Shown in pieces: positions 1 to 64,000 of a DNA stretch of 64,000 bases (positions are counted from its first letter, which is position 1; every line of letters begins with the position of its first letter). The notes beneath the pieces are model-generated. The model saw nothing but the letters and a program-made list of their open reading frames with translations. It did not search any database and was not told the origin of the DNA. The stretch spans positions 1-64,000 of the forward strand of contig CAINEC010000162.1 in assembly GCA_903847585.1 (NCBI GenBank), given 5' to 3'. This stretch comes from an uncultured Bacteroidota bacterium. Lineage in GTDB: Bacteria; Bacteroidota; Bacteroidia; AKYH767-A; OLB10. The position numbers and the translations under genes were made by a program.

Positions 1-316
1 ATCCCAAGTACAAGTAGTTGTATTGAATGTTGCAGTTTCATAACAAGCTAAACTTGGTTGTGAAGGTTGTGAACCCGTTACATCCCAAGAACAAGTTGTT
101 GTATTAAAGTTCGCCGACTCATAACAAGCAAGTGTTGGTTGCGTAGGTTGACTTCCTGTTACATCCCAAGTACAAGTAGTTGTATTGAACGATGCTGTTT
201 CATAACATGCAAGTGTTGGTTGAGATGGTTGCGTACCTGTTACATCCCAAGTACAAGTTGTTGTATTGAACGATGCTGTTTCATAACAAGCTAATGCTGG
301 TTGTGCCGGTTGTGGA
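1..316 (-). repeat. Tandem 81-bp (27-aa) repeats TWDVTGxQPxQPxLACYExAxFNTTTC, about 4 copies, continuing past the left edge
   Basis: 'atcccaagnacaag' recurs at 1, 82, 163 and 244, exactly 81 bp apart, in frame with the adhesin CDS. Confidence 0.9.
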
Positions 317-1728
317 GTGATTGTCAAATTCAACGTTACCACCGAATCACAACCTGCTGCATTCGTACCTGTCCAAGTATATGTTCCGGATGCCGTATAG
401 GATGTTCCATTCCATGCATAACTGTTACATGCAGTAATTGTTTCAGTTGATGATGTTGGAATGCAATTGCTTAAAATAGTTAAATTGAGCGTAGCTACAG
501 AATCACATCCAACTGAATTAGTGCCTGTCCATGTATAAGTTCCACTTGTTGTATAAGTATTTCCATTCCAAGTGTAACTACCAATAGCACTTTCTGTAGT
601 GGTTGAAGTGCTTGATGGTTTTATAGTTAGGTTGAGCGTAAGTGTATCTCCACATGTATTCACATGCGTGTAGCTACCTGATTGCGTATACGTTTGTCCG
701 TTGAAGTTCCAATTGTATGCTCCACAAGATGACGCACTAACACTAATAGGTATATAAGCGGTGCGAAGTATTGGTGCAAAAGCTGAAATTGTTCCGGTCA
801 ATGCTGTTGTGCTTCCTGGTGAACGAACTGTATTACACTTGTGCGATGCAGCATTGAAGCCACAGTCAATAGTTGTAGCTGATAATGGGGAAGGTGCAGA
901 AAGGAGCACAATTTCAACTAATAAGTCTCCTAGATTTGGGTTATATGTGAAAGGAACCGTCAATGGTATTTGAACCAAAAAAGCCCCGGAGTCACCTGCA
1001 TTTACAGTTAAAGATCCAGAATAATTAGGAGTGCCTAATGCTGATGTACGGTTATTGGCAAATGTAGTGCTTGGAGTAAGATAATCCACATTTGCTTGTT
1101 GAAGATGGATTTCTACACTCGAATAAGTACGGCTTTGCGCAACTGCAGTTAAAGCTCTCAAATCAAGTTTTGTGATTTTTATTGGACCTGTTACCCCTTG
1201 CCCCGTCCAATTGGATGCATCATATAAACATTGCACACGACGTATACTTGAACCGATGACGTTGCCCGATGATCCGCCACCAGGGAAGACCGCAGGGTTA
1301 GGAATTTGCCCACTGAGAGGATAGGCATTTTGAATGGTAAGGTTGAGGACATTGGTTATTGCACCAACCGTGCTCGTGTAAAATCCACTTTGCGTGTACG
1401 TGTTACCGTCAAAGGCCCACGTATACGAATTGCAACTAGTTGCCACTGTAGTGTCTGTGCCTACATTGTTTATTATAGGATTCTGAATTTTTGCAGTACC
1501 AAGAGGTTGATTTTTACTCAATTTTAGGACTGAAGCATTTGCAAGGGTAGATGCGCCAAGTGAAATAGCCATCGCTACTGCACCCATGATCATGCGCTTT
1601 GCCAGTTTGTTTTTAAAGGACGTTTTTTCATCAGCAAACAGAGTAGTAGCTGAATCAGTATTTGAACGCATTTCTTGTGCGAACAAATTCCTGAATTTCT
1701 GTCCAAGACTTGTAGATTGTTTTTTCAT
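1..1728 (-). CDS. Large secreted repeat protein/adhesin (N-terminal 576 codons; C-terminus beyond window edge)
   Basis: ATG at 1728 (minus) opens a frame reaching position 1 without a stop; hydrophobic segment MIMGAVAMAISLGASTLANA; repeated Ig-like blocks 'ACNSYAWNGTSYTASGTYTWTGTNAAGCDSVVTLNLTI' and 27-aa tandem repeats. Absent from the ORF track because it is open at the edge. Confidence 0.85.
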   Translation of the reverse strand, partial: MKKQSTSLGQKFRNLFAQEMRSNTDSATTLFADEKTSFKNKLAKRMIMGAVAMAISLGASTLANASVLKLSKNQPLGTAKIQNPIINNVGTDTTVATSCNSYTWAFDGNTYTQSGFYTSTVGAITNVLNLTIQNAYPLSGQIPNPAVFPGGGSSGNVIGSSIRRVQCLYDASNWTGQGVTGPIKITKLDLRALTAVAQSRTYSSVEIHLQQANVDYLTPSTTFANNRTSALGTPNYSGSLTVNAGDSGAFLVQIPLTVPFTYNPNLGDLLVEIVLLSAPSPLSATTIDCGFNAASHKCNTVRSPGSTTALTGTISAFAPILRTAYIPISVSASSCGAYNWNFNGQTYTQSGSYTHVNTCGDTLTLNLTIKPSSTSTTTESAIGSYTWNGNTYTTSGTYTWTGTNSVGCDSVATLNLTILSNCIPTSSTETITACNSYAWNGTSYTASGTYTWTGTNAAGCDSVVTLNLTITPQPAQPALACYETASFNTTTCTWDVTGTQPSQPTLACYETASFNTTTCTWDVTGSQPTQPTLACYESANFNTTTCSWDVTGSQPSQPSLACYETATFNTTTCTWD

Positions 1729-1926
1729 TTTATTTATTTAGGTTTGGTTATAACAAGTTTGATTAGTTACAATAAGATCTTAGTCAAATTGAAAACAATT
1801 GTCGATTTAAAATATACTATATAGTAAGTGATTTAAGGGTTAGAATCCTAAATCCAACGTAATTACCGAAAAAAATAAAAGCGAAGCAAGTTTTTTATTA
1901 TTATATTTAAGTTAACTGAATTATCA

Positions 1927-1952
1927 ATAAAAAATGAGTGCATACACTCATT
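1927..1952 (-). terminator. Rho-independent terminator for the leftward rluA-panB operon
   Basis: Perfect 8-bp stem AATGAGTG/CACTCATT with 4-nt loop (1933-1952); on the minus strand it is followed by TTTTTTATT. Confidence 0.7.
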
Positions 1953-2103
1953 CGGCTTATGTAAATTGTTAATTGTAAAATTTCAGAAATTGATGATTTA
2001 AAGCAATTTTACCACTAAAGAAATTCTTTGCCGATTAATTCTTCTCCTTCAAATTAACAGATCCTTCGTCCCCTCCAAAAGCCCCAGCACTTCGGGAAGT
2101 GAA

Positions 2104-2212
2104 GCACATTAGCATATTAGACTATTATCAAATTTTCAAATTATCAAATTAGCAAATTAGCACATTAGCACATTAACAAATTAGCAAATTAGCAAATTAG
2201 CACATTAACCCA
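2104..2212. repeat. Degenerate 8-bp nanorepeat array (unit AGCAAATT/AGCACATT), about 11 units
   Basis: tcaaatt|ttcaaatt|atcaaatt|agcaaatt|agcacatt|agcacatt|aacaaatt|agcaaatt|agcaaatt|agcacatt|aaccc read directly. Confidence 0.85.
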
Positions 2213-2901
2213 TCGCGAAGCCTCGCGAGCACATTATCAAAATAATCCCATACCGCATCCTTCGGTGGATTGGCCGTTATAAAAACAGGTTCTTTTGTTA
2301 CTGGATGTTCAAACTTCACAGCTCTAGCATGTAAGTGAATAGAACCATCGGGATTACTACGATTAAATCCATATTTCAAATCGCCTTTAATTGGACAACC
2401 AATATCGGCTAACATAGTTCTGATTTGATGATGTCGCCCCGTATGTGGATTGATCTCTAACAAATGATAATTATCGGATGAAGCGAGTAGGGTGTAAGTC
2501 AGTTCACTTTTTAAAGTTCCCTCTTTGGCTACCTTACTGCAATAACTTTTGTTCTGCTTTTCATTCTTAGTCAAATAGCGAACAACCAACTCCTGCGTAT
2601 GCATTGGCTTATTCTTAACTACTGCCCAATACGTTTTTTGAATTTCCTTACTTTGAAACATCGCATTCATACGTGCAAGCGCCTTGCTTGTCCGTGCAAA
2701 AATTACAACCCCACTAACGGGACGGTCTATACGATGAACAACACCTAAAAAAACTTCGCCTGGCTTATTATACTTTTCTTTGATATAGGCTTTCACCTTG
2801 TCGCTTAAAGGAACATCTCCAGTCTTATCGCCTTGAACAATATCACCTGATTTCTTATTGACTACAATCAGATGATTATCCTCGTAAATAACTTCAATCA
2901 T
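2197..2901 (-). CDS. RluA-family pseudouridine synthase
   Basis: HRIDRPVSGVVIFARTSKA catalytic motif; HTGRHHQIR; LHARAVKFEHP. Confidence 0.9.
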   Translation of the reverse strand: MIEVIYEDNHLIVVNKKSGDIVQGDKTGDVPLSDKVKAYIKEKYNKPGEVFLGVVHRIDRPVSGVVIFARTSKALARMNAMFQSKEIQKTYWAVVKNKPMHTQELVVRYLTKNEKQNKSYCSKVAKEGTLKSELTYTLLASSDNYHLLEINPHTGRHHQIRTMLADIGCPIKGDLKYGFNRSNPDGSIHLHARAVKFEHPVTKEPVFITANPPKDAVWDYFDNVLARLRDGLMC

Positions 2902-3717
2902 TTAGTATTGCTCCTTTTCATTAGGAAAATCCTTTGCCTTCACATCAGTAATATACTGTTCCGTGGCACCCTTAATTTCATCAAAAAGATTCAAGTAGCG
3001 ACGTAAAAATCGTGGATTAAATCCTTGGTTTAATCCAAGCATATCGTGTAGTACTAGTACCTGTCCATCGGTACCGTTACCTGCACCAATACCAATCGTA
3101 GGGATTTTAAGTGAAGACGAAACTTCTGTTGCCAACTGAGCAGGAATTTTTTCAAGCACAAGGGAAAAACATCCAATATCTTCCAACATCTTCGCATCTT
3201 CTCTCAATCGTTGCGCTTCTTGTTCTTCCTTTGCACGCACTACATAAGTTCCGAATTTATAAATAGACTGAGGAGTTAATCCTAAATGTCCCATTACGGG
3301 TATCCCTGCCGTTAGAATACGTTCAATTGCTTCTTTAATTTCTCTTCCACCTTCTAACTTCACTGCATGAGCACCTGTTTCTTTCATAATGCGAATAGCA
3401 GAATTCAGCGCTTCTTTCGAATTACCCTGATAAGAACCGAAAGGTAAATCAACAATTACCAACGCACGATTAACAGCTCTCACCACACTTGCCGCATGAT
3501 AAATCATCTGATCTAATGTAATAGGTAGCGTAGTTTCATGTCCTGCCATTACATTACTCGCTGAATCACCTACTAAAATTACATCAATACCAGAGGCATC
3601 AACTATTTTTGCCATACTATAATCGTAGGCTGTAAGCATCGCTATTTTCTCGCCCTTTCGCTTTAATTCAGTTAGCGTATGCGTAGTTACTTTTTTTATT
3701 TCCTGATGTACTGACAT
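2902..3717 (-). CDS. panB: 3-methyl-2-oxobutanoate hydroxymethyltransferase
   Basis: [56 protein letters not shown]. Confidence 0.95.
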
Positions 3718-3720
3718 ATT

Positions 3721-4821
3721 TTATTTATTTGAAGAACCGGCCGATAATTTTCTTACTTTTCTACTAAGAACAGCATTTTCTTTTTCCAGCTCTTGATTTT
3801 TTTGTTTTAAATCATCTAATTCTAACATTAAAGAATCAATTTCAAGATCTGCAGGTGGAGGTATAGACTGAACACTTTTCAACGAATCATATTTACCATA
3901 GACAAACAAATACTCATTGACTAACGAATCATACTTTAGCTTTAATGAATTATTGGCAGCTACTGATGAAACATATTTCGACTCAAAATCATCTGGTGAT
4001 GTATAGCCCTTCGCCTTCATTGTTTCAACTACCAATGCTAATTCATCATTATCATTTTGCAATTTTTCTATAGTGGCTTTCAATTTTGCTATTTCAACAT
4101 TGACCGCAGCACTAGTCTCAGTAATAATACTATTATTATTGATAACTGCTTGATTACTTTTTTCTGTTTGTGTAACAACTATATTATCAATCGATAATTT
4201 CGTTTCAGGCCCAATTAAAATTCCGAAACTACCTTCCTTATATTCAATATCATTAAATGATAATAATCGCTTAGAATTAATCATTAGATCATAACTTCTA
4301 TCTTGACAAGCTATCGTGATGATGTTGTTTTGATTATAATTTACTAATCCTTCAGAAGTCACCCATCCATTTGACTTGCTATCTCCAGTTATATTCACAT
4401 ACAATCCATTTTTCACCTGACGTAATCTGTATTTTGATAAAGGACCAATTTCAAAAATGTATCCACCAACACTTGATTCCTGAAGCATAAATAAAACACC
4501 TACATATCCATCAATAGCTATTTCAATTGGGTTTATTCTAACGTTTAACTGAAATGCTGAAGCATTAATCTTCTTTGAACTCAAAATTGCATATGGTTCG
4601 CCTTTCACTTTTCTATTCATGTAATAAGTTCCATTCTGAACCATAAATAGATTATTAAAATTAGATAGGGTAGGCCAGTCCGTTGAAGCAGTATCAAAAT
4701 CTTCTCTGAAAATAGGAGTATTAAATTCAGCATTTACCAATGCGTTATTACTCATCTGTATCTGTGCTTGAGCAACAACTCCAGAAAATAGCATTAGTAA
4801 AATGACAATCGTTTTTTGCAT
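3721..4821 (-). CDS. Exported hypothetical protein; LamG/DUF1080-like N-terminal half, coiled-coil C-terminus
   Basis: Signal peptide MQKTIVILLMLFSGVVAQAQ; heptad-rich C-terminus. Confidence 0.6.
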   Translation of the reverse strand: MQKTIVILLMLFSGVVAQAQIQMSNNALVNAEFNTPIFREDFDTASTDWPTLSNFNNLFMVQNGTYYMNRKVKGEPYAILSSKKINASAFQLNVRINPIEIAIDGYVGVLFMLQESSVGGYIFEIGPLSKYRLRQVKNGLYVNITGDSKSNGWVTSEGLVNYNQNNIITIACQDRSYDLMINSKRLLSFNDIEYKEGSFGILIGPETKLSIDNIVVTQTEKSNQAVINNNSIITETSAAVNVEIAKLKATIEKLQNDNDELALVVETMKAKGYTSPDDFESKYVSSVAANNSLKLKYDSLVNEYLFVYGKYDSLKSVQSIPPPADLEIDSLMLELDDLKQKNQELEKENAVLSRKVRKLSAGSSNK

Positions 4822-4830
4822 AACAGTTAT

Positions 4831-5715
4831 TTATAAACCTTTTATTGCAGACTTTAATTTTGATTTCAATGCAGCACTCACTTTTACCAATGGTAAGCGC
4901 ACTTGATCTTCCATAATGTTCAATTCAGCCAAAACTGCTTTTACTCCTGCAGGATTACCTTCTTGAAATAATAAAGGAATAAAACTATGGAATGGATAGT
5001 AAAGCTTTTGTGCAGTTTTATTATCGCCCTTAAGCGCAGCATTCACCATTTGAGAAAACTTCTTCGGATAGGCATTAGCCACAACAGAAATAACTCCAAC
5101 AGCACCTGCAGCGACTAACGGTAAGGTAATGCCGTCATCGCCTGATATCACTAAAAAGTCCTTGGACTTATGCTCAATAATCGACATTGCTTGTTCTACA
5201 TTTCCACTCGCTTCTTTAATTCCAATAACCGATTTACACTGCTTTGCAATTTCAAGTACAGTTAATGGAAGCATATTTGATCCTGTTCGAGATGGAACAT
5301 TGTATAATATCACTGGCACCTGACAAACCTTGTCTATTGACTTATAATGCTCAATAATTCCAGCTTGCGATGGCTTGTTATAAGCAGGAGATACTGATAA
5401 AATCGCATCGACACCTTTGAAATTAGTGCTTTTAATTTCTTCAACTAATTGCTGCGTATTATTTCCACCCATCCCTAAAACAACAGGCAAACGACCTTTA
5501 TTTGTTTTGATAACAGTTTGAATGACTAGTTGCTTTTCTTCATGATTTAATGTTACTCCTTCACCTGTCGTACCCAGCACAACTAAATAATCGCAACCAC
5601 CTTTCACAATATGCTGCACCAACTTTTCTAAGGCCTTTACATCAACAGCACCATTATTTTTAAAAGGCGTGACTAATGCAACACCTGTCCCAATAAACTT
5701 ATTTCGATTTTTCAT
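4831..5715 (-). CDS. dapA: 4-hydroxy-tetrahydrodipicolinate synthase
   Basis: GTGVALVTPFK, LGTTGEGVTL, YNVPSRTGSNM, GIKEASGN, SGDD. Confidence 0.95.
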   Translation of the reverse strand: MKNRNKFIGTGVALVTPFKNNGAVDVKALEKLVQHIVKGGCDYLVVLGTTGEGVTLNHEEKQLVIQTVIKTNKGRLPVVLGMGGNNTQQLVEEIKSTNFKGVDAILSVSPAYNKPSQAGIIEHYKSIDKVCQVPVILYNVPSRTGSNMLPLTVLEIAKQCKSVIGIKEASGNVEQAMSIIEHKSKDFLVISGDDGITLPLVAAGAVGVISVVANAYPKKFSQMVNAALKGDNKTAQKLYYPFHSFIPLLFQEGNPAGVKAVLAELNIMEDQVRLPLVKVSAALKSKLKSAIKGL

Positions 5716-6253
5716 TTTTAATTTGCTTTAAATAATGATTTACCTGTTCGATAAAAGCAGGTAATTGCGTTTGCTCATTCACACTTATCATAAAGTTGTA
5801 ATATCGCTCTGCATTCTTAGCGTATTTTCCGATTTTGAATTTTGCCTTAGAAGAGGCTACCACATACTTAACAGGAATGTGATGTCCAATGTGTAAGTCG
5901 ATTAGTATATCAAACTCACGATCAACAAAACGTTTAACAATAGGAGAGATAGGCTTATAAAACCAGTTTAAATCTTTACGTGTAAAAAAGTCAAGACCTA
6001 ATTTTGAAAATCGCAGTGTAGGTAATTCTTTCTGATCATAATATCCCAACGCCAATACATCTTTATGAAATACTTCTCTTAAGTCTTTCACATATTTACG
6101 CACCATTTCGTAATGGGCTTCATTTGTTGAATCGTATATAATTCCAATACTTTCAGCCTGATCAAAAGGAATAAGATTGCTTTTAAGTGTTTTATTTCTG
6201 AATTCATTCAAAAACACTACATGTGCAATTTTATGTCGTAAGTTTTTTTTCAT
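5699..6253 (-). CDS. Conserved hypothetical protein (Bacteroidota-type, 184 aa); 17-bp overlap with dapA start
   Basis: Intact ORF in operon context between ligA and dapA. Confidence 0.65.
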   Translation of the reverse strand: MKKNLRHKIAHVVFLNEFRNKTLKSNLIPFDQAESIGIIYDSTNEAHYEMVRKYVKDLREVFHKDVLALGYYDQKELPTLRFSKLGLDFFTRKDLNWFYKPISPIVKRFVDREFDILIDLHIGHHIPVKYVVASSKAKFKIGKYAKNAERYYNFMISVNEQTQLPAFIEQVNHYLKQIKNEKSK

Positions 6254-6280
6254 CTTAATACTATCAAGTAAATTTAGAAT

Positions 6281-8308
<2,028 letters not shown>

Positions 8309-10252
8309 TTAATCAATACGAGTAAACTTATAATTATTGGGAGGTGATACAATCAACGGCACTTTTTCAATGGTCACATTGCTTGTATCTAATCCGAATG
8401 CTTTTTCTTCTGAAATCGTAAGTTTTTTCATGAAGAAATACATATTTAAAATCACTTTGGTATAAACATCCAACGTGTTTTCATACGATAAAAACTTTTC
8501 CATTACAACGAATTTAAAGTCGCCAATAAGATGTTGTTTATTCAACGATGAATAACGACTTGTCAAATCCACCTCTTTGTTTTTCACCAATTCTTCAACC
8601 ACCTGACGGAACATTAAATTAATTCGTGGTGCCACACGGAATCCTAATTTAAATCGGATATGAATAATTTTATCATTTACTAATTCACGCACTTTATATT
8701 CCATGCGATAAGGTTCATCACAAACATCCAAGTGAACAAACCAATAAATATCTGCGCGCTTTGGTTGCTTCTGAAGAATACTGTAAACGACTTTATTTTC
8801 TACTTCATCATCATGCGAAGCACTTGTCAGATACACTAAGTGAGTCGAATATTTAGGAATAGATTCATCCTTACTAACATCATTAATAATATCAAAATAA
8901 TCAGGAAGCTTAACGAATTCAATTAACGATGTATTGATTTTTCTTGCCTCTCTCCATACATACATCACGGCTACAATAGCAGCTGCAATAAATACTGTTA
9001 CATAACCGCCATGAGAGAATTTATCAAGATTAGCAATTAAAAAAGCTAATTCGATTGTTGTAAATAAAACTACCACTAACCAAATCAAAATACGAGAATA
9101 CTTTTTCAGATAAAGATAATAGACCAATAGGGTAGTAGTACTAAGCATCGTAAGTACAATTGCTAATCCATATGCGGCTTCCATCTTACCTGACTCCTGG
9201 AAGTAAAGTACAATGCCAATGCATCCGAAACACATTAACCAATTTACGGTAGGGATATACAATTGACCTCTGATGTCCGTTGGATATTCAATTCGTCCTT
9301 TAGGAAGAAAATCCATTCGCATACCTTCGTTAATCAACGTAAAAGTACCACTGATTAAAGCCTGACTTGCAACGATAGCTGCTGATGTTGCAATACCAAT
9401 TCCGAAAGGTAAGAACCAACGAGGCATCAACACATAAAATGGTTTTAACTCTCCCAAGGCAGTTCCTGCATGTTGCATTAACCACGCTGCTTGTCCGAAG
9501 TAATTGACCAATAGCGCCACCTTCACAAAAATCCAACTCACACGAATATTTTGTCGACCGCAGTGACCCAAATCAGAATAAAGCGCTTCAGCACCAGTTG
9601 TACATAAAAAGACAGCACCTAACAACCAAAAACCTTCCGGATAACGAACGAGTAAATCGAACGCATACATTGGGTTAATCGCTTTTAAAACGCTAGGGAA
9701 TTGAGCCAGCTGATTAAAGCCAAGAATGAATAACATTAAAAACCAGATAAACATTACTGGTCCAAAAAACCTTCCCACGAATTTTGTCCCGAACTGCTGA
9801 ATAAAAAACAAAAAGAAAATGATGGATATAACAATTGGGATGATCTCAATATTCGGATTAATAACCTCTAATCCTTCAATGGCAGATGCGACGGATATGG
9901 GTGGCGTTATAATACCATCTGCGAGTAAAGCCGCACCGCCAATCATCGCTGGGATAAACAGCCATTTCACATGCATTTTGCGTACGAGCGCATACAAAGA
10001 AAAAATTCCTCCTTCCCCTTTGTTATCAGCACGAAGTGTTAGAATAATATACTTGAATGTGGTCTGTAATGTTAAGGTCCAGAAGATACACGATAGTCCA
10101 CCAAGGACTAATTGTTCGGTGATCGTTCTGCTACCTACAATTGCATTCATTACGTAAAGTGGAGATGTTCCAATATCACCGAAGATGATTCCGAGTGTAA
10201 CGAGCAAGCCCGCTGCCGTTACTTTATTATGATCAATATGTCCTGCTGCCAT
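8309..10252 (-). CDS. kup: Kup-family potassium uptake protein
   Basis: LGIIFGDIGTSPLYV, NKGEGGIFSLYAL, about 12 TM segments. Confidence 0.95.
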   Translation of the reverse strand: MAAGHIDHNKVTAAGLLVTLGIIFGDIGTSPLYVMNAIVGSRTITEQLVLGGLSCIFWTLTLQTTFKYIILTLRADNKGEGGIFSLYALVRKMHVKWLFIPAMIGGAALLADGIITPPISVASAIEGLEVINPNIEIIPIVISIIFFLFFIQQFGTKFVGRFFGPVMFIWFLMLFILGFNQLAQFPSVLKAINPMYAFDLLVRYPEGFWLLGAVFLCTTGAEALYSDLGHCGRQNIRVSWIFVKVALLVNYFGQAAWLMQHAGTALGELKPFYVLMPRWFLPFGIGIATSAAIVASQALISGTFTLINEGMRMDFLPKGRIEYPTDIRGQLYIPTVNWLMCFGCIGIVLYFQESGKMEAAYGLAIVLTMLSTTTLLVYYLYLKKYSRILIWLVVVLFTTIELAFLIANLDKFSHGGYVTVFIAAAIVAVMYVWREARKINTSLIEFVKLPDYFDIINDVSKDESIPKYSTHLVYLTSASHDDEVENKVVYSILQKQPKRADIYWFVHLDVCDEPYRMEYKVRELVNDKIIHIRFKLGFRVAPRINLMFRQVVEELVKNKEVDLTSRYSSLNKQHLIGDFKFVVMEKFLSYENTLDVYTKVILNMYFFMKKLTISEEKAFGLDTSNVTIEKVPLIVSPPNNYKFTRID

Positions 10253-10361
10253 AGCGTTGCAAATATACTTTGAAAGCCTTTAAATTATTACGATTTATCG
10301 CCTTATTTTTAAGCCTCTTTTTAGCAATATTTTTAATATATTTGAAATCTACTTTTATACT

Positions 10362-10751
10362 ATGAATTCGAAAAACGTAAGGCTTTTACATGTGTTAGGC
10401 AGCATTTTGATTATTTGTGGCTTTTTAGCCTATTTCTATGCCGGGCAGAAGGCTATTAATCTGCTAAGTGCATCTATTGGTTTCGGAGCCTTAGCATGGA
10501 TCATTGCCTACCTTCAAAAAATCAATAAAGTAACGGCGTGGTATGGGTTCGCATTTACATTTTTATCGTCGATCATTTTCGGACAACGCTGTCTTGCTAA
10601 CCTAATGGCATTGATAGGTATTATTCAAAATCGTTTAGCATCAAATGCTTATCACAAAAGTATTTATGTGGTATTACTAAGTATTATCTGCGTTAGTTCC
10701 ATTTGCTCGATGATAGTTTACTACGTAAATCTGGAAGAGCCAAAAAAATAA
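10362..10751 (+). CDS. Small integral membrane protein of unknown function
   Basis: Intact 129-aa ORF with about 4 hydrophobic segments; TATATTTG -7-type box just upstream. Confidence 0.55.
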   Translation: MNSKNVRLLHVLGSILIICGFLAYFYAGQKAINLLSASIGFGALAWIIAYLQKINKVTAWYGFAFTFLSSIIFGQRCLANLMALIGIIQNRLASNAYHKSIYVVLLSIICVSSICSMIVYYVNLEEPKK

Positions 10752-10754
10752 TCT

Positions 10755-10976
10755 ATGAAAACAAGAATCAAAATAAATTCAAACGGATCGATTAGAGTGG
10801 AGGGAGACTTCGAAATTGTTGACCACGAAGGCAATGTTTTTAATCTAAATGGCAGAACCTCAGTAGCACTTTGCAGATGTAATTTATCTGAAAATCGTCC
10901 TTTTTGCGATGGCGCTCATAAAGGAAAATTTGATTGCTCATCAGTAGCTTTTGAACTACCTGCTCCTAAAGCTTAA
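10755..10976 (+). CDS. CDGSH iron-sulfur domain protein
   Basis: CRCNLSENRPFCDGAHKG matches the CxCx(3)Sx(4)CDGxH type motif. Confidence 0.85.
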   Translation: MKTRIKINSNGSIRVEGDFEIVDHEGNVFNLNGRTSVALCRCNLSENRPFCDGAHKGKFDCSSVAFELPAPKA

Positions 10977-12382
10977 TTAGGTAATTTATTTACCACATCC
11001 TGAAACATAGGATCTCCAAGTAAGGAATTGAATTCTGTGGTTTGATTAACTCTTGCACGTTGATTAAACCCTTTGTTTCCTGCTGTTCTTAAATAATCAA
11101 TGGCCTTAGCATTTGCTCCAAATCGAGCTTCCATAATTGCAGCTAAAAACCATGACTCTGTATTATCTGGATCAATATAGCGGTATAAAACAGAAAGGTA
11201 GTGCGCATCTTGATTGGAATTAGCCTTCATGGTTTTATCCAGATTCATATAACACATCAGACTTAATCCGTTGCGAACACGCATTAATTGCGCTTGTTTT
11301 AAATTATTCTTCTCTGTCTGAATACTACTATTTAACCGTTGCATTTCATTACACCACCATGTTGTATCTTTTACTCCCATCGCAGCATAGTAATTATTCT
11401 TGATTCCCAACTCTTCTTTTATCAGATTTTGTTCAGCATTTTTCTCAGCTAAGTAATCCGCTGATTGAATCATAGCACCGTAAGCTTTACCGTATTTATC
11501 GACATCCTTTTGATAAACTAGCGTCTTTAGAATTCTTTCGTAAAACAAGGACTTATAAATTTTAGAGGCTGCACAGTAATCGGATTTATCGAGTGAGTCG
11601 AAGAATGATAATACAACGTCTAATTTCTTTTTATCTTTTTCAATACTATCGCGAACAGCATAAGCTGTAAAGATCGCTAATGATTCTTGCATTTTCTTTA
11701 ACGCTGGCCATTCGTGAATGCCTTTATCGCGCATGATTAAAAGTCTGCTTCGTTGACCTTTATCCTTGATTGCATCTAAAGCAAGAATCTCAGGTAGGTT
11801 CATGTCGCCATCGTTGGCTGCTGCTATAATTACAGAAGGACTTAAATTCTTCCAGTTTTCAATGGGGAAACCAGCACCAGCAATCATTAATCCTTGAATG
11901 CCTGATCCACTCATTGCTAATAATGCAGCATATCGTGCACCGCCAGAAAATCCACCAACATACACGCGATTGGGAATGACAGGCAACTGACTTGATATAC
12001 TTCCAAGTAATGTCTGCATTACATGACCTGCGGTCTCACCATCTAAGCCGTTCTTAATTGCGCTCGTCGACATTAAAATATACTCGAATTGATCAGCTGC
12101 ATCTGTGTATTTACTAATTGCAAAATGTCCATCACCTTGCGGATCAAAAAGTAACAAGATGGGATACTTCTTCCCTTCTTCAAAAGACTTCGGCAAGTAA
12201 TAAGAGAATTTTATATTAGGGTCTAATGAGCAAGCTTGATCAATGATTCCCGATGTTGCACCATCCGTATTTTCAGTTGTTTCAGTAGATGATGTCTTTT
12301 CGTTATTTGAATTTGAAGAGCAAGATAAAATCAAGCCTGAAAGGATTACTAAAATAAAAGTAAATAATCTATAATATTTCAT
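10973..12382 (-). CDS. Lipoprotein alpha/beta-hydrolase (esterase-like) with C-terminal TPR-like region; start trimmed from 12421
   Basis: Lipobox ILSGLILSCSS; GGFSGGARYA nucleophile elbow. Confidence 0.7.
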   Translation of the reverse strand: MKYYRLFTFILVILSGLILSCSSNSNNEKTSSTETTENTDGATSGIIDQACSLDPNIKFSYYLPKSFEEGKKYPILLLFDPQGDGHFAISKYTDAADQFEYILMSTSAIKNGLDGETAGHVMQTLLGSISSQLPVIPNRVYVGGFSGGARYAALLAMSGSGIQGLMIAGAGFPIENWKNLSPSVIIAAANDGDMNLPEILALDAIKDKGQRSRLLIMRDKGIHEWPALKKMQESLAIFTAYAVRDSIEKDKKKLDVVLSFFDSLDKSDYCAASKIYKSLFYERILKTLVYQKDVDKYGKAYGAMIQSADYLAEKNAEQNLIKEELGIKNNYYAAMGVKDTTWWCNEMQRLNSSIQTEKNNLKQAQLMRVRNGLSLMCYMNLDKTMKANSNQDAHYLSVLYRYIDPDNTESWFLAAIMEARFGANAKAIDYLRTAGNKGFNQRARVNQTTEFNSLLGDPMFQDVVNKLPN

Positions 12383-12392
12383 TGTATAAATA

Positions 12393-13259
12393 TTAAATTT
12401 TACGATAATTCTTGTATTCAAAAAAGCGATGACCAGTTACTTTCTCCAGAAAATTCAGTATGCGATATTTCAACTTAGTTTTAACTTTTGAAACATCAAA
12501 CTGAAAATCCCAGTCCATCTTTGCAATTCTATTTTTCATCACCGGAGGATGAACGCCATCAAACAATGCCAAGGAATCAATTGCATTATAATCGTACTCA
12601 TCAGCCTGAACCATACTTTTCACGGTTTCATCGCTATGCCAAAGCTTATGGAAATTCTTTTGCTTTTCGGTTTGCTGATTCGGATTTTTAACCCAGCCAT
12701 AATGATATATAAAAGCATTAATCGACTTTACATTTAACTTTCTGTTATCAATTCGAAATCCTTGAGCATCTTTATAAGAATAGACACCGATATTATTTCG
12801 AACGATACGAATCTCATGACGATACCATTTGCGTGAATTACCTACATACTGATAACTTCCATAAAAATGTCGGTAGTTGAATAGCAAGCCTTCTACTTTC
12901 AAATCATCTTTATAGCGAAGCATTCCATTACGAATAGCATCATAATCTACTTCATGAAGCACTTCATCTCCTTGCAAATAAAAACACCAATCAGCATCGT
13001 TAGCAACGGCAGCAAGTGCTTTATTTGTCTCGACAGCTAGTATTTTTCCGCCTTCCCGAAGGGAATCATCCCAAACAGAATGAATGATTTTAATTTTAGG
13101 AGATCCAATATTTTCAATTAGTCCGAGCGTATCATCCGAAGAATCACCGACACAAACAATCAGTTCATCAACGAGGGGCAGGAGGGATGTGATGGATTCT
13201 ACAACAGGATAATCGTAACGGACTGCATTACGAATAAAAGTAAATCCTGCAACTTTCAT
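12393..13259 (-). CDS. Family 2-like glycosyltransferase
   Basis: FTFIRNAVRYDYPVVESI, VDELIVCVGDSSDDTLGLI, DADWCFYLQGDEV. Confidence 0.8.
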   Translation of the reverse strand: MKVAGFTFIRNAVRYDYPVVESITSLLPLVDELIVCVGDSSDDTLGLIENIGSPKIKIIHSVWDDSLREGGKILAVETNKALAAVANDADWCFYLQGDEVLHEVDYDAIRNGMLRYKDDLKVEGLLFNYRHFYGSYQYVGNSRKWYRHEIRIVRNNIGVYSYKDAQGFRIDNRKLNVKSINAFIYHYGWVKNPNQQTEKQKNFHKLWHSDETVKSMVQADEYDYNAIDSLALFDGVHPPVMKNRIAKMDWDFQFDVSKVKTKLKYRILNFLEKVTGHRFFEYKNYRKI

Positions 13260-13265
13260 TTTCGA

Positions 13266-14807
13266 TTAGTTACTTCTTTGCATTTGAGAACTCACAAATT
13301 TTTCCCACTCTTCTAACTGATGATTTTTCATCACACGAGGGAATTTATTTTGATTGCCAATCTTACCCTTGCTTTCCATCCAATTTAAAAATACCTCATG
13401 AGGTAATACATCAATGACAATATCTTTTAAAGCAGAAGTTCGCTCAACACGATAATCATCGTTAAGCATCTTTAGCTTCGTATCAATTAAAAATTTTAAT
13501 TCAACAACATCCACCTTATCATCCGTTCCGATAAACCATTTATGCGCAAACATAGTTCCATGCTTAATACCAGCAACGGTAAACTCATTAATGCGAATAT
13601 CTAATTCATCAGAAACCATCTCAATGGCTTTGTTCATATTATCAACTGACAAATGTTCTCCACATAAACTAAGGTAATGTTTTGTACGTCCAGAAATAAT
13701 AATTTCTGCTTTCTCTACATTGGTAAACTTAACAACATCGCCAATCAAATAACGCCATGCACCTGAACAGGTCGAAAGGAGTAAAGCATATTCTTCATCC
13801 AATTTTACTTCGTCAATCAACAACGTTTTTGGCTTTCTTACTAATTCTCCATCGCCATTAAAATTCTCTTCGTTGAAAGGAACAAACTCGAAAAACAATC
13901 CGTTATTCGTCACCAACTTCATTGAACGATTATCCTGCTCATCCTGATAAGCGATAAATCCTTCAGACGCTAAATAAGTCTCAATACACGTTAATGGTTT
14001 AGCAACTAAGGAATCAAAACTTTTGCGATAAGGCTCAAATGAAACACCACCATGCACGTAAATGGTGAGGTTGGGCCATAACTCATGAATATTTTTTAAC
14101 TGATAACGCTCGATGATTTTCTCAAGTAACAACTGACACCAGGCAGGGACACCAACTAAAATTCCTATATCCCATGTAGGAGCCGTTTCAACGATCTCTT
14201 CAAGCTTCGTTGACCAATCTGTTTCACTTGCTATTTTCTTTCCTGGCTTGTAAAAATGCTGAAACCAAAAAGGAATTTTACTCGCTGTAATTCCACTTAA
14301 ATCACCTTCAAAATAAGAGCCTTTTTGATTCAAGTGCGTACTACCACCTAACATCAAAATACCCTTCGAAAAAATATCATCTGGTAAGCCCTGATAACCA
14401 CCTAAAGAAATTATCTGACGCAAACTCGTACGCTGTATGGCCTTTACCATTTCACGCGTAACAGGTATATGCTTACTCGAACTTTCACTCGTACCGCTGC
14501 TCAACGCAAAGTACTTTACTTGTCCTGGCCAACATACATTCTCTTGATGATGCAAGGCTTTATTCCACCACTGTGCGTAGATGGAATTATAATCGTGAAC
14601 AGGAACTGTAGCTCTGAATTTATTGACAAAATTGCGAGAGTTTACCATATTGGAGAAGTTGTAGTTCTGACCGAACATGGTAAACTCCGATTTACGCAAT
14701 AGTTTTTTTAATTCTTTTTTCTGGTAGAATAAAGGAGTCTTTTCTGAACGACGAATTTTATGACGTAGTTCGATTCCTTTTTTGATAATGCTTGCCAGAA
14801 TAGCCAT
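13266..14807 (-). CDS. GH3 auxin-responsive-promoter family (acyl-amido synthetase superfamily) protein
   Basis: LSSGTSESSSKHIPVT, YLASEGFIAYQ, YLIGDVVKFTNVEKAEIIISGRTKHYLSLCGEHLS. Confidence 0.8.
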   Translation of the reverse strand: MAILASIIKKGIELRHKIRRSEKTPLFYQKKELKKLLRKSEFTMFGQNYNFSNMVNSRNFVNKFRATVPVHDYNSIYAQWWNKALHHQENVCWPGQVKYFALSSGTSESSSKHIPVTREMVKAIQRTSLRQIISLGGYQGLPDDIFSKGILMLGGSTHLNQKGSYFEGDLSGITASKIPFWFQHFYKPGKKIASETDWSTKLEEIVETAPTWDIGILVGVPAWCQLLLEKIIERYQLKNIHELWPNLTIYVHGGVSFEPYRKSFDSLVAKPLTCIETYLASEGFIAYQDEQDNRSMKLVTNNGLFFEFVPFNEENFNGDGELVRKPKTLLIDEVKLDEEYALLLSTCSGAWRYLIGDVVKFTNVEKAEIIISGRTKHYLSLCGEHLSVDNMNKAIEMVSDELDIRINEFTVAGIKHGTMFAHKWFIGTDDKVDVVELKFLIDTKLKMLNDDYRVERTSALKDIVIDVLPHEVFLNWMESKGKIGNQNKFPRVMKNHQLEEWEKFVSSQMQRSN

Positions 14808-14836
14808 TGTTTCTGTTAAAGATTTAACATTTACAA

Positions 14837-16174
14837 TTACATGTTTTTGATAATCTCGTCGCCGAACTCAGAGCACTTTAACATTGTTGCTCCTTCCATC
14901 AAACGATGAAAATCGTAAGTCACACGCTTAGCTGCGATGCTCTTTTCGATACCGCTGTACATTAGCTGAGCAGCTTCTAACCAACCTAAATGTTCCATCA
15001 TCATTGCCCCAGATAAAATTACAGATCCTGGATTTACTTTATCTTGATTAGCATACTTAGGAGCAGTACCGTGAGTCGCTTCGAAAATAGCATGACCTGT
15101 TACGTAGTTGATATTTGCACCCGGTGCAATACCGATTCCACCAACTTGCGCTGCTAATGCATCTGATAAATAATCACCATTCAAGTTCAATGTAGCAATT
15201 ACATCAAAATCTTCAGGACGCGTTAATACTTGTTGTAATGCGATATCAGCAATTGCATCTTTCACTAAAATTTTTCCTGATGCTAATGCTGCTTTTTGCT
15301 CATCGTTAGCAGCTGCTTCACCTTTTTCTTTCTTCGTTTTTTCCCACTGCATCCAAGTGTAGCACTTATCACCATACTTACTTTCTGCTAAAGCATAACC
15401 CCAATCGCGGAAGCCACCTTCAGTAAACTTCATGATGTTTCCTTTGTGAACGATGGTTACTGATTTTCTTCCGTGACGAATAGCAAATTCAATTGCAGCT
15501 CCAACTAAACGCTCAGTACCAACTTTACTTACCGGCTTAATTCCGATACCAACATTTACTGATGTAGCATCAGCACTTGTATCAGCACCTGCAGTTTTTA
15601 AATAAGCTTCTGCTTTCTCTGCAGTACCAAAACGGATTTTATTAAACTCTTTCGGGAATTCTTTTGCAATGAACTCTAATACTTTTGCATTCTCAGGTGT
15701 GCCTGCAGCAAATTCAATTCCTGCATAAATATCTTCTGTGTTCTCACGGAAGATAGTCATATCAACTGCACCTGGATTTTTCACTGGAGAAGGTGTTCCT
15801 TCAAACCAACGTACAGGACGTAAGCAAACATATAAATCAAGAATCTGACGTAATGCCACATTCAATGAACGAATACCACCACCAACTGGCGTAGTAAGTG
15901 GTCCTTTAATTCCAACTAAATATTCTTTAAATGCATCTAATGTTTCATCTGGTAACCAGTTTCCTGTTGCATTAAATGCTTTTTCACCTGCTAAAACTTC
16001 TTTCCAGATGATTTTTTTCTTTCCGCCATAAGCCTTTTCTACTGCTGCATCCATTACACGCACTGATGCTGCCCAGATATCTGGACCTGTACCGTCACCT
16101 TCGATAAAAGGGATGATAGGTTGATCAGGTACTACTAACTTTCCATTTTGAATTGAGATTTTTCCGCCTTCCAT
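14837..16174 (-). CDS. icd: Isocitrate dehydrogenase (NADP type)
   Basis: [70 protein letters not shown]. Confidence 0.93.
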
Positions 16175-16237
16175 TTCTAATTTTTATTTTGTTTGATGTT
16201 ATTTTTTTCAGTTTGCAAATTTACACTTTATTCGTTC

Positions 16238-18088
16238 TTAATAATCGATTTCTAATCCCAGTCTAATTCTTAATTCATCAATATCAGGATTGGTCTGCAT
16301 CATTACCCGGTATTTTTCCTTCGGACTAGTAATTAACTCCTTCGATCCGCTTAAGTCAACGATACGAGTTTGTAGGTTGATATGATCATTTTTTAACTCC
16401 TGACGAAGGAACTCCAATATGCCTTGTTTCTCTTCTTGAACTACTAATTCCTGCGACCTGTTATGAATAACCAACTCAAGATCTTGCTGATTCAACAAAG
16501 TAGGCTTGTTCATCACTAACGTGGTGTATATCTGATGTCCACCGGGAATATTAAATCGCTCAGCAAATGCCAACCAAAGTTCCTGCATTTTAGCTTCGTC
16601 GATTTGTTCATTCTGTTTGTTCACCGTCACTGTTTCTACAGCTGCGTCATTCACTTCTTCTTGCTTTGGTTTACCAATAGCCGAAAGTGAAATTCCTCGC
16701 AAACCACCAACACCTTTCACAAGCTTGGGAGCCGCTTTTTCTTCTTGCGGTTTATTTTCTACAGGAGAATTTTCCTTGATTGGAGCAGGAGTAGGAGCTG
16801 CAACAATTGGAGCAGCAGGTGTTTCTACAACAGGAGCAGCAGCTACAGGTGCAGGTGCCGAAGCAACTGGTGCAGGCGTACTTACAGGAGCCACAGGTGC
16901 AGCCGTTACAACTGGTCCTGCTGGAGCAGATTGTTCCTGACTAATTGGTGGAACAGAAGTGACTAACTCAGGATTTTTTTTTTCGCCTGATAATGAATTA
17001 CCGGCGGAACACATCCTAATCAAGGCTAACTCCACATGGAGTCGTTGGTTTTTGGATGCTTTATAATCTAAATCACAACGATTACAGATATCCAGTAAAT
17101 TCAATAGTAAAAGTACGGGAGTCTTTTTCGACTGCTCATTATATCTTGCTTTGGTGCTATTGCTTACTTCCAATAATTGAATGGTAGAAGCATCCTGACA
17201 AACCAATAAATCACGGAAGTGAGCCGCTAATCCGTTGATGAACGTATGCCCATCAAAACCACTCGATAAAATCTCATTGAATAATAAAAGAGAAGCCGGA
17301 ATATTTCCTTCCAGAATATGATCCGTCACTCGGAAATAATAATCGTAATCTAAAATATTCAGATTATCGATTACATCTTTATAGGTTAATTTATTCCCAG
17401 CAAAGCTGACAATCTGATCGAAGATAGAAAGCGAATCACGCAATGCACCATCAGCCTTTTGAGCAATCATGTGTAGCGCATCCATTTCTGCTTCCACACC
17501 TTCTTTACCAGCTACGTAAGCAAGGTGATTAGCGATATCTTCTACTTGAATTCTATTGAAATCAAATATCTGACAACGTGAAAGAATAGTAGGAATAATT
17601 TTATGCTTTTCCGTAGTAGCCAAGATGAAAATAGCATACGATGGTGGTTCTTCTAACGTCTTTAAAAAAGCGTTAAAAGCCGCTGATGAAAGCATGTGAA
17701 CCTCATCAATAATATAAATCTTGTATTTGCCAGAAGCGGGAGCGAATCGAACTTGCTCTACGAGATTTCGAATATCATCCACCGAGTTATTCGACGCCGC
17801 ATCTAATTCGAAAATATTTAGTGATTGTCCGTTGTTAAACGACACACACGACTCACATTGGTTGCAAGCCTCGTTGGCATCGGTGATAAACTGACAATTG
17901 ATGGTCTTTGCTAAAATCCTTGCACAGGTAGTCTTTCCAACTCCACGTGGCCCACAGAATAAAAACGACTGCGCCAAATGATTATTACGAATAGCATTTT
18001 TTAAGGTATTCGTGATTTGCGCCTGCCCAACAACGGTATCAAAGGTTGCTGGCCTGTATTTTCTTGCCGATACTACAAACTGATTCAT
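16238..18088 (-). CDS. dnaX: DNA polymerase III subunit gamma/tau
   Basis: RKYRPATFDTVVGQ, GPRGVGKTTCARI, zinc-binding Cys set, DEVHMLSSAAFNAFLKTLEEPP, long Pro/Ala linker. Confidence 0.95.
   Translation of the reverse strand: MNQFVVSARKYRPATFDTVVGQAQITNTLKNAIRNNHLAQSFLFCGPRGVGKTTCARILAKTINCQFITDANEACNQCESCVSFNNGQSLNIFELDAASNNSVDDIRNLVEQVRFAPASGKYKIYIIDEVHMLSSAAFNAFLKTLEEPPSYAIFILATTEKHKIIPTILSRCQIFDFNRIQVEDIANHLAYVAGKEGVEAEMDALHMIAQKADGALRDSLSIFDQIVSFAGNKLTYKDVIDNLNILDYDYYFRVTDHILEGNIPASLLLFNEILSSGFDGHTFINGLAAHFRDLLVCQDASTIQLLEVSNSTKARYNEQSKKTPVLLLLNLLDICNRCDLDYKASKNQRLHVELALIRMCSAGNSLSGEKKNPELVTSVPPISQEQSAPAGPVVTAAPVAPVSTPAPVASAPAPVAAAPVVETPAAPIVAAPTPAPIKENSPVENKPQEEKAAPKLVKGVGGLRGISLSAIGKPKQEEVNDAAVETVTVNKQNEQIDEAKMQELWLAFAERFNIPGGHQIYTTLVMNKPTLLNQQDLELVIHNRSQELVVQEEKQGILEFLRQELKNDHINLQTRIVDLSGSKELITSPKEKYRVMMQTNPDIDELRIRLGLEIDY
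16974..16983 (-). promoter_or_regulatory. A10 slippery run inside dnaX (candidate programmed slippage/frameshift site)
   Basis: Minus strand GGC GAA AAA AAA AAT CCT GAG TTA; an 11-A reading gives AAA TCC TGA and a 9-A reading gives ATC CTG AGT TAG. Confidence 0.6.
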
Positions 18089-18220
18089 ACATCACAAATG
18101 TATCGAAAAAGTCAATGGAAAATTATAGTTTTTAGCCTTTGTGAATATTTTTAAATCCCTAAAATTCAATGCTTCGGAAAAATCTAATTTGGCTGTCCCA
18201 ATAATTTGGTATTTTTCAGC

Positions 18221-19771
18221 ATGATTAAAAACGACAACCTGCCGGCTATTGAAAAATGGGGCTTCCGAATTATTCTGTTTTTACATCTTTTGCCCGTTTT
18301 ATTATTGACTCCCTTTGTTACGCTCGATGGACCTGCTCACTTGTATAATGCGGTTTTAATTCGTGAATTATTCGACACTCAATCGTATGATATCATTACT
18401 AATCCTCATTTTTTTCTGCAATTCAATGCTTTTCCAGAGCCTAACTGGACGGGCCATTTTTTAATGTCGATATTGACTTTCTTTTTACCCGTTTTGATGG
18501 TAGAGAAAGTAATGTTGTTAGTTGTTCTACTATTAACGGCCTTCGGATATCGTAAACTCATTCGCTCGTTTCAGTCGGATAGTTTATTGAACTCCTGGAT
18601 GCTTTTTCCATTCTTGTTCAACTTTGTTTTTTGCCTCGGATTTATTAATTATTCCCTCGCATTTGCACTTTTCCCTTTTGCACTTTCGTGGTGGATCAAC
18701 AATAGAAACAACTTCAATTTCAAAAATATTTTAATCGGCTTTTGTTGGTTGGCACTGATTTATTTTTCTCACCTCGTGATCTTTTTATTTACGGTTATCG
18801 CAATGGGCTTATACACGTTAAGTCATTGGAAAAAATTGAATGGCGACTTCTGGAAAGAAATTAAGTTCTTATCTGTTTTTTCACTTCCGTGGATTTTATT
18901 CTCCGGATTGTTTGTGTGGCTAAGTGGAGCCAATGGATACAGAGGAGAAGTATCGTATTTACCATTCACCGATTTATTGCAACAGATTATTGAATCAAGG
19001 ATTTTTATCGTTTATAATTATGATGATGAAAATGGTCTGACTCTGATTTATTCGTTCTTTATTCTCTTAGCTTTAATTTGGACATTTATCGAGCGGAAGA
19101 ATATCAAGTTTCAGTTGTTTCCTATCTTATTAATGATTGTTTCGCTGCTGATGATTTTTATTTTACCGGATAGTTTAGCCTCTGGTGGAATATTATCCAT
19201 TCGTATCATCCAACTCTTTTTTATCTGTTTGATTTTTTGGTTGGCCTCCGTTGAATCATCCAAAATAAAAAGTATTGCAATGGCTATTTTTTCTGTTGGA
19301 TTTAGTGCCATGATGTTGTTTCATCATTATCCAACGCAAAAAGGATTAAGTAATGATGCACATTCATTCATCAAGGCAGGAAAAAAACTTCAATCGTCTA
19401 ATTTGGTAATGCCTCTAAATTATAGTCCGAATTGGATGCACGCCAATATGTGCTCGTATATGGGTGCCGTTAGCAAGGCTATGGTATTGGATAATTACGA
19501 GCCAACGCAAGGACATTTCCCACTCGTATGGAAAGAATCGAAAAACCCTGAAAAAGTATTAGGCAATTACACCTCATCCAATCACCCTTGTGTTCATCTC
19601 AATGATTTTGAAAAAACGTTCCAACGAAAAATCACCACCGTTTCCGTCTGGAAAAAAGAAAATAGTTCCGAAAGTGATTCCTGCGATCAAAGCGTTCAGC
19701 AATTACTCAATAAGCAATTTCAAATTATCTATCAGGAAAATAATATCCAGCTCCTAAAAAGAAAAGATTAA
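18221..19771 (+). CDS. Polytopic membrane protein, unknown function (mannosyltransferase-like topology)
   Basis: About 11 hydrophobic segments; 'FVTLDGPAHLYNA' near the N-terminus. Confidence 0.55.
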   Translation: MIKNDNLPAIEKWGFRIILFLHLLPVLLLTPFVTLDGPAHLYNAVLIRELFDTQSYDIITNPHFFLQFNAFPEPNWTGHFLMSILTFFLPVLMVEKVMLLVVLLLTAFGYRKLIRSFQSDSLLNSWMLFPFLFNFVFCLGFINYSLAFALFPFALSWWINNRNNFNFKNILIGFCWLALIYFSHLVIFLFTVIAMGLYTLSHWKKLNGDFWKEIKFLSVFSLPWILFSGLFVWLSGANGYRGEVSYLPFTDLLQQIIESRIFIVYNYDDENGLTLIYSFFILLALIWTFIERKNIKFQLFPILLMIVSLLMIFILPDSLASGGILSIRIIQLFFICLIFWLASVESSKIKSIAMAIFSVGFSAMMLFHHYPTQKGLSNDAHSFIKAGKKLQSSNLVMPLNYSPNWMHANMCSYMGAVSKAMVLDNYEPTQGHFPLVWKESKNPEKVLGNYTSSNHPCVHLNDFEKTFQRKITTVSVWKKENSSESDSCDQSVQQLLNKQFQIIYQENNIQLLKRKD

Positions 19772-19836
19772 AATACATAAGTCAATCAGAAATAAAAACA
19801 AATCAAATTGTATTTTTGCACTCAAATAAAAAAACT

Positions 19837-21882
19837 ATGAATAAGTTAATGAATTATGCCCTCGGAAAATGGGTAGCAGGTGAAGGCGACGGGCAAGTTT
19901 TATATAATGCTGTTAACGGAAGCGAATACGCAACAGCTTCTTCGAAAGGACTTGATTTTGCCTTGATGACCAACTACGCAAGAACAGTTGGTGGTCCTGC
20001 CTTGCGCAAATTAACTTTTCACGAGCGTGGAAGAATGCTAAAAGCATTAGCAATGCATCTTACTGCTAAGAAAGAAGATTTCTATAAAATCAGTTGGGCT
20101 ACGGGCGCAACACGTGTAGATAGCTGGATTGATATTGAAGGAGGAATTGGAAACTTATTCGCGTATGCAAGCCTTCGTCGTCAGTTTCCAGATATGCCGT
20201 ATTGCATTGACGGAGATCCTGTGATGTTATCGAAAGGCGGTTCATTCATTGGTCACCATTTATGCGTTCCGAAAGAAGGAGTAGCTATTCATATCAACGC
20301 ATTTAACTTTCCGGTTTGGGGAATGTTGGAGAAAATTGCAGTGAACTTTTTAGCGGGCGTTCCTGCGATTGTTAAGCCTGCAACAGTAACCTCTTTCCTA
20401 ACAGAAGCTGTCGTGAAAGAAATTGTTGCTTCGGGAATTTTACCAGAAGGAAGTTTGCAATTAATATGTGGTTCAGCTAACGGAATTTTAGATCATGTAA
20501 CGAGTCAAGATGTAGTCACATTTACTGGTTCTGCTTCAACAGGAAAAATGTTGAAGTCGCACCCGCGAATTTTAGAAGAGGCAGTTCCGTTTAACATGGA
20601 AGCGGATTCATTGAACTCTTGTATCCTCGGACCAGATGCAATTCCTGGCACTCCTGAATTTGATATTTTCATTAAAGAAGTTCAACGTGAAATGACTGTG
20701 AAAGCAGGACAAAAATGTACTGCTGTGCGTCGTATTATGGTGCCTGAAAATTTAGTAGAAGATGTTCAATTAGCATTGAGCAAACGATTATCAACTACCA
20801 GCATTGGTGACCCCAATGTAGAAGGTGTTCGCATGGGACCATTAGCTTCTGCGAGTCAGGTGCAAGAAGTAAAAGAGAAAATTCAACTCTTAGCTAAGAC
20901 ACAAGAAATTGTTTTTGGAAATGCTGATATGTCTCCAATTGGTGATGGCACTGATAAAGGAGCCTTTTTATCGCCAGTATTATTTATCAATAGCGATCCA
21001 TTTAAAAATATCGACTGCCATAACATCGAACCATTCGGACCAGTTTCTACCATTATGCCTTACAAAAATATTGGAGAGGCGATTGAATTAGCAAAAATGG
21101 GAAAGGGTTCGTTAGTATGCAGTATTGTTACAGCTGATAATGCCACGGCGCGTGATTTTGTAGTAGGAGCAGCATCAATGCATGGAAGGGTTTTAGTTTT
21201 AAATAACGATTGTGCGAAAGAATCTACCGGTCACGGATCACCGATGCCAATGTTAGTGCACGGCGGACCAGGACGAGCAGGTGGTGGAGAAGAAATGGGA
21301 GGTAAGCGAGGAGTATTCCACTATTTACAGCGCACCGCTATTCAAGGATCACCAACTACGTTATCGTATATAACAGAAGTATATCAACGAGGTGGAAAAC
21401 AAATTGAGAAAGATATTCATCCTTTTAAAAAGTATTTCGAAGAATTAGAAATTGGTGAAACATTAATTACAGCTAAGCATACCGTTAGTGAAGCGGACAT
21501 TACCAATTTTGCGAACGTGAGCGGCGATAATTTTTATGCACACATGGATGCAACTTCCTTAGAGGGCACCATCTTTACACAGCGAGTAGCACACGGGTAT
21601 TTTGTATTATCAAAAGCAGCAGGATTATTTGTTGATGCGAAGAAAGGTCCGGTGTTATTAAACTACGGATTAGATGAATGTCGTTTTACAAAACCTGTTT
21701 ATCCAGGAATGACCATCGGAGTAAAACTAACAGTAAAAGAAAAAGTAGATACCGAAAAGAAAACCGAAGAAGATATTGCAAAAGGAATTGTAAAATGGTT
21801 AGTTGATGTGTATGATGAAACAGGTGAAACAGTTGCCATCGCAACCATTTTAACTATGGTAAAAAAATTAAATCAAGATTAA
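19837..21882 (+). CDS. paaZ: PaaZ-like bifunctional aldehyde dehydrogenase/MaoC-type enoyl-CoA hydratase
   Basis: ALDH motifs (GVAIHINAFNFPVWG, TFTGSASTGK, GQKCTAVRR) fused to MaoC (NFANVSGDNFYAHMD...VAHGYFVLS). Confidence 0.88.
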   Translation: MNKLMNYALGKWVAGEGDGQVLYNAVNGSEYATASSKGLDFALMTNYARTVGGPALRKLTFHERGRMLKALAMHLTAKKEDFYKISWATGATRVDSWIDIEGGIGNLFAYASLRRQFPDMPYCIDGDPVMLSKGGSFIGHHLCVPKEGVAIHINAFNFPVWGMLEKIAVNFLAGVPAIVKPATVTSFLTEAVVKEIVASGILPEGSLQLICGSANGILDHVTSQDVVTFTGSASTGKMLKSHPRILEEAVPFNMEADSLNSCILGPDAIPGTPEFDIFIKEVQREMTVKAGQKCTAVRRIMVPENLVEDVQLALSKRLSTTSIGDPNVEGVRMGPLASASQVQEVKEKIQLLAKTQEIVFGNADMSPIGDGTDKGAFLSPVLFINSDPFKNIDCHNIEPFGPVSTIMPYKNIGEAIELAKMGKGSLVCSIVTADNATARDFVVGAASMHGRVLVLNNDCAKESTGHGSPMPMLVHGGPGRAGGGEEMGGKRGVFHYLQRTAIQGSPTTLSYITEVYQRGGKQIEKDIHPFKKYFEELEIGETLITAKHTVSEADITNFANVSGDNFYAHMDATSLEGTIFTQRVAHGYFVLSKAAGLFVDAKKGPVLLNYGLDECRFTKPVYPGMTIGVKLTVKEKVDTEKKTEEDIAKGIVKWLVDVYDETGETVAIATILTMVKKLNQD

Positions 21883-21891
21883 AATAAATTT

Positions 21892-22662
21892 ATGTCGCAA
21901 GAAACAGGACGTGTGCATTCACACATTGAAAACAATATAGGATACGTTACCTTTTTTCATCCGCAGAGTAACTCATTACCCGGACAAGTATTACGCGATT
22001 TAGCTGCGGCTATTGAAGCGATGGGAACGAATGATGAAGCTCGTGTAATTATTTTACAAAGTGAAGGAGAAAAAGCATTTTGTGCTGGTGCCTCTTTCGA
22101 TGAATTAATTGCTATTGATGACCATGCAACGGGAACTTATTTCTTTTCAGGATTTGCAGGTGTAATTAACGCTATGCGCAAGGCGCCTAAATTTGTTATT
22201 GCTCGTGTGCAAGGCAAAGCAGTTGGTGGTGGTGTTGGATTAGCCTCTGCTGCTGATTATACCTTTGCAGTAAGCGGCGCTGCTGTTAAGTTAAGTGAGT
22301 TAGCTGTTGGCATTGGTCCTTTTGTAGTAGGACCCGCAGTAGAGCGCAAAGTAGGTAAATCAGCGTTTACACAAATGACCATTGATGCTACCACATTTCA
22401 TTCGGCAGAATGGGCAAAAGAAAAAGGATTGTATGCACACTTATACAATACCGTTGAAGAAATGGATGCTGCTATTAATACGCTTGCAACCAAATTATCA
22501 TCTAGCAATCCAGAAGCGATGAGCATGCTTAAAAAAATTATGTGGGAAGGAACAGAAAACTGGGACGAACTATTAATTGAAAGAGCAGGGATGAGTGGTA
22601 AATTAGTTTTATCTGACTTTACAAGAAACGCGATTCAGAAGTTTAAGTCGGCTGCGAAGTGA
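21892..22662 (+). CDS. Enoyl-CoA hydratase/isomerase family protein
   Basis: EKAFCAGASFDEL, VQGKAVGGGVGLASAADYTFA. Confidence 0.88.
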   Translation: MSQETGRVHSHIENNIGYVTFFHPQSNSLPGQVLRDLAAAIEAMGTNDEARVIILQSEGEKAFCAGASFDELIAIDDHATGTYFFSGFAGVINAMRKAPKFVIARVQGKAVGGGVGLASAADYTFAVSGAAVKLSELAVGIGPFVVGPAVERKVGKSAFTQMTIDATTFHSAEWAKEKGLYAHLYNTVEEMDAAINTLATKLSSSNPEAMSMLKKIMWEGTENWDELLIERAGMSGKLVLSDFTRNAIQKFKSAAK

Positions 22663-22726
22663 TTTTTATTAATTAAAATAGAACAATCATTAAAGTAGAT
22701 TTAAATAAATGATTATGATAAATAAA

Positions 22727-22754
22727 AAAGTCCCGAGTTTTCACTCGGGACTTT
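22727..22754. terminator. Bidirectional rho-independent terminator
   Basis: 12-bp perfect stem AAAGTCCCGAGT/ACTCGGGACTTT, loop TTTC, between convergent genes. Confidence 0.85.
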
Positions 22755-22774
22755 CCATATAACTAAATTTTTAT

Positions 22775-24025
22775 TTAAAAATTCATATTATCTTCTTCGC
22801 CTAAAATTTTGCGGCCAAGTAAAATCTGACTTTTAGCAAGATCGCTTAACGTAAATGTATATTCTTCGCGCTTTTTATCAATCACACTTTGAGGGAAGTT
22901 AATTCCATTTTCTAAACGGAAAATATATTCCTGATGAACAGAAGGTAATGCATCAGCAACCTGGCTTAATTCATATTGTCGAGCAGCATCAATAACGGCT
23001 TCTTTCCAATCAACATTAGCACGAATAGTTACTTTGTTTCCTGCAAGGCGCAATGTTTCTAAGGCATCATCTAATTCGATATTATCATCCATTTGCGATT
23101 GAAATTCTTCAACAGCTTTGCAATATTTTAAGGTGCGCTTATCTTCAAATTGCTTCACAAAAGATTCTACAAGAGTAGTATCGAAGATGCTTAAAAACGG
23201 ACGATTATCTGTCGATTTTTTTGCCTCTGTATTTTTAATTTCTTTTAACTGTTGCTTGCGCGCTGCAGTACGGTATTTCTGCTCTTTATCACCTCTCGTA
23301 TCAGGTAATCCTAATAAATATCCTGTTCCCATATGTTCATCAAAGAACTTATACCAAGATGGTATGCGCGACTCAAGAGGACCATCGATACCAGGGAAAT
23401 AGCAATCATCAGCTTCTGCTTTAAAAGCATCGTAATCCTGCCAGTTATCAAATCCGAAAACCTGATTTGCCTGACCTGATTTTAGAAACTTTATGTACAA
23501 CTCCAATTCAGCTTTGCTAACAGGAGAGATATAAGGACAATGTTGAATGTTGGTTCCGAGCGTTAAAAATTGTGTTGAGTGTTCTACACCTTTCAATCGT
23601 ACTTGCTCAGCACGCCACTGGCATTGTAGATTAAATAATTTCTTTTGCTGAATAGCCCACAGCGCTTCTTCTGCAAGCATTTTATATTTCAGATCTTTCT
23701 GTTCTTGAAGATTCATGTAATCTTGTCCACGAGTAAGATATAAGGCCTTACGACGAGCATAGTTCTTAATGAATGATTCCACAGAATGTGGATTGAACTG
23801 CTTGAAGAATTCCTGATAAATAGTTTGAGAGCGAAGCTCTTCTTCCGTCTGTTGACGAATGATTTCTACTCTTAATTCTTCTTCGAATTTATCCTGCAAG
23901 TGAGCAGGCACCTTTAAATCCTGTATTTGTTTATTCATGGCATTAAAAATTACAGGTCCTTCAACGGCAATAATTCTTAAGAGTTCCATGTTATTTGAAA
24001 AAAAACGAATATTAGGTGCTTTCAC
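22775..24025 (-). CDS. Hypothetical protein (416 aa), highly charged; true start possibly 23989
   Basis: Intact ORF; no motif recognised. Confidence 0.6.
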   Translation of the reverse strand: MKAPNIRFFSNNMELLRIIAVEGPVIFNAMNKQIQDLKVPAHLQDKFEEELRVEIIRQQTEEELRSQTIYQEFFKQFNPHSVESFIKNYARRKALYLTRGQDYMNLQEQKDLKYKMLAEEALWAIQQKKLFNLQCQWRAEQVRLKGVEHSTQFLTLGTNIQHCPYISPVSKAELELYIKFLKSGQANQVFGFDNWQDYDAFKAEADDCYFPGIDGPLESRIPSWYKFFDEHMGTGYLLGLPDTRGDKEQKYRTAARKQQLKEIKNTEAKKSTDNRPFLSIFDTTLVESFVKQFEDKRTLKYCKAVEEFQSQMDDNIELDDALETLRLAGNKVTIRANVDWKEAVIDAARQYELSQVADALPSVHQEYIFRLENGINFPQSVIDKKREEYTFTLSDLAKSQILLGRKILGEEDNMNF

Positions 24026-24121
24026 CTAAATAAAGAGTGGTTCTTAATCTAACAATATACCGTTGAAAATTATCAAAATCAGGTATTGCAAGGCTTCTGT
24101 AAAAGCCATAAAATTGTATTT

Positions 24122-24997
24122 ATGAATACACCCATCAACGACAACGAAGTAAAGGCACTGATTAGTCTTTTAGATGATTCAGATAAGGAAGTTTATTCTC
24201 ATATAGAAGAAAAATTAATCAGCCTTGGCAGAGAGGTCATTCCTTTTTTGGAAGATGCCTGGTCGCATGCATTTGATGCGGTATTGCAACAGCGCATTGA
24301 AGCCATCGTGCATCGTATTCAATTTGAAAATTTATTAGAAGACTTAAAACTGTGGATTCATACCAACGATGATAATCTGTTAAACGGAGCCTTATTAATT
24401 GCAAGGTATCAATATCCGGATATGGATACTTCACGCATTTTTGAGCAATTACAGCAGATTAAAAAAGAGATCTGGTTAGAGTTGAATGAAAACCTCACTG
24501 CGTTAGAGATCATCAATATTATCAATCATATTCTATTTACGAATCATAATTTCAGTGGTAATACTGCTAATTACCATGCTCCTCAAAATTCGTTTATCAA
24601 TATCGTATTAGAGAGCAAGAAAGGAAATCCGTTAACGTTAGGGATTGTATATTTAACGATTGCGGAAATGTTAGGCTTACCAATTTATGGTGTTAATCTT
24701 CCAGAGCATTTTGTATTGGCGTATTGTGGTAACGACGAACATTTTCAACTAGACAAGAAAAATGTGCTTTGTTATATTAATCCGTTTAGCAAAGGAACCG
24801 TATTTGGCAAAAGTGATATTGATGTATTTGTGAATCGACTAAAGCTTACTCCACAAGACAGTCATTATTATCCTTGCTCTAACCGTGATATGATTTTAAG
24901 AATGGTTAGAAACTTATCGCATTCCTATCAAAAATTAGGTGATACCGATAAGGTGGAAGAGTTGGCGCAGATGATTGCCTTGTTTAATGTGAAATAA
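24122..24997 (+). CDS. Transglutaminase-like (SirB1-type) protein
   Basis: LESKKGNPLTLGIVYLTIAEMLGLPIYGVNLPEHFVLAY. Confidence 0.75.
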   Translation: MNTPINDNEVKALISLLDDSDKEVYSHIEEKLISLGREVIPFLEDAWSHAFDAVLQQRIEAIVHRIQFENLLEDLKLWIHTNDDNLLNGALLIARYQYPDMDTSRIFEQLQQIKKEIWLELNENLTALEIINIINHILFTNHNFSGNTANYHAPQNSFINIVLESKKGNPLTLGIVYLTIAEMLGLPIYGVNLPEHFVLAYCGNDEHFQLDKKNVLCYINPFSKGTVFGKSDIDVFVNRLKLTPQDSHYYPCSNRDMILRMVRNLSHSYQKLGDTDKVEELAQMIALFNVK

Positions 24998-25577
24998 TTT
25001 TTTTGAAAGTCAACCAGATAATTTTAATATCGGTTGTTAAACTTTTTTCAGCAATATACTTCTGATTTAAAAGCAGCTTTGCTGGCATTATTTCATCGAT
25101 GTAGGTGCGTTCAGGATCGTTTGATTTAGCAAGCAACTCATTTTCTTCGGAATACTCAATAGAAGCGTAATCAGTAATACCAGGCTTCACCGATAACACC
25201 TTTTGTTGTTCTACATTATAAAGATCAACATACTTTCTTACCTCCGGCCGCGGACCCACCAAACTCATGGAGCCAAACAATACATTTAATAATTGAGGTA
25301 GCTCATCTAATTTATACTTGCGTAAAAAATATCCGATAGGCGTTACGCGTGGATCACGACCACCAACTGTTAAGAGTCCTCCTTTATCCGCATTCATCTG
25401 CATAGTGCGGAATTTAAAAATTTTGAAATCACGACTGTTTAGTCCTACACGCGTTTGCATATAAAACACGGGACCCTTACTTCCTAATTTAATCAGGAGC
25501 GCAATTATCAGAAAAAAAGGTGATACCAATAAAAGCATTGGAATGGTAATCATCAAATCAAATAATCGCTTTACCAT
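24984..25577 (-). CDS. Initiating sugar (glycosyl-1-phosphate) transferase
   Basis: GPVFYMQTRVGLNSRDFKIFKFRTM, RKYKLDELPQLLNVLFGSMSLVGPRPEV. Confidence 0.92.
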   Translation of the reverse strand: MVKRLFDLMITIPMLLLVSPFFLIIALLIKLGSKGPVFYMQTRVGLNSRDFKIFKFRTMQMNADKGGLLTVGGRDPRVTPIGYFLRKYKLDELPQLLNVLFGSMSLVGPRPEVRKYVDLYNVEQQKVLSVKPGITDYASIEYSEENELLAKSNDPERTYIDEIMPAKLLLNQKYIAEKSLTTDIKIIWLTFKKIISH

Positions 25578-25582
25578 AATAC

Positions 25583-26803
25583 TTACGATAAGGTAGAAGC
25601 AACTGCATTTGTTACTGCATCAACAATACGTTTCAGCATTTCATCTGATAAATCATAAAATACCGGTAAGGAAATTTCACGACTGTAATTATCATACGTC
25701 ACAGGATAATTAGCAATATCATATCCACGGTTTTTGTAGAATGATAACATTGCCAACGGAATGAAATGCACGTTCACACTTACATCCGCATCAAATATTT
25801 TTTGAATGATGGCATCGCGCTGCGCCTCAGAAATTCCTTTTATACGAATAGGATAGAGGTGATAAGAAGTTTCAGCAGTATCGTTTTTTAGCGGAGGTAA
25901 TTGCGCCCACTCGAAATTTTTAAAATGATTTGCATAGTACTCACAAACCGCTTTACGTTTTAACAACGTATCATTTTCATAGCGCTTCAACTCAATTAAT
26001 CCGATGGCCGCCATCAAATCCGTCATGTTGCATTTGTAACCAGCTTCGATAATATCATAGCGCCAGTTTCCTTTTTGCATCTTCGCCAATGCATCTTTAT
26101 TCTGACCATGTAAGGTGAAAATGCAGAGGTATTTGTAAATGTCTTCGTTATTAAATGGAGCAGGGAAGTTCAATGCAATGGCACCACCTTCAGCAGTGGT
26201 TAAGTTCTTCACTGCGTGGAAAGAATAAACCGTTGCATCCGCCCATACACCTGTATGCTTGCCTTTGTAGTACGCACCTAACGAGTGAGCCGCATCCGAA
26301 AGCACCATTATTCGTCCTAATGTAGTTTGATTTTCTCCCTCAGCCACAAAATGTGATTTTATAGCCGGATCATTCACAAGATCCATGATAGCCGAATAAT
26401 CACAAGGATAACCAGCAATATCAACAGGCATAATCACTTTCGTTTTTGAAGTAATTGCTTTGCGGATATTCGCAACGTTTATATTGAAGTCATCAGCATT
26501 CACATCCACCAACACCGGTGTTGCTCCGCAATGCACCACCACATTTGCAGTAGCAGAGTAGGTGTAAGCAGGCAGAATAACTTCATCGCCTTCTTTAACT
26601 CCGTACCATTTCAACATCACCTCTAATCCAGCCGTTGCAGAGTTCAAACAAAGCGTTGCCGCATTACCGTTATAAGCAGATAGTTCCTTTTCGAACTGCT
26701 TGGTTCGCGGACCAGTGGTAATCCATCCAGAACGTAAAGTGGCTACAACTTCATTAATAATTTCATCGTCGATACGAGGCGGGGCGAAGGGGATGAGGGA
26801 CAT
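25583..26803 (-). CDS. DegT/DnrJ/EryC1-family aminotransferase
   Basis: GDEVILPAYTYSATANVV, DAAHSLGA, FHAVKNLTTAEGGAI. Confidence 0.9.
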   Translation of the reverse strand: MSLIPFAPPRIDDEIINEVVATLRSGWITTGPRTKQFEKELSAYNGNAATLCLNSATAGLEVMLKWYGVKEGDEVILPAYTYSATANVVVHCGATPVLVDVNADDFNINVANIRKAITSKTKVIMPVDIAGYPCDYSAIMDLVNDPAIKSHFVAEGENQTTLGRIMVLSDAAHSLGAYYKGKHTGVWADATVYSFHAVKNLTTAEGGAIALNFPAPFNNEDIYKYLCIFTLHGQNKDALAKMQKGNWRYDIIEAGYKCNMTDLMAAIGLIELKRYENDTLLKRKAVCEYYANHFKNFEWAQLPPLKNDTAETSYHLYPIRIKGISEAQRDAIIQKIFDADVSVNVHFIPLAMLSFYKNRGYDIANYPVTYDNYSREISLPVFYDLSDEMLKRIVDAVTNAVASTLS

Positions 26804-26805
26804 AA

Positions 26806-26886
26806 TTAATTTGATAATTTGCTAATTTGAAAATGTGCTAATGGGGTAATTTACTAATGTGCTAATGGGTTAATTTGCTAATGAGT
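26806..26886. repeat. Second 8-bp nanorepeat array (unit AATTTGCT = reverse complement of AGCAAATT), about 10 units
   Basis: aatttgat|aatttgct|aatttgaa|aatgtgct|aatggggt|aatttact|aatgtgct|aatgggtt|aatttgct|aatgagtt. Confidence 0.85.
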
Positions 26887-28087
26887 TTATTTTTCGACCG
26901 AAGAGGCTAATGATTAATGCAAAGAAGATGGCGCCGCGTTGTGCTTCTAACATAGATTCTGTTAAACAATTCAATGCAAAAATAAATAACATCATCAATA
27001 GTAATGGATGATAACTGTTACGCATGATCCAAGGAATTTTAATCGTCAGTACAAACAAGAGTAATCCGATTATTCCAAGTGCTAAGAACGATTGTAAATA
27101 TTGATTATGTGCATTCAGCGATTTTTCATAGCCGTATGCGAAATCATGTTTATGATATTCCTGATTCAATACATCTTTCACATCGCCAGTGCCTGTCCCC
27201 AATAACCAATACTCCGGCAACAACGAAATCGCTTCTTTCCATATTTCAACTCTACCCGTAGTGCTATTGTATGACGCAGTGGTTGGGGCTTCATTATTTT
27301 GTACCGCCACTTCTACCTGCGTAAAACGATTGCTGTATTTAAGCATTAATACTTGTAAACTTGCCGACACAGCAAATACAAACAATAGGGGATAGATAAA
27401 TCGATAACTTCCTTTTTTCTTCCAATACAAAACAATCATTACTAAAATCGAAATAAAGGCAGTTGCTTCGGCTGTTCGTGCTGACAATAAAATAATCATC
27501 GAGAAAAATAAAATCATAAATGCGGCACCCATCCAGATGGTTCTTCGGTGGTTGGATAAAATCATTTCATGAAATACAAATATCAACGCAGCATTTAAGT
27601 ACAAACTAAAGTAAGTAGGATGCATCAGGTGGCTCGATAATTCAGAATAAAAGAACACCGACAATTGTCTCGAATGAAAATAGCTGTTGAACGCAATTGC
27701 CAATAAATAAATGCAGGATACTAAAACACCTCCGATGAAATACCTTCTGATTTTATTTATAAACGCATCGTCAATTTGAAAGGAGGAAAGTATAATCGGT
27801 AACAATAAAAAAGTAAGTTTAATCTGTAAGTCTAAACCAGCCTGCGAATAATTGCTCGTCCACAATACGCCCAACAAATGCATCACATACAAGGCAGGTA
27901 ACAACCATAAATAATTTTCGCTTTTAAACTGATTGATCATTAATGAGCGATGATCTTTCAGAAATAAAGAAATCAATCCTATCAAAACCCAACAAACAAT
28001 CGACACCAACAAATTAAAAGAAAAGCAAAACACTGAAATCAGCAGTAGCCATTTCTTAAGTGATGTTGATGGTAATTGTGTTATCAT
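26870..28087 (-). CDS. O-antigen ligase/polymerase-like membrane protein
   Basis: Polytopic; LLGTGTGDVKDVLNQEYHKHDFAYGYEKSLNAHNQYLQ. Confidence 0.8.
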   Translation of the reverse strand: MITQLPSTSLKKWLLLISVFCFSFNLLVSIVCWVLIGLISLFLKDHRSLMINQFKSENYLWLLPALYVMHLLGVLWTSNYSQAGLDLQIKLTFLLLPIILSSFQIDDAFINKIRRYFIGGVLVSCIYLLAIAFNSYFHSRQLSVFFYSELSSHLMHPTYFSLYLNAALIFVFHEMILSNHRRTIWMGAAFMILFFSMIILLSARTAEATAFISILVMIVLYWKKKGSYRFIYPLLFVFAVSASLQVLMLKYSNRFTQVEVAVQNNEAPTTASYNSTTGRVEIWKEAISLLPEYWLLGTGTGDVKDVLNQEYHKHDFAYGYEKSLNAHNQYLQSFLALGIIGLLLFVLTIKIPWIMRNSYHPLLLMMLFIFALNCLTESMLEAQRGAIFFALIISLFGRKINSLAN

Positions 28088-28111
28088 TTGCAGTATAAAA
28101 ATACGCTTCTT

Positions 28112-29323
28112 TTAATTAAGTGTGCTTACCCAATCAGCTGTTATTTTCTTACGCATGAAGAACTTTTGAACATACGATTGACCATTGGCACCCATTGTTT
28201 TTACGACATCCGGATTAGCTTCGAGATAGAGCGACTTTTCAGCCAGCATCTGACTGTTTTCGGGCTCAATAAATAATCCGGCATTGCCTTCATCAATAAA
28301 CAATCGTCTTGCTTCGCCATCTACTGAAAGCAATAATGGTTTTGCCAAGGCTAAGTTTTCAAATATCTTCGATGGAATAGCACCGAGAAATAAATCCATT
28401 TTCTTCAAAGGAATAACCGCCACATCAACGGCATCAACATAAGAGGGAACCACCTCTCTGCTCACCAACTCTAAAAACTTTACTCGGGTAATGTTTTCAT
28501 CATTCACGCGCTGCATTAAACGGCTCTTCTCAGGACCATCACCTAATAATAAATAAACGATTTTACTTTCAGCAGGAAGTAATATAGCAGCATCCAAAAT
28601 CACATCAAGTCCTTGCGCTAGTCCGATAATTCCAGCATACATAATCAGAAAATCATCTTGCGCTAATTGTAATTGCTGACGAACGTTATCCTGTTTCTTA
28701 AAACTAAAAATCGATTCATCCACTCCGTTAGGAAGCCAATGAACTTTTTTATCAGGAAAACGACTTTTAATATTTTGTACAATTCCTTGCGTCTGACCCG
28801 TCACCATAAACGACTTTTTATAAAGCCATTCTTCGAGGATAGTAGCCAGTTTAAGAAATAGTTTATTCGTTATCACTCCTAATTTCTCTGCTGATTCAGG
28901 CCATAAATCGCTCACGTTAAAAACCATCTTGGCTTTCTTGCGTTTGCTAATCCACCATGCACTAATACCAAGAAATAGAGGAGGGGACTCCACCATTAAA
29001 TAATCGAAATTCCCTTTAATTTTTGAAGCGTAATACATCGATGAAAATGTAAACGAAAAGTAATTCATCAACCTTGAAACAACCGAACGATTTTTACTTA
29101 CATAAATCCACGCACGATGAACAGGAATATTTTCAAACTCATCACAGACATATTTCTTACCGATATAATCAGCATGAATTTGCATTGCGGGATAATTGGG
29201 CATGGCGGTTAACACAACCACCTCATGTCCCATTTGTTTTAACTCTCTTGCCAAACCACTCAATCGGTTTTGAGGCGCTCCTGTTTCAGGAGGATAGTAC
29301 TGAGTTAAAATCAAAAAACGCAT
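28112..29323 (-). CDS. Glycosyltransferase family 4 (WbuB-like)
   Basis: LTQYYPPETGAPQNRLSGLARELKQMGHEVVVLT; C-terminal GT-B motifs. Confidence 0.88.
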   Translation of the reverse strand: MRFLILTQYYPPETGAPQNRLSGLARELKQMGHEVVVLTAMPNYPAMQIHADYIGKKYVCDEFENIPVHRAWIYVSKNRSVVSRLMNYFSFTFSSMYYASKIKGNFDYLMVESPPLFLGISAWWISKRKKAKMVFNVSDLWPESAEKLGVITNKLFLKLATILEEWLYKKSFMVTGQTQGIVQNIKSRFPDKKVHWLPNGVDESIFSFKKQDNVRQQLQLAQDDFLIMYAGIIGLAQGLDVILDAAILLPAESKIVYLLLGDGPEKSRLMQRVNDENITRVKFLELVSREVVPSYVDAVDVAVIPLKKMDLFLGAIPSKIFENLALAKPLLLSVDGEARRLFIDEGNAGLFIEPENSQMLAEKSLYLEANPDVVKTMGANGQSYVQKFFMRKKITADWVSTLN

Positions 29324-29325
29324 GA

Positions 29326-30402
29326 CTATAATATTAATTCATTAACGATGCGCGTTGCTGCTTTTCCACCACCGTATAAATCAACATTGAAATCACAGTT
29401 AGCCGATAATGCCGACGTATACGCACTTAGAATTTTCTCTTCATCAGCACCTGCCAATAGATTATATCCTCCTTTCACTAACTCTACCCATTCTGTTTCA
29501 TCACGAAGGGTAATACAAAACTTCTGAAAGAAAAAGGCTTCCTTCTGCAATCCACCGCTATCTGTCATGACCAACTTGCAATGCTTTAACAATTCAAGCA
29601 TATCGAAATAGCCAACAGGATCAATAATCGTAAGCGAAGTATTCATTCCTGCATCTTTCATGATTTTTTGCGTTCGCGGATGCAAAGGCAAAACCACTTG
29701 ACGTTCGGTATTTATTTTTTCGAGTGCATTAATAATCGATTGCAAACGATGAAGATCATTTGTGTTTTCTGCTCTATGTAATGTGCAAAGCACAAAGTCC
29801 TGTAAGTTTAATGATTTGAAAACGGTCGATTTCTCCTCTGAATATTCAGCATAATACATCGCTGCATCCTGCATCACATCGCCAGAAAGAATTAATTTAT
29901 TATTCGCAAATGGATATCCTTCCTTTGTTAAATTATCAATAGCCGTTTGCGTAGGGCAGAAGAGCATGGATGAAAGTCGATCGGTAAGAATACGATTTTG
30001 TTCTTCAGGCATTGCCATATTAAACGAACGAAGTCCTGCTTCAACATGCGCTACTTGAATCAATAATTTAGAAGCTGCCAACGCACCCGCTAAAGTGCTA
30101 TTGGTATCTCCATAAACTAAAACTAAATCGGGCTTTTCATCAACCAAAATGCGCTCAATTCCTTCTAACATTTGTCCTGTCATCGCTCCATGACCTAAAC
30201 CATGAATACCTAAATGAAAGGCCGGTTTAGGAATATCCATCTCATCGAAAAACACATCCGACATATTCGCATCGTGATGCTGACCAGTATGAATGATAAG
30301 CTCAGTAACCGCTGCATGTTTTTTTAACTCACGACTAACTACCGCCGCTTTCACAAACTGAGGACGAGCTCCAACAACGGTAATGATTTTCATTTTCTTC
30401 AA
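29326..30402 (-). CDS. wecB: UDP-N-acetylglucosamine 2-epimerase (non-hydrolysing)
   Basis: VGARPQFVKAAVVSREL, HTGQHHDANMSDVFFDE, VYGDTNSTLAGALAA, HVEAGLRSFN, TDSGGLQKEA. Confidence 0.92.
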   Translation of the reverse strand: MKKMKIITVVGARPQFVKAAVVSRELKKHAAVTELIIHTGQHHDANMSDVFFDEMDIPKPAFHLGIHGLGHGAMTGQMLEGIERILVDEKPDLVLVYGDTNSTLAGALAASKLLIQVAHVEAGLRSFNMAMPEEQNRILTDRLSSMLFCPTQTAIDNLTKEGYPFANNKLILSGDVMQDAAMYYAEYSEEKSTVFKSLNLQDFVLCTLHRAENTNDLHRLQSIINALEKINTERQVVLPLHPRTQKIMKDAGMNTSLTIIDPVGYFDMLELLKHCKLVMTDSGGLQKEAFFFQKFCITLRDETEWVELVKGGYNLLAGADEEKILSAYTSALSANCDFNVDLYGGGKAATRIVNELIL

Positions 30403-30404
30403 AA

Positions 30405-31508
30405 TTATTCTTTTTCAAACCTTTTATAAAGGCTTATTAGTTTCAATGATTCAATATCCCAATTATATTTTGATTTAATTAATGTTTGTCCATTTAAAGA
30501 CATTGTTTTAACCAAATCAGGATTTTCGGATAAATATACAATCGCTTCTTTAATTTTATTCGAATCAGTAGGATCAACACAAATTCCACAATTAAAATCC
30601 TCAATGATAGATTTATATAAAGGAAAATCTGACGCAATAATTGCTAAACCAGCAGCCATATACTCAAACATTTTAACAGGATAAGCATCTATATAGTTAG
30701 GTGCAGGGAGCAAAGTTACAATTCCTACATTGCATTTTTTATACATTTCTAAAATCTCTTTCCTATTTAAGAAGCCATATTCAATTACATTAGACCATGA
30801 AGGTTTTGAAACCAGCTCCGATCTCAATGACAATGGAGAATAATTACCAGCAAGATGTAATTTACATGGTGAGCCATTCATCGCATCCAAAAGCTGAAAT
30901 ATTCCCCTAGACTCCATTATACCTCCCGCATAACAAATTGAAAACTCATCACTTTTATTGTCTTTAAAATCAATGTATAACTCATTTATAATAGGAAAAT
31001 TAAAAAGCACAATCGAATTAGCCCCTTGTTTAGTAAAATAATCATAAATACTCGGAGTGGCCGCAACAACTGCATTGCAATTTTTTGATAAAACTTTAAG
31101 AACTAATTCAGTAATATAGGAAATTGTAGATCTAAAAATTTTTGGAATATAATGCTTTGATTTTACTTGTAAATGCAAGTCTTCATGAGCGTCATAAAAA
31201 ACAATTTTCCCGCTTTTGAAAAACTTTATTGCAACAGGAATTAACTCAGGGTCATGTATATGATAGATATCTGCATTTAAACTCTTTGCTTTGAGGTAAA
31301 CATCATAAACTGTTTTAGTCATTCTATAAAATCGACCAGATTTTCGAGAAGTAACAGAATAAACATTTACACCTTTGACTTTACCTTCGTGACCATTAAC
31401 TGATACTAATGAAACAACATAACCCTCTTTGGCTAAAGAAACACATTCCTTTTCAAAAATGCGAACATCATTCCATTTATGGACCGAAGTGATATGACAA
31501 ACCTTCAT
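30405..31508 (-). CDS. Glycosyltransferase family 4
   Basis: HITSVHKWNDVRIFEKECVSLAKEGY; GT-B C-terminal region KMFEYMAAGLAIIASDFPL. Confidence 0.85.
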   Translation of the reverse strand: MKVCHITSVHKWNDVRIFEKECVSLAKEGYVVSLVSVNGHEGKVKGVNVYSVTSRKSGRFYRMTKTVYDVYLKAKSLNADIYHIHDPELIPVAIKFFKSGKIVFYDAHEDLHLQVKSKHYIPKIFRSTISYITELVLKVLSKNCNAVVAATPSIYDYFTKQGANSIVLFNFPIINELYIDFKDNKSDEFSICYAGGIMESRGIFQLLDAMNGSPCKLHLAGNYSPLSLRSELVSKPSWSNVIEYGFLNRKEILEMYKKCNVGIVTLLPAPNYIDAYPVKMFEYMAAGLAIIASDFPLYKSIIEDFNCGICVDPTDSNKIKEAIVYLSENPDLVKTMSLNGQTLIKSKYNWDIESLKLISLYKRFEKE

Positions 31509-32548
31509 TTTATTTTATCTAAAAGTTGATCGTACAATTGAATAAACTTCTCTTTATTAACTTTTTTCGTTCCTTTATCATCTATGATTTTTTTATTAAT
31601 CATAGATGCCTCATCTAAATTCAAGGTTAATGCACGCTCAAAAATATTTTCCGTTAATGAATTTATAATTACACCATTTTCACCATCTTTAATCCATTCG
31701 CGATTGGCAGGTAAATCAGATAAAACAGGTATACAGCCATAAGCCATTGCTTCGAGTAAACTAATGGCCGTTGCATCACTTTCAGGAATTGAAACAAAAA
31801 TTTTTGCCTTAGCATAATATTCCGCATTTTTTTCTTTGTTCACCCAGCCAACAAATTCTACGTAATCATTCAATCCTAAACGATCCACCATTGTTTTTAA
31901 GTTGTCTGTTTCCTCTCCAGTAGCTGCAATAACCAGCCTCCAATTTTTATCTTTTGAATTAGTTATAAATAAATTAAATGCATCAATAACTTTTTCAACT
32001 CTATAGAGTTTTTTATGAAGTCGGTTGGAGTATATAATATTCTCTTTCGGCCAATTTAAATCAATTGTTTCTATACCAAAATTAGCAATAAGGATATCCA
32101 GTTTTATTTTGGGAACAATTCTTTGCATTTCGGAAGCTAAAAATTCAGCATCAGAAGTAAAAGCATCAGCATGTCGGAGATTATATTGCACCATTTTTTT
32201 TAACCAAAAACTTTTTTTCGGCGCAACCAAAATATCACTTCCCCAAACTGTAAGCACTTTGGGAATGCGACTAGACAGAGCTGCTTTTAAAGTATAATAA
32301 GCGTATGAATTTGCCTGATGAATATGAATTAAAGAAGGTTTAAAATCAGCTATTGCTTTTTTAATCTCCTTTACAGTTTTGAAACGCGATGAAATTGTTA
32401 AATGAAAATCAAGTTCTATTGTCCTAATTGTACTGCCTTCCCTTTTCTTATCGCTTATCAATAAAATTTCATCAAAATAGTCTTTAATTAATTCGATGTA
32501 ATTATAAACATGAATACTATTGGAACCTATAATTAACAATTTATTCAT
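31505..32548 (-). CDS. Glycosyltransferase family 4
   Basis: IHIHQANSYAYYTLKAA, VTVWGSDILVAPKK, SDATAISLLEAMAYGCIPVLSDLPANREWI; ATGA-type overlap with next gene. Confidence 0.85.
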   Translation of the reverse strand: MNKLLIIGSNSIHVYNYIELIKDYFDEILLISDKKREGSTIRTIELDFHLTISSRFKTVKEIKKAIADFKPSLIHIHQANSYAYYTLKAALSSRIPKVLTVWGSDILVAPKKSFWLKKMVQYNLRHADAFTSDAEFLASEMQRIVPKIKLDILIANFGIETIDLNWPKENIIYSNRLHKKLYRVEKVIDAFNLFITNSKDKNWRLVIAATGEETDNLKTMVDRLGLNDYVEFVGWVNKEKNAEYYAKAKIFVSIPESDATAISLLEAMAYGCIPVLSDLPANREWIKDGENGVIINSLTENIFERALTLNLDEASMINKKIIDDKGTKKVNKEKFIQLYDQLLDKIK

Positions 32549-32621
32549 TCTAATCAATAATTTATCTTTTGTTTAATTCAAGCTTTAATTTTTGCAAATA
32601 ACTTATCAAATAATAAAAAAA

Positions 32622-33182
32622 CTATCGATTTAATTTTCTAATTATTTTTGCTGGACTACCTCCAACAATTGTATTTTCAGGCACGTCACTTAACACCAAA
32701 CTATTGGCGCCAATTACAGCTCCGTTACCGATAATAACACCTGGACCTATAACAACATTTGAAAAACAAATAACATTATCTCCAATTACAACATCTTCAA
32801 ATATATGAGGATTCAAAGCAGGATATTCTATTTTCAACTCATAAGCAGTTCTTGAAGCAAATATTTTAACACCTGGTGCACAATCGAAATTTTTTCCAAT
32901 TTTAATATTTGCACCACAACCCCAAAATACGCAATTTGAAGAAATTACAGACTGACAACCTATTGAAATAGAACCTGAATAATTACACCAACTTGATCCG
33001 CCACAATGTAAAATAACATTATTTTGAATTGAGACTTTTTTGCCCAGTTGCAACTTTTTATAATTATATATCTCAATATTTTTACCTAAAATAGCAGTTG
33101 GGAAATTAGATTGCACATAAATATTTGCTTTTATGGATGCAATAAATAATTTAAATTGTCTTATAAAATACTTAATCATCAT
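32622..33182 (-). CDS. Left-handed beta-helix acyltransferase
   Basis: Hexapeptide repeats (VIGDNVICFSNVVIGPGVIIGNGAVIGANSLV); VGGSPAKIIRKL. Confidence 0.88.
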   Translation of the reverse strand: MMIKYFIRQFKLFIASIKANIYVQSNFPTAILGKNIEIYNYKKLQLGKKVSIQNNVILHCGGSSWCNYSGSISIGCQSVISSNCVFWGCGANIKIGKNFDCAPGVKIFASRTAYELKIEYPALNPHIFEDVVIGDNVICFSNVVIGPGVIIGNGAVIGANSLVLSDVPENTIVGGSPAKIIRKLNR

Positions 33183-33183
33183 T

Positions 33184-34098
33184 TTATTTGATTTTTAATA
33201 TTAAATTGCGAACTCCTTTTAATACTGAATATAAAAAAGACTGTTTATATAGAGTAAAAGTTGGAACTAAATTGGCTCCCCACGAATCTTTATAATTACT
33301 TACTCCATGTAATCCTTCACTAGCCCCCATATTTACGTAAAGATATCCCAATTCTTGTGCTTGTTTAATTACCTCATATTGAACTGCAACGGCAGCATAA
33401 TTATTTTTGGCATCTTTATCAATATAAGAAGCAGCTAGCCAATCAAAAATACTATCATTATGATAAAAACAAATCATACCTGAAACCATTTCTCCATTCA
33501 ATTCAGCAACCCACATATAAACTCCATTAATAGTCCATAAATCAGCTATCATTTCTTTAGAATAAACAGTTTTACTTCCCCATCTTCTGGCTGAATCTTC
33601 ATATAACTTATAATATTCCTTAAAATAAAATGAATCTTTCGTGCGGAATACATTTAATTTCCCATATTTTAAATAGCGTTTAATATGCTTTCTTCGCGTT
33701 TCGTTAAATTTACCTAATAGTCCTTCTAAATTTGTATCGCACTTGAATATATGACAATACCTTTCTATTAATTTATAATTATTTTTTTTAGCTATAATAC
33801 TCAAATCTTCTTTACTAAAATTACTCTCTGGTCCGATGTTAATAATTCCAAGACTTAATCCTTTTTTTGTAAATTCAATCAAAACCTTTTCTAATTGACC
33901 TAAAGAAATTACAGGGCAATACAAACCGAAAGGGGAAGAAAAAGTATATAAAAATCCATTTTTTTGAGTCTTAATGTAGGGTACTGAAAATCCATCACAG
34001 AGGACACTTTCAAATTCATATCCCGATACAAACTTAGAGACATAAATAATAAACTCTTCATAATTAAAAACCTCTGTAAAACTAATCTCTTTCACCAT
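33184..34098 (-). CDS. GNAT/FemAB-like acyltransferase
   Basis: FNETRRKHIKRYLKYG, YNYAAVAVQYEVIKQAQELGYLYVNMGASEG. Confidence 0.65.
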   Translation of the reverse strand: MVKEISFTEVFNYEEFIIYVSKFVSGYEFESVLCDGFSVPYIKTQKNGFLYTFSSPFGLYCPVISLGQLEKVLIEFTKKGLSLGIINIGPESNFSKEDLSIIAKKNNYKLIERYCHIFKCDTNLEGLLGKFNETRRKHIKRYLKYGKLNVFRTKDSFYFKEYYKLYEDSARRWGSKTVYSKEMIADLWTINGVYMWVAELNGEMVSGMICFYHNDSIFDWLAASYIDKDAKNNYAAVAVQYEVIKQAQELGYLYVNMGASEGLHGVSNYKDSWGANLVPTFTLYKQSFLYSVLKGVRNLILKIK

Positions 34099-34178
34099 AT
34101 GAGCTGTCTTTCATTGATATACTAATTAAGTTAATCATCTGTATTATTTTTTAATTTTAAATAGCATATTAACTAAGA

Positions 34179-34970
34179 TTATTTAAAAAAATTAAATTTG
34201 ATCCCTTCCTTTATCCTTATAATATTATCAATTGTATTTTCTATAGGTGAAGCACTCCAATGACGAGGATGGCTTAACAAATATATTACTTTATATCTTT
34301 CTTCAATTGCATTGAATGGATTCGAAGGACGATAAAATAATGGATAATGAGTATCAGATAGAATCACACTAAAACTCTGCAACAAACGATCATCATAACA
34401 TTCAAATTTTATATTGCATTTCTTCATCAACTCACGAGTCATAAATTCATGATTGGGCATTCCTAATTTCCTATTTACAAAATCACCATGAGATGCAACA
34501 GATTTAATTTTAAATCCACATTTATTTTCAATGCGAGAATAATTATCAAAAAAAATATTTTCTATTTCCTGAATACGACTTTTAATTAAAGAAGGATTAG
34601 AAATATTATTGTCCTTACAAAATTGCGATAGCTCTTCATAATGATAGCCCACATCACTACCATAATCATTAATTTCCCTCATCAAATCAAAATCAAGCGT
34701 ATTGAGTCGGAAATAATAACTTGACTTAACACCTAACTTCTTTTCGATTTCAAACATTTTTCTAGCTGTGCGAACGTCAGTATCAATATCATGACGGTGC
34801 AAAAAACAATATCCCAAATCAACACCAGCTAATAACTTCTCAAAATAATCAGAAAGCGTAATATGTAAATATCCTTTATCAATAGCCATTTTTAATAGGC
34901 GTTCATATTCAAATAATCTTGAAGGCATTAAATAGTCTGCATAAAAACGATTAGTTATCTGTTTTATCAT
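34179..34970 (-). CDS. Polysaccharide-deacetylase-like protein; start set by ATGA coupling
   Basis: FLHRHDIDTDVRTARKMFEIEKKLGVKSSYYFRL, GYHYEEL, SVASHGD. Confidence 0.6.
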   Translation of the reverse strand: MIKQITNRFYADYLMPSRLFEYERLLKMAIDKGYLHITLSDYFEKLLAGVDLGYCFLHRHDIDTDVRTARKMFEIEKKLGVKSSYYFRLNTLDFDLMREINDYGSDVGYHYEELSQFCKDNNISNPSLIKSRIQEIENIFFDNYSRIENKCGFKIKSVASHGDFVNRKLGMPNHEFMTRELMKKCNIKFECYDDRLLQSFSVILSDTHYPLFYRPSNPFNAIEERYKVIYLLSHPRHWSASPIENTIDNIIRIKEGIKFNFFK

Positions 34971-35674
34971 AGCATCCATTTTACGCGGTAAGGTTTGAAA
35001 CCACAACGGGTTTTAAACATTTTTAATCCATCACTTGCACCAAAAAATGTATCGTACATCACAAAATGAGTTTTACTTTTAGCACTTAACTCATATTCAA
35101 TATACGATAAAATCATAAAATACATTATACCATCTTTCAAAAAATCATGATGACCAAGCAATCTATTTAAAATAGCTAACTCACCAGATTTAACTACCCA
35201 TAAATAGGAAACAAGAATATCCTCTTTGTAAACACCGAAATACAAATTATTCTCGTTAACAGGATAAATACTAAGATTCTTATATGACTTATCCATTTCT
35301 TTTCCTTGTCGAAATGCTACCGAATTGTTTATCTCAAAAACCTCGTTAGTTAATTTATTAATATCAATAGATTTAAAAACATATCCAGCTTTAACAGCTT
35401 TCCTTGAAAAATATGCAGCAGAATTTTTTCCGTTAACGGACTTAATGTAATCTTCAGCATGATTAAAATCCTTCAATTTTATTAATGCAATACCAATAGA
35501 TTTTTGTTTAATAAATAAATATCGAGAATGAATTTTATTAAAAGAACTGTGTATTCGACGCCCCTCCATGGAATTATCCAATGTTATCTTTAACAAAGGT
35601 AACTTAACGATTTTGTAAATTAATTTGAAATATTTGTTAATTTCCATAATCAATATTTGAATTACTAACAGCAA
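34967..35674 (-). CDS. Hypothetical acetyltransferase-like protein of a polysaccharide locus
   Basis: INNSVAFRQGKEMDKSY and MYDTFFGASDGLKMFKTRCGFKPYRVKW resemble GNAT-like proteins of surface-glycan clusters. Confidence 0.5.
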   Translation of the reverse strand: MLLVIQILIMEINKYFKLIYKIVKLPLLKITLDNSMEGRRIHSSFNKIHSRYLFIKQKSIGIALIKLKDFNHAEDYIKSVNGKNSAAYFSRKAVKAGYVFKSIDINKLTNEVFEINNSVAFRQGKEMDKSYKNLSIYPVNENNLYFGVYKEDILVSYLWVVKSGELAILNRLLGHHDFLKDGIMYFMILSYIEYELSAKSKTHFVMYDTFFGASDGLKMFKTRCGFKPYRVKWML

Positions 35675-36923
35675 TTGAATAATACCAAAAAATAGCTGTT
35701 ATCATCAATGAACTGCACGAAAAAGAAATAATTTTAAATGACAACAAATAATCATTCTTCAAACCACCTAGTATAAGTGCAAATAATCGTACAGATGAAT
35801 CTAAAATAGTAAATATAAAACCCTGAAACTGCTTATTACAAACTAAGGTAATTGACGAAACTGGCGATACGATAAAATTTAAAAAAAGCCATGGAGTCAA
35901 AATACTCGCAATAACACCTGCTTCATACCACTTAGCACCAAAAAGCAATGAAAACAATTCTGGACTATAAAAATACAAAATCGCAAATCCTGGTAATCCA
36001 AGAATAAACATTCTTAAAAACATGTTTTTTACTAATGGTCTTAAATCACTTCCTTCATTTTTGGCATGCGACAATTTTTGATAAAATACTTGGTAAAAAG
36101 CGGATCCTATCAAACCTACGGGAGCCTTTAAAATTCTAAATGCAAATGAATACCACCCTGTAACAGCAGGTATAAAATAATAGCTCATTAAATAAACAAC
36201 ACCATTGTCTTGTAATGAATCTAGTAAAGCATGAGGACTATTAATTTTAATAAATGAAATATGCTTTTTAAATTGTTCTTTAATGCCTTTGAAATTTACA
36301 TCTTGAAAAAGATTTTTATTTCCCCTCCAGTAAGGCGAAGAAATCACAATAGTTGCTACAATTTGACCAATAAAAAAACCCAAGATTAATCCTTTGGGGC
36401 CGAAATGATAATATCCGAACGTAACACTTGTAATAGAGGTAAAAACTGCTAATGCAATTCTTCCGTATGAATTTAATTTATACGTTTTCATACGAGTAGA
36501 CCAAAAATTAAATGCATTATAAACCCCTGTAGAAAAAACAATAAGTGGAATTAAATAATACCAAACAATGTATTGTCCAATGTTATTCCTGATTGCGTAG
36601 ATATGATATAAAAACACAAAAATCAGAGCGCATACCGAAACGATAAAACTTATTAAAATTGAAAGGGCTAAAACAGATTTAGCATCATCATCCTTTTTTT
36701 CTAAAGGAATAGCTAATTCATATCGTGCAGTTGCAATTACAGAAATTATCGCTACTGTAGAGGTAAATAATGCAAAAACAGAGAAGTCTGTTGGATCATA
36801 AAATCGAGATAATGCAGGAGCAGCTAATATTGAAATTAACTGCGCTATAGTTGTACCAGTTACTAATGTTAGTACATTTTTTGCAAATTCTGTTTTAAAA
36901 TGCCTCTTGATCAAAATTATCAT
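35637..36923 (-). CDS. Oligosaccharide flippase (Wzx-like)
   Basis: Polytopic; LVTGTTIAQLISILAAPALSRFYDPTDFSVFALFTS. Confidence 0.88.
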   Translation of the reverse strand: MIILIKRHFKTEFAKNVLTLVTGTTIAQLISILAAPALSRFYDPTDFSVFALFTSTVAIISVIATARYELAIPLEKKDDDAKSVLALSILISFIVSVCALIFVFLYHIYAIRNNIGQYIVWYYLIPLIVFSTGVYNAFNFWSTRMKTYKLNSYGRIALAVFTSITSVTFGYYHFGPKGLILGFFIGQIVATIVISSPYWRGNKNLFQDVNFKGIKEQFKKHISFIKINSPHALLDSLQDNGVVYLMSYYFIPAVTGWYSFAFRILKAPVGLIGSAFYQVFYQKLSHAKNEGSDLRPLVKNMFLRMFILGLPGFAILYFYSPELFSLLFGAKWYEAGVIASILTPWLFLNFIVSPVSSITLVCNKQFQGFIFTILDSSVRLFALILGGLKNDYLLSFKIISFSCSSLMITAIFWYYSIAVSNSNIDYGN

Positions 36924-36989
36924 TCATTAAATTAAATACCGAAATCAATACCAATTACGATATAGTTAATTAATAATTGATTTATGAAA

Positions 36990-38549
36990 TTACTTAGCAT
37001 AATTCACTGCTCTCGTCTCACGAATAACAGTCACCTTTACCTGACCAGGATACGTCATTTCCGTTTGAATGCGGTTAGCGATATCAAATGATAATTGCTC
37101 TGTTGCTTTATCATCTAACTTCTCACTTTCTACAATCACACGTAACTCACGACCAGCTTGAATAGCAAATGCTTTTTCAACTCCTTTATATCCTTGAGCA
37201 AGATTTTCCATTTCTTTTAATCGCTTCATGTATTGCTCAACGATTTCACGACGAGCACCTGGACGAGCACCACTGATAGCATCACAAACCTGAACGATAG
37301 GAGAGATCATACTTGTCATTTCGATCTCATCATGATGGGCTCCAATCGCATTGATAACTTCCGCGTTTTCCTTGCTGCGTTCAGCCATCTTCATACCTGC
37401 AATAGCATGTGGAAGCTCTGTATCTTCTTCAGCAACTTTACCAATATCGTGTAATAAACCTGCTCGCTTAGCTAACTTCACATTCAAGCCTAATTCAGCA
37501 GCCATTAATGCACAAAGGTTCGCTACTTCGCGAGAGTGTTGTAATAAATTTTGTCCGTAAGATGAACGATATTTCATTCTACCTACCATACGAATTAACT
37601 CTGGTGCTAATCCGTGAATTCCTAAATCGATAGCAGTACGCTTACCGATCTCAATAATTTCTTCGTCTAACTGACGACGAACTTTCGCCACTACCTCTTC
37701 AATTCTCGCAGGGTGAATACGTCCGTCAGATACTAACTGATGCAACGCTAAACGCGCTAACTCTCTTCTTACCGGATCAAAACCAGAAAGGATAATTGCT
37801 TCTGGAGTATCATCCACAATAATTTCAATTCCTGTTGCTGCTTCTAATGCACGAATATTTCTTCCTTCACGTCCGATTACACGGCCTTTTACTTCATCAT
37901 TATCAATATGGAAAACAGTCACCGCGTTTTCAATTGCATGCTCTGTAGCCACACGTTGAATCGTTTGAATAACGATGCGCTTCGCTTCTTTATTAGCAGT
38001 TAATTTAGCTTCGTCGATAGAGTCCTTAATAAACGACATTGCTTCTGTTTTAGCTTCAGCTTTTAAGGCTTCTACTAATTGTGCTTTTGCATCTTCTGCT
38101 GATAGTCCTGCAATTTTCTCTAATGCATGAACCTGCTTTTGATGTGCTTTCTCTAACTCTTCCTTACGGCGATTGATGACTTCTAACTGAGCATTTAAGT
38201 TTGTTTGAATCGTTTCAACTTCCGTTTGCTTTCTCTTGTTTTGCTCTAATTGCTGATTAAGCGTTGTTTCTTTTTGTTTGATTCTGTTTTCAGCAGCTAA
38301 GATGGCTTTATCTTTTTCCGTGATATGCTTCTCATGCTCTGTCTTCATTTGATAAAAGCGATCTTTCGCTTCCATCGTTTTATCTTTCAGATACAATTCG
38401 CCTTTCGCCTGTGCTTCTTTAATAATTGCTTGTGCTTTTTCTTCTGCAGCAGCAACAATTCCGTTGTTGTTTTTTCTGGTAACTATAAATGTTAATACTC
38501 CGCCTACTGCAAGTCCCGCAAGTGCGAGTATGATAGAAATTGGTTCCAT
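36990..38549 (-). CDS. rny: Ribonuclease Y
   Basis: N-terminal TM + coiled coil, KH domain ([17 protein letters not shown]), HD motif [18 protein letters not shown]. Confidence 0.96.
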
Positions 38550-38610
38550 AATTTAATTTTTGTTTGTTTATATAGTGATTTGTCATGCGACAATAATTGC
38601 TTTTTTATCG

Positions 38611-38774
38611 AAGCTCCGCATCCACCCTGGGAGAATTAAAACCCATTAGATAGGGTCGGAGTACACCCCATTGATTCATGCTTTCCTTGCGGACATGCAA
38701 TCGGCAACGCAAAATGCCTCCTAAGTGTTTGAATGTTGATTTTAATCTGCGACCAGAATGGTATGCGGATCTTC
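38611..38774 (-). ncRNA. 6S-like structured RNA (candidate ssrS homolog)
   Basis: Terminal helix AAGATCCGCAT/ATGCGGAGCTT (one mismatch) encloses about 164 nt, continues as TTCTGG/CCAGGG and GATTAAAATC/GGTTTTAATT; rod-like; directly downstream of zapA. Several pairs are G-U only when read on the minus strand. Confidence 0.65.
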
Positions 38775-38820
38775 TTACTATTTTTTATCCCTTTTCGGGT
38801 GATGATCAAAGAACGAAGAA

Positions 38821-39120
38821 CTATTGATTATCAGGCCCGAAAGCAGTCACCAATTCAGAAAGCTTGGTCAGCTCACTCGCCAACTCTTGTTCTTTCTTAT
38901 CTCTATTGTTGTTGGCAGTAATAATATCTGCTGCCTGTTGTAACGCACACATCGCCAAAATATCCTGAGGCTCCTTTAAATTGAAAGACGATTGATAGGT
39001 TTTAAGTTGCTCAGCAACCTTCGCAGCTGCTTTTTGCAAGATTTCAACCTGATCCTCTTTCACCTTGAGAGGGTAGGACTTATTGGCAATTTGTACCTGT
39101 ATAGAGACGGTTTTGCTCAC
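38821..39120 (-). CDS. zapA: Cell division protein ZapA
   Basis: VSIQVQIANKSYPLKVKEDQVEILQKAAAKV; DILAMCALQQAADI. Confidence 0.88.
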   Translation of the reverse strand: MSKTVSIQVQIANKSYPLKVKEDQVEILQKAAAKVAEQLKTYQSSFNLKEPQDILAMCALQQAADIITANNNRDKKEQELASELTKLSELVTAFGPDNQ

Positions 39121-39123
39121 CTT

Positions 39124-39420
39124 TTAATCTTTGTTCAACAACGACAAACAACGGTCGATTTCGCGTAAGTAGTTGTTAATTTGAATTTTAAGCTCTCGGG
39201 TTTCCGTTTTCTCCGGTACCGCTAAAGCCTGTGCTAATTTAATTGTTTTCAACTGTTCTTTTAGTGCCTCACACTCATTAATTGCAACTTCTTTTTCAAC
39301 CTGCAACTGTTCATTTTGTGATGCCAGTTTTGAATTCTCTTTCTGTAATTTATGATGCTGCTCCACCGCCAATTTTATTTGCGATTTCAACTTTTGTATT
39401 TGATCCATTACAGAATTCAT
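39124..39420 (-). CDS. Coiled-coil hypothetical protein upstream of zapA
   Basis: 98 aa, heptad-rich, translationally adjacent to zapA. Confidence 0.7.
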   Translation of the reverse strand: MNSVMDQIQKLKSQIKLAVEQHHKLQKENSKLASQNEQLQVEKEVAINECEALKEQLKTIKLAQALAVPEKTETRELKIQINNYLREIDRCLSLLNKD

Positions 39421-39530
39421 AAATCAGTGATTTTGAACAATGAAACAAATGTAATTGAATATATGGTTTTAACCAAAAAATTGCGTTTATTTATAGGAAG
39501 TGGAAATATTATTCTATTTTCATAGCCCGT

Positions 39531-41192
39531 ATGATGCTTCGAAATAACTTCTTTTATTCATTGGTCTGCCTCTTTTTAGGGATTACTTTTTCTTCATTAG
39601 GACAAAATAACAAGCCCGATTTTAGATCGCCGGTGGATATTCCGATTTCACTGGCAGGCAATTTTTGTGAAATCAGACCCAATCATTTTCATTCGGGTAT
39701 CGATATCCGAACAAACGGAAAGGAAGGCTTGCCCATCTTCGCAATTGGTGATGGATATGTTTCAAGAATCAAGGTGAGTCCAACAGGATTTGGAAGAGTC
39801 GTTTATATCAACCATCCCGAAGGATATACCTCCGTTTATGCCCATTTATCTTCTTTCAATTCTCCGTTGGATGCTTTTGTTGACTCCATTCAAAAGGCCA
39901 ACGAATCATACGATATGGAAGAATTTCCCGATGCTAAAAGATTCAAAGTCAAAAAAGGGGATTGCATAGGATTCAGCGGTAACTCTGGTTCGAGTTCATC
40001 GCCACATCTACATTTCGAAATTCGTGATTTGAATTCGGAAGAGCCATTGAATCCGCTGGCATTTTTAAATTATGAAGATTCTATTGCACCAGTTATTGAA
40101 CGGATTAGAATAGTCCATATCAATTTAGATAAAGTTTATCAACCAATAACTGATATCTCAACTTCAGATTATTTAATAACTGTAATCACTGGCATTGATT
40201 ATGGGGATTATTATTTTGAATTAAAAGGAAGTGACAATAGTGGAGATTCGTATATGAACTTTTATTCCATTAACGTAATGACAAATAAAGGCGATACACT
40301 ATTTGATTGTAAGTTCGACCGATTTAATTTCGACGAAACAAGAATGGTAAATTCATTTATTAATTACTCTTCATTAGTAAACGATAAAGAAGAATGGCAA
40401 AGACTTTACAAGCTACCCTCCAACACAGCTACACTATTTAAAAACTGTATTTCGAAACCACTTACCATTTCGGATGATAATGATACAATATATTTTAAAG
40501 TTACTGACTATAGTGGCAATTCAACAGTTGAACAAGTCATACTATACGGATTTAAACAAGAAGAAATAATAGGAGATTATAAAGAATCAATTTGCAGATA
40601 TTACAATGAAAGTTTTACCATTCCTTTTAAATATGGATTCATGAATATCCCTGCTAGTGGAATAGATCAATCACTTTGTTACGAGTTAACCGATTACGAT
40701 ACGCTTCCGGATTCAACAACCTTTTTAATTGGTGATCCGTCTGTCCCTTTAATCAAGAATGCAACGGTGGTGATTCAAAAAAAACTGGGCACTAACTTTT
40801 GGCTTTGCGAACGAAATTGGAAGAATGAATTGACCGGAACCTCCTTCAAGTTAGACAGTGCGAAATACGGTTATCAAACAAGCATTAAAAAAATGGGATG
40901 GTACTCGGTAGAATGCGATAGTGTAGCACCACAACTCATAAAAGTAATATCAGAAAAAGACCCTATCATCAAGGAACAGAAAAACATATTATTAAAAATC
41001 AGCGATGATATTTCAGGAGTTAAAAAAGCCAATGTATTCATTAATGGAAATTTCCTTCCATGCGAATTTGATTTGAAACGTAGCAGCGTTGTGATTAAAG
41101 GAAGTCAACTCAAAAAAGGTGATATCATCCAATTAAAATTAATCGACTATCAAGGAAATACTAATTTAATAGAAAATGTCGATTGGAATTGA
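39531..41192 (+). CDS. M23-family metallopeptidase (LytM/peptidase-like)
   Basis: RPNHFHSGIDIRTNGKEGLPIFAIGDGYVSRI ... VYINHPEGYTSVYAHL ... SPHLHFEIRD. Confidence 0.9.
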   Translation: MMLRNNFFYSLVCLFLGITFSSLGQNNKPDFRSPVDIPISLAGNFCEIRPNHFHSGIDIRTNGKEGLPIFAIGDGYVSRIKVSPTGFGRVVYINHPEGYTSVYAHLSSFNSPLDAFVDSIQKANESYDMEEFPDAKRFKVKKGDCIGFSGNSGSSSSPHLHFEIRDLNSEEPLNPLAFLNYEDSIAPVIERIRIVHINLDKVYQPITDISTSDYLITVITGIDYGDYYFELKGSDNSGDSYMNFYSINVMTNKGDTLFDCKFDRFNFDETRMVNSFINYSSLVNDKEEWQRLYKLPSNTATLFKNCISKPLTISDDNDTIYFKVTDYSGNSTVEQVILYGFKQEEIIGDYKESICRYYNESFTIPFKYGFMNIPASGIDQSLCYELTDYDTLPDSTTFLIGDPSVPLIKNATVVIQKKLGTNFWLCERNWKNELTGTSFKLDSAKYGYQTSIKKMGWYSVECDSVAPQLIKVISEKDPIIKEQKNILLKISDDISGVKKANVFINGNFLPCEFDLKRSSVVIKGSQLKKGDIIQLKLIDYQGNTNLIENVDWN

Positions 41193-41212
41193 TAAGGGTC
41201 ATTCGCTTACTA

Positions 41213-41255
41213 TGATGTAAGTCATTTTAAAATGTTATTCGTCGCTGTACTTTTG
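41213..41255 (+). promoter_or_regulatory. Crp/FNR-type site TGATGTAAGTCA (41213-41224) + -7 box TACTTTTG (41248-41255)
   Basis: TGA-N6-TCA palindrome; centre to last G of TAnnTTTG box = 36.5 bp. Confidence 0.65.
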
Positions 41256-41259
41256 ATTT

Positions 41260-41347
41260 CGAGATGGAGACATCCCAACGTACTAGAATAATAGTACCAT
41301 AGTTTACTGGTTTGGTTAGAGCTGTCGAAGGACAGCTCTACTTTTTT
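41260..41347 (+). ncRNA. Candidate approximately 88-nt small RNA
   Basis: Predicted TSS about 5 nt after the -7 box; internal hairpin GTACTA-GAATAA-TAGTAC (41280-41297); ends in an intrinsic terminator; no coding frame of note. Confidence 0.55.
41318..41347 (+). terminator. Rho-independent terminator
   Basis: AGAGCTGTC-GAAG-GACAGCTCT then ACTTTTTT. Confidence 0.85.
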
Positions 41348-41368
41348 CCGTACATTCGCAATAGAATT

Positions 41369-42091
41369 ATGCTTGTTTTATTTTACTTTTTAGCGTTAGT
41401 GGCAGAGGTTGTTGGAACGATAGGTGGGTTTGGCTCCTCGATTTTTTTCGTACCTATTGCTTCTTTCTTTTTTGAACCGAAACTAGTATTAGGCATCACT
41501 GCATTTTTTCATGTGTTTAGTAATATTTCAAAACTCATTTTGTTTGGCAAGCATATCAAAATGAAAATCGCCATCAAGTTTATTATTCCGAGTGTGATTG
41601 GAGTTATCATTGGAGCATTATTAATCGCTAATCAGTCGGGAGAACTATTTTCATTAGCCATCGGAATCTTCCTCATTCTATTTGCGCTATACTTTTTGAT
41701 ATTCCCTTCTCAAGCAATTGAAGCCTCTAATAAAAACATAATAATAGGAGGGAGCAGCGCAGGATTTTTAGCCGGATTTCTTGGAACAGGCGGAGTCATT
41801 CGTGGAGCAGCAATGGCAGCTTTTAATCTCGAAAAGAATTGCTTTGTTGCTACCTCTGCATTTATCGATTTATTCGTTGATATTAGTCGTTCTGCAATCT
41901 ACTATCAAAATGAATTTATCGCTCGTGATAAATTGTATTATATCCTTCCGTTGATTTTAATATCATTTGCTGGAAGCTATATTGGGAAATTAATTCTTGA
42001 AAAATTAAACCAAGATAAGTTCAGAAGAATAGTTTTAATTTTAATTTCGATAATGGGAACGGTATCGGTAATTCGATTTATATGCCAGTAA
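41369..42091 (+). CDS. TauE/SafE-like (TSUP) membrane permease; start trimmed from 41312, which lies 5' of the terminator
   Basis: GGFGSSIFFVPIASFFF, GFLAGFLGTGGVIRGAAM; polytopic. Confidence 0.78.
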   Translation: MLVLFYFLALVAEVVGTIGGFGSSIFFVPIASFFFEPKLVLGITAFFHVFSNISKLILFGKHIKMKIAIKFIIPSVIGVIIGALLIANQSGELFSLAIGIFLILFALYFLIFPSQAIEASNKNIIIGGSSAGFLAGFLGTGGVIRGAAMAAFNLEKNCFVATSAFIDLFVDISRSAIYYQNEFIARDKLYYILPLILISFAGSYIGKLILEKLNQDKFRRIVLILISIMGTVSVIRFICQ

Positions 42092-43080
42092 AGGATAAAA
42101 ATTTCAGGACAAAAGTAAATGCCATTTCTGTGGTGCTGGCACTTTCTGTTTTGATCATGCTCATCAAATTCGTTGCATATTACGTTACGAAATCGAATGC
42201 ATTATTATCAGATGCCCTTGAATCGTTTATCAATATTGCCACCAGCTCTTTTACGCTTTACAGTATTTATTATTCTGCAAAATTAAAAGACCATGATCAT
42301 CCTTACGGACATGGAAAAATTGAATACCTCGCTGTAGGATTTGAAGGTGCCTTGATTTTAGGAACGGGCGTTTACATTTTATATGAAGCCTTTAATCATT
42401 TCATCCATCCAGAGCCTTTGCAAAATGTAGATCTAGGAATTATGATTACTGCATCCACTGGACTATTCATGTATTTCATTGGATCGTTTCTTAAAAAGAA
42501 AGGGCGCGAGCTTGATTCCATTACACTCGTTGCAGATGGAGAACATTTTCACTTGGATACGATAACCAGCATCGCACTAATTGTTGGATTAGTTTTATAT
42601 CACTTAACTAAGTTACCATGGATTGATCCATTGCTGGCTGCTTTATTAGCTGTACATATTATGATGAGTGGTTACAAGCTAACAAAAGAATCCATTGATC
42701 GTTTATTGGATAAAGCCGATTTCGATACGATACAAAATGTAGTAAACTCGTTAAATAAAAATCGTAAAGCAACTTGGATAGACATTCATAATTTACGAAT
42801 GCAGCGATTCGGGAATATTATTCATATCGATTGTCATCTGACGCTTCCATTTTATTACGCACTCGATCAAGTGCACAATGAAATTAAAAATTTAGAAGCT
42901 GATATCAATAAAGACTTCAATCAAGAAGTTGAATTTTTTGTTCATACAGATCCTTGTAATGAAGAATTCCCTTGCAAGCTATGTAATGTAGAAGAATGTG
43001 CTTTTCGAAAGTTCGAACACCTTCAAACAGTTGATTGGGATATTAAAAATCTAATGGCTAATAAAAAGCATCAGCTGTAA
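42082..43080 (+). CDS. Cation diffusion facilitator (CDF) transporter
   Basis: SDALESFINIATSSFTLYSI, DHDHPYGHGKIEYLAVGFEG, DGEHFHLDTITS. Confidence 0.92.
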   Translation: MPVKDKNFRTKVNAISVVLALSVLIMLIKFVAYYVTKSNALLSDALESFINIATSSFTLYSIYYSAKLKDHDHPYGHGKIEYLAVGFEGALILGTGVYILYEAFNHFIHPEPLQNVDLGIMITASTGLFMYFIGSFLKKKGRELDSITLVADGEHFHLDTITSIALIVGLVLYHLTKLPWIDPLLAALLAVHIMMSGYKLTKESIDRLLDKADFDTIQNVVNSLNKNRKATWIDIHNLRMQRFGNIIHIDCHLTLPFYYALDQVHNEIKNLEADINKDFNQEVEFFVHTDPCNEEFPCKLCNVEECAFRKFEHLQTVDWDIKNLMANKKHQL

Positions 43081-43122
43081 AATTTTTATTTGTATTAATA
43101 TAAAATTAATTATTTTAGTCGA

Positions 43123-46100
43123 ATGGCATTATTTCAAGAGGCGATTATAAAAAAGCATTTGAGCTTAATTGATGAAAAAATCATTGATGCAGCTTTTAGT
43201 GAATATAAGCGCGTTTACTCGCCCGACAAAATAAAAAATATCAGAGTTGCCAAGGAAGAGCAATACCAGGAAGGATTTATTAAAGATGTATTTGGATCTG
43301 TGTTGGGATACTCTGTTTATCCAGAGCATCCGTATAATATCGAAACAGAGAAGAAGAATGAATCAGATGCTAAAAAAGCCGATGGTGCTATATTAAAGGA
43401 TGAAAAAGTAGTTGGGGTTATTGAGTTAAAAGATAATAAAACTAAAAATCTTGATGCCGTAAAGGATCAGGCCTTTGGGTATAAGCACAATCATAAAGAA
43501 TGTAGTTATGTCATCTCTTCTAATTTTCATAAGCTGCGTTTTTATATTGATGATGCCACCGATTACGAAGAGTTTGATTTATACAATTTAGACAAAGAAA
43601 CCTTTAAGCGTTTTTACCTCTATCTGCGCAAAGAAGGTTTATTAGATAAGAACTTACCTAAGCTTCTTCGACAAGAAACGAAGTTTCACGAAGAAGAGAT
43701 TTCTAAAAAGCTTTATAAGGATTACTCTAATTTCAAACGAAGCTTTTACGAGAATGCGGTAAAGAATAATCCGCAGCACGATAAACTTATCTTATTTAAG
43801 AAAAGTCAGAAGTTTTTAGACCGAATTTTATTTTTATTGTTTGCAGAAGATAAAGGTTTAGTTGGAACTAATTCAATTGTGAACATAGTAGATAAATGGG
43901 CGGAAGCCGATGATGATTATTACCAACCACTCTACGAAATGGTGAACAAATATTTTGGTCACTTGTATCGAGGATATACTTATCAGAAAACAGGTGAGGT
44001 GATACCTCAGTTTGGTGGTGAATTGTTTGCGCCGGATGATGTTTTAGAAACCCTCAAAATTGATGATGAGATTTTGAAGAATGATTTATTGGTGCTTTCT
44101 AAATACGATTTTAATACAGATGTAGATGTAAATATCCTGGGACATATTTTTGAACATTCCTTGAATGAAATTGATGATGTAGAGGCGGAGCTACGTGGGG
44201 AACAGTTAGACAAAACTAAAAGTAAGCGTAAGAAAGACGGGGTGTTTTACACTCCTAAATACATCACTAAATACATTGTTGATAATACCCTTGGTAAATT
44301 ATGTGCTGAGAAAAAAGCGGAGTTACAATTAGACCAGGACATTGCCATATTTGAATATCAGAAAGCAGATGGCAAGCTGAATGAAAAAGGAAGAGAATTA
44401 TTTGAACGATTAAATAATTATAAAGACTGGTTGCTGACTATTAAAGTATGTGATCCCGCATGTGGAAGTGGAGCCTTCTTAAACCAGGCACTTTCTTTTT
44501 TTATTGAAGAACATAAGTTGGTGGATGATATTATAGCAGAACTAACCAATACGCCTTTACGTTTATTTGATACCGACTTGCAAATTTTAGAGAACAATAT
44601 TTTTGGTGTTGACATTAACGAAGAAAGTATTGAGATTGCTAAACTCTCCTTATGGTTACGCACGGCACAGCCAGGTAGAAAACTTTCTGATTTATCCAAT
44701 AACATTAAATGTGGGAACTCATTAATTGATGATCCTGCAATAGCTGGCGACAAAGCATTTAATTGGGAAAAAGAGTTTCCGATTGTTTTTAATAAAGGTG
44801 GGTTTGATGTGGTGATTGGAAATCCGCCGTATGTGAGAAAGCAAGGCTTAATGGAACATTATCCAGAAATGTGCACTTATTACGAAAAGACTTTTAAAGC
44901 AGCCACAGCTAATTATGATGTGTACGCAATTTTCATGGAAAGGAGCTTCAACTTAATTAATGAAAAAGGTGTAGTTTCTTTTATTCTTCCACATAAATTT
45001 TTAGTTACAGATTTTGGTGTTGGCATTCGTTCGTTTTTTAAAGAAAATACTTGTGTGGAATCATTAATTCATTTTGGCTCCCATTTAGTTTTTAATGATG
45101 CATCTACCTATACTTGTATTATTAATCTGACAAAAACAAATAAGCAAAAGGTGTTATTTAAAAAATTAATTCCAGAAGAATTATTGACACAATTTGATTG
45201 GGATTATATGTACTATAAAAATCTTACATCAAACAATTGGGATTTGCAAAGTGAGAAAGTTTTTGATGTCATATCAAAACTAAATACACAACCTTATAAA
45301 GTTGAAGATGTTTTTGATAAGATTTTTCAAGGAATAGCCACCAGCTTGGATGAGGTTTATGTTTTTCAAGGAAAAAAGGAGGGTAATATTATTAAAGGAT
45401 ATAACTCTAAATATGATTATCATTTTGAAATAGAGTCTGGACTTGTGAAGCCATTTATTAAAGGTAATCAACTATCCAGAAATTGTAATCCTCAAATAAC
45501 TAATTATGTTGTTTTTCCATACATTATTGAATCTGATTCACCACTTTCAATGAATGAAAGCTTTATTAAAAGTAATTTCCCTTTAGGTTATTCATATTTG
45601 AAATATTTTGAAACTCAAATAAGAGGACGTGAAAACGGCAAAATGGATAGAGAGGATGATTGGTTTCTCTATATATATCCTAAGAATTTAACCAAGTTCC
45701 AACATCCTAAAATTATGACTCAAGAAATTTCTTTGGGTTGTAATATGACTTACGATAAGGATGGGGTATATTATCATCCAACAACAATTTATTCATTTGT
45801 AAAAAATGAGAAATTTAAAATAGATGATAAATTTTATCTTGGAGTACTTAATTCCAAAGTAATGTGGTTCTTTTTGAAGAATACAGGTACTGAATTAGGG
45901 GGTGGTTATTTCAGATTCAAAACAAATTATCTCAAACCGTTTCCCTTACCAGCAATTCCCCAAAATGCTGATGAAATTATATTCAAAGTTCAATTTGCAT
46001 TAGAAATAAATAAAGAATCTCAATCAATTGAATCGCGATTTACCAACTACTTCGTAAATCAACATAATATTTCAAAACTTACAGGCAAACTCGAAAGTTG

Positions 46101-46338
46101 GTATGAACTCTCTTTCACCGAATTCATCAATGAACTCAACAAAGCCATCAAAGCAAATAAGGGCACAGCATTAACCAAGAAAGATGAATTTGAGTGGATG
46201 GAATTGTTCGAGGAGAACAAGAAAAAAGTACTAGAACTCAAAGCTCAAATAGACCAAACCGACCGAGAGATTGATCGTATGGTGTATGAGCTGTATGAAT
46301 TAACGGAAGAGGAGATACAGATTGTAGAGAATAGTTGA
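43123..46338 (+). CDS. Type IIG-like restriction-modification polypeptide (nuclease + N6-adenine methylase + specificity region)
   Basis: Putative PD-ExK: KKADGAILKDEKVVGVIELKDNK; motif I DPACGSGAFL; motif IV NPPY; C-terminal target-recognition-like region. Confidence 0.87.
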   Translation: MALFQEAIIKKHLSLIDEKIIDAAFSEYKRVYSPDKIKNIRVAKEEQYQEGFIKDVFGSVLGYSVYPEHPYNIETEKKNESDAKKADGAILKDEKVVGVIELKDNKTKNLDAVKDQAFGYKHNHKECSYVISSNFHKLRFYIDDATDYEEFDLYNLDKETFKRFYLYLRKEGLLDKNLPKLLRQETKFHEEEISKKLYKDYSNFKRSFYENAVKNNPQHDKLILFKKSQKFLDRILFLLFAEDKGLVGTNSIVNIVDKWAEADDDYYQPLYEMVNKYFGHLYRGYTYQKTGEVIPQFGGELFAPDDVLETLKIDDEILKNDLLVLSKYDFNTDVDVNILGHIFEHSLNEIDDVEAELRGEQLDKTKSKRKKDGVFYTPKYITKYIVDNTLGKLCAEKKAELQLDQDIAIFEYQKADGKLNEKGRELFERLNNYKDWLLTIKVCDPACGSGAFLNQALSFFIEEHKLVDDIIAELTNTPLRLFDTDLQILENNIFGVDINEESIEIAKLSLWLRTAQPGRKLSDLSNNIKCGNSLIDDPAIAGDKAFNWEKEFPIVFNKGGFDVVIGNPPYVRKQGLMEHYPEMCTYYEKTFKAATANYDVYAIFMERSFNLINEKGVVSFILPHKFLVTDFGVGIRSFFKENTCVESLIHFGSHLVFNDASTYTCIINLTKTNKQKVLFKKLIPEELLTQFDWDYMYYKNLTSNNWDLQSEKVFDVISKLNTQPYKVEDVFDKIFQGIATSLDEVYVFQGKKEGNIIKGYNSKYDYHFEIESGLVKPFIKGNQLSRNCNPQITNYVVFPYIIESDSPLSMNESFIKSNFPLGYSYLKYFETQIRGRENGKMDREDDWFLYIYPKNLTKFQHPKIMTQEISLGCNMTYDKDGVYYHPTTIYSFVKNEKFKIDDKFYLGVLNSKVMWFFLKNTGTELGGGYFRFKTNYLKPFPLPAIPQNADEIIFKVQFALEINKESQSIESRFTNYFVNQHNISKLTGKLESWYELSFTEFINELNKAIKANKGTALTKKDEFEWMELFEENKKKVLELKAQIDQTDREIDRMVYELYELTEEEIQIVENS

Positions 46339-46425
46339 TAGAATATTTGCTCTTAAAATAGTTTCTTTTTACTTACAATTATTAGAAAACATATTAGACT
46401 TAATTAATTTGAAAAATTAACTGCC

Positions 46426-46791
46426 ATGTATCATAAAGAACATTATACGAGTGGTGAATTAAAATGTGAAGGAGAATTATTAGAACTTATTGATTGTACA
46501 AGTAGAGGTAGTGGTCGTCAAATCGAAATTGATGATCACAAATTCTGTGTGGAATGTGTATTGGGTTCAAAATTTAGAAAAAAAGGAGAATGGAAGTACT
46601 ATAATAAAAATGGGCAGTTAATTGCTATTGGTGAATATGTGGTATTAGATTATTGGTTTGTCCCAAGTGAAAAAAATGGAATTTGGTCGACCTTTCGTGA
46701 AGATGGTAACTTACTCCAACAAACCGTATATGATCAAGGTAAAATAATTGAGGTTTCTATTTTTGATGATGATAATATTAAAATCGACTGA
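46426..46791 (+). CDS. Small MORN/YwqK-like hypothetical protein
   Basis: KGEWKYYNKNGQLIAIGEY and NGIWSTFREDGNLLQQTVYDQGK repeats. Confidence 0.65.
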   Translation: MYHKEHYTSGELKCEGELLELIDCTSRGSGRQIEIDDHKFCVECVLGSKFRKKGEWKYYNKNGQLIAIGEYVVLDYWFVPSEKNGIWSTFREDGNLLQQTVYDQGKIIEVSIFDDDNIKID

Positions 46792-46801
46792 GCCAACTAA
46801 A

Positions 46802-46822
46802 AAACTCCAATAAATCGAGTTT
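46802..46822. terminator. Weak bidirectional terminator-like hairpin
   Basis: AAACTC/GAGTTT 6-bp stem between convergent genes, flanked by A and T tracts. Confidence 0.3.
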
Positions 46823-46825
46823 CTT

Positions 46826-47530
46826 TCACTTACACATCTGATGTGTATTCAGTCTTTCATCCTTGCAACAATCACCATCGCCACTTTTCATGGTACTGCC
46901 TCGATGAATTAAAAACAAAGCTAAGGCTATTGCAATAAACGGAGATAGTTTGTTGATGGATAATTTTACTTTAGGACTAAAAATATTTTGAGATACTGCC
47001 ACTAGGTACATCAATGGTAGGGTGCCTAATCCAAACAATAACATATAGAGCGCGGCATTGGTTATACCTCCATAGCTGATTGCACCTGCCATGGCTAAGT
47101 AAACAAATCCACAAGGTAATATTCCGTTTGCTAGTCCTACAACATACATTGCAGTAAATGATTTCTTCTTGATGTAATTTCCGATAACTGATTTTATCTT
47201 AAAAGACATTTTTACTAAACGTCCATTGACTTTACTCAATAGTTTATCGTTTAAAAACAATACAACCAGGATGATTAATATTCCAGAGAAAATACTCAAA
47301 TCACTTTGCAATCCTTTTAATTGAAAACTAATTCCAATTAATCCTGCTATCACACCCAACAGCATATACATCGTAACACGACCGAGTTGGTACATCAAGC
47401 GACCAAGATAAAAATGTCTTGCATCACCATCAACAACAGGTAATGATAACGCAATTGGTCCGCACATACCAAGGCAATGAAAACTCCCTAAAAATCCGAG
47501 CGACAACGCGCTGATCAGATAATAATTCAT
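46826..47530 (-). CDS. SafE/UreH-domain membrane protein of cbb3 loci
   Basis: GFLGSFHCLGMCGPIALSLP, GLANGILPCGFVYLAMAGA; adjacent to ccoH. Confidence 0.85.
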   Translation of the reverse strand: MNYYLISALSLGFLGSFHCLGMCGPIALSLPVVDGDARHFYLGRLMYQLGRVTMYMLLGVIAGLIGISFQLKGLQSDLSIFSGILIILVVLFLNDKLLSKVNGRLVKMSFKIKSVIGNYIKKKSFTAMYVVGLANGILPCGFVYLAMAGAISYGGITNAALYMLLFGLGTLPLMYLVAVSQNIFSPKVKLSINKLSPFIAIALALFLIHRGSTMKSGDGDCCKDERLNTHQMCK

Positions 47531-47531
47531 T

Positions 47532-47963
47532 TTACTGCATCATCAATTTTTCTTCTTGCAAATATTCTTTTCCATCACAACTCCATGCAATGGTCAATCG
47601 CCAGTAGCCTCCCGATAATTTATCCGACTGAACCAGCATTTTACCGTTATCGTTTTTGATGTTCATTGTAAAATCCTTTTGCTTATCATTAGGACGATAA
47701 AATGTCAATGTGCCTTTTATGGCACGATTAGCAAATTCAGAAGGAAAAGATAACTCAAGTGATTTGTCATTAACAGAATTACATACTACAGTTGCGGTAG
47801 CGGCATTCTGCATTTTATTATAACGGTCCTGATATTTTACTTCCTGATCGTAATAATTATCAGCAACTAATTCTGTGTTTTGTTGCGTGCATTTGTAAAC
47901 CAATGTCAACATACCAACAACAAACAACACATAAACAAACATTATTTTATATCCCCAATTCAT
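47532..47963 (-). CDS. ccoH: FixH/CcoH-like cbb3 assembly protein
   Basis: MNWGYKIMFVYVLFVVGMLTLVYKC; NYYDQEVKYQDRYNKMQNA. Confidence 0.88.
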   Translation of the reverse strand: MNWGYKIMFVYVLFVVGMLTLVYKCTQQNTELVADNYYDQEVKYQDRYNKMQNAATATVVCNSVNDKSLELSFPSEFANRAIKGTLTFYRPNDKQKDFTMNIKNDNGKMLVQSDKLSGGYWRLTIAWSCDGKEYLQEEKLMMQ

Positions 47964-47965
47964 AG

Positions 47966-49378
47966 CTATTTTATTTTTACAGGACCAATGAAATTAGTCT
48001 TGATCGTTTCAATTAATTTGTTGCCAGATTTTACTTCTAATACAATAGGCAGTCTTGCATCTACAATTTGATTTTGATTAATCATCACAAAGAATTCTCC
48101 ATCAGCGCTACCTTGACCGTCTAATTTTGTAATCCCATCGCCAACCCATTTCACCGAGCCTGATGGTTGCACCAATTTAATTTCAACGGGCATCTGATCG
48201 AATGTTTTGTTAATCAGATTCACGGTATATAAATTCGAATAGATGCTATCATTTTGTTGTTGGTAGATCATACCAGGAGTACGCAGTATAGTAGATTCCA
48301 CATCGGAACGCATAATTAAAAGTGACAATAGGGTAGTTAGCAAAACGAAGAGCACAAATGAATACGCTTTTATTCTTCCTGTTATTTGAAATTTCGTCCC
48401 TTCAGCAATAGAATTTTCACTTGTATAACGAATTAGACCTTGTGGCTTTTTGATTTTATCCATGATGCCATCACAAGCATCAATACAAGCAGTACAATTT
48501 ACACATTCGAGCTGCGTACCATTACGGATATCGATACCGGTAGGACAAACATTCACACATTGATGACAATCGATGCAATCACCAAATTTAGATTCAGCAG
48601 TCTTTTGCAATTTACCTCTTGGCTCTCCGCGTTTATAATCGTACGCAATAACCACCGAATTTTTATCAAGCAAAACACCTTGTAATCTTCCATAAGGACA
48701 AACAATTAAACAAGCCTGCTCGCGAAAACGCATATACACAGCAAAGAAGACGAATGTAAAAACGAGAATCGCTATTAATCCACCAACGTGATTGAATGGA
48801 TCATCCAAAACAATTTGTTTTAATTCATCGATGCCAATGATGTAAGCAAGAAATGTATTTGCAATGATAAATGAAATCAGAAAAAAGATACTTCCTTTTA
48901 AAATTCGCTTTCTGAATTTTTCGGGAGATGGAGGAGCATTCTTCAATGCCTTTTGTTGCGCTGCATCACCTTCAATCCAGTATTCAATTTTACGAAAGAC
49001 CATTTCCATAAAAATGGTTTGCGGACAAGCCCAACCACACCATAGTCGACCAAACAACGCTGTAAATACAATAATAAAAACAACGAACGTAAGCATCGCC
49101 AACACGAACAAGTAAAAGTCCTGTGGCCAAAATGCAATTCCGAATAAAATAAATTTTCGCTCAACAACATTTAATAACATGAATGGGTGTCCGTTTAATT
49201 TAATAAACGGACCCACAAACATGACTGCTAATAAGAAATAACTAAATAATGTCCTTTTATTATAAAAGCGACCTTTGGGTTTCTTCGGAAAAATCCAATT
49301 ACGGTTACCGTCTTTAGAAATAGTTGAAATACTATCTCTAAAACTATCGGCTTCGTCGTAAATAGCGGGATCCATCAT
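47966..49378 (-). CDS. ccoG: Cytochrome c oxidase accessory ferredoxin-like protein
   Basis: GRLWCGWACPQTIFMEMVFRKIEYWIEGD, CIDCHQCVNVCPTGIDIRNGTQLECVNCTACIDACD. Confidence 0.95.
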   Translation of the reverse strand: MMDPAIYDEADSFRDSISTISKDGNRNWIFPKKPKGRFYNKRTLFSYFLLAVMFVGPFIKLNGHPFMLLNVVERKFILFGIAFWPQDFYLFVLAMLTFVVFIIVFTALFGRLWCGWACPQTIFMEMVFRKIEYWIEGDAAQQKALKNAPPSPEKFRKRILKGSIFFLISFIIANTFLAYIIGIDELKQIVLDDPFNHVGGLIAILVFTFVFFAVYMRFREQACLIVCPYGRLQGVLLDKNSVVIAYDYKRGEPRGKLQKTAESKFGDCIDCHQCVNVCPTGIDIRNGTQLECVNCTACIDACDGIMDKIKKPQGLIRYTSENSIAEGTKFQITGRIKAYSFVLFVLLTTLLSLLIMRSDVESTILRTPGMIYQQQNDSIYSNLYTVNLINKTFDQMPVEIKLVQPSGSVKWVGDGITKLDGQGSADGEFFVMINQNQIVDARLPIVLEVKSGNKLIETIKTNFIGPVKIK

Positions 49379-49386
49379 TATAATTA

Positions 49387-50361
49387 TTAGTTAGCTGTAG
49401 TAGTAACTGTAGTTGCTGTTGAGTCAGTAGCAGTAGGAGCAGAGTCATCTACCCAAACATCACCTTGCGCTGGTTTTGGATTAGCAGGATTCGAATTCTG
49501 CATTGACAAAATATAACTTGAAACAGCTTGAATATTCTTAGGTGTTAATTGCGTTTTCCAGCTGATCATTCCTTTTAAAGGAACGCCATTCGTGATTGTT
49601 CTAAAAACATTTTTTATTCCACCACCATGAATCCAATTAGGGTCCGTTAAATTGGGTCCTATGTTACCTTCCAAATTTTGACCGTGACAAGAAGTACAGT
49701 TTTTATTAAAAATTTCTTTTCCTTCACTTAAAACAGTAGCATCTGCAATGAACTTAACATTTTCAGCAGTAACCATGTCCGCCATTTTTTCATTTCTAAT
49801 TCGTTGAGCTTCATCAGCAGCTTGAACAGAAGCAATGTACTCCTGATCTTGACTATAACCTGTTTTGAAAACATGGAAATGAAACACATAAATTACAGCC
49901 CATATAATGGTGAAGTAAAAACCCCATTTCCACCAAGGAGGTAAATTATTATCTAACTCACGAATGCCATCATAGTCATGATGAAGCATGATGTCCTCTT
50001 CCTTTTCAACGGGTACTGCTTGCGTTAAAACGTTACGATCAAAGCGAGACCAAAACGATTCTGTCTGAACAAGCTTTACCGTTTCTGATTTTAACTGCTG
50101 CTCTTTTTGAGGAGCCATTCCTCTTGCAATAACTAGTAACGTTCTTGCCATAACGAAAATGGCAATCAAGAGAATCAGAATAAAAATAGCCAGGTAATAA
50201 AAAGAAGGTTGGTAGAATAGTGGATCAACGGTTTTAAAGTATTGTCCACTGTTCGCTACTGTTGTACTATCTGTTATCGCTTGTGCATGCACTGTTGTAT
50301 TCATAAACATCAGGCCTGCAATAAATCCTATAGAGATGATATGTTTTTTCATGATAATCAA
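49387..50361 (-). CDS. ccoP: cbb3-type cytochrome c oxidase subunit III
   Basis: NNLPPWWKWGFYFTIIWAVIYVFHFHVF; CTSCHGQNLEGNIGPNLTD. Confidence 0.93.
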   Translation of the reverse strand: MIIMKKHIISIGFIAGLMFMNTTVHAQAITDSTTVANSGQYFKTVDPLFYQPSFYYLAIFILILLIAIFVMARTLLVIARGMAPQKEQQLKSETVKLVQTESFWSRFDRNVLTQAVPVEKEEDIMLHHDYDGIRELDNNLPPWWKWGFYFTIIWAVIYVFHFHVFKTGYSQDQEYIASVQAADEAQRIRNEKMADMVTAENVKFIADATVLSEGKEIFNKNCTSCHGQNLEGNIGPNLTDPNWIHGGGIKNVFRTITNGVPLKGMISWKTQLTPKNIQAVSSYILSMQNSNPANPKPAQGDVWVDDSAPTATDSTATTVTTTAN

Positions 50362-50362
50362 T

Positions 50363-50539
50363 TTATGCGTTATTGGTTTCGTCGTTGCTTAATGGCAACC
50401 TGCTTATTTCATTTAACTCTTCTTTGTTTGCCTTTACCACATAAACAATCAAGGCAGTAAAGAATACGAAGAATACCAGCAGAGAGAACATAGGATAAAT
50501 ACCTACGTCAGTAATTTGTTCTAAATATTGTTTAAACAT
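50363..50539 (-). CDS. ccoQ: CcoQ-like cbb3 subunit (58 aa; below ORF-track cutoff)
   Basis: MFKQYLEQITDVGIYPMFSLLVFFVFFTALIVYVVKANKEELNEISRLPLSNDETNNA*, between ccoP and ccoNO. Confidence 0.82.
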   Translation of the reverse strand: MFKQYLEQITDVGIYPMFSLLVFFVFFTALIVYVVKANKEELNEISRLPLSNDETNNA

Positions 50540-50547
50540 ATGCTTGC

Positions 50548-52680
50548 TTATTTTGTAGTTGAATTATCAGAAACTTTATTTGCTTTAATGTCGACACCTA
50601 ATCGTTGTAAGTAGGCAATCATTGCTACTAACTCTTTATTTGCATCGATAGGAGCACCACTCTTATTTAAGTCAGCAGCAATTTCATTTGCTTGCTTCAT
50701 CAAATCAGCATTGGCTTGTTGATCATACCCTTTTGTGTAAGGAACACCTAACGTAATCATTGCTCTGATTTTTGCTGGAGTAGAAGCAGTATCTAAATTA
50801 TTTTCTGCAAGAAAAGCATACGGAGGCATGATAGAACCTGGCGACATAGTTCGAGGATCAATCATATGATGATAATGCCATACGTTTTGATATTTTCCTC
50901 CTACACGTAATAAATCTGGACCTGTTCGCTTAGAACCCCATTGGAAAGGATGATCATACACAAACTCTCCAGCTTTAGCATATTCACCATAACGTTCTGT
51001 TTCGTGACGGAACGGACGCACCATTTGCGAGTGACAAGTGTAACAACCTTCACGGATATAAATATCACGACCTTGTAATTCAAGTGGAGTATAAGGCTTC
51101 ACAGATGCAATCGTTGGAATATTTTCTTTAATCATGAATGTTGGAATCATCTCCACTAATCCACCAATTAAAATCAACACCGTTGCAAACAACATCATCT
51201 GAATTGGTCTTCTTTCAATCCAACGATGCCAGTGACCACCTTCATGAACAGGAACGGCTTCTAATGCTGGAGCTTCTGCTGGTTCATTCGCTAATAAATC
51301 GCCCGTCTTCATCGTCATCACTAAATTGTAAACCATCGTTAACGCACCTGCTAAATACAATGTACCACCAACAGCACGTAACTTATACATCGGCATTAAC
51401 TTCGTTACCGTTGCTAAAAAGTTTGGATATTTTAATAATCCATCATCTGTAAATTGTTGCCACATCATGTATTGTTCAAACCCTGCCCAATACATCGGAA
51501 TGGCATAGAATAAAATTCCTAACGTTGCTAACCAGAAGTGATAGCTTGCTAATTTTTTAGAGTATAACTCGGTTTGATAAATGCGAGGGATTAACCAATA
51601 TAAAATACCAAACGTTAACATACCATTCCATCCTAGTCCACCAATGTGCACGTGAGCGATAGTCCAATCTGTAAAGTGAGAAATTGCATTCACTGATTTC
51701 AATGATAACATCGGACCTTCAAATGTTGCCATACCGTAAGCAGTGATTGCAACAACCATAAACTTCAATACAACACTTTCACGAACACGATCCCATGCAC
51801 CACGTAATGTCAACAGTCCGTTAATCATACCACCCCAGCTCGGAGCAATTAACATGATAGAGAAAACAGTTCCTAATGATTGCGCCCAATCAGGTAATGC
51901 AGTATATAATAAGTGATGAGGACCAGCCCAGATGTAAATAAAAATTAAAGCCCAAAAGTGAATGATTGATAATCGATAAGAATACACCGGACGATTAGCA
52001 GCCTTCGGAACGAAATAATACATCAAACCTAAATACGGCGTAGTTAAAAAGAAGGCTACTGCATTATGTCCGTACCACCATTGCACTAACGCATCTTGCA
52101 CACCTGCATATACAGGATAACTCTTTAAAAGACTTACTGGAATTTCAATACTATTTACAATGTGAAGTACTGCAACAGTAACCACCGTTGCAATATAAAA
52201 CCAAATGGCAACATATAGATGTCGCTCGCGACGTTTGATAATAGTACCAAACATATTCACCGCAAATACAACCCAAGTAAGTGTGATCAAGATATCAATC
52301 GGCCATTCTAATTCAGCATATTCTTTACCTGTAGTATGTCCTGTAATTAATGTTAATGCAGCAAGCACAATAATCGATTGCCACATCCAGAAATGAAGCT
52401 TGCCTAACAAGTCACTAAATAATCTCGCTTTCGTTAAACGTTGAAGGGAATAATACAATCCCATAAAAATTCCATTACCTACAAAGGCAAAAATGATTGC
52501 GTTGGTATGTATAGGTCGTACGCGACCAAATGTAACATACTCACCTGCGTTTAAACCAGGAAAAGGAATTTGAAGGGCTGCAATTAAACCCACCAACATT
52601 CCTACAATTCCCCAGATAATTGTCGCAATTGCAAAATTCCTAACAATGCGATTGTCGTAGCTATACTTCTCAATTGTCAT
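50548..52680 (-). CDS. ccoNO: Fused cbb3 oxidase subunits I and II (CcoN-CcoO)
   Basis: Heme-copper oxidase I motifs (RPIHTNAIIFAF, WWYGHNAVAFFLTTPYLGLMYYFVPK, HHLLYTALPDW, DWTIAHVHIGGLGWNGM) followed by CYTCHSQMVRPFRHETERYGEYA. Confidence 0.95.
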   Translation of the reverse strand: MTIEKYSYDNRIVRNFAIATIIWGIVGMLVGLIAALQIPFPGLNAGEYVTFGRVRPIHTNAIIFAFVGNGIFMGLYYSLQRLTKARLFSDLLGKLHFWMWQSIIVLAALTLITGHTTGKEYAELEWPIDILITLTWVVFAVNMFGTIIKRRERHLYVAIWFYIATVVTVAVLHIVNSIEIPVSLLKSYPVYAGVQDALVQWWYGHNAVAFFLTTPYLGLMYYFVPKAANRPVYSYRLSIIHFWALIFIYIWAGPHHLLYTALPDWAQSLGTVFSIMLIAPSWGGMINGLLTLRGAWDRVRESVVLKFMVVAITAYGMATFEGPMLSLKSVNAISHFTDWTIAHVHIGGLGWNGMLTFGILYWLIPRIYQTELYSKKLASYHFWLATLGILFYAIPMYWAGFEQYMMWQQFTDDGLLKYPNFLATVTKLMPMYKLRAVGGTLYLAGALTMVYNLVMTMKTGDLLANEPAEAPALEAVPVHEGGHWHRWIERRPIQMMLFATVLILIGGLVEMIPTFMIKENIPTIASVKPYTPLELQGRDIYIREGCYTCHSQMVRPFRHETERYGEYAKAGEFVYDHPFQWGSKRTGPDLLRVGGKYQNVWHYHHMIDPRTMSPGSIMPPYAFLAENNLDTASTPAKIRAMITLGVPYTKGYDQQANADLMKQANEIAADLNKSGAPIDANKELVAMIAYLQRLGVDIKANKVSDNSTTK

Positions 52681-52852
52681 AATGATTGATTTTTGATTTT
52701 TCGTTTGATGTTATTTCATTATCCATTAATATGCGAACTGCAGGGGAAGTATCATCATCAAATTGCCCTGTTTTTACAGACCAGAAAAATGCAATCAGAA
52801 ATCCGATAGCAACGGTTAAACTGGCAATGATTAAAAGGATGATTACTTTCAT
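52670..52852 (-). CDS. ccoS: cbb3 oxidase maturation protein CcoS
   Basis: MKVIILLIIASLTVAIGFLIAFFWSVKTGQFDDDTSPAVRILMD. Confidence 0.92.
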   Translation of the reverse strand: MKVIILLIIASLTVAIGFLIAFFWSVKTGQFDDDTSPAVRILMDNEITSNEKSKINHYDN

Positions 52853-52860
52853 AACGGGAG

Positions 52861-52925
52861 CAAATCTATTTCGAGAGTGGGATTAATTAAATGACCGCTA
52901 TTAGGGTGATTTATGATAATTGTCA
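52861..52925 (-). promoter_or_regulatory. Crp/FNR-type site TGACAATTATCA (minus; 52914-52925) + -7 box TAGATTTG (52861-52868) ahead of ccoS-NOQPGH
   Basis: TGA-N6-TCA; centre to last G of box = 58.5 bp. Confidence 0.65.
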
Positions 52926-52927
52926 AC

Positions 52928-55345
52928 CTACTTCGTGAAACCTAATTGACGTGCTTTTATCGAGCTGGCCACTACCGTATATATCACTAAACTGCTCGTA
53001 CTGATAGGCATTAAAATAGCCGCAATTACAGGCGACAAAGTTCCTTGTACGGCAAACCATAATCCCAGAAAATTATACACCAGTGATATGATAAAACTGA
53101 TGATGATAATTCGGTTAGCTGACTTGGCAAGACGAATTAACTTCTCCAATTTTGATAAATTACTTCCAATAATAATAGCATCACATGCAGGAGTAAAGTT
53201 GTTGATGTCGTTTGAAATGGCAATTCCTACATGGCCATGCATTAACGCACCAGCATCATTTAATCCATCACCAACCATCATCGTTTTAAATCCATGTTGA
53301 TTAAGTTCATTGATGTAATTTAATTTATCAATGGGTTTGCAATGAAAGCGCATATGCGTTCCTTCGGGAAGAATTGTACTTAGGTTGATTCGCTCATGCT
53401 CATCATCACCGCTGATCACACCTAATTGAATATTGTGATTTGATAAGTCGGAAGTTAACTCCTTAACACCTTCGCGATATTTATTTTGAATTGCGAAATA
53501 GCCGTATATTTCATTATCAATTCCAATATATACTCGTGTTGACTTTAATGTATCGAGTTGTTTTTTTCCTGTCAGGTATTCTTCACTTCCAATTTTATAG
53601 TGATGTCCGAAAATCATGGCCGTTAATCCTTGACCAGGAAATTCTTCAATATGAATAGATGTATCTGCGAATGCTTTTAATTTCAAATATTTCGATAATA
53701 CAATACTTAATGGATGAGTAGAAGACGATACTATTGTATAGATAGCACGTAAATGAAAATCGCTCAATTCAACACCGACATAATTTATCTGATTAGATTC
53801 AGGCTCTGTTAATGTGCCTGTCTTATCAAATATAACAGTATCAATATCCGCCAACTTTTCAATCACCTGAACATTGCGTAGATAAATTCCTTTCTTACCA
53901 AGCAATCGAATGATATTTCCGAAGGTAAACGGAGCAGATAATGCTAATGCACAAGCACAAGCAATAACCAACACCGCAGTGAAAGCATTAATTGCTCTTG
54001 TAAAATCCTGATGATACCAATAAGCAAATGATGATATAGCAATAACAACAGTTACCAAGACAAACCAACGGCTAATGGTATTCACCATTTTTTGAAAATA
54101 ACTGGTCTGATTAACTTTATCACTTTGTTGATTCCAAAGTTTAGTCAAGTAACTATTAGAGGTAGCCTGATCTACCATCACGTCAATAGGACCATTCAAT
54201 AATTTAGCTCCCGCATAAATCAATTCACCTTTATTGACTTTAACTGGTGTCGATTCTCCAGAAACAAAACTATAATCAATATGAGCCGATTGATTTAAGA
54301 GTTTTACATCCGCAGGAATAATCTCATGATTACGAATCTTCAGACGATCACCTTTAACAACATCATTAACTAAAACAGTTTCTTCTTTAATGCCATTGTA
54401 TCTCGTAACAGCAATAGGGAAGTAGGAGGTATAATCCCTGTTAAAAGAAAGCCATTGATAGGTTTTATCTTGAAAATTTCTTCCAATAAGCATGAAGAAG
54501 ATAAGTCCGGTCATACTATCAAAATAGCCAGGGCCAGTACCAGAAACAATTTCGTACAAGCTTCTTAAAAACATGGCTAAAATACCAATGGCAATAGGCA
54601 CATCAATATTGACAACCTTTTGTCGGAAGCTTCTGAAAGAGTTTATAAAAAATTCACTTGCAGAATAAAAGAAAACCGGCAATGCTAAAACCACAATCAC
54701 ATATCGAAATAATTGTCGGAAGTCCTCAGCGCCAAAAACACCTCCCGATAAATATTCAGGAAAACTCAACAACATAATATTTCCAAAAGCAAATCCCGCT
54801 AAACCGATTTTATAAATCCTTGCATTCGATTTTTTAGCGAACTGATGATTGCTGACTTTATTTAAATTCAATTCTGGCTCGTAACCAATTAAAGTAAGTT
54901 GTTCAACTATATTGCGAAGGGAAGTTGCCGACGAATTAAAAACAATCAATATTTCCTTACTTACAAAATCAACTTGTGATCGTACCACGCCCTTATCGAT
55001 TCTTGAAAAATTCTCTAACAACCAAATACAACTACTACAATGCATATTCGGAATATGGAAACGAATATGAACTTCATTCTTAGATTTAAAACTGATTAAC
55101 TTCTCAATAATTTGCTCTTCCTCTAAAAAAGCAAAGCGATTACCGAGATAACTGTTCTTACGATTTATGCCAGGGTTATCGGAAATAGCGTAATAATTAC
55201 AAAGGTTGTTTTCATTCAGTACTTCATATACTAACTTACAGCCTACGCAACAAAAGTCTTTATCATCAAATTTAACTTTGTCTTCTTCACACTTTTCGTG
55301 ACAATGATAACAATTGGTAACTACTGAAGTATTTGTTAATGACAT
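52928..55345 (-). CDS. ccoI: Heavy-metal P-type ATPase for cbb3 assembly (CcoI/FixI)
   Basis: Zn-like Cys cluster, HCSSCIWLLE, CACALALSAPF, FDKTGTLTEP, VGDGLNDAGALMHGHVGIAI. Confidence 0.95.
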   Translation of the reverse strand: MSLTNTSVVTNCYHCHEKCEEDKVKFDDKDFCCVGCKLVYEVLNENNLCNYYAISDNPGINRKNSYLGNRFAFLEEEQIIEKLISFKSKNEVHIRFHIPNMHCSSCIWLLENFSRIDKGVVRSQVDFVSKEILIVFNSSATSLRNIVEQLTLIGYEPELNLNKVSNHQFAKKSNARIYKIGLAGFAFGNIMLLSFPEYLSGGVFGAEDFRQLFRYVIVVLALPVFFYSASEFFINSFRSFRQKVVNIDVPIAIGILAMFLRSLYEIVSGTGPGYFDSMTGLIFFMLIGRNFQDKTYQWLSFNRDYTSYFPIAVTRYNGIKEETVLVNDVVKGDRLKIRNHEIIPADVKLLNQSAHIDYSFVSGESTPVKVNKGELIYAGAKLLNGPIDVMVDQATSNSYLTKLWNQQSDKVNQTSYFQKMVNTISRWFVLVTVVIAISSFAYWYHQDFTRAINAFTAVLVIACACALALSAPFTFGNIIRLLGKKGIYLRNVQVIEKLADIDTVIFDKTGTLTEPESNQINYVGVELSDFHLRAIYTIVSSSTHPLSIVLSKYLKLKAFADTSIHIEEFPGQGLTAMIFGHHYKIGSEEYLTGKKQLDTLKSTRVYIGIDNEIYGYFAIQNKYREGVKELTSDLSNHNIQLGVISGDDEHERINLSTILPEGTHMRFHCKPIDKLNYINELNQHGFKTMMVGDGLNDAGALMHGHVGIAISNDINNFTPACDAIIIGSNLSKLEKLIRLAKSANRIIIISFIISLVYNFLGLWFAVQGTLSPVIAAILMPISTSSLVIYTVVASSIKARQLGFTK

Positions 55346-55364
55346 ATCATTTAAATCTTGAATA

Positions 55365-55407
55365 CAAGATTATTCAATGTATACACCTATACTAATGACA
55401 AATGTCA
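55365..55407 (-). promoter_or_regulatory. Crp/FNR-type site TGACATTTGTCA (minus; 55396-55407) + -7-like box TAATCTTG (55365-55372) ahead of ccoI
   Basis: Perfect TGACA/TGTCA arms; spacing 36.5 bp; box has one mismatch to TAnnTTTG. Confidence 0.65.
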
Positions 55408-55472
55408 GTTGCTATTTTGATAGTGGTCACAAAACATTTTTTCCAAAAAGTGGTTTAAATTATATCTATGAA

Positions 55473-55515
55473 TGACGTAGGTCATTTGCAACTCATCTTG
55501 AATAAAGCAATTTTG
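55473..55515 (+). promoter_or_regulatory. Crp/FNR-type site TGACGTAGGTCA (55473-55484) + -7-like box CAATTTTG (55508-55515)
   Basis: TGAC/GTCA arms; spacing 36.5 bp; one mismatch in box. Confidence 0.6.
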
Positions 55516-55535
55516 CAAATACATAATTGAACAAC

Positions 55536-55937
55536 ATGTTATCCGAAACAAAAGCGTCGAGCTCGCTACACCTTTACATCGATTTAAACTCAAGACTTTC
55601 TGAAATCCAAAGAGAGTTCAATTCTTATTTCCCATTCTTAAAGATTGAATTTTTTAAAGCACCTCATAAAATCGGACAAGGATTAAAGAAAGATCTAATC
55701 ATCAATTCGAATAAATTAGTGAAGGATTGTTCAACTATCAAAAAGGGTGGTGTAATTGAATTTACCAATATCACTCCTGTAAGCGATTTAGAAACGAAAT
55801 TTTTCAAAGACTTTAAATTATCTGTGCAGGTATTTAGAAAGGCAGGTAGGGTATGGTTAGAAACAACTGCAACAGATAGCTGGACCTTAGCGCAACAAAA
55901 TGAAGAAGGCGCTGAATTCTCAACGCCATCTAAATAA
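55536..55937 (+). CDS. Conserved small hypothetical protein divergent from ccoI
   Basis: 133-aa ORF (MLSETKASSSLHLYIDLN...VWLETTATDSWTLAQQNEEGAEF) directly downstream of a Crp/FNR-type promoter. Confidence 0.65.
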   Translation: MLSETKASSSLHLYIDLNSRLSEIQREFNSYFPFLKIEFFKAPHKIGQGLKKDLIINSNKLVKDCSTIKKGGVIEFTNITPVSDLETKFFKDFKLSVQVFRKAGRVWLETTATDSWTLAQQNEEGAEFSTPSK

Positions 55938-55950
55938 TTTGATCTTCCTT

Positions 55951-57009
55951 TTAAGCTTTTAAATGACGAAGCTTTTCATCATTGATGATTTTAATTTTTC
56001 CGTCTTTAATCTCAATTAACTTTTCTTCTTTAAAATCACTAAGCGTTCTAATCAACGACTCTGTAGCTGTCCCAACAATATTGGCTAAATCTTCACGAGC
56101 GATTGCCATAGCAAAATGAGATGCATCAGTCGTCTTGTACTTATCTTGTAATAAAATCAATGCCTCGGCAGTTCTCTTTCTAACAGAACTGTAAGCCAAT
56201 TCTAATAGACGTTCTTGCTTATCGATAACACCCTTTGTTAAAAAACGAATGAAGTTCTTCGTAACGGCATGGTTGCTATAAACCAGATTGAAAAATTCTT
56301 CCTTAGGAATAAAAATCACTTCTGACTCTTCTAATGTTTCAGCACTTTCAATATAAGGCTTTTCTTCTAACAGTGATACATATCCGAAGAAATCACCTTC
56401 TTTCAACAAATCAGTGATCAACTCTTTACCATACTCATGCGTCTTAGTAATTTTTACTTTACCTGACTTCACATAATAAATTCCGTTAGGGTAGTGGTGC
56501 TCCTGATAAATCTTTTCTTTCTTTTTATAATGATTCACTTTTTTGCCATCCAGGAATTTCTTCAAGGCTGCATCACCAGCCACATCACTGATGAAATGAC
56601 TTAGTCCATCAAAGTCAGGTTGATAATCTTTCTTAAGTGCATCAGCTCTTTTCAAACGACTTTCAATAGCATTTAATAGCTCCGTCTTATCAAAAGGTTT
56701 GGTGATATAATCATCGGCACCTAAATCCATTCCTTTACGCATATCGCTACGTTCTGCTTTTGCTGTCAGGAAGATAAATGGAACTGAGTTTAAATCGGTA
56801 TCCTTGCTCAGTAAATGTAAAACTCCATAGCCATCTAAACCTGGCATCATGATATCACAGATAATCAAATCTGGTTTTTCCTTACGAGCCATTTCAACAC
56901 CATCTTTTCCATCAGGTGCTGTACAAACTGTATAATTCGCCAGCTCTAAAATCTCAGCTGTATTTTCTCTTACATCCAGATTGTCTTCAATTAATAAAAT
57001 CTTTTTCAT
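55951..57009 (-). CDS. Response regulator: receiver + cNMP-like sensor + Crp-type HTH
   Basis: KILLIEDNLDVRENTAEIL / LIICDIMMPGLDGYG / FLTAKA / KPFD; jelly-roll YYVKSGKVKITK...GDFFGY; HTH IAREDLANIVGTATESLIRTLSDF. Confidence 0.92.
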   Translation of the reverse strand: MKKILLIEDNLDVRENTAEILELANYTVCTAPDGKDGVEMARKEKPDLIICDIMMPGLDGYGVLHLLSKDTDLNSVPFIFLTAKAERSDMRKGMDLGADDYITKPFDKTELLNAIESRLKRADALKKDYQPDFDGLSHFISDVAGDAALKKFLDGKKVNHYKKKEKIYQEHHYPNGIYYVKSGKVKITKTHEYGKELITDLLKEGDFFGYVSLLEEKPYIESAETLEESEVIFIPKEEFFNLVYSNHAVTKNFIRFLTKGVIDKQERLLELAYSSVRKRTAEALILLQDKYKTTDASHFAMAIAREDLANIVGTATESLIRTLSDFKEEKLIEIKDGKIKIINDEKLRHLKA

Positions 57010-57013
57010 AGCA

Positions 57014-58255
57014 TTAATTTATTTGATTCGGAAAAGTGATCTCGATCCTTGTTCCTTCGTTTAGTTTACTAGTTAAATGTAAATGACCTTTCATAATGTC
57101 AACATAGTTGCCCACAATATGTAACCCTAATCCTGTACCTTGAATATTAAATGCATTTTTTCCTCTATAGAAACGTTCAAACAAATGCTTCAAATCTTCC
57201 TCGCTAATTCCAATTCCCTGATCTTGCACCACCATTTTTATTTCATTGGAATTCACATCTGCATCCAATGTTATAGACTTGCCTTCTGATGAAAATTTAA
57301 TAGCATTACTTAAAAGATTAAAAAGAATATTCTTGATTAGCTTAGCATCAAGAAACACCAAATTATCACCATGATAATTAATAACTATTTCCTGTCCTGC
57401 TTTTGTATTCTGACGCATATCACTCGCAATTTCATTCATCAGAATATTCAAATCGAACATACTCATATCTGCATGAATCTTTCCTTCTTCTAATTTACTG
57501 ATAGATAGAAAATCACTTAAGATATCATTCAGGTTATTAACTGAAGACTGAATTCGTTTGATATGCTTTTGCTTTTTCTCTTCTTGCTCGGGAGTTTTAT
57601 ATTCTGAAATCAAAACAGCAGAAGAAAGGATAGTGGTGAGTGGTGTACGAAACTCATGCGATGCCATTGAAATAAATCGCGACTTTAAATCATTCAGGTC
57701 TTTTTCTTTTTCGAGGGCCATACTTAATTCTGATCTCGACTTCTCTAATTCCAAAATTGCTTCTTGCAAAACGCTGGTACGATCAGAAACCTTACGTTCT
57801 AAATCTTCATTCGACTTTTGCAAGGTAAGTGCAATCTGCTCAAGCTCTAATTGTTTTTCCCTTACAGAAGCTTCAATCTTCTTTCTAACAGAAATATCAA
57901 TCAAAAAGGCAATGATGTATTTGCGATCATCCTTAAAAATAGGACTCAAGCTAATCTCTATTGGGAACAAGGTGCCATCTTTTCTCAATGCATGTAAATC
58001 TAAACCTAATCCCATCGGACGAGCATGTGGCTTATCGATATACGATTTACGATGATGTTCATGATGTCCTTTGATGTTCTTAGGTACTAATACATCAATC
58101 GATTCATTTAATAATTCATTCGACTCATATCCGAACATCTTACATGCTGCTGGATTCATCAATTGAATCAATCCACTTTCATTGGAAATAATAATCCCTT
58201 CAGTAGCATGATTGAACAGGGCATCGAGTAACTCGACTTTCTCAAAATTCTGCAT
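57014..58255 (-). CDS. PAS-domain sensor histidine kinase
   Basis: PAS (NESGLIQLMNPAACKMFGYE...HALRKDGTLFPIEISLSP), H-box MASHEFRTPLTTILSS, N/G boxes NLLSNAIKFS, GTGLGLHIV. Confidence 0.93.
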   Translation of the reverse strand: MQNFEKVELLDALFNHATEGIIISNESGLIQLMNPAACKMFGYESNELLNESIDVLVPKNIKGHHEHHRKSYIDKPHARPMGLGLDLHALRKDGTLFPIEISLSPIFKDDRKYIIAFLIDISVRKKIEASVREKQLELEQIALTLQKSNEDLERKVSDRTSVLQEAILELEKSRSELSMALEKEKDLNDLKSRFISMASHEFRTPLTTILSSAVLISEYKTPEQEEKKQKHIKRIQSSVNNLNDILSDFLSISKLEEGKIHADMSMFDLNILMNEIASDMRQNTKAGQEIVINYHGDNLVFLDAKLIKNILFNLLSNAIKFSSEGKSITLDADVNSNEIKMVVQDQGIGISEEDLKHLFERFYRGKNAFNIQGTGLGLHIVGNYVDIMKGHLHLTSKLNEGTRIEITFPNQIN

Positions 58256-58304
58256 TTGACTAAAATAAGTAAGCTCTAAAAATAAACATTTTTAATGCGC
58301 TCTA

Positions 58305-58484
58305 TTATTTATTGCTGCTATATCCTGCTAAATAATACAACGGACAAAATCCAGAAGCACCTGTTACAAACGGGATTAAACCCGAAATTGCCCAAAATGA
58401 ATTATGATAGATAAAAAAAGACGCGACAGTTACTCCAGCAACTAAGCGAATAACTCGTTCATTAAAATTTTCATTGGTTACCAT
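58305..58484 (-). CDS. DUF2892/YgaP-like small membrane protein (59 aa; below ORF-track cutoff)
   Basis: MVTNENFNERVIRLVAGVTVASFFIYHNSFWAISGLIPFVTGASGFCPLYYLAGYSSNK*. Confidence 0.8.
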   Translation of the reverse strand: MVTNENFNERVIRLVAGVTVASFFIYHNSFWAISGLIPFVTGASGFCPLYYLAGYSSNK

Positions 58485-58506
58485 AGTGATATTTATTTGT
58501 TGAATC

Positions 58507-58571
58507 CAAAAGTAGATGCTCCATCCAACGAAATAAATTACGCTAATCAGTACACGTTATGATAAATGTCA
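58507..58571 (-). promoter_or_regulatory. Crp/FNR-type site TGACATTTATCA (minus; 58560-58571) + -7 box TACTTTTG (58507-58514) ahead of the DUF2892 gene
   Basis: TGA-N6-TCA; spacing 58.5 bp; perfect TAnnTTTG box. Confidence 0.65.
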
Positions 58572-58572
58572 C

Positions 58573-59973
58573 TTAAATCTGAAAAGAAGCCCCATCTTCA
58601 GGAATTTCAATATTCGAAAAGCCTAACTCTTCCAATCGCTCTTTGAAAGCTGTTGCCGCTTCTAATTCACCATGAACAAGGAAAACATTTTGCGTCAACT
58701 TCGGATTCTGACAAGTAATAAATTGAATTAACTCATCGGCATCCGCATGTGCAGAATAAGAATCAATCACTTCAATCTTAGCGTTCACATTATACAAATC
58801 ACCAAAAATCTTCACTTGCGTATCTCCATTTTTCAAACGGCCTCCCATACTGTTGGGCGTAACATACCCAACAATTAAAATGGTATTTTTAGCATCTTCA
58901 ATATTATTCTTGATATGATGTTTAACACGACCAGCTTCCATCATTCCAGAGGCTGAAATGATAATGCAAGGATCATCGCTTTCATTTAACATTTTTGAAT
59001 CCTCTACATCACGTATATAGCTTACATCATCATATCCGAAAGGATTGTCATCCTTTACCATATATTCTAAAATATCTCCATTAAACGACTCTGTATGTTT
59101 CTTCATAATTTCTGTCGCGTTAATCGACAATGGAGAATCAACATACACAGGCACGTGAGGCATTTTACCTTCTGTATGTGCACGGTCTAACGCATAAATA
59201 ATTTCTTGCGTTCGGCCTAAACTAAACGCTGGGATAATCACTTTTCCTTTACGATTTACGCAGGTATCAATCACAATATCTAACAAGCGATTTTCTGCAT
59301 CGTTCGTATGTTCGTGCAAACGATTACCATAGGTCGTTTCCATTAAGATAATATCCGCCTGTGGAAAATCTTCTGGAGCTCTTAATATTTTATCATTATA
59401 TCTTCCAACGTCACCACTAAAAAACACTTTTCTGATTTTATTTCCTTCGTTCACCAATACATTCACACATGCGCTTCCTAAGATATGTCCCGCCTCCGAA
59501 AAATGAAACGAAAGTTCTTTATCTATTTTAGTGAGCTCATGCAATCGAACAGGAACAAATTGTTTTAGAGCTTGATTAACATCATCAATCGTATAAATAG
59601 GCTTTAACAATTCCTGATGTTTTCTTGCTCTGCGCTTATTCAAATACTGCACATCGTATTCTTGAATATGAGCACTATCCGCCAACATAATACGACATAA
59701 ATCGATGGTAGCAGGCGTTGCGAATATCGGTCCCGTATAGCCGCTCTTAACCAGCTGAGGAATATTACCAGCATGATCAGCATGCGCATGCGAAAGGATT
59801 AGATAATCGATGGTAGTTGGATCAAATCCGAAATGACGATTAAGCGACTCCGTTTCAGAGCCACGACCTTGAAACAAACCACAATCGAGTAATAAGTTTT
59901 TTCCACCTTCGGTAGTAATTAAATGTTTACTGCCTGTAACAGTTTGCGCAGCTCCGTAAAAAGTAATTTTCAT
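58573..59973 (-). CDS. MBL-fold/beta-CASP RNA exonuclease-like hydrolase
   Basis: LSHAHADHAGNIPQLV, ETTYGNRLHE, IPAFSLGRTQE, ISASGMMEAGRVKHHI, DSYSAHADADEL. Confidence 0.92.
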   Translation of the reverse strand: MKITFYGAAQTVTGSKHLITTEGGKNLLLDCGLFQGRGSETESLNRHFGFDPTTIDYLILSHAHADHAGNIPQLVKSGYTGPIFATPATIDLCRIMLADSAHIQEYDVQYLNKRRARKHQELLKPIYTIDDVNQALKQFVPVRLHELTKIDKELSFHFSEAGHILGSACVNVLVNEGNKIRKVFFSGDVGRYNDKILRAPEDFPQADIILMETTYGNRLHEHTNDAENRLLDIVIDTCVNRKGKVIIPAFSLGRTQEIIYALDRAHTEGKMPHVPVYVDSPLSINATEIMKKHTESFNGDILEYMVKDDNPFGYDDVSYIRDVEDSKMLNESDDPCIIISASGMMEAGRVKHHIKNNIEDAKNTILIVGYVTPNSMGGRLKNGDTQVKIFGDLYNVNAKIEVIDSYSAHADADELIQFITCQNPKLTQNVFLVHGELEAATAFKERLEELGFSNIEIPEDGASFQI

Positions 59974-59983
59974 AGCAATGAAT

Positions 59984-61033
59984 TTAAAATATTAATACTT
60001 CGGTAGCACCAATTCCATACTTTGAAAAATCGGCAGGCCGGTAATTTAATTGCAACTCTTTTAATTCTGAAATAATAGCATCCTTCAACTTACCATTTCC
60101 AACACCATGTATAAACACAATAGTTTGCATTCGCGAAACCATGGCTTTATCCAATTCGCTTCTGAAATGATTTAACTGAATGCGGATTAGTTCACTATTT
60201 GAATAACCTTCGGGAAATTCGATTAGTGACTCAATATGTAAATCGACAATACTATTCACACCCGACAAACCATACTTCCTTAGCAAATTGCCTTCTTGCT
60301 TTTTTACTTTCGCTTCGTGAGGCTTGCTCACTTGATTCGATTTCGGATTAGTCGTTGGATTATATTTATCTTTCAATAAATCTAGTGGTAGATCTTCACT
60401 AGAATTAGCCGTTTTATATATTTCATGACTACATGCAAAGCAGAACGGTGCGGTTAACTTTGGGAATAGCTGAACGAGTCCTGGATATTCAATGGTTATT
60501 TCCTTACTGCCTGATGAGAACATCTCATTATCAGAGTAAACATAAGATACCACAAATGAATCAAACGACATTAACTGTTCACGAGTAAACTCAAATAATT
60601 CACTTTGCTGGTTAGTACTTAAAGAGAAAATAGCTATTCGCTTCAATTTATTCTTTTGCTTTTCAAAGCAAGCTCCTTGAATTTGTCCACCAAGCGCATT
60701 CACCAGGATAAACTTAATCTTTCCTGTTAGCACTGCAGATTGCTCGGGCACCGCTAAAAGTACTACGGAGGCATTTTCAATATGACTTGAAAAATCAGGA
60801 GTAGGGGAAAGGGCAGTTGTTTTATCGGTAGACTTATTATCAATAGGTTTTACACCCATTGCCTTTTCCTGAGAGGACTTAACAACTACAATTTCTTTAG
60901 AAAGGACATCGAGGGTAAAGCCATCTTCAATTTCCACAACAACAATATTATTGGCCTTAAAGCCTAAAACAATTCCGTTTTGTTTTTCATTAATAAATGT
61001 GACTGAATCGCCTATATTAAATACTGCTGACAT
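59984..61033 (-). CDS. Smr-domain protein (DUF2027-type)
   Basis: C-terminal VDLHIESLI...HFRSELDKAMVSRMQTIVFIHGVGNGKLKDAI Smr motif. Confidence 0.82.
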   Translation of the reverse strand: MSAVFNIGDSVTFINEKQNGIVLGFKANNIVVVEIEDGFTLDVLSKEIVVVKSSQEKAMGVKPIDNKSTDKTTALSPTPDFSSHIENASVVLLAVPEQSAVLTGKIKFILVNALGGQIQGACFEKQKNKLKRIAIFSLSTNQQSELFEFTREQLMSFDSFVVSYVYSDNEMFSSGSKEITIEYPGLVQLFPKLTAPFCFACSHEIYKTANSSEDLPLDLLKDKYNPTTNPKSNQVSKPHEAKVKKQEGNLLRKYGLSGVNSIVDLHIESLIEFPEGYSNSELIRIQLNHFRSELDKAMVSRMQTIVFIHGVGNGKLKDAIISELKELQLNYRPADFSKYGIGATEVLIF

Positions 61034-61134
61034 ATAACTGCAAAATAAAGCATTTAAAGTATGTCATTTTAACGAATGATCTTTTTTATCTGACAATTAA
61101 AATATGCCACGTATTCACTATTTTCGTGACTCCC

Positions 61135-61710
61135 ATGGCAAGAGAGAAAGATTATAGTAAAATTGATAAAATCTTTGAAGCGACCCTTCGATTAGTTTAT
61201 GAAAAAGGCTTTGCCGGCATCAAACTAACGGACGTTGCACGCCTTTCAGGAATTGCTATTGGAACTATCTACTTGTACTTTAAGGATAAAGATGATTTGG
61301 TTAGTCAGCTATACCAATACATCCAACGGAAAAAGAAGCAAGAGGTAAATATTGAAATTGACTTAAACAGACCAGCTATTGAATTGATAAAAGAATTGTG
61401 GATGGCTTATTATCAGGCGGTATTTGATGATTTGAAAGCAGCCGATTTTTTTTATCAGTATCAACAAAGCAATGCAGTTGTGAAAATCATCAACGAACAT
61501 GATTTGTTTGTTTTCACTAATTTAAGGCGAGTTTTATCGAAAGGAGTGATGGAAGGAAAGATTAAAAATATGGATGCGGATATTCTCTACACCATTTTAA
61601 TTGGACCTATACACGAATTGGCAAAACATGCATTAAGAAATAATTTTAAAGCAACATTCGAAGAAAAAGAAGAACTATTTAATTGTCTTATCAATAGCAT
61701 CAAAATATAA
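61135..61710 (+). CDS. TetR/AcrR-family regulator
   Basis: IFEATLRLVYEKGFAGIKLTDVARLSGIAIGTIYLYFKDKDDLV HTH. Confidence 0.9.
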   Translation: MAREKDYSKIDKIFEATLRLVYEKGFAGIKLTDVARLSGIAIGTIYLYFKDKDDLVSQLYQYIQRKKKQEVNIEIDLNRPAIELIKELWMAYYQAVFDDLKAADFFYQYQQSNAVVKIINEHDLFVFTNLRRVLSKGVMEGKIKNMDADILYTILIGPIHELAKHALRNNFKATFEEKEELFNCLINSIKI

Positions 61711-61748
61711 GTCCAATCAACCAAAAACAATACAACCAAAATAATCCA

Positions 61749-64000
61749 ATGAAAAAATCACTTTTAACTTTTATCGTAGTAATTACCTCGATAACATTCA
61801 GCAAGGCAGATGTCTCTGACTGGTTTAAGCCTGTGAAGCAGGAGTCAATCAAAAATGAAAAATTAGCTCGTAGAAATTCAACTCCTTCTTCAGCTTATTT
61901 TTATGAAATTGATTTACAGAAATTAAAGAATGAATTAGCAACTGCTCCGCTAAGAGGAACAATCAATGCAACTCCAGTGGTCATTAATTTCCCTAATGCC
62001 TACGGAAAAATTGAGCAATTCAAAGTGTATGAGTCGCCAATTATGCATCGTGATTTAGCGAGCAAATATCCGATGATAAAAACGTATGCAGCGCAAGGCA
62101 TCACTGATCCAACCTCAACGATGCGTTTTAGTATTACGCAATTCGGGTTACATACAATGACAATTTCAGGCTTGCATGCTTCGAATTATATCGATCCATA
62201 TACGAGCAATGGAAATTTCATTATTGTATACGATAAGCATTCGTTGTCTTCTAGTAATCAAAATTTCGAATGTACTACTCCTGATGCTGCTGAATTACCT
62301 TCGTTAAGAAATGGTGGTTCGCCCATGCAGTTTGATGCGAATGATCAAATATTCAGAACGTACCGATTAGCACAATCATGTACTGCTGAGTACGGAAATA
62401 TTTTCGCTTTAACACCGGGACAAGAGGTGGCAGATATTCAAGCGCAAATGACGATCACCATGAATCGCGTGAATGGAGTTTTTGAAAGAGATTTGGCTGT
62501 TACAATGGAATTTGTTCCGGACAATGACACCTTGATTTTTTATGGAAGCACAACAGCTGACCCATGGTCGAATGAGTGGAATACAAAAACGGCTCAAACA
62601 ATTGATGCAAGAATTGGAGTAAACAACTATGACATCGGACATAATTTTAATACTACAGGTGGTGGAAATGCAGGTTGTATTGCTTGCGTTTGTTTGAGTA
62701 CATCACAATCAGGCACACATAAGGGTAGAGGTATGACAGGTTCTCCTAATCCTACAGGTGATCCATTTGATATTGACTATGTAGCGCATGAAATGGGACA
62801 TCAATTTGGAGGATATCATGTCATGAACACGTGTTCGAGAAGCGGAAGTGGTAATACGGAAGTAGAACCAGCAAGTGGAAGTTCAATTATGGGTTACGCC
62901 GGTATTTGTTCAAGTAATGTTCAATCTAATAGCGATGATGATTTCAACTATGTAAACGTTCGTGATATCACAGCGAATATTCAAACAGGCAATAGTACGT
63001 GTGCCTTTCAATCACCAATTACGAATCAACCACCAACTGCTGATGCAGGTCCAAACTATACGATTCCTAAAGGAACAGCTTTTATATTAGAAGGAATAGC
63101 TACTGATCCAGATGGTATCGCTTCGTTAACTTATAATTGGGGACAAAATGATCCAGCGCAATCACCTGGAAATGCAGCACCACAACCAACCTATAATGTT
63201 GGACCGATGTACAGAAGTATTTCTCCGCAACCATCTCCTAATCGTTATATGCCTAATTTAAGAAGTGTGGTATTGAACAACCTAACGCCAACTTGGGAAG
63301 TAACGCCATCGGTAGCTCGTACAATGAACTTTTCGTTTCTTGTTCGCGACAATGATATTCAGGGTGGACAAACAGCTTCTGATTTAATGACGGTAACAGT
63401 TGATAATGCAGGTCCGTTTGTAGTGACATCACAAAACACAACAGTTACTTGGAATGCAGGTACTAGTGAAACAATTACATGGAATGTTGCCAATACAAAT
63501 AACGCTACTGTAAATTGTCAGAATGTAAACATTTATTTATCGTTGGATAGCGGTTACACCTATCCTTATACGTTAGCGACAGGAGTTCCAAACAATGGTT
63601 CTGCACTGGTTACAATACCTGCTGGAGCAACAACTACTACAGGACGTATTATGGTGCGTGGAGAAGGAAATATTTTCTATGCTTTAAATGCAGCATTGAT
63701 AACAATTCAATCATCCGAGTTCGTAATGAATTTTAGCACTGCTAATCAAAATTTATGTTTACCGAATGATGCTCTTTACAATTTCAATTATCAAACATTC
63801 TTATCGTTCAGTGATACAACAACCTTCTCTGTTTCGGGTTTACCAAGTGGAGCTACAGCGACGTTTAACCCTGCAACGGCAGTTAACGATGGCACTCCTG
63901 TTTTGTTAACTATTTCAGGATTGACGAATTCGATGGTGGGTAATTATAACTTGACGATTACAGGAACATCTGCCTCTGTGACTAAATCAACTAATGTTGC
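61749..64000 (+). CDS. Secreted reprolysin-like (M12B) metallopeptidase, C-terminus beyond window edge
   Basis: Start at 61749 (MKKSLLTFIVVITSITFSKA); zinc motif HEMGHQFGGYH; SSIMGYAG Met-turn; Ig/PKD-like repeats. Not in ORF track because it is open at the edge. Confidence 0.85.
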   Translation, partial: MKKSLLTFIVVITSITFSKADVSDWFKPVKQESIKNEKLARRNSTPSSAYFYEIDLQKLKNELATAPLRGTINATPVVINFPNAYGKIEQFKVYESPIMHRDLASKYPMIKTYAAQGITDPTSTMRFSITQFGLHTMTISGLHASNYIDPYTSNGNFIIVYDKHSLSSSNQNFECTTPDAAELPSLRNGGSPMQFDANDQIFRTYRLAQSCTAEYGNIFALTPGQEVADIQAQMTITMNRVNGVFERDLAVTMEFVPDNDTLIFYGSTTADPWSNEWNTKTAQTIDARIGVNNYDIGHNFNTTGGGNAGCIACVCLSTSQSGTHKGRGMTGSPNPTGDPFDIDYVAHEMGHQFGGYHVMNTCSRSGSGNTEVEPASGSSIMGYAGICSSNVQSNSDDDFNYVNVRDITANIQTGNSTCAFQSPITNQPPTADAGPNYTIPKGTAFILEGIATDPDGIASLTYNWGQNDPAQSPGNAAPQPTYNVGPMYRSISPQPSPNRYMPNLRSVVLNNLTPTWEVTPSVARTMNFSFLVRDNDIQGGQTASDLMTVTVDNAGPFVVTSQNTTVTWNAGTSETITWNVANTNNATVNCQNVNIYLSLDSGYTYPYTLATGVPNNGSALVTIPAGATTTTGRIMVRGEGNIFYALNAALITIQSSEFVMNFSTANQNLCLPNDALYNFNYQTFLSFSDTTTFSVSGLPSGATATFNPATAVNDGTPVLLTISGLTNSMVGNYNLTITGTSASVTKSTNV

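Follow-up and report, generated by a model that had tools for sequence, protein, structure and literature searches.

A region between an M23 peptidase gene and a TauE/SafE (TSUP) permease gene in an uncultured Bacteroidota bacterium (genome G000) is probably a stand-alone, Crp/FNR-controlled small RNA gene that remains from an hsp20 gene after loss of its coding sequence and whose conserved core pairs with mRNAs. The region was analysed within a 64,000-nucleotide stretch of DNA, referred to here as the window. The ways in which bacteria gain new small RNAs are still an open question, and the relatives of this bacterium seem to show the steps side by side: a whole gene whose 3′UTR is conserved (G021 and G008), a decayed gene (G023), the RNA only (five genomes) and nothing at all (G004 and G013). 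Such a series allows a direct test of the idea that small RNAs can be born when mRNAs lose their coding part, and it may show how a regulatory RNA outlives its gene of origin. For a little-studied Bacteroidota family, the analysis also outlines a promoter grammar of the Crp/FNR-type regulon, with boxes 29 and 51 nt upstream of TAnnTTTG, and adds an RNA as a candidate arm of it.

In the proposed mechanism, a regulator of the Crp/FNR family would activate the promoter, the most likely candidate being the response regulator-Crp protein, whose gene lies 14 kb away next to those of the high-affinity cbb3 oxidase. At low oxygen, a class I box would mediate activation, in G000 and G001 together with a class II box. 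RNA polymerase would make an RNA of ∼88 nt that ends at an intrinsic terminator, and the 18-nt unpaired core of this RNA would then base-pair with mRNAs. The locus itself would descend from an FNR-type-controlled hsp20 gene that lost its coding sequence, while the promoter, the last codons with the stop codon, the 3′UTR core and the terminator stayed. Within this scheme, we infer the discrete transcript, the low-oxygen signal, the action in trans and the identity of the target mRNA.

Table 1. Predicted features of the RNA locus, and related genes and promoters, in the window
Feature	Position	Strand	Comment
M23 peptidase gene	39531..41192	+	Upstream neighbour; marker of the orthologous slot
Crp/FNR-like box TTGATAAGGGTCAT, 8/10	41189..41202	+	Overlaps the M23 stop codon; class I position
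Second Crp/FNR-like palindrome ATGATGTAAGTCAT	41212..41225	+	Centred 29 nt upstream of the -7 box (class II)
Bacteroidota -7 box TACTTTTG (TAnnTTTG)	41248..41255	+	Sequence match
Predicted small RNA, ~88 nt	41259..41347	+	Start taken from the -7 box and end from the T run, both inferred
5′ hairpin GATG-GAGA-CATC, 4 bp	41263..41274	+	Predicted fold
12-codon frame METSQRTRIIVP-stop	41264..41302	+	End is the relict C-terminus and stop of the lost hsp20 frame
Second hairpin GTACTA-GAATAA-TAGTAC, 6 bp	41280..41297	+	Arms 41280-41285/41292-41297
Conserved unpaired 18-nt core/linker CATAGTTTACTGGTTTGG	41298..41315	+	Between the hairpins and the terminator; linker extends to 41316
Intrinsic terminator	41317..41347	+	10-bp stem, GAAG loop, T6
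TACATTCGC, -7-box variant	41351..41359	+	Would give tauE its own promoter; activity predicted
TauE/SafE (TSUP) permease gene	41369..42091	+	Downstream neighbour; ATG at 41369
ccoNO promoter	52861..52925	-	Box TTGACAATTATCAT 51 nt before TAGATTTG; architecture as at the RNA locus
Response regulator-cNMP-HTH_Crp protein	55951..57009	-	Likely regulator of the RNA promoter; weakly predicted RNA target
Promoter of the DUF2892-like/PAS kinase/response regulator-Crp operon	58507..58571	-	Box GTGACATTTATCAT 51 nt before TACTTTTG

The layout of a stand-alone small RNA, proposed in an initial annotation of this DNA, is supported by a -7 box and terminator of its own and by a TAnnTTCGC box for TauE after the terminator (Table 1). 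The -7 box, a linker that is unpaired in the predicted G000 fold and the start codon of TauE likewise hold up. Two elements needed amendment: the GTACTA/TAGTAC hairpin is present, but a further GATG/CATC hairpin had been missed, and the terminator has the GAAG loop and T6 as described, but a stem of 10 rather than 9 bp. A terminator scan found one terminator, against 0.1 expected by chance. The predicted RNA folds with a z-score of −3.3 when the terminator is included and −0.09 when it is left out. The significant fold thus comes from the terminator, the predicted structure outside it being no better than chance, and folding alone is no evidence for an RNA.

The Crp/FNR-type promoter of the initial annotation is upheld by box spacings that match two family-wide peaks as well as the ccoNO and kinase/Crp-regulator promoters. 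Across 25 family genomes, the spacing of TGATNNNNATCA before TAnnTTTG peaks at 51 nt (28 of 133 matches), while TGACNNNNRTCA peaks at both 29 nt (27 of 123) and 51 nt (26 of 123). A smaller cluster of boxes lies 39-42 nt before TAnnTTTG in these genomes, beside the sharp peaks at 29 and 51 nt. CRP and FNR act from class I and class II positions at about −62 and −40, respectively, which match 51 and 29 nt provided that the -7 box begins near −11. The two spacings could represent a class I/class II promoter grammar and possibly define the Crp/FNR-type regulon of the family.

Each of the eight orthologous loci has a Crp/FNR-like box whose centre lies 51 nt (52 nt in G000) upstream of a single TAnnTTTG. 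This class I box, TTGATAAGGGTCAT in G000, scores 8/10 there and just 7/10 in G001. The operator first annotated was a different one, the palindrome ATGATGTAAGTCAT; it is indeed present, sits at the family-wide 29-nt peak and recurs in G001 as GTGACATTTGTCAT, but the better box, TTGATAAGGGTCAT, had been overlooked. In the window, ccoNO and the kinase operon have the same 51-nt arrangement upstream, and the kinase operon also has it in G001, G005, G007 and G023. Shuffled sequences lead one to expect 0.55 sites of at least 8/10 with this type of arrangement per window, so weight is placed on the position before these particular genes and on the family-wide peaks. At two Hsp20 genes elsewhere (L185, G001:C83:7958-8275; L186, G006:C22:12634-12951), ATGACTCACATCAT lies ∼29 nt before a TACTTTTA box, and these genes may belong to the same regulon as the RNA locus.

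The orthologous slot was located via the M23 gene in 25 family genomes; it was left out in G002, G006 and G017, where the contig ends inside that gene. In G000, G001, G003, G005 and G007, the linker and terminator (CATAGTTTRCWGGTTTGG plus hairpin) form a short RNA-only unit followed by tauE. Nothing was found at the slot in G004 and G013, and G004 is also without tauE. Since it is absent from these two genomes, the element is evidently dispensable. A model of the core and terminator, run on 43 genomes of the order, recovered eight slot loci at 43-75 bits and no others at or above 43 bits; the next matches reach at most 37 bits and, where inspected, are ordinary terminators that belong to other genes. 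The exact core pattern occurs in 117 stretches of a contig collection, in which the credible members all belong to this family and the others inspected are without a terminator. With three mismatches allowed, a search of 398 genomes of the phylum gave one true site, and the remainder look like chance.

Compared with G000, the core is identical at 18 of 18 positions in G001 and at 16 of 18 in G003, G007, G023 and G021, and it has diverged to 12 of 18 in G008. At fourfold-degenerate sites of the neighbouring tauE, G000 shows just 31-45% identity to those genomes, which means saturation. Judged by this comparison, which comprises eight loci of a single family, several of them from MAGs, the core is conserved beyond the saturation of fourfold sites. 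Covariation, put forward initially as a check, speaks for the terminator, whose stem is 95% paired across loci with double changes at three pairs, but not for the upstream hairpins, which show no pair-by-pair homology between the two clades. G003, G005 and G007 instead carry a hairpin of different sequence in place of GTACTA/TAGTAC. Structure prediction leaves the core unpaired in G000 and G007, whereas G003 and G005 have a different minimum-energy fold.

Where the element came from is explained by a putative origin in the 3′ end of hsp20, which did not figure in the initial annotation. In G021, an intact hsp20 (AAA GTT TCA TAG TTTGCAGGTTTGGG; Pfam HSP20) has the core as its stop codon (TCA TAG) and 3′UTR. 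G008 likewise has an intact hsp20 with the core and terminator as its stop codon and 3′UTR, and the corresponding stretch of G023 is taken up by a decayed hsp20 that ends in KIKVS-stop and has the same tail. The 3′ end of a protein gene and its terminator are thus shared in G021 and G008 and relict in G023, and the coding part is gone from G000. In G003 and G005, the start context TCAGCCATGA is still visible, fused to the last codons. Other hsp20 copies in the family have 3′UTRs without the core. A universal-stress-protein-like gene (L085, 6534-7367 in G021) lies near the hsp20/DoxX/CDF cluster and fits a stress or low-oxygen locus.

The Hsp20 proteins of the slot group (97/91) with a G012 Hsp20 encoded elsewhere, whose gene likewise has its -7 box 51 nt downstream of a Crp/FNR-like box; the grouping and the shared box suggest that promoter and hsp20 form an older unit. 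In a tree of the M23 proteins, which has long branches for G008 and others, the RNA-only genomes fall into a single clade (100/99), and G023 joins G021 and G008 (100/99). This topology implies two or more losses of the coding part, with the promoter, core and terminator kept. The comparison among relatives supports the orthologous slot, the promoter architecture, the conserved core and terminator, the proposed hsp20 origin and two apparently separate coding losses. Derivation from hsp20 would equally fit a functionless relict, in which the promoter and 3′UTR of a deleted hsp20 are still transcribed but inactive, as would the complete loss in G004 and G013 and the lack of a clear target among core-complement sites. 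We consider such a relict unlikely, as the core, -7 box, box spacing and terminator pairing have outlasted the saturation of fourfold sites and survived two separate coding losses.

FnrS is an enterobacterial, FNR-activated small RNA whose pairing with mRNAs of aerobic metabolism depends on Hfq. The initial annotation drew a parallel with FnrS and claimed no sequence homology, and rightly so: the FnrS model of Rfam has no match at the gathering score, nor at E up to 10 in a 211-nt stretch. No credible family of any kind emerged at the gathering score or at E 10; the BTnc049 model scored just 15.8 bits, where its cut-off is 81.9. The likeness is functional only. It consists in a short stand-alone RNA with a Crp/FNR-type promoter and intrinsic terminator, predicted to be made in low oxygen, and in FNR-type boxes at the RNA's own promoter (51-52 nt, and also 29 nt) at the family-wide spacing peaks. 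Unlike FnrS, which it does not match in sequence, the candidate belongs to another phylum, has a TAnnTTTG promoter, occurs where Hfq was not found and appears to be hsp20-derived. By analogy, it would be a functional parallel of FnrS rather than a homologue and would work like FnrS or NarS.

NarS comes from the 3′UTR of the FNR-activated narK mRNA, from which it is cut out by RNase E (PMC9438474). It is the closest known system in origin: the mRNA that carries the core at its 3′ end in G021 and G008 is likewise under FNR-type control. However, NarS is processed from an mRNA, whereas the coding part of the candidate is gone and its promoter would make the RNA directly. MalH and MicX occupy the same slot, one processed from an mRNA and the other transcribed from its own promoter (PMC9438474). 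They come closest in showing two states of one 3′-end RNA among relatives, but the MicX promoter is a separate one, whereas the candidate keeps the old mRNA promoter with the coding sequence deleted. The B. thetaiotaomicron BTnc set (PMC7366714, PMC10994844) and F. psychrophilum Rfp18 (PMC9723704) belong to the same phylum as the candidate and are also short and intergenic, but no family match links them to it. A literature search of partial coverage yielded no clear precedent for small RNAs born by coding-sequence loss.

A cbb3 oxidase cluster (ccoNO, ccoP, ccoG and a ccoI-like gene; 46826-61033) lies in the window beside a PAS histidine kinase and the response regulator-cNMP-HTH_Crp fusion. 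In F. psychrophilum, the cbb3 oxidase is upregulated under oxygen limitation (PMC9723704), and the cbb3 neighbourhood points to low oxygen as the signal. Target prediction with the linker, also suggested initially, found no enrichment of complements: core-complement sites in five genomes numbered 97, five of them the element itself, versus 135 in the control. It did give a suggestive pairing of the core with the start of the response regulator-Crp gene (pairing energies of −12.0 to −18.1, with shuffle fractions of 0-0.14, in six genomes). Selected initially from the list of a single genome, this start ranks first of the 15 genes common to G000, G005 and G007. The pairing site overlaps codons that are conserved in the kinase. 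Pairing with the response regulator-Crp mRNA is a lead and only suggestive. The start of the DUF2892-like gene, a 59-aa ORF (58305-58484, minus strand) that comes first in the kinase operon, was rejected as a target, ranking second of 171 in G005 but 67th of 152 in G007. A more specific scenario, in which an RNA from the 3′UTR of an oxygen-controlled hsp20 mRNA outlived its host gene in two lineages, is now made alone from the mRNA promoter and feeds back by pairing near the start of the mRNA of the response regulator-Crp protein that drives it, is doubtful.

Rather than pairing with mRNAs, the core might bind a protein or another small RNA as a sponge or decoy. Its conservation already as an hsp20 3′UTR, the GU-rich single strand that precedes the terminator and the unenriched mRNA complements would suit such a role. 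Hfq was not found in six genomes, however, nor an RRM protein in G000, and we rate this very unlikely. An RRM protein is present in G001 only (L325, G001:C155:2271-2480), on a separate contig that is possibly a contaminant.

The preferred stand-alone RNA gene would, on sequence alone, be a unit with its own promoter box and intrinsic terminator, separate from its neighbours. TAnnTTCGC is tenfold enriched before genes (1.9% versus 0.2% in shuffles) and looks like a weaker form of the Bacteroidota -7 box. A scripted scan placed it between the terminator and the next gene in G001, G007 and G021; in G000 and G008, where it falls outside the range of the scan, it was read directly from the sequence, and G003 and G005 have TATCTTAGC at its position. 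That next gene is DoxX, not TauE, in G021, G023 and G008. Both the box and the change of gene argue against a cis-acting leader or attenuator, in which the RNA and terminator would set read-through into tauE and the cation-efflux gene. The tauE ATG does stand just 22 nt past the T run, the RNA adjoins tauE in all five RNA-only genomes, and G004 is without either. Yet, by eye, the terminator arm seems to have no upstream pairing partner common to both clades and the short frames are not conserved, which leaves a leader quite unlikely.

Still less credible is a 12-codon, nearly leaderless peptide, for which frames exist in G000 (METSQRTRIIVP) and G001 (MRWRHLSTKKIVP). These two frames differ through a 2-nt indel, G003 and G005 have ATG AAA TTA TAG and G007 has GTG, and the conserved portion is the untranslated core; we give this reading hardly any credence. 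Further along the window, directly downstream of the cation-efflux gene, lies a gene (43123-46338) whose large product, judged from its sequence only, is a type IIG-like restriction-modification protein.
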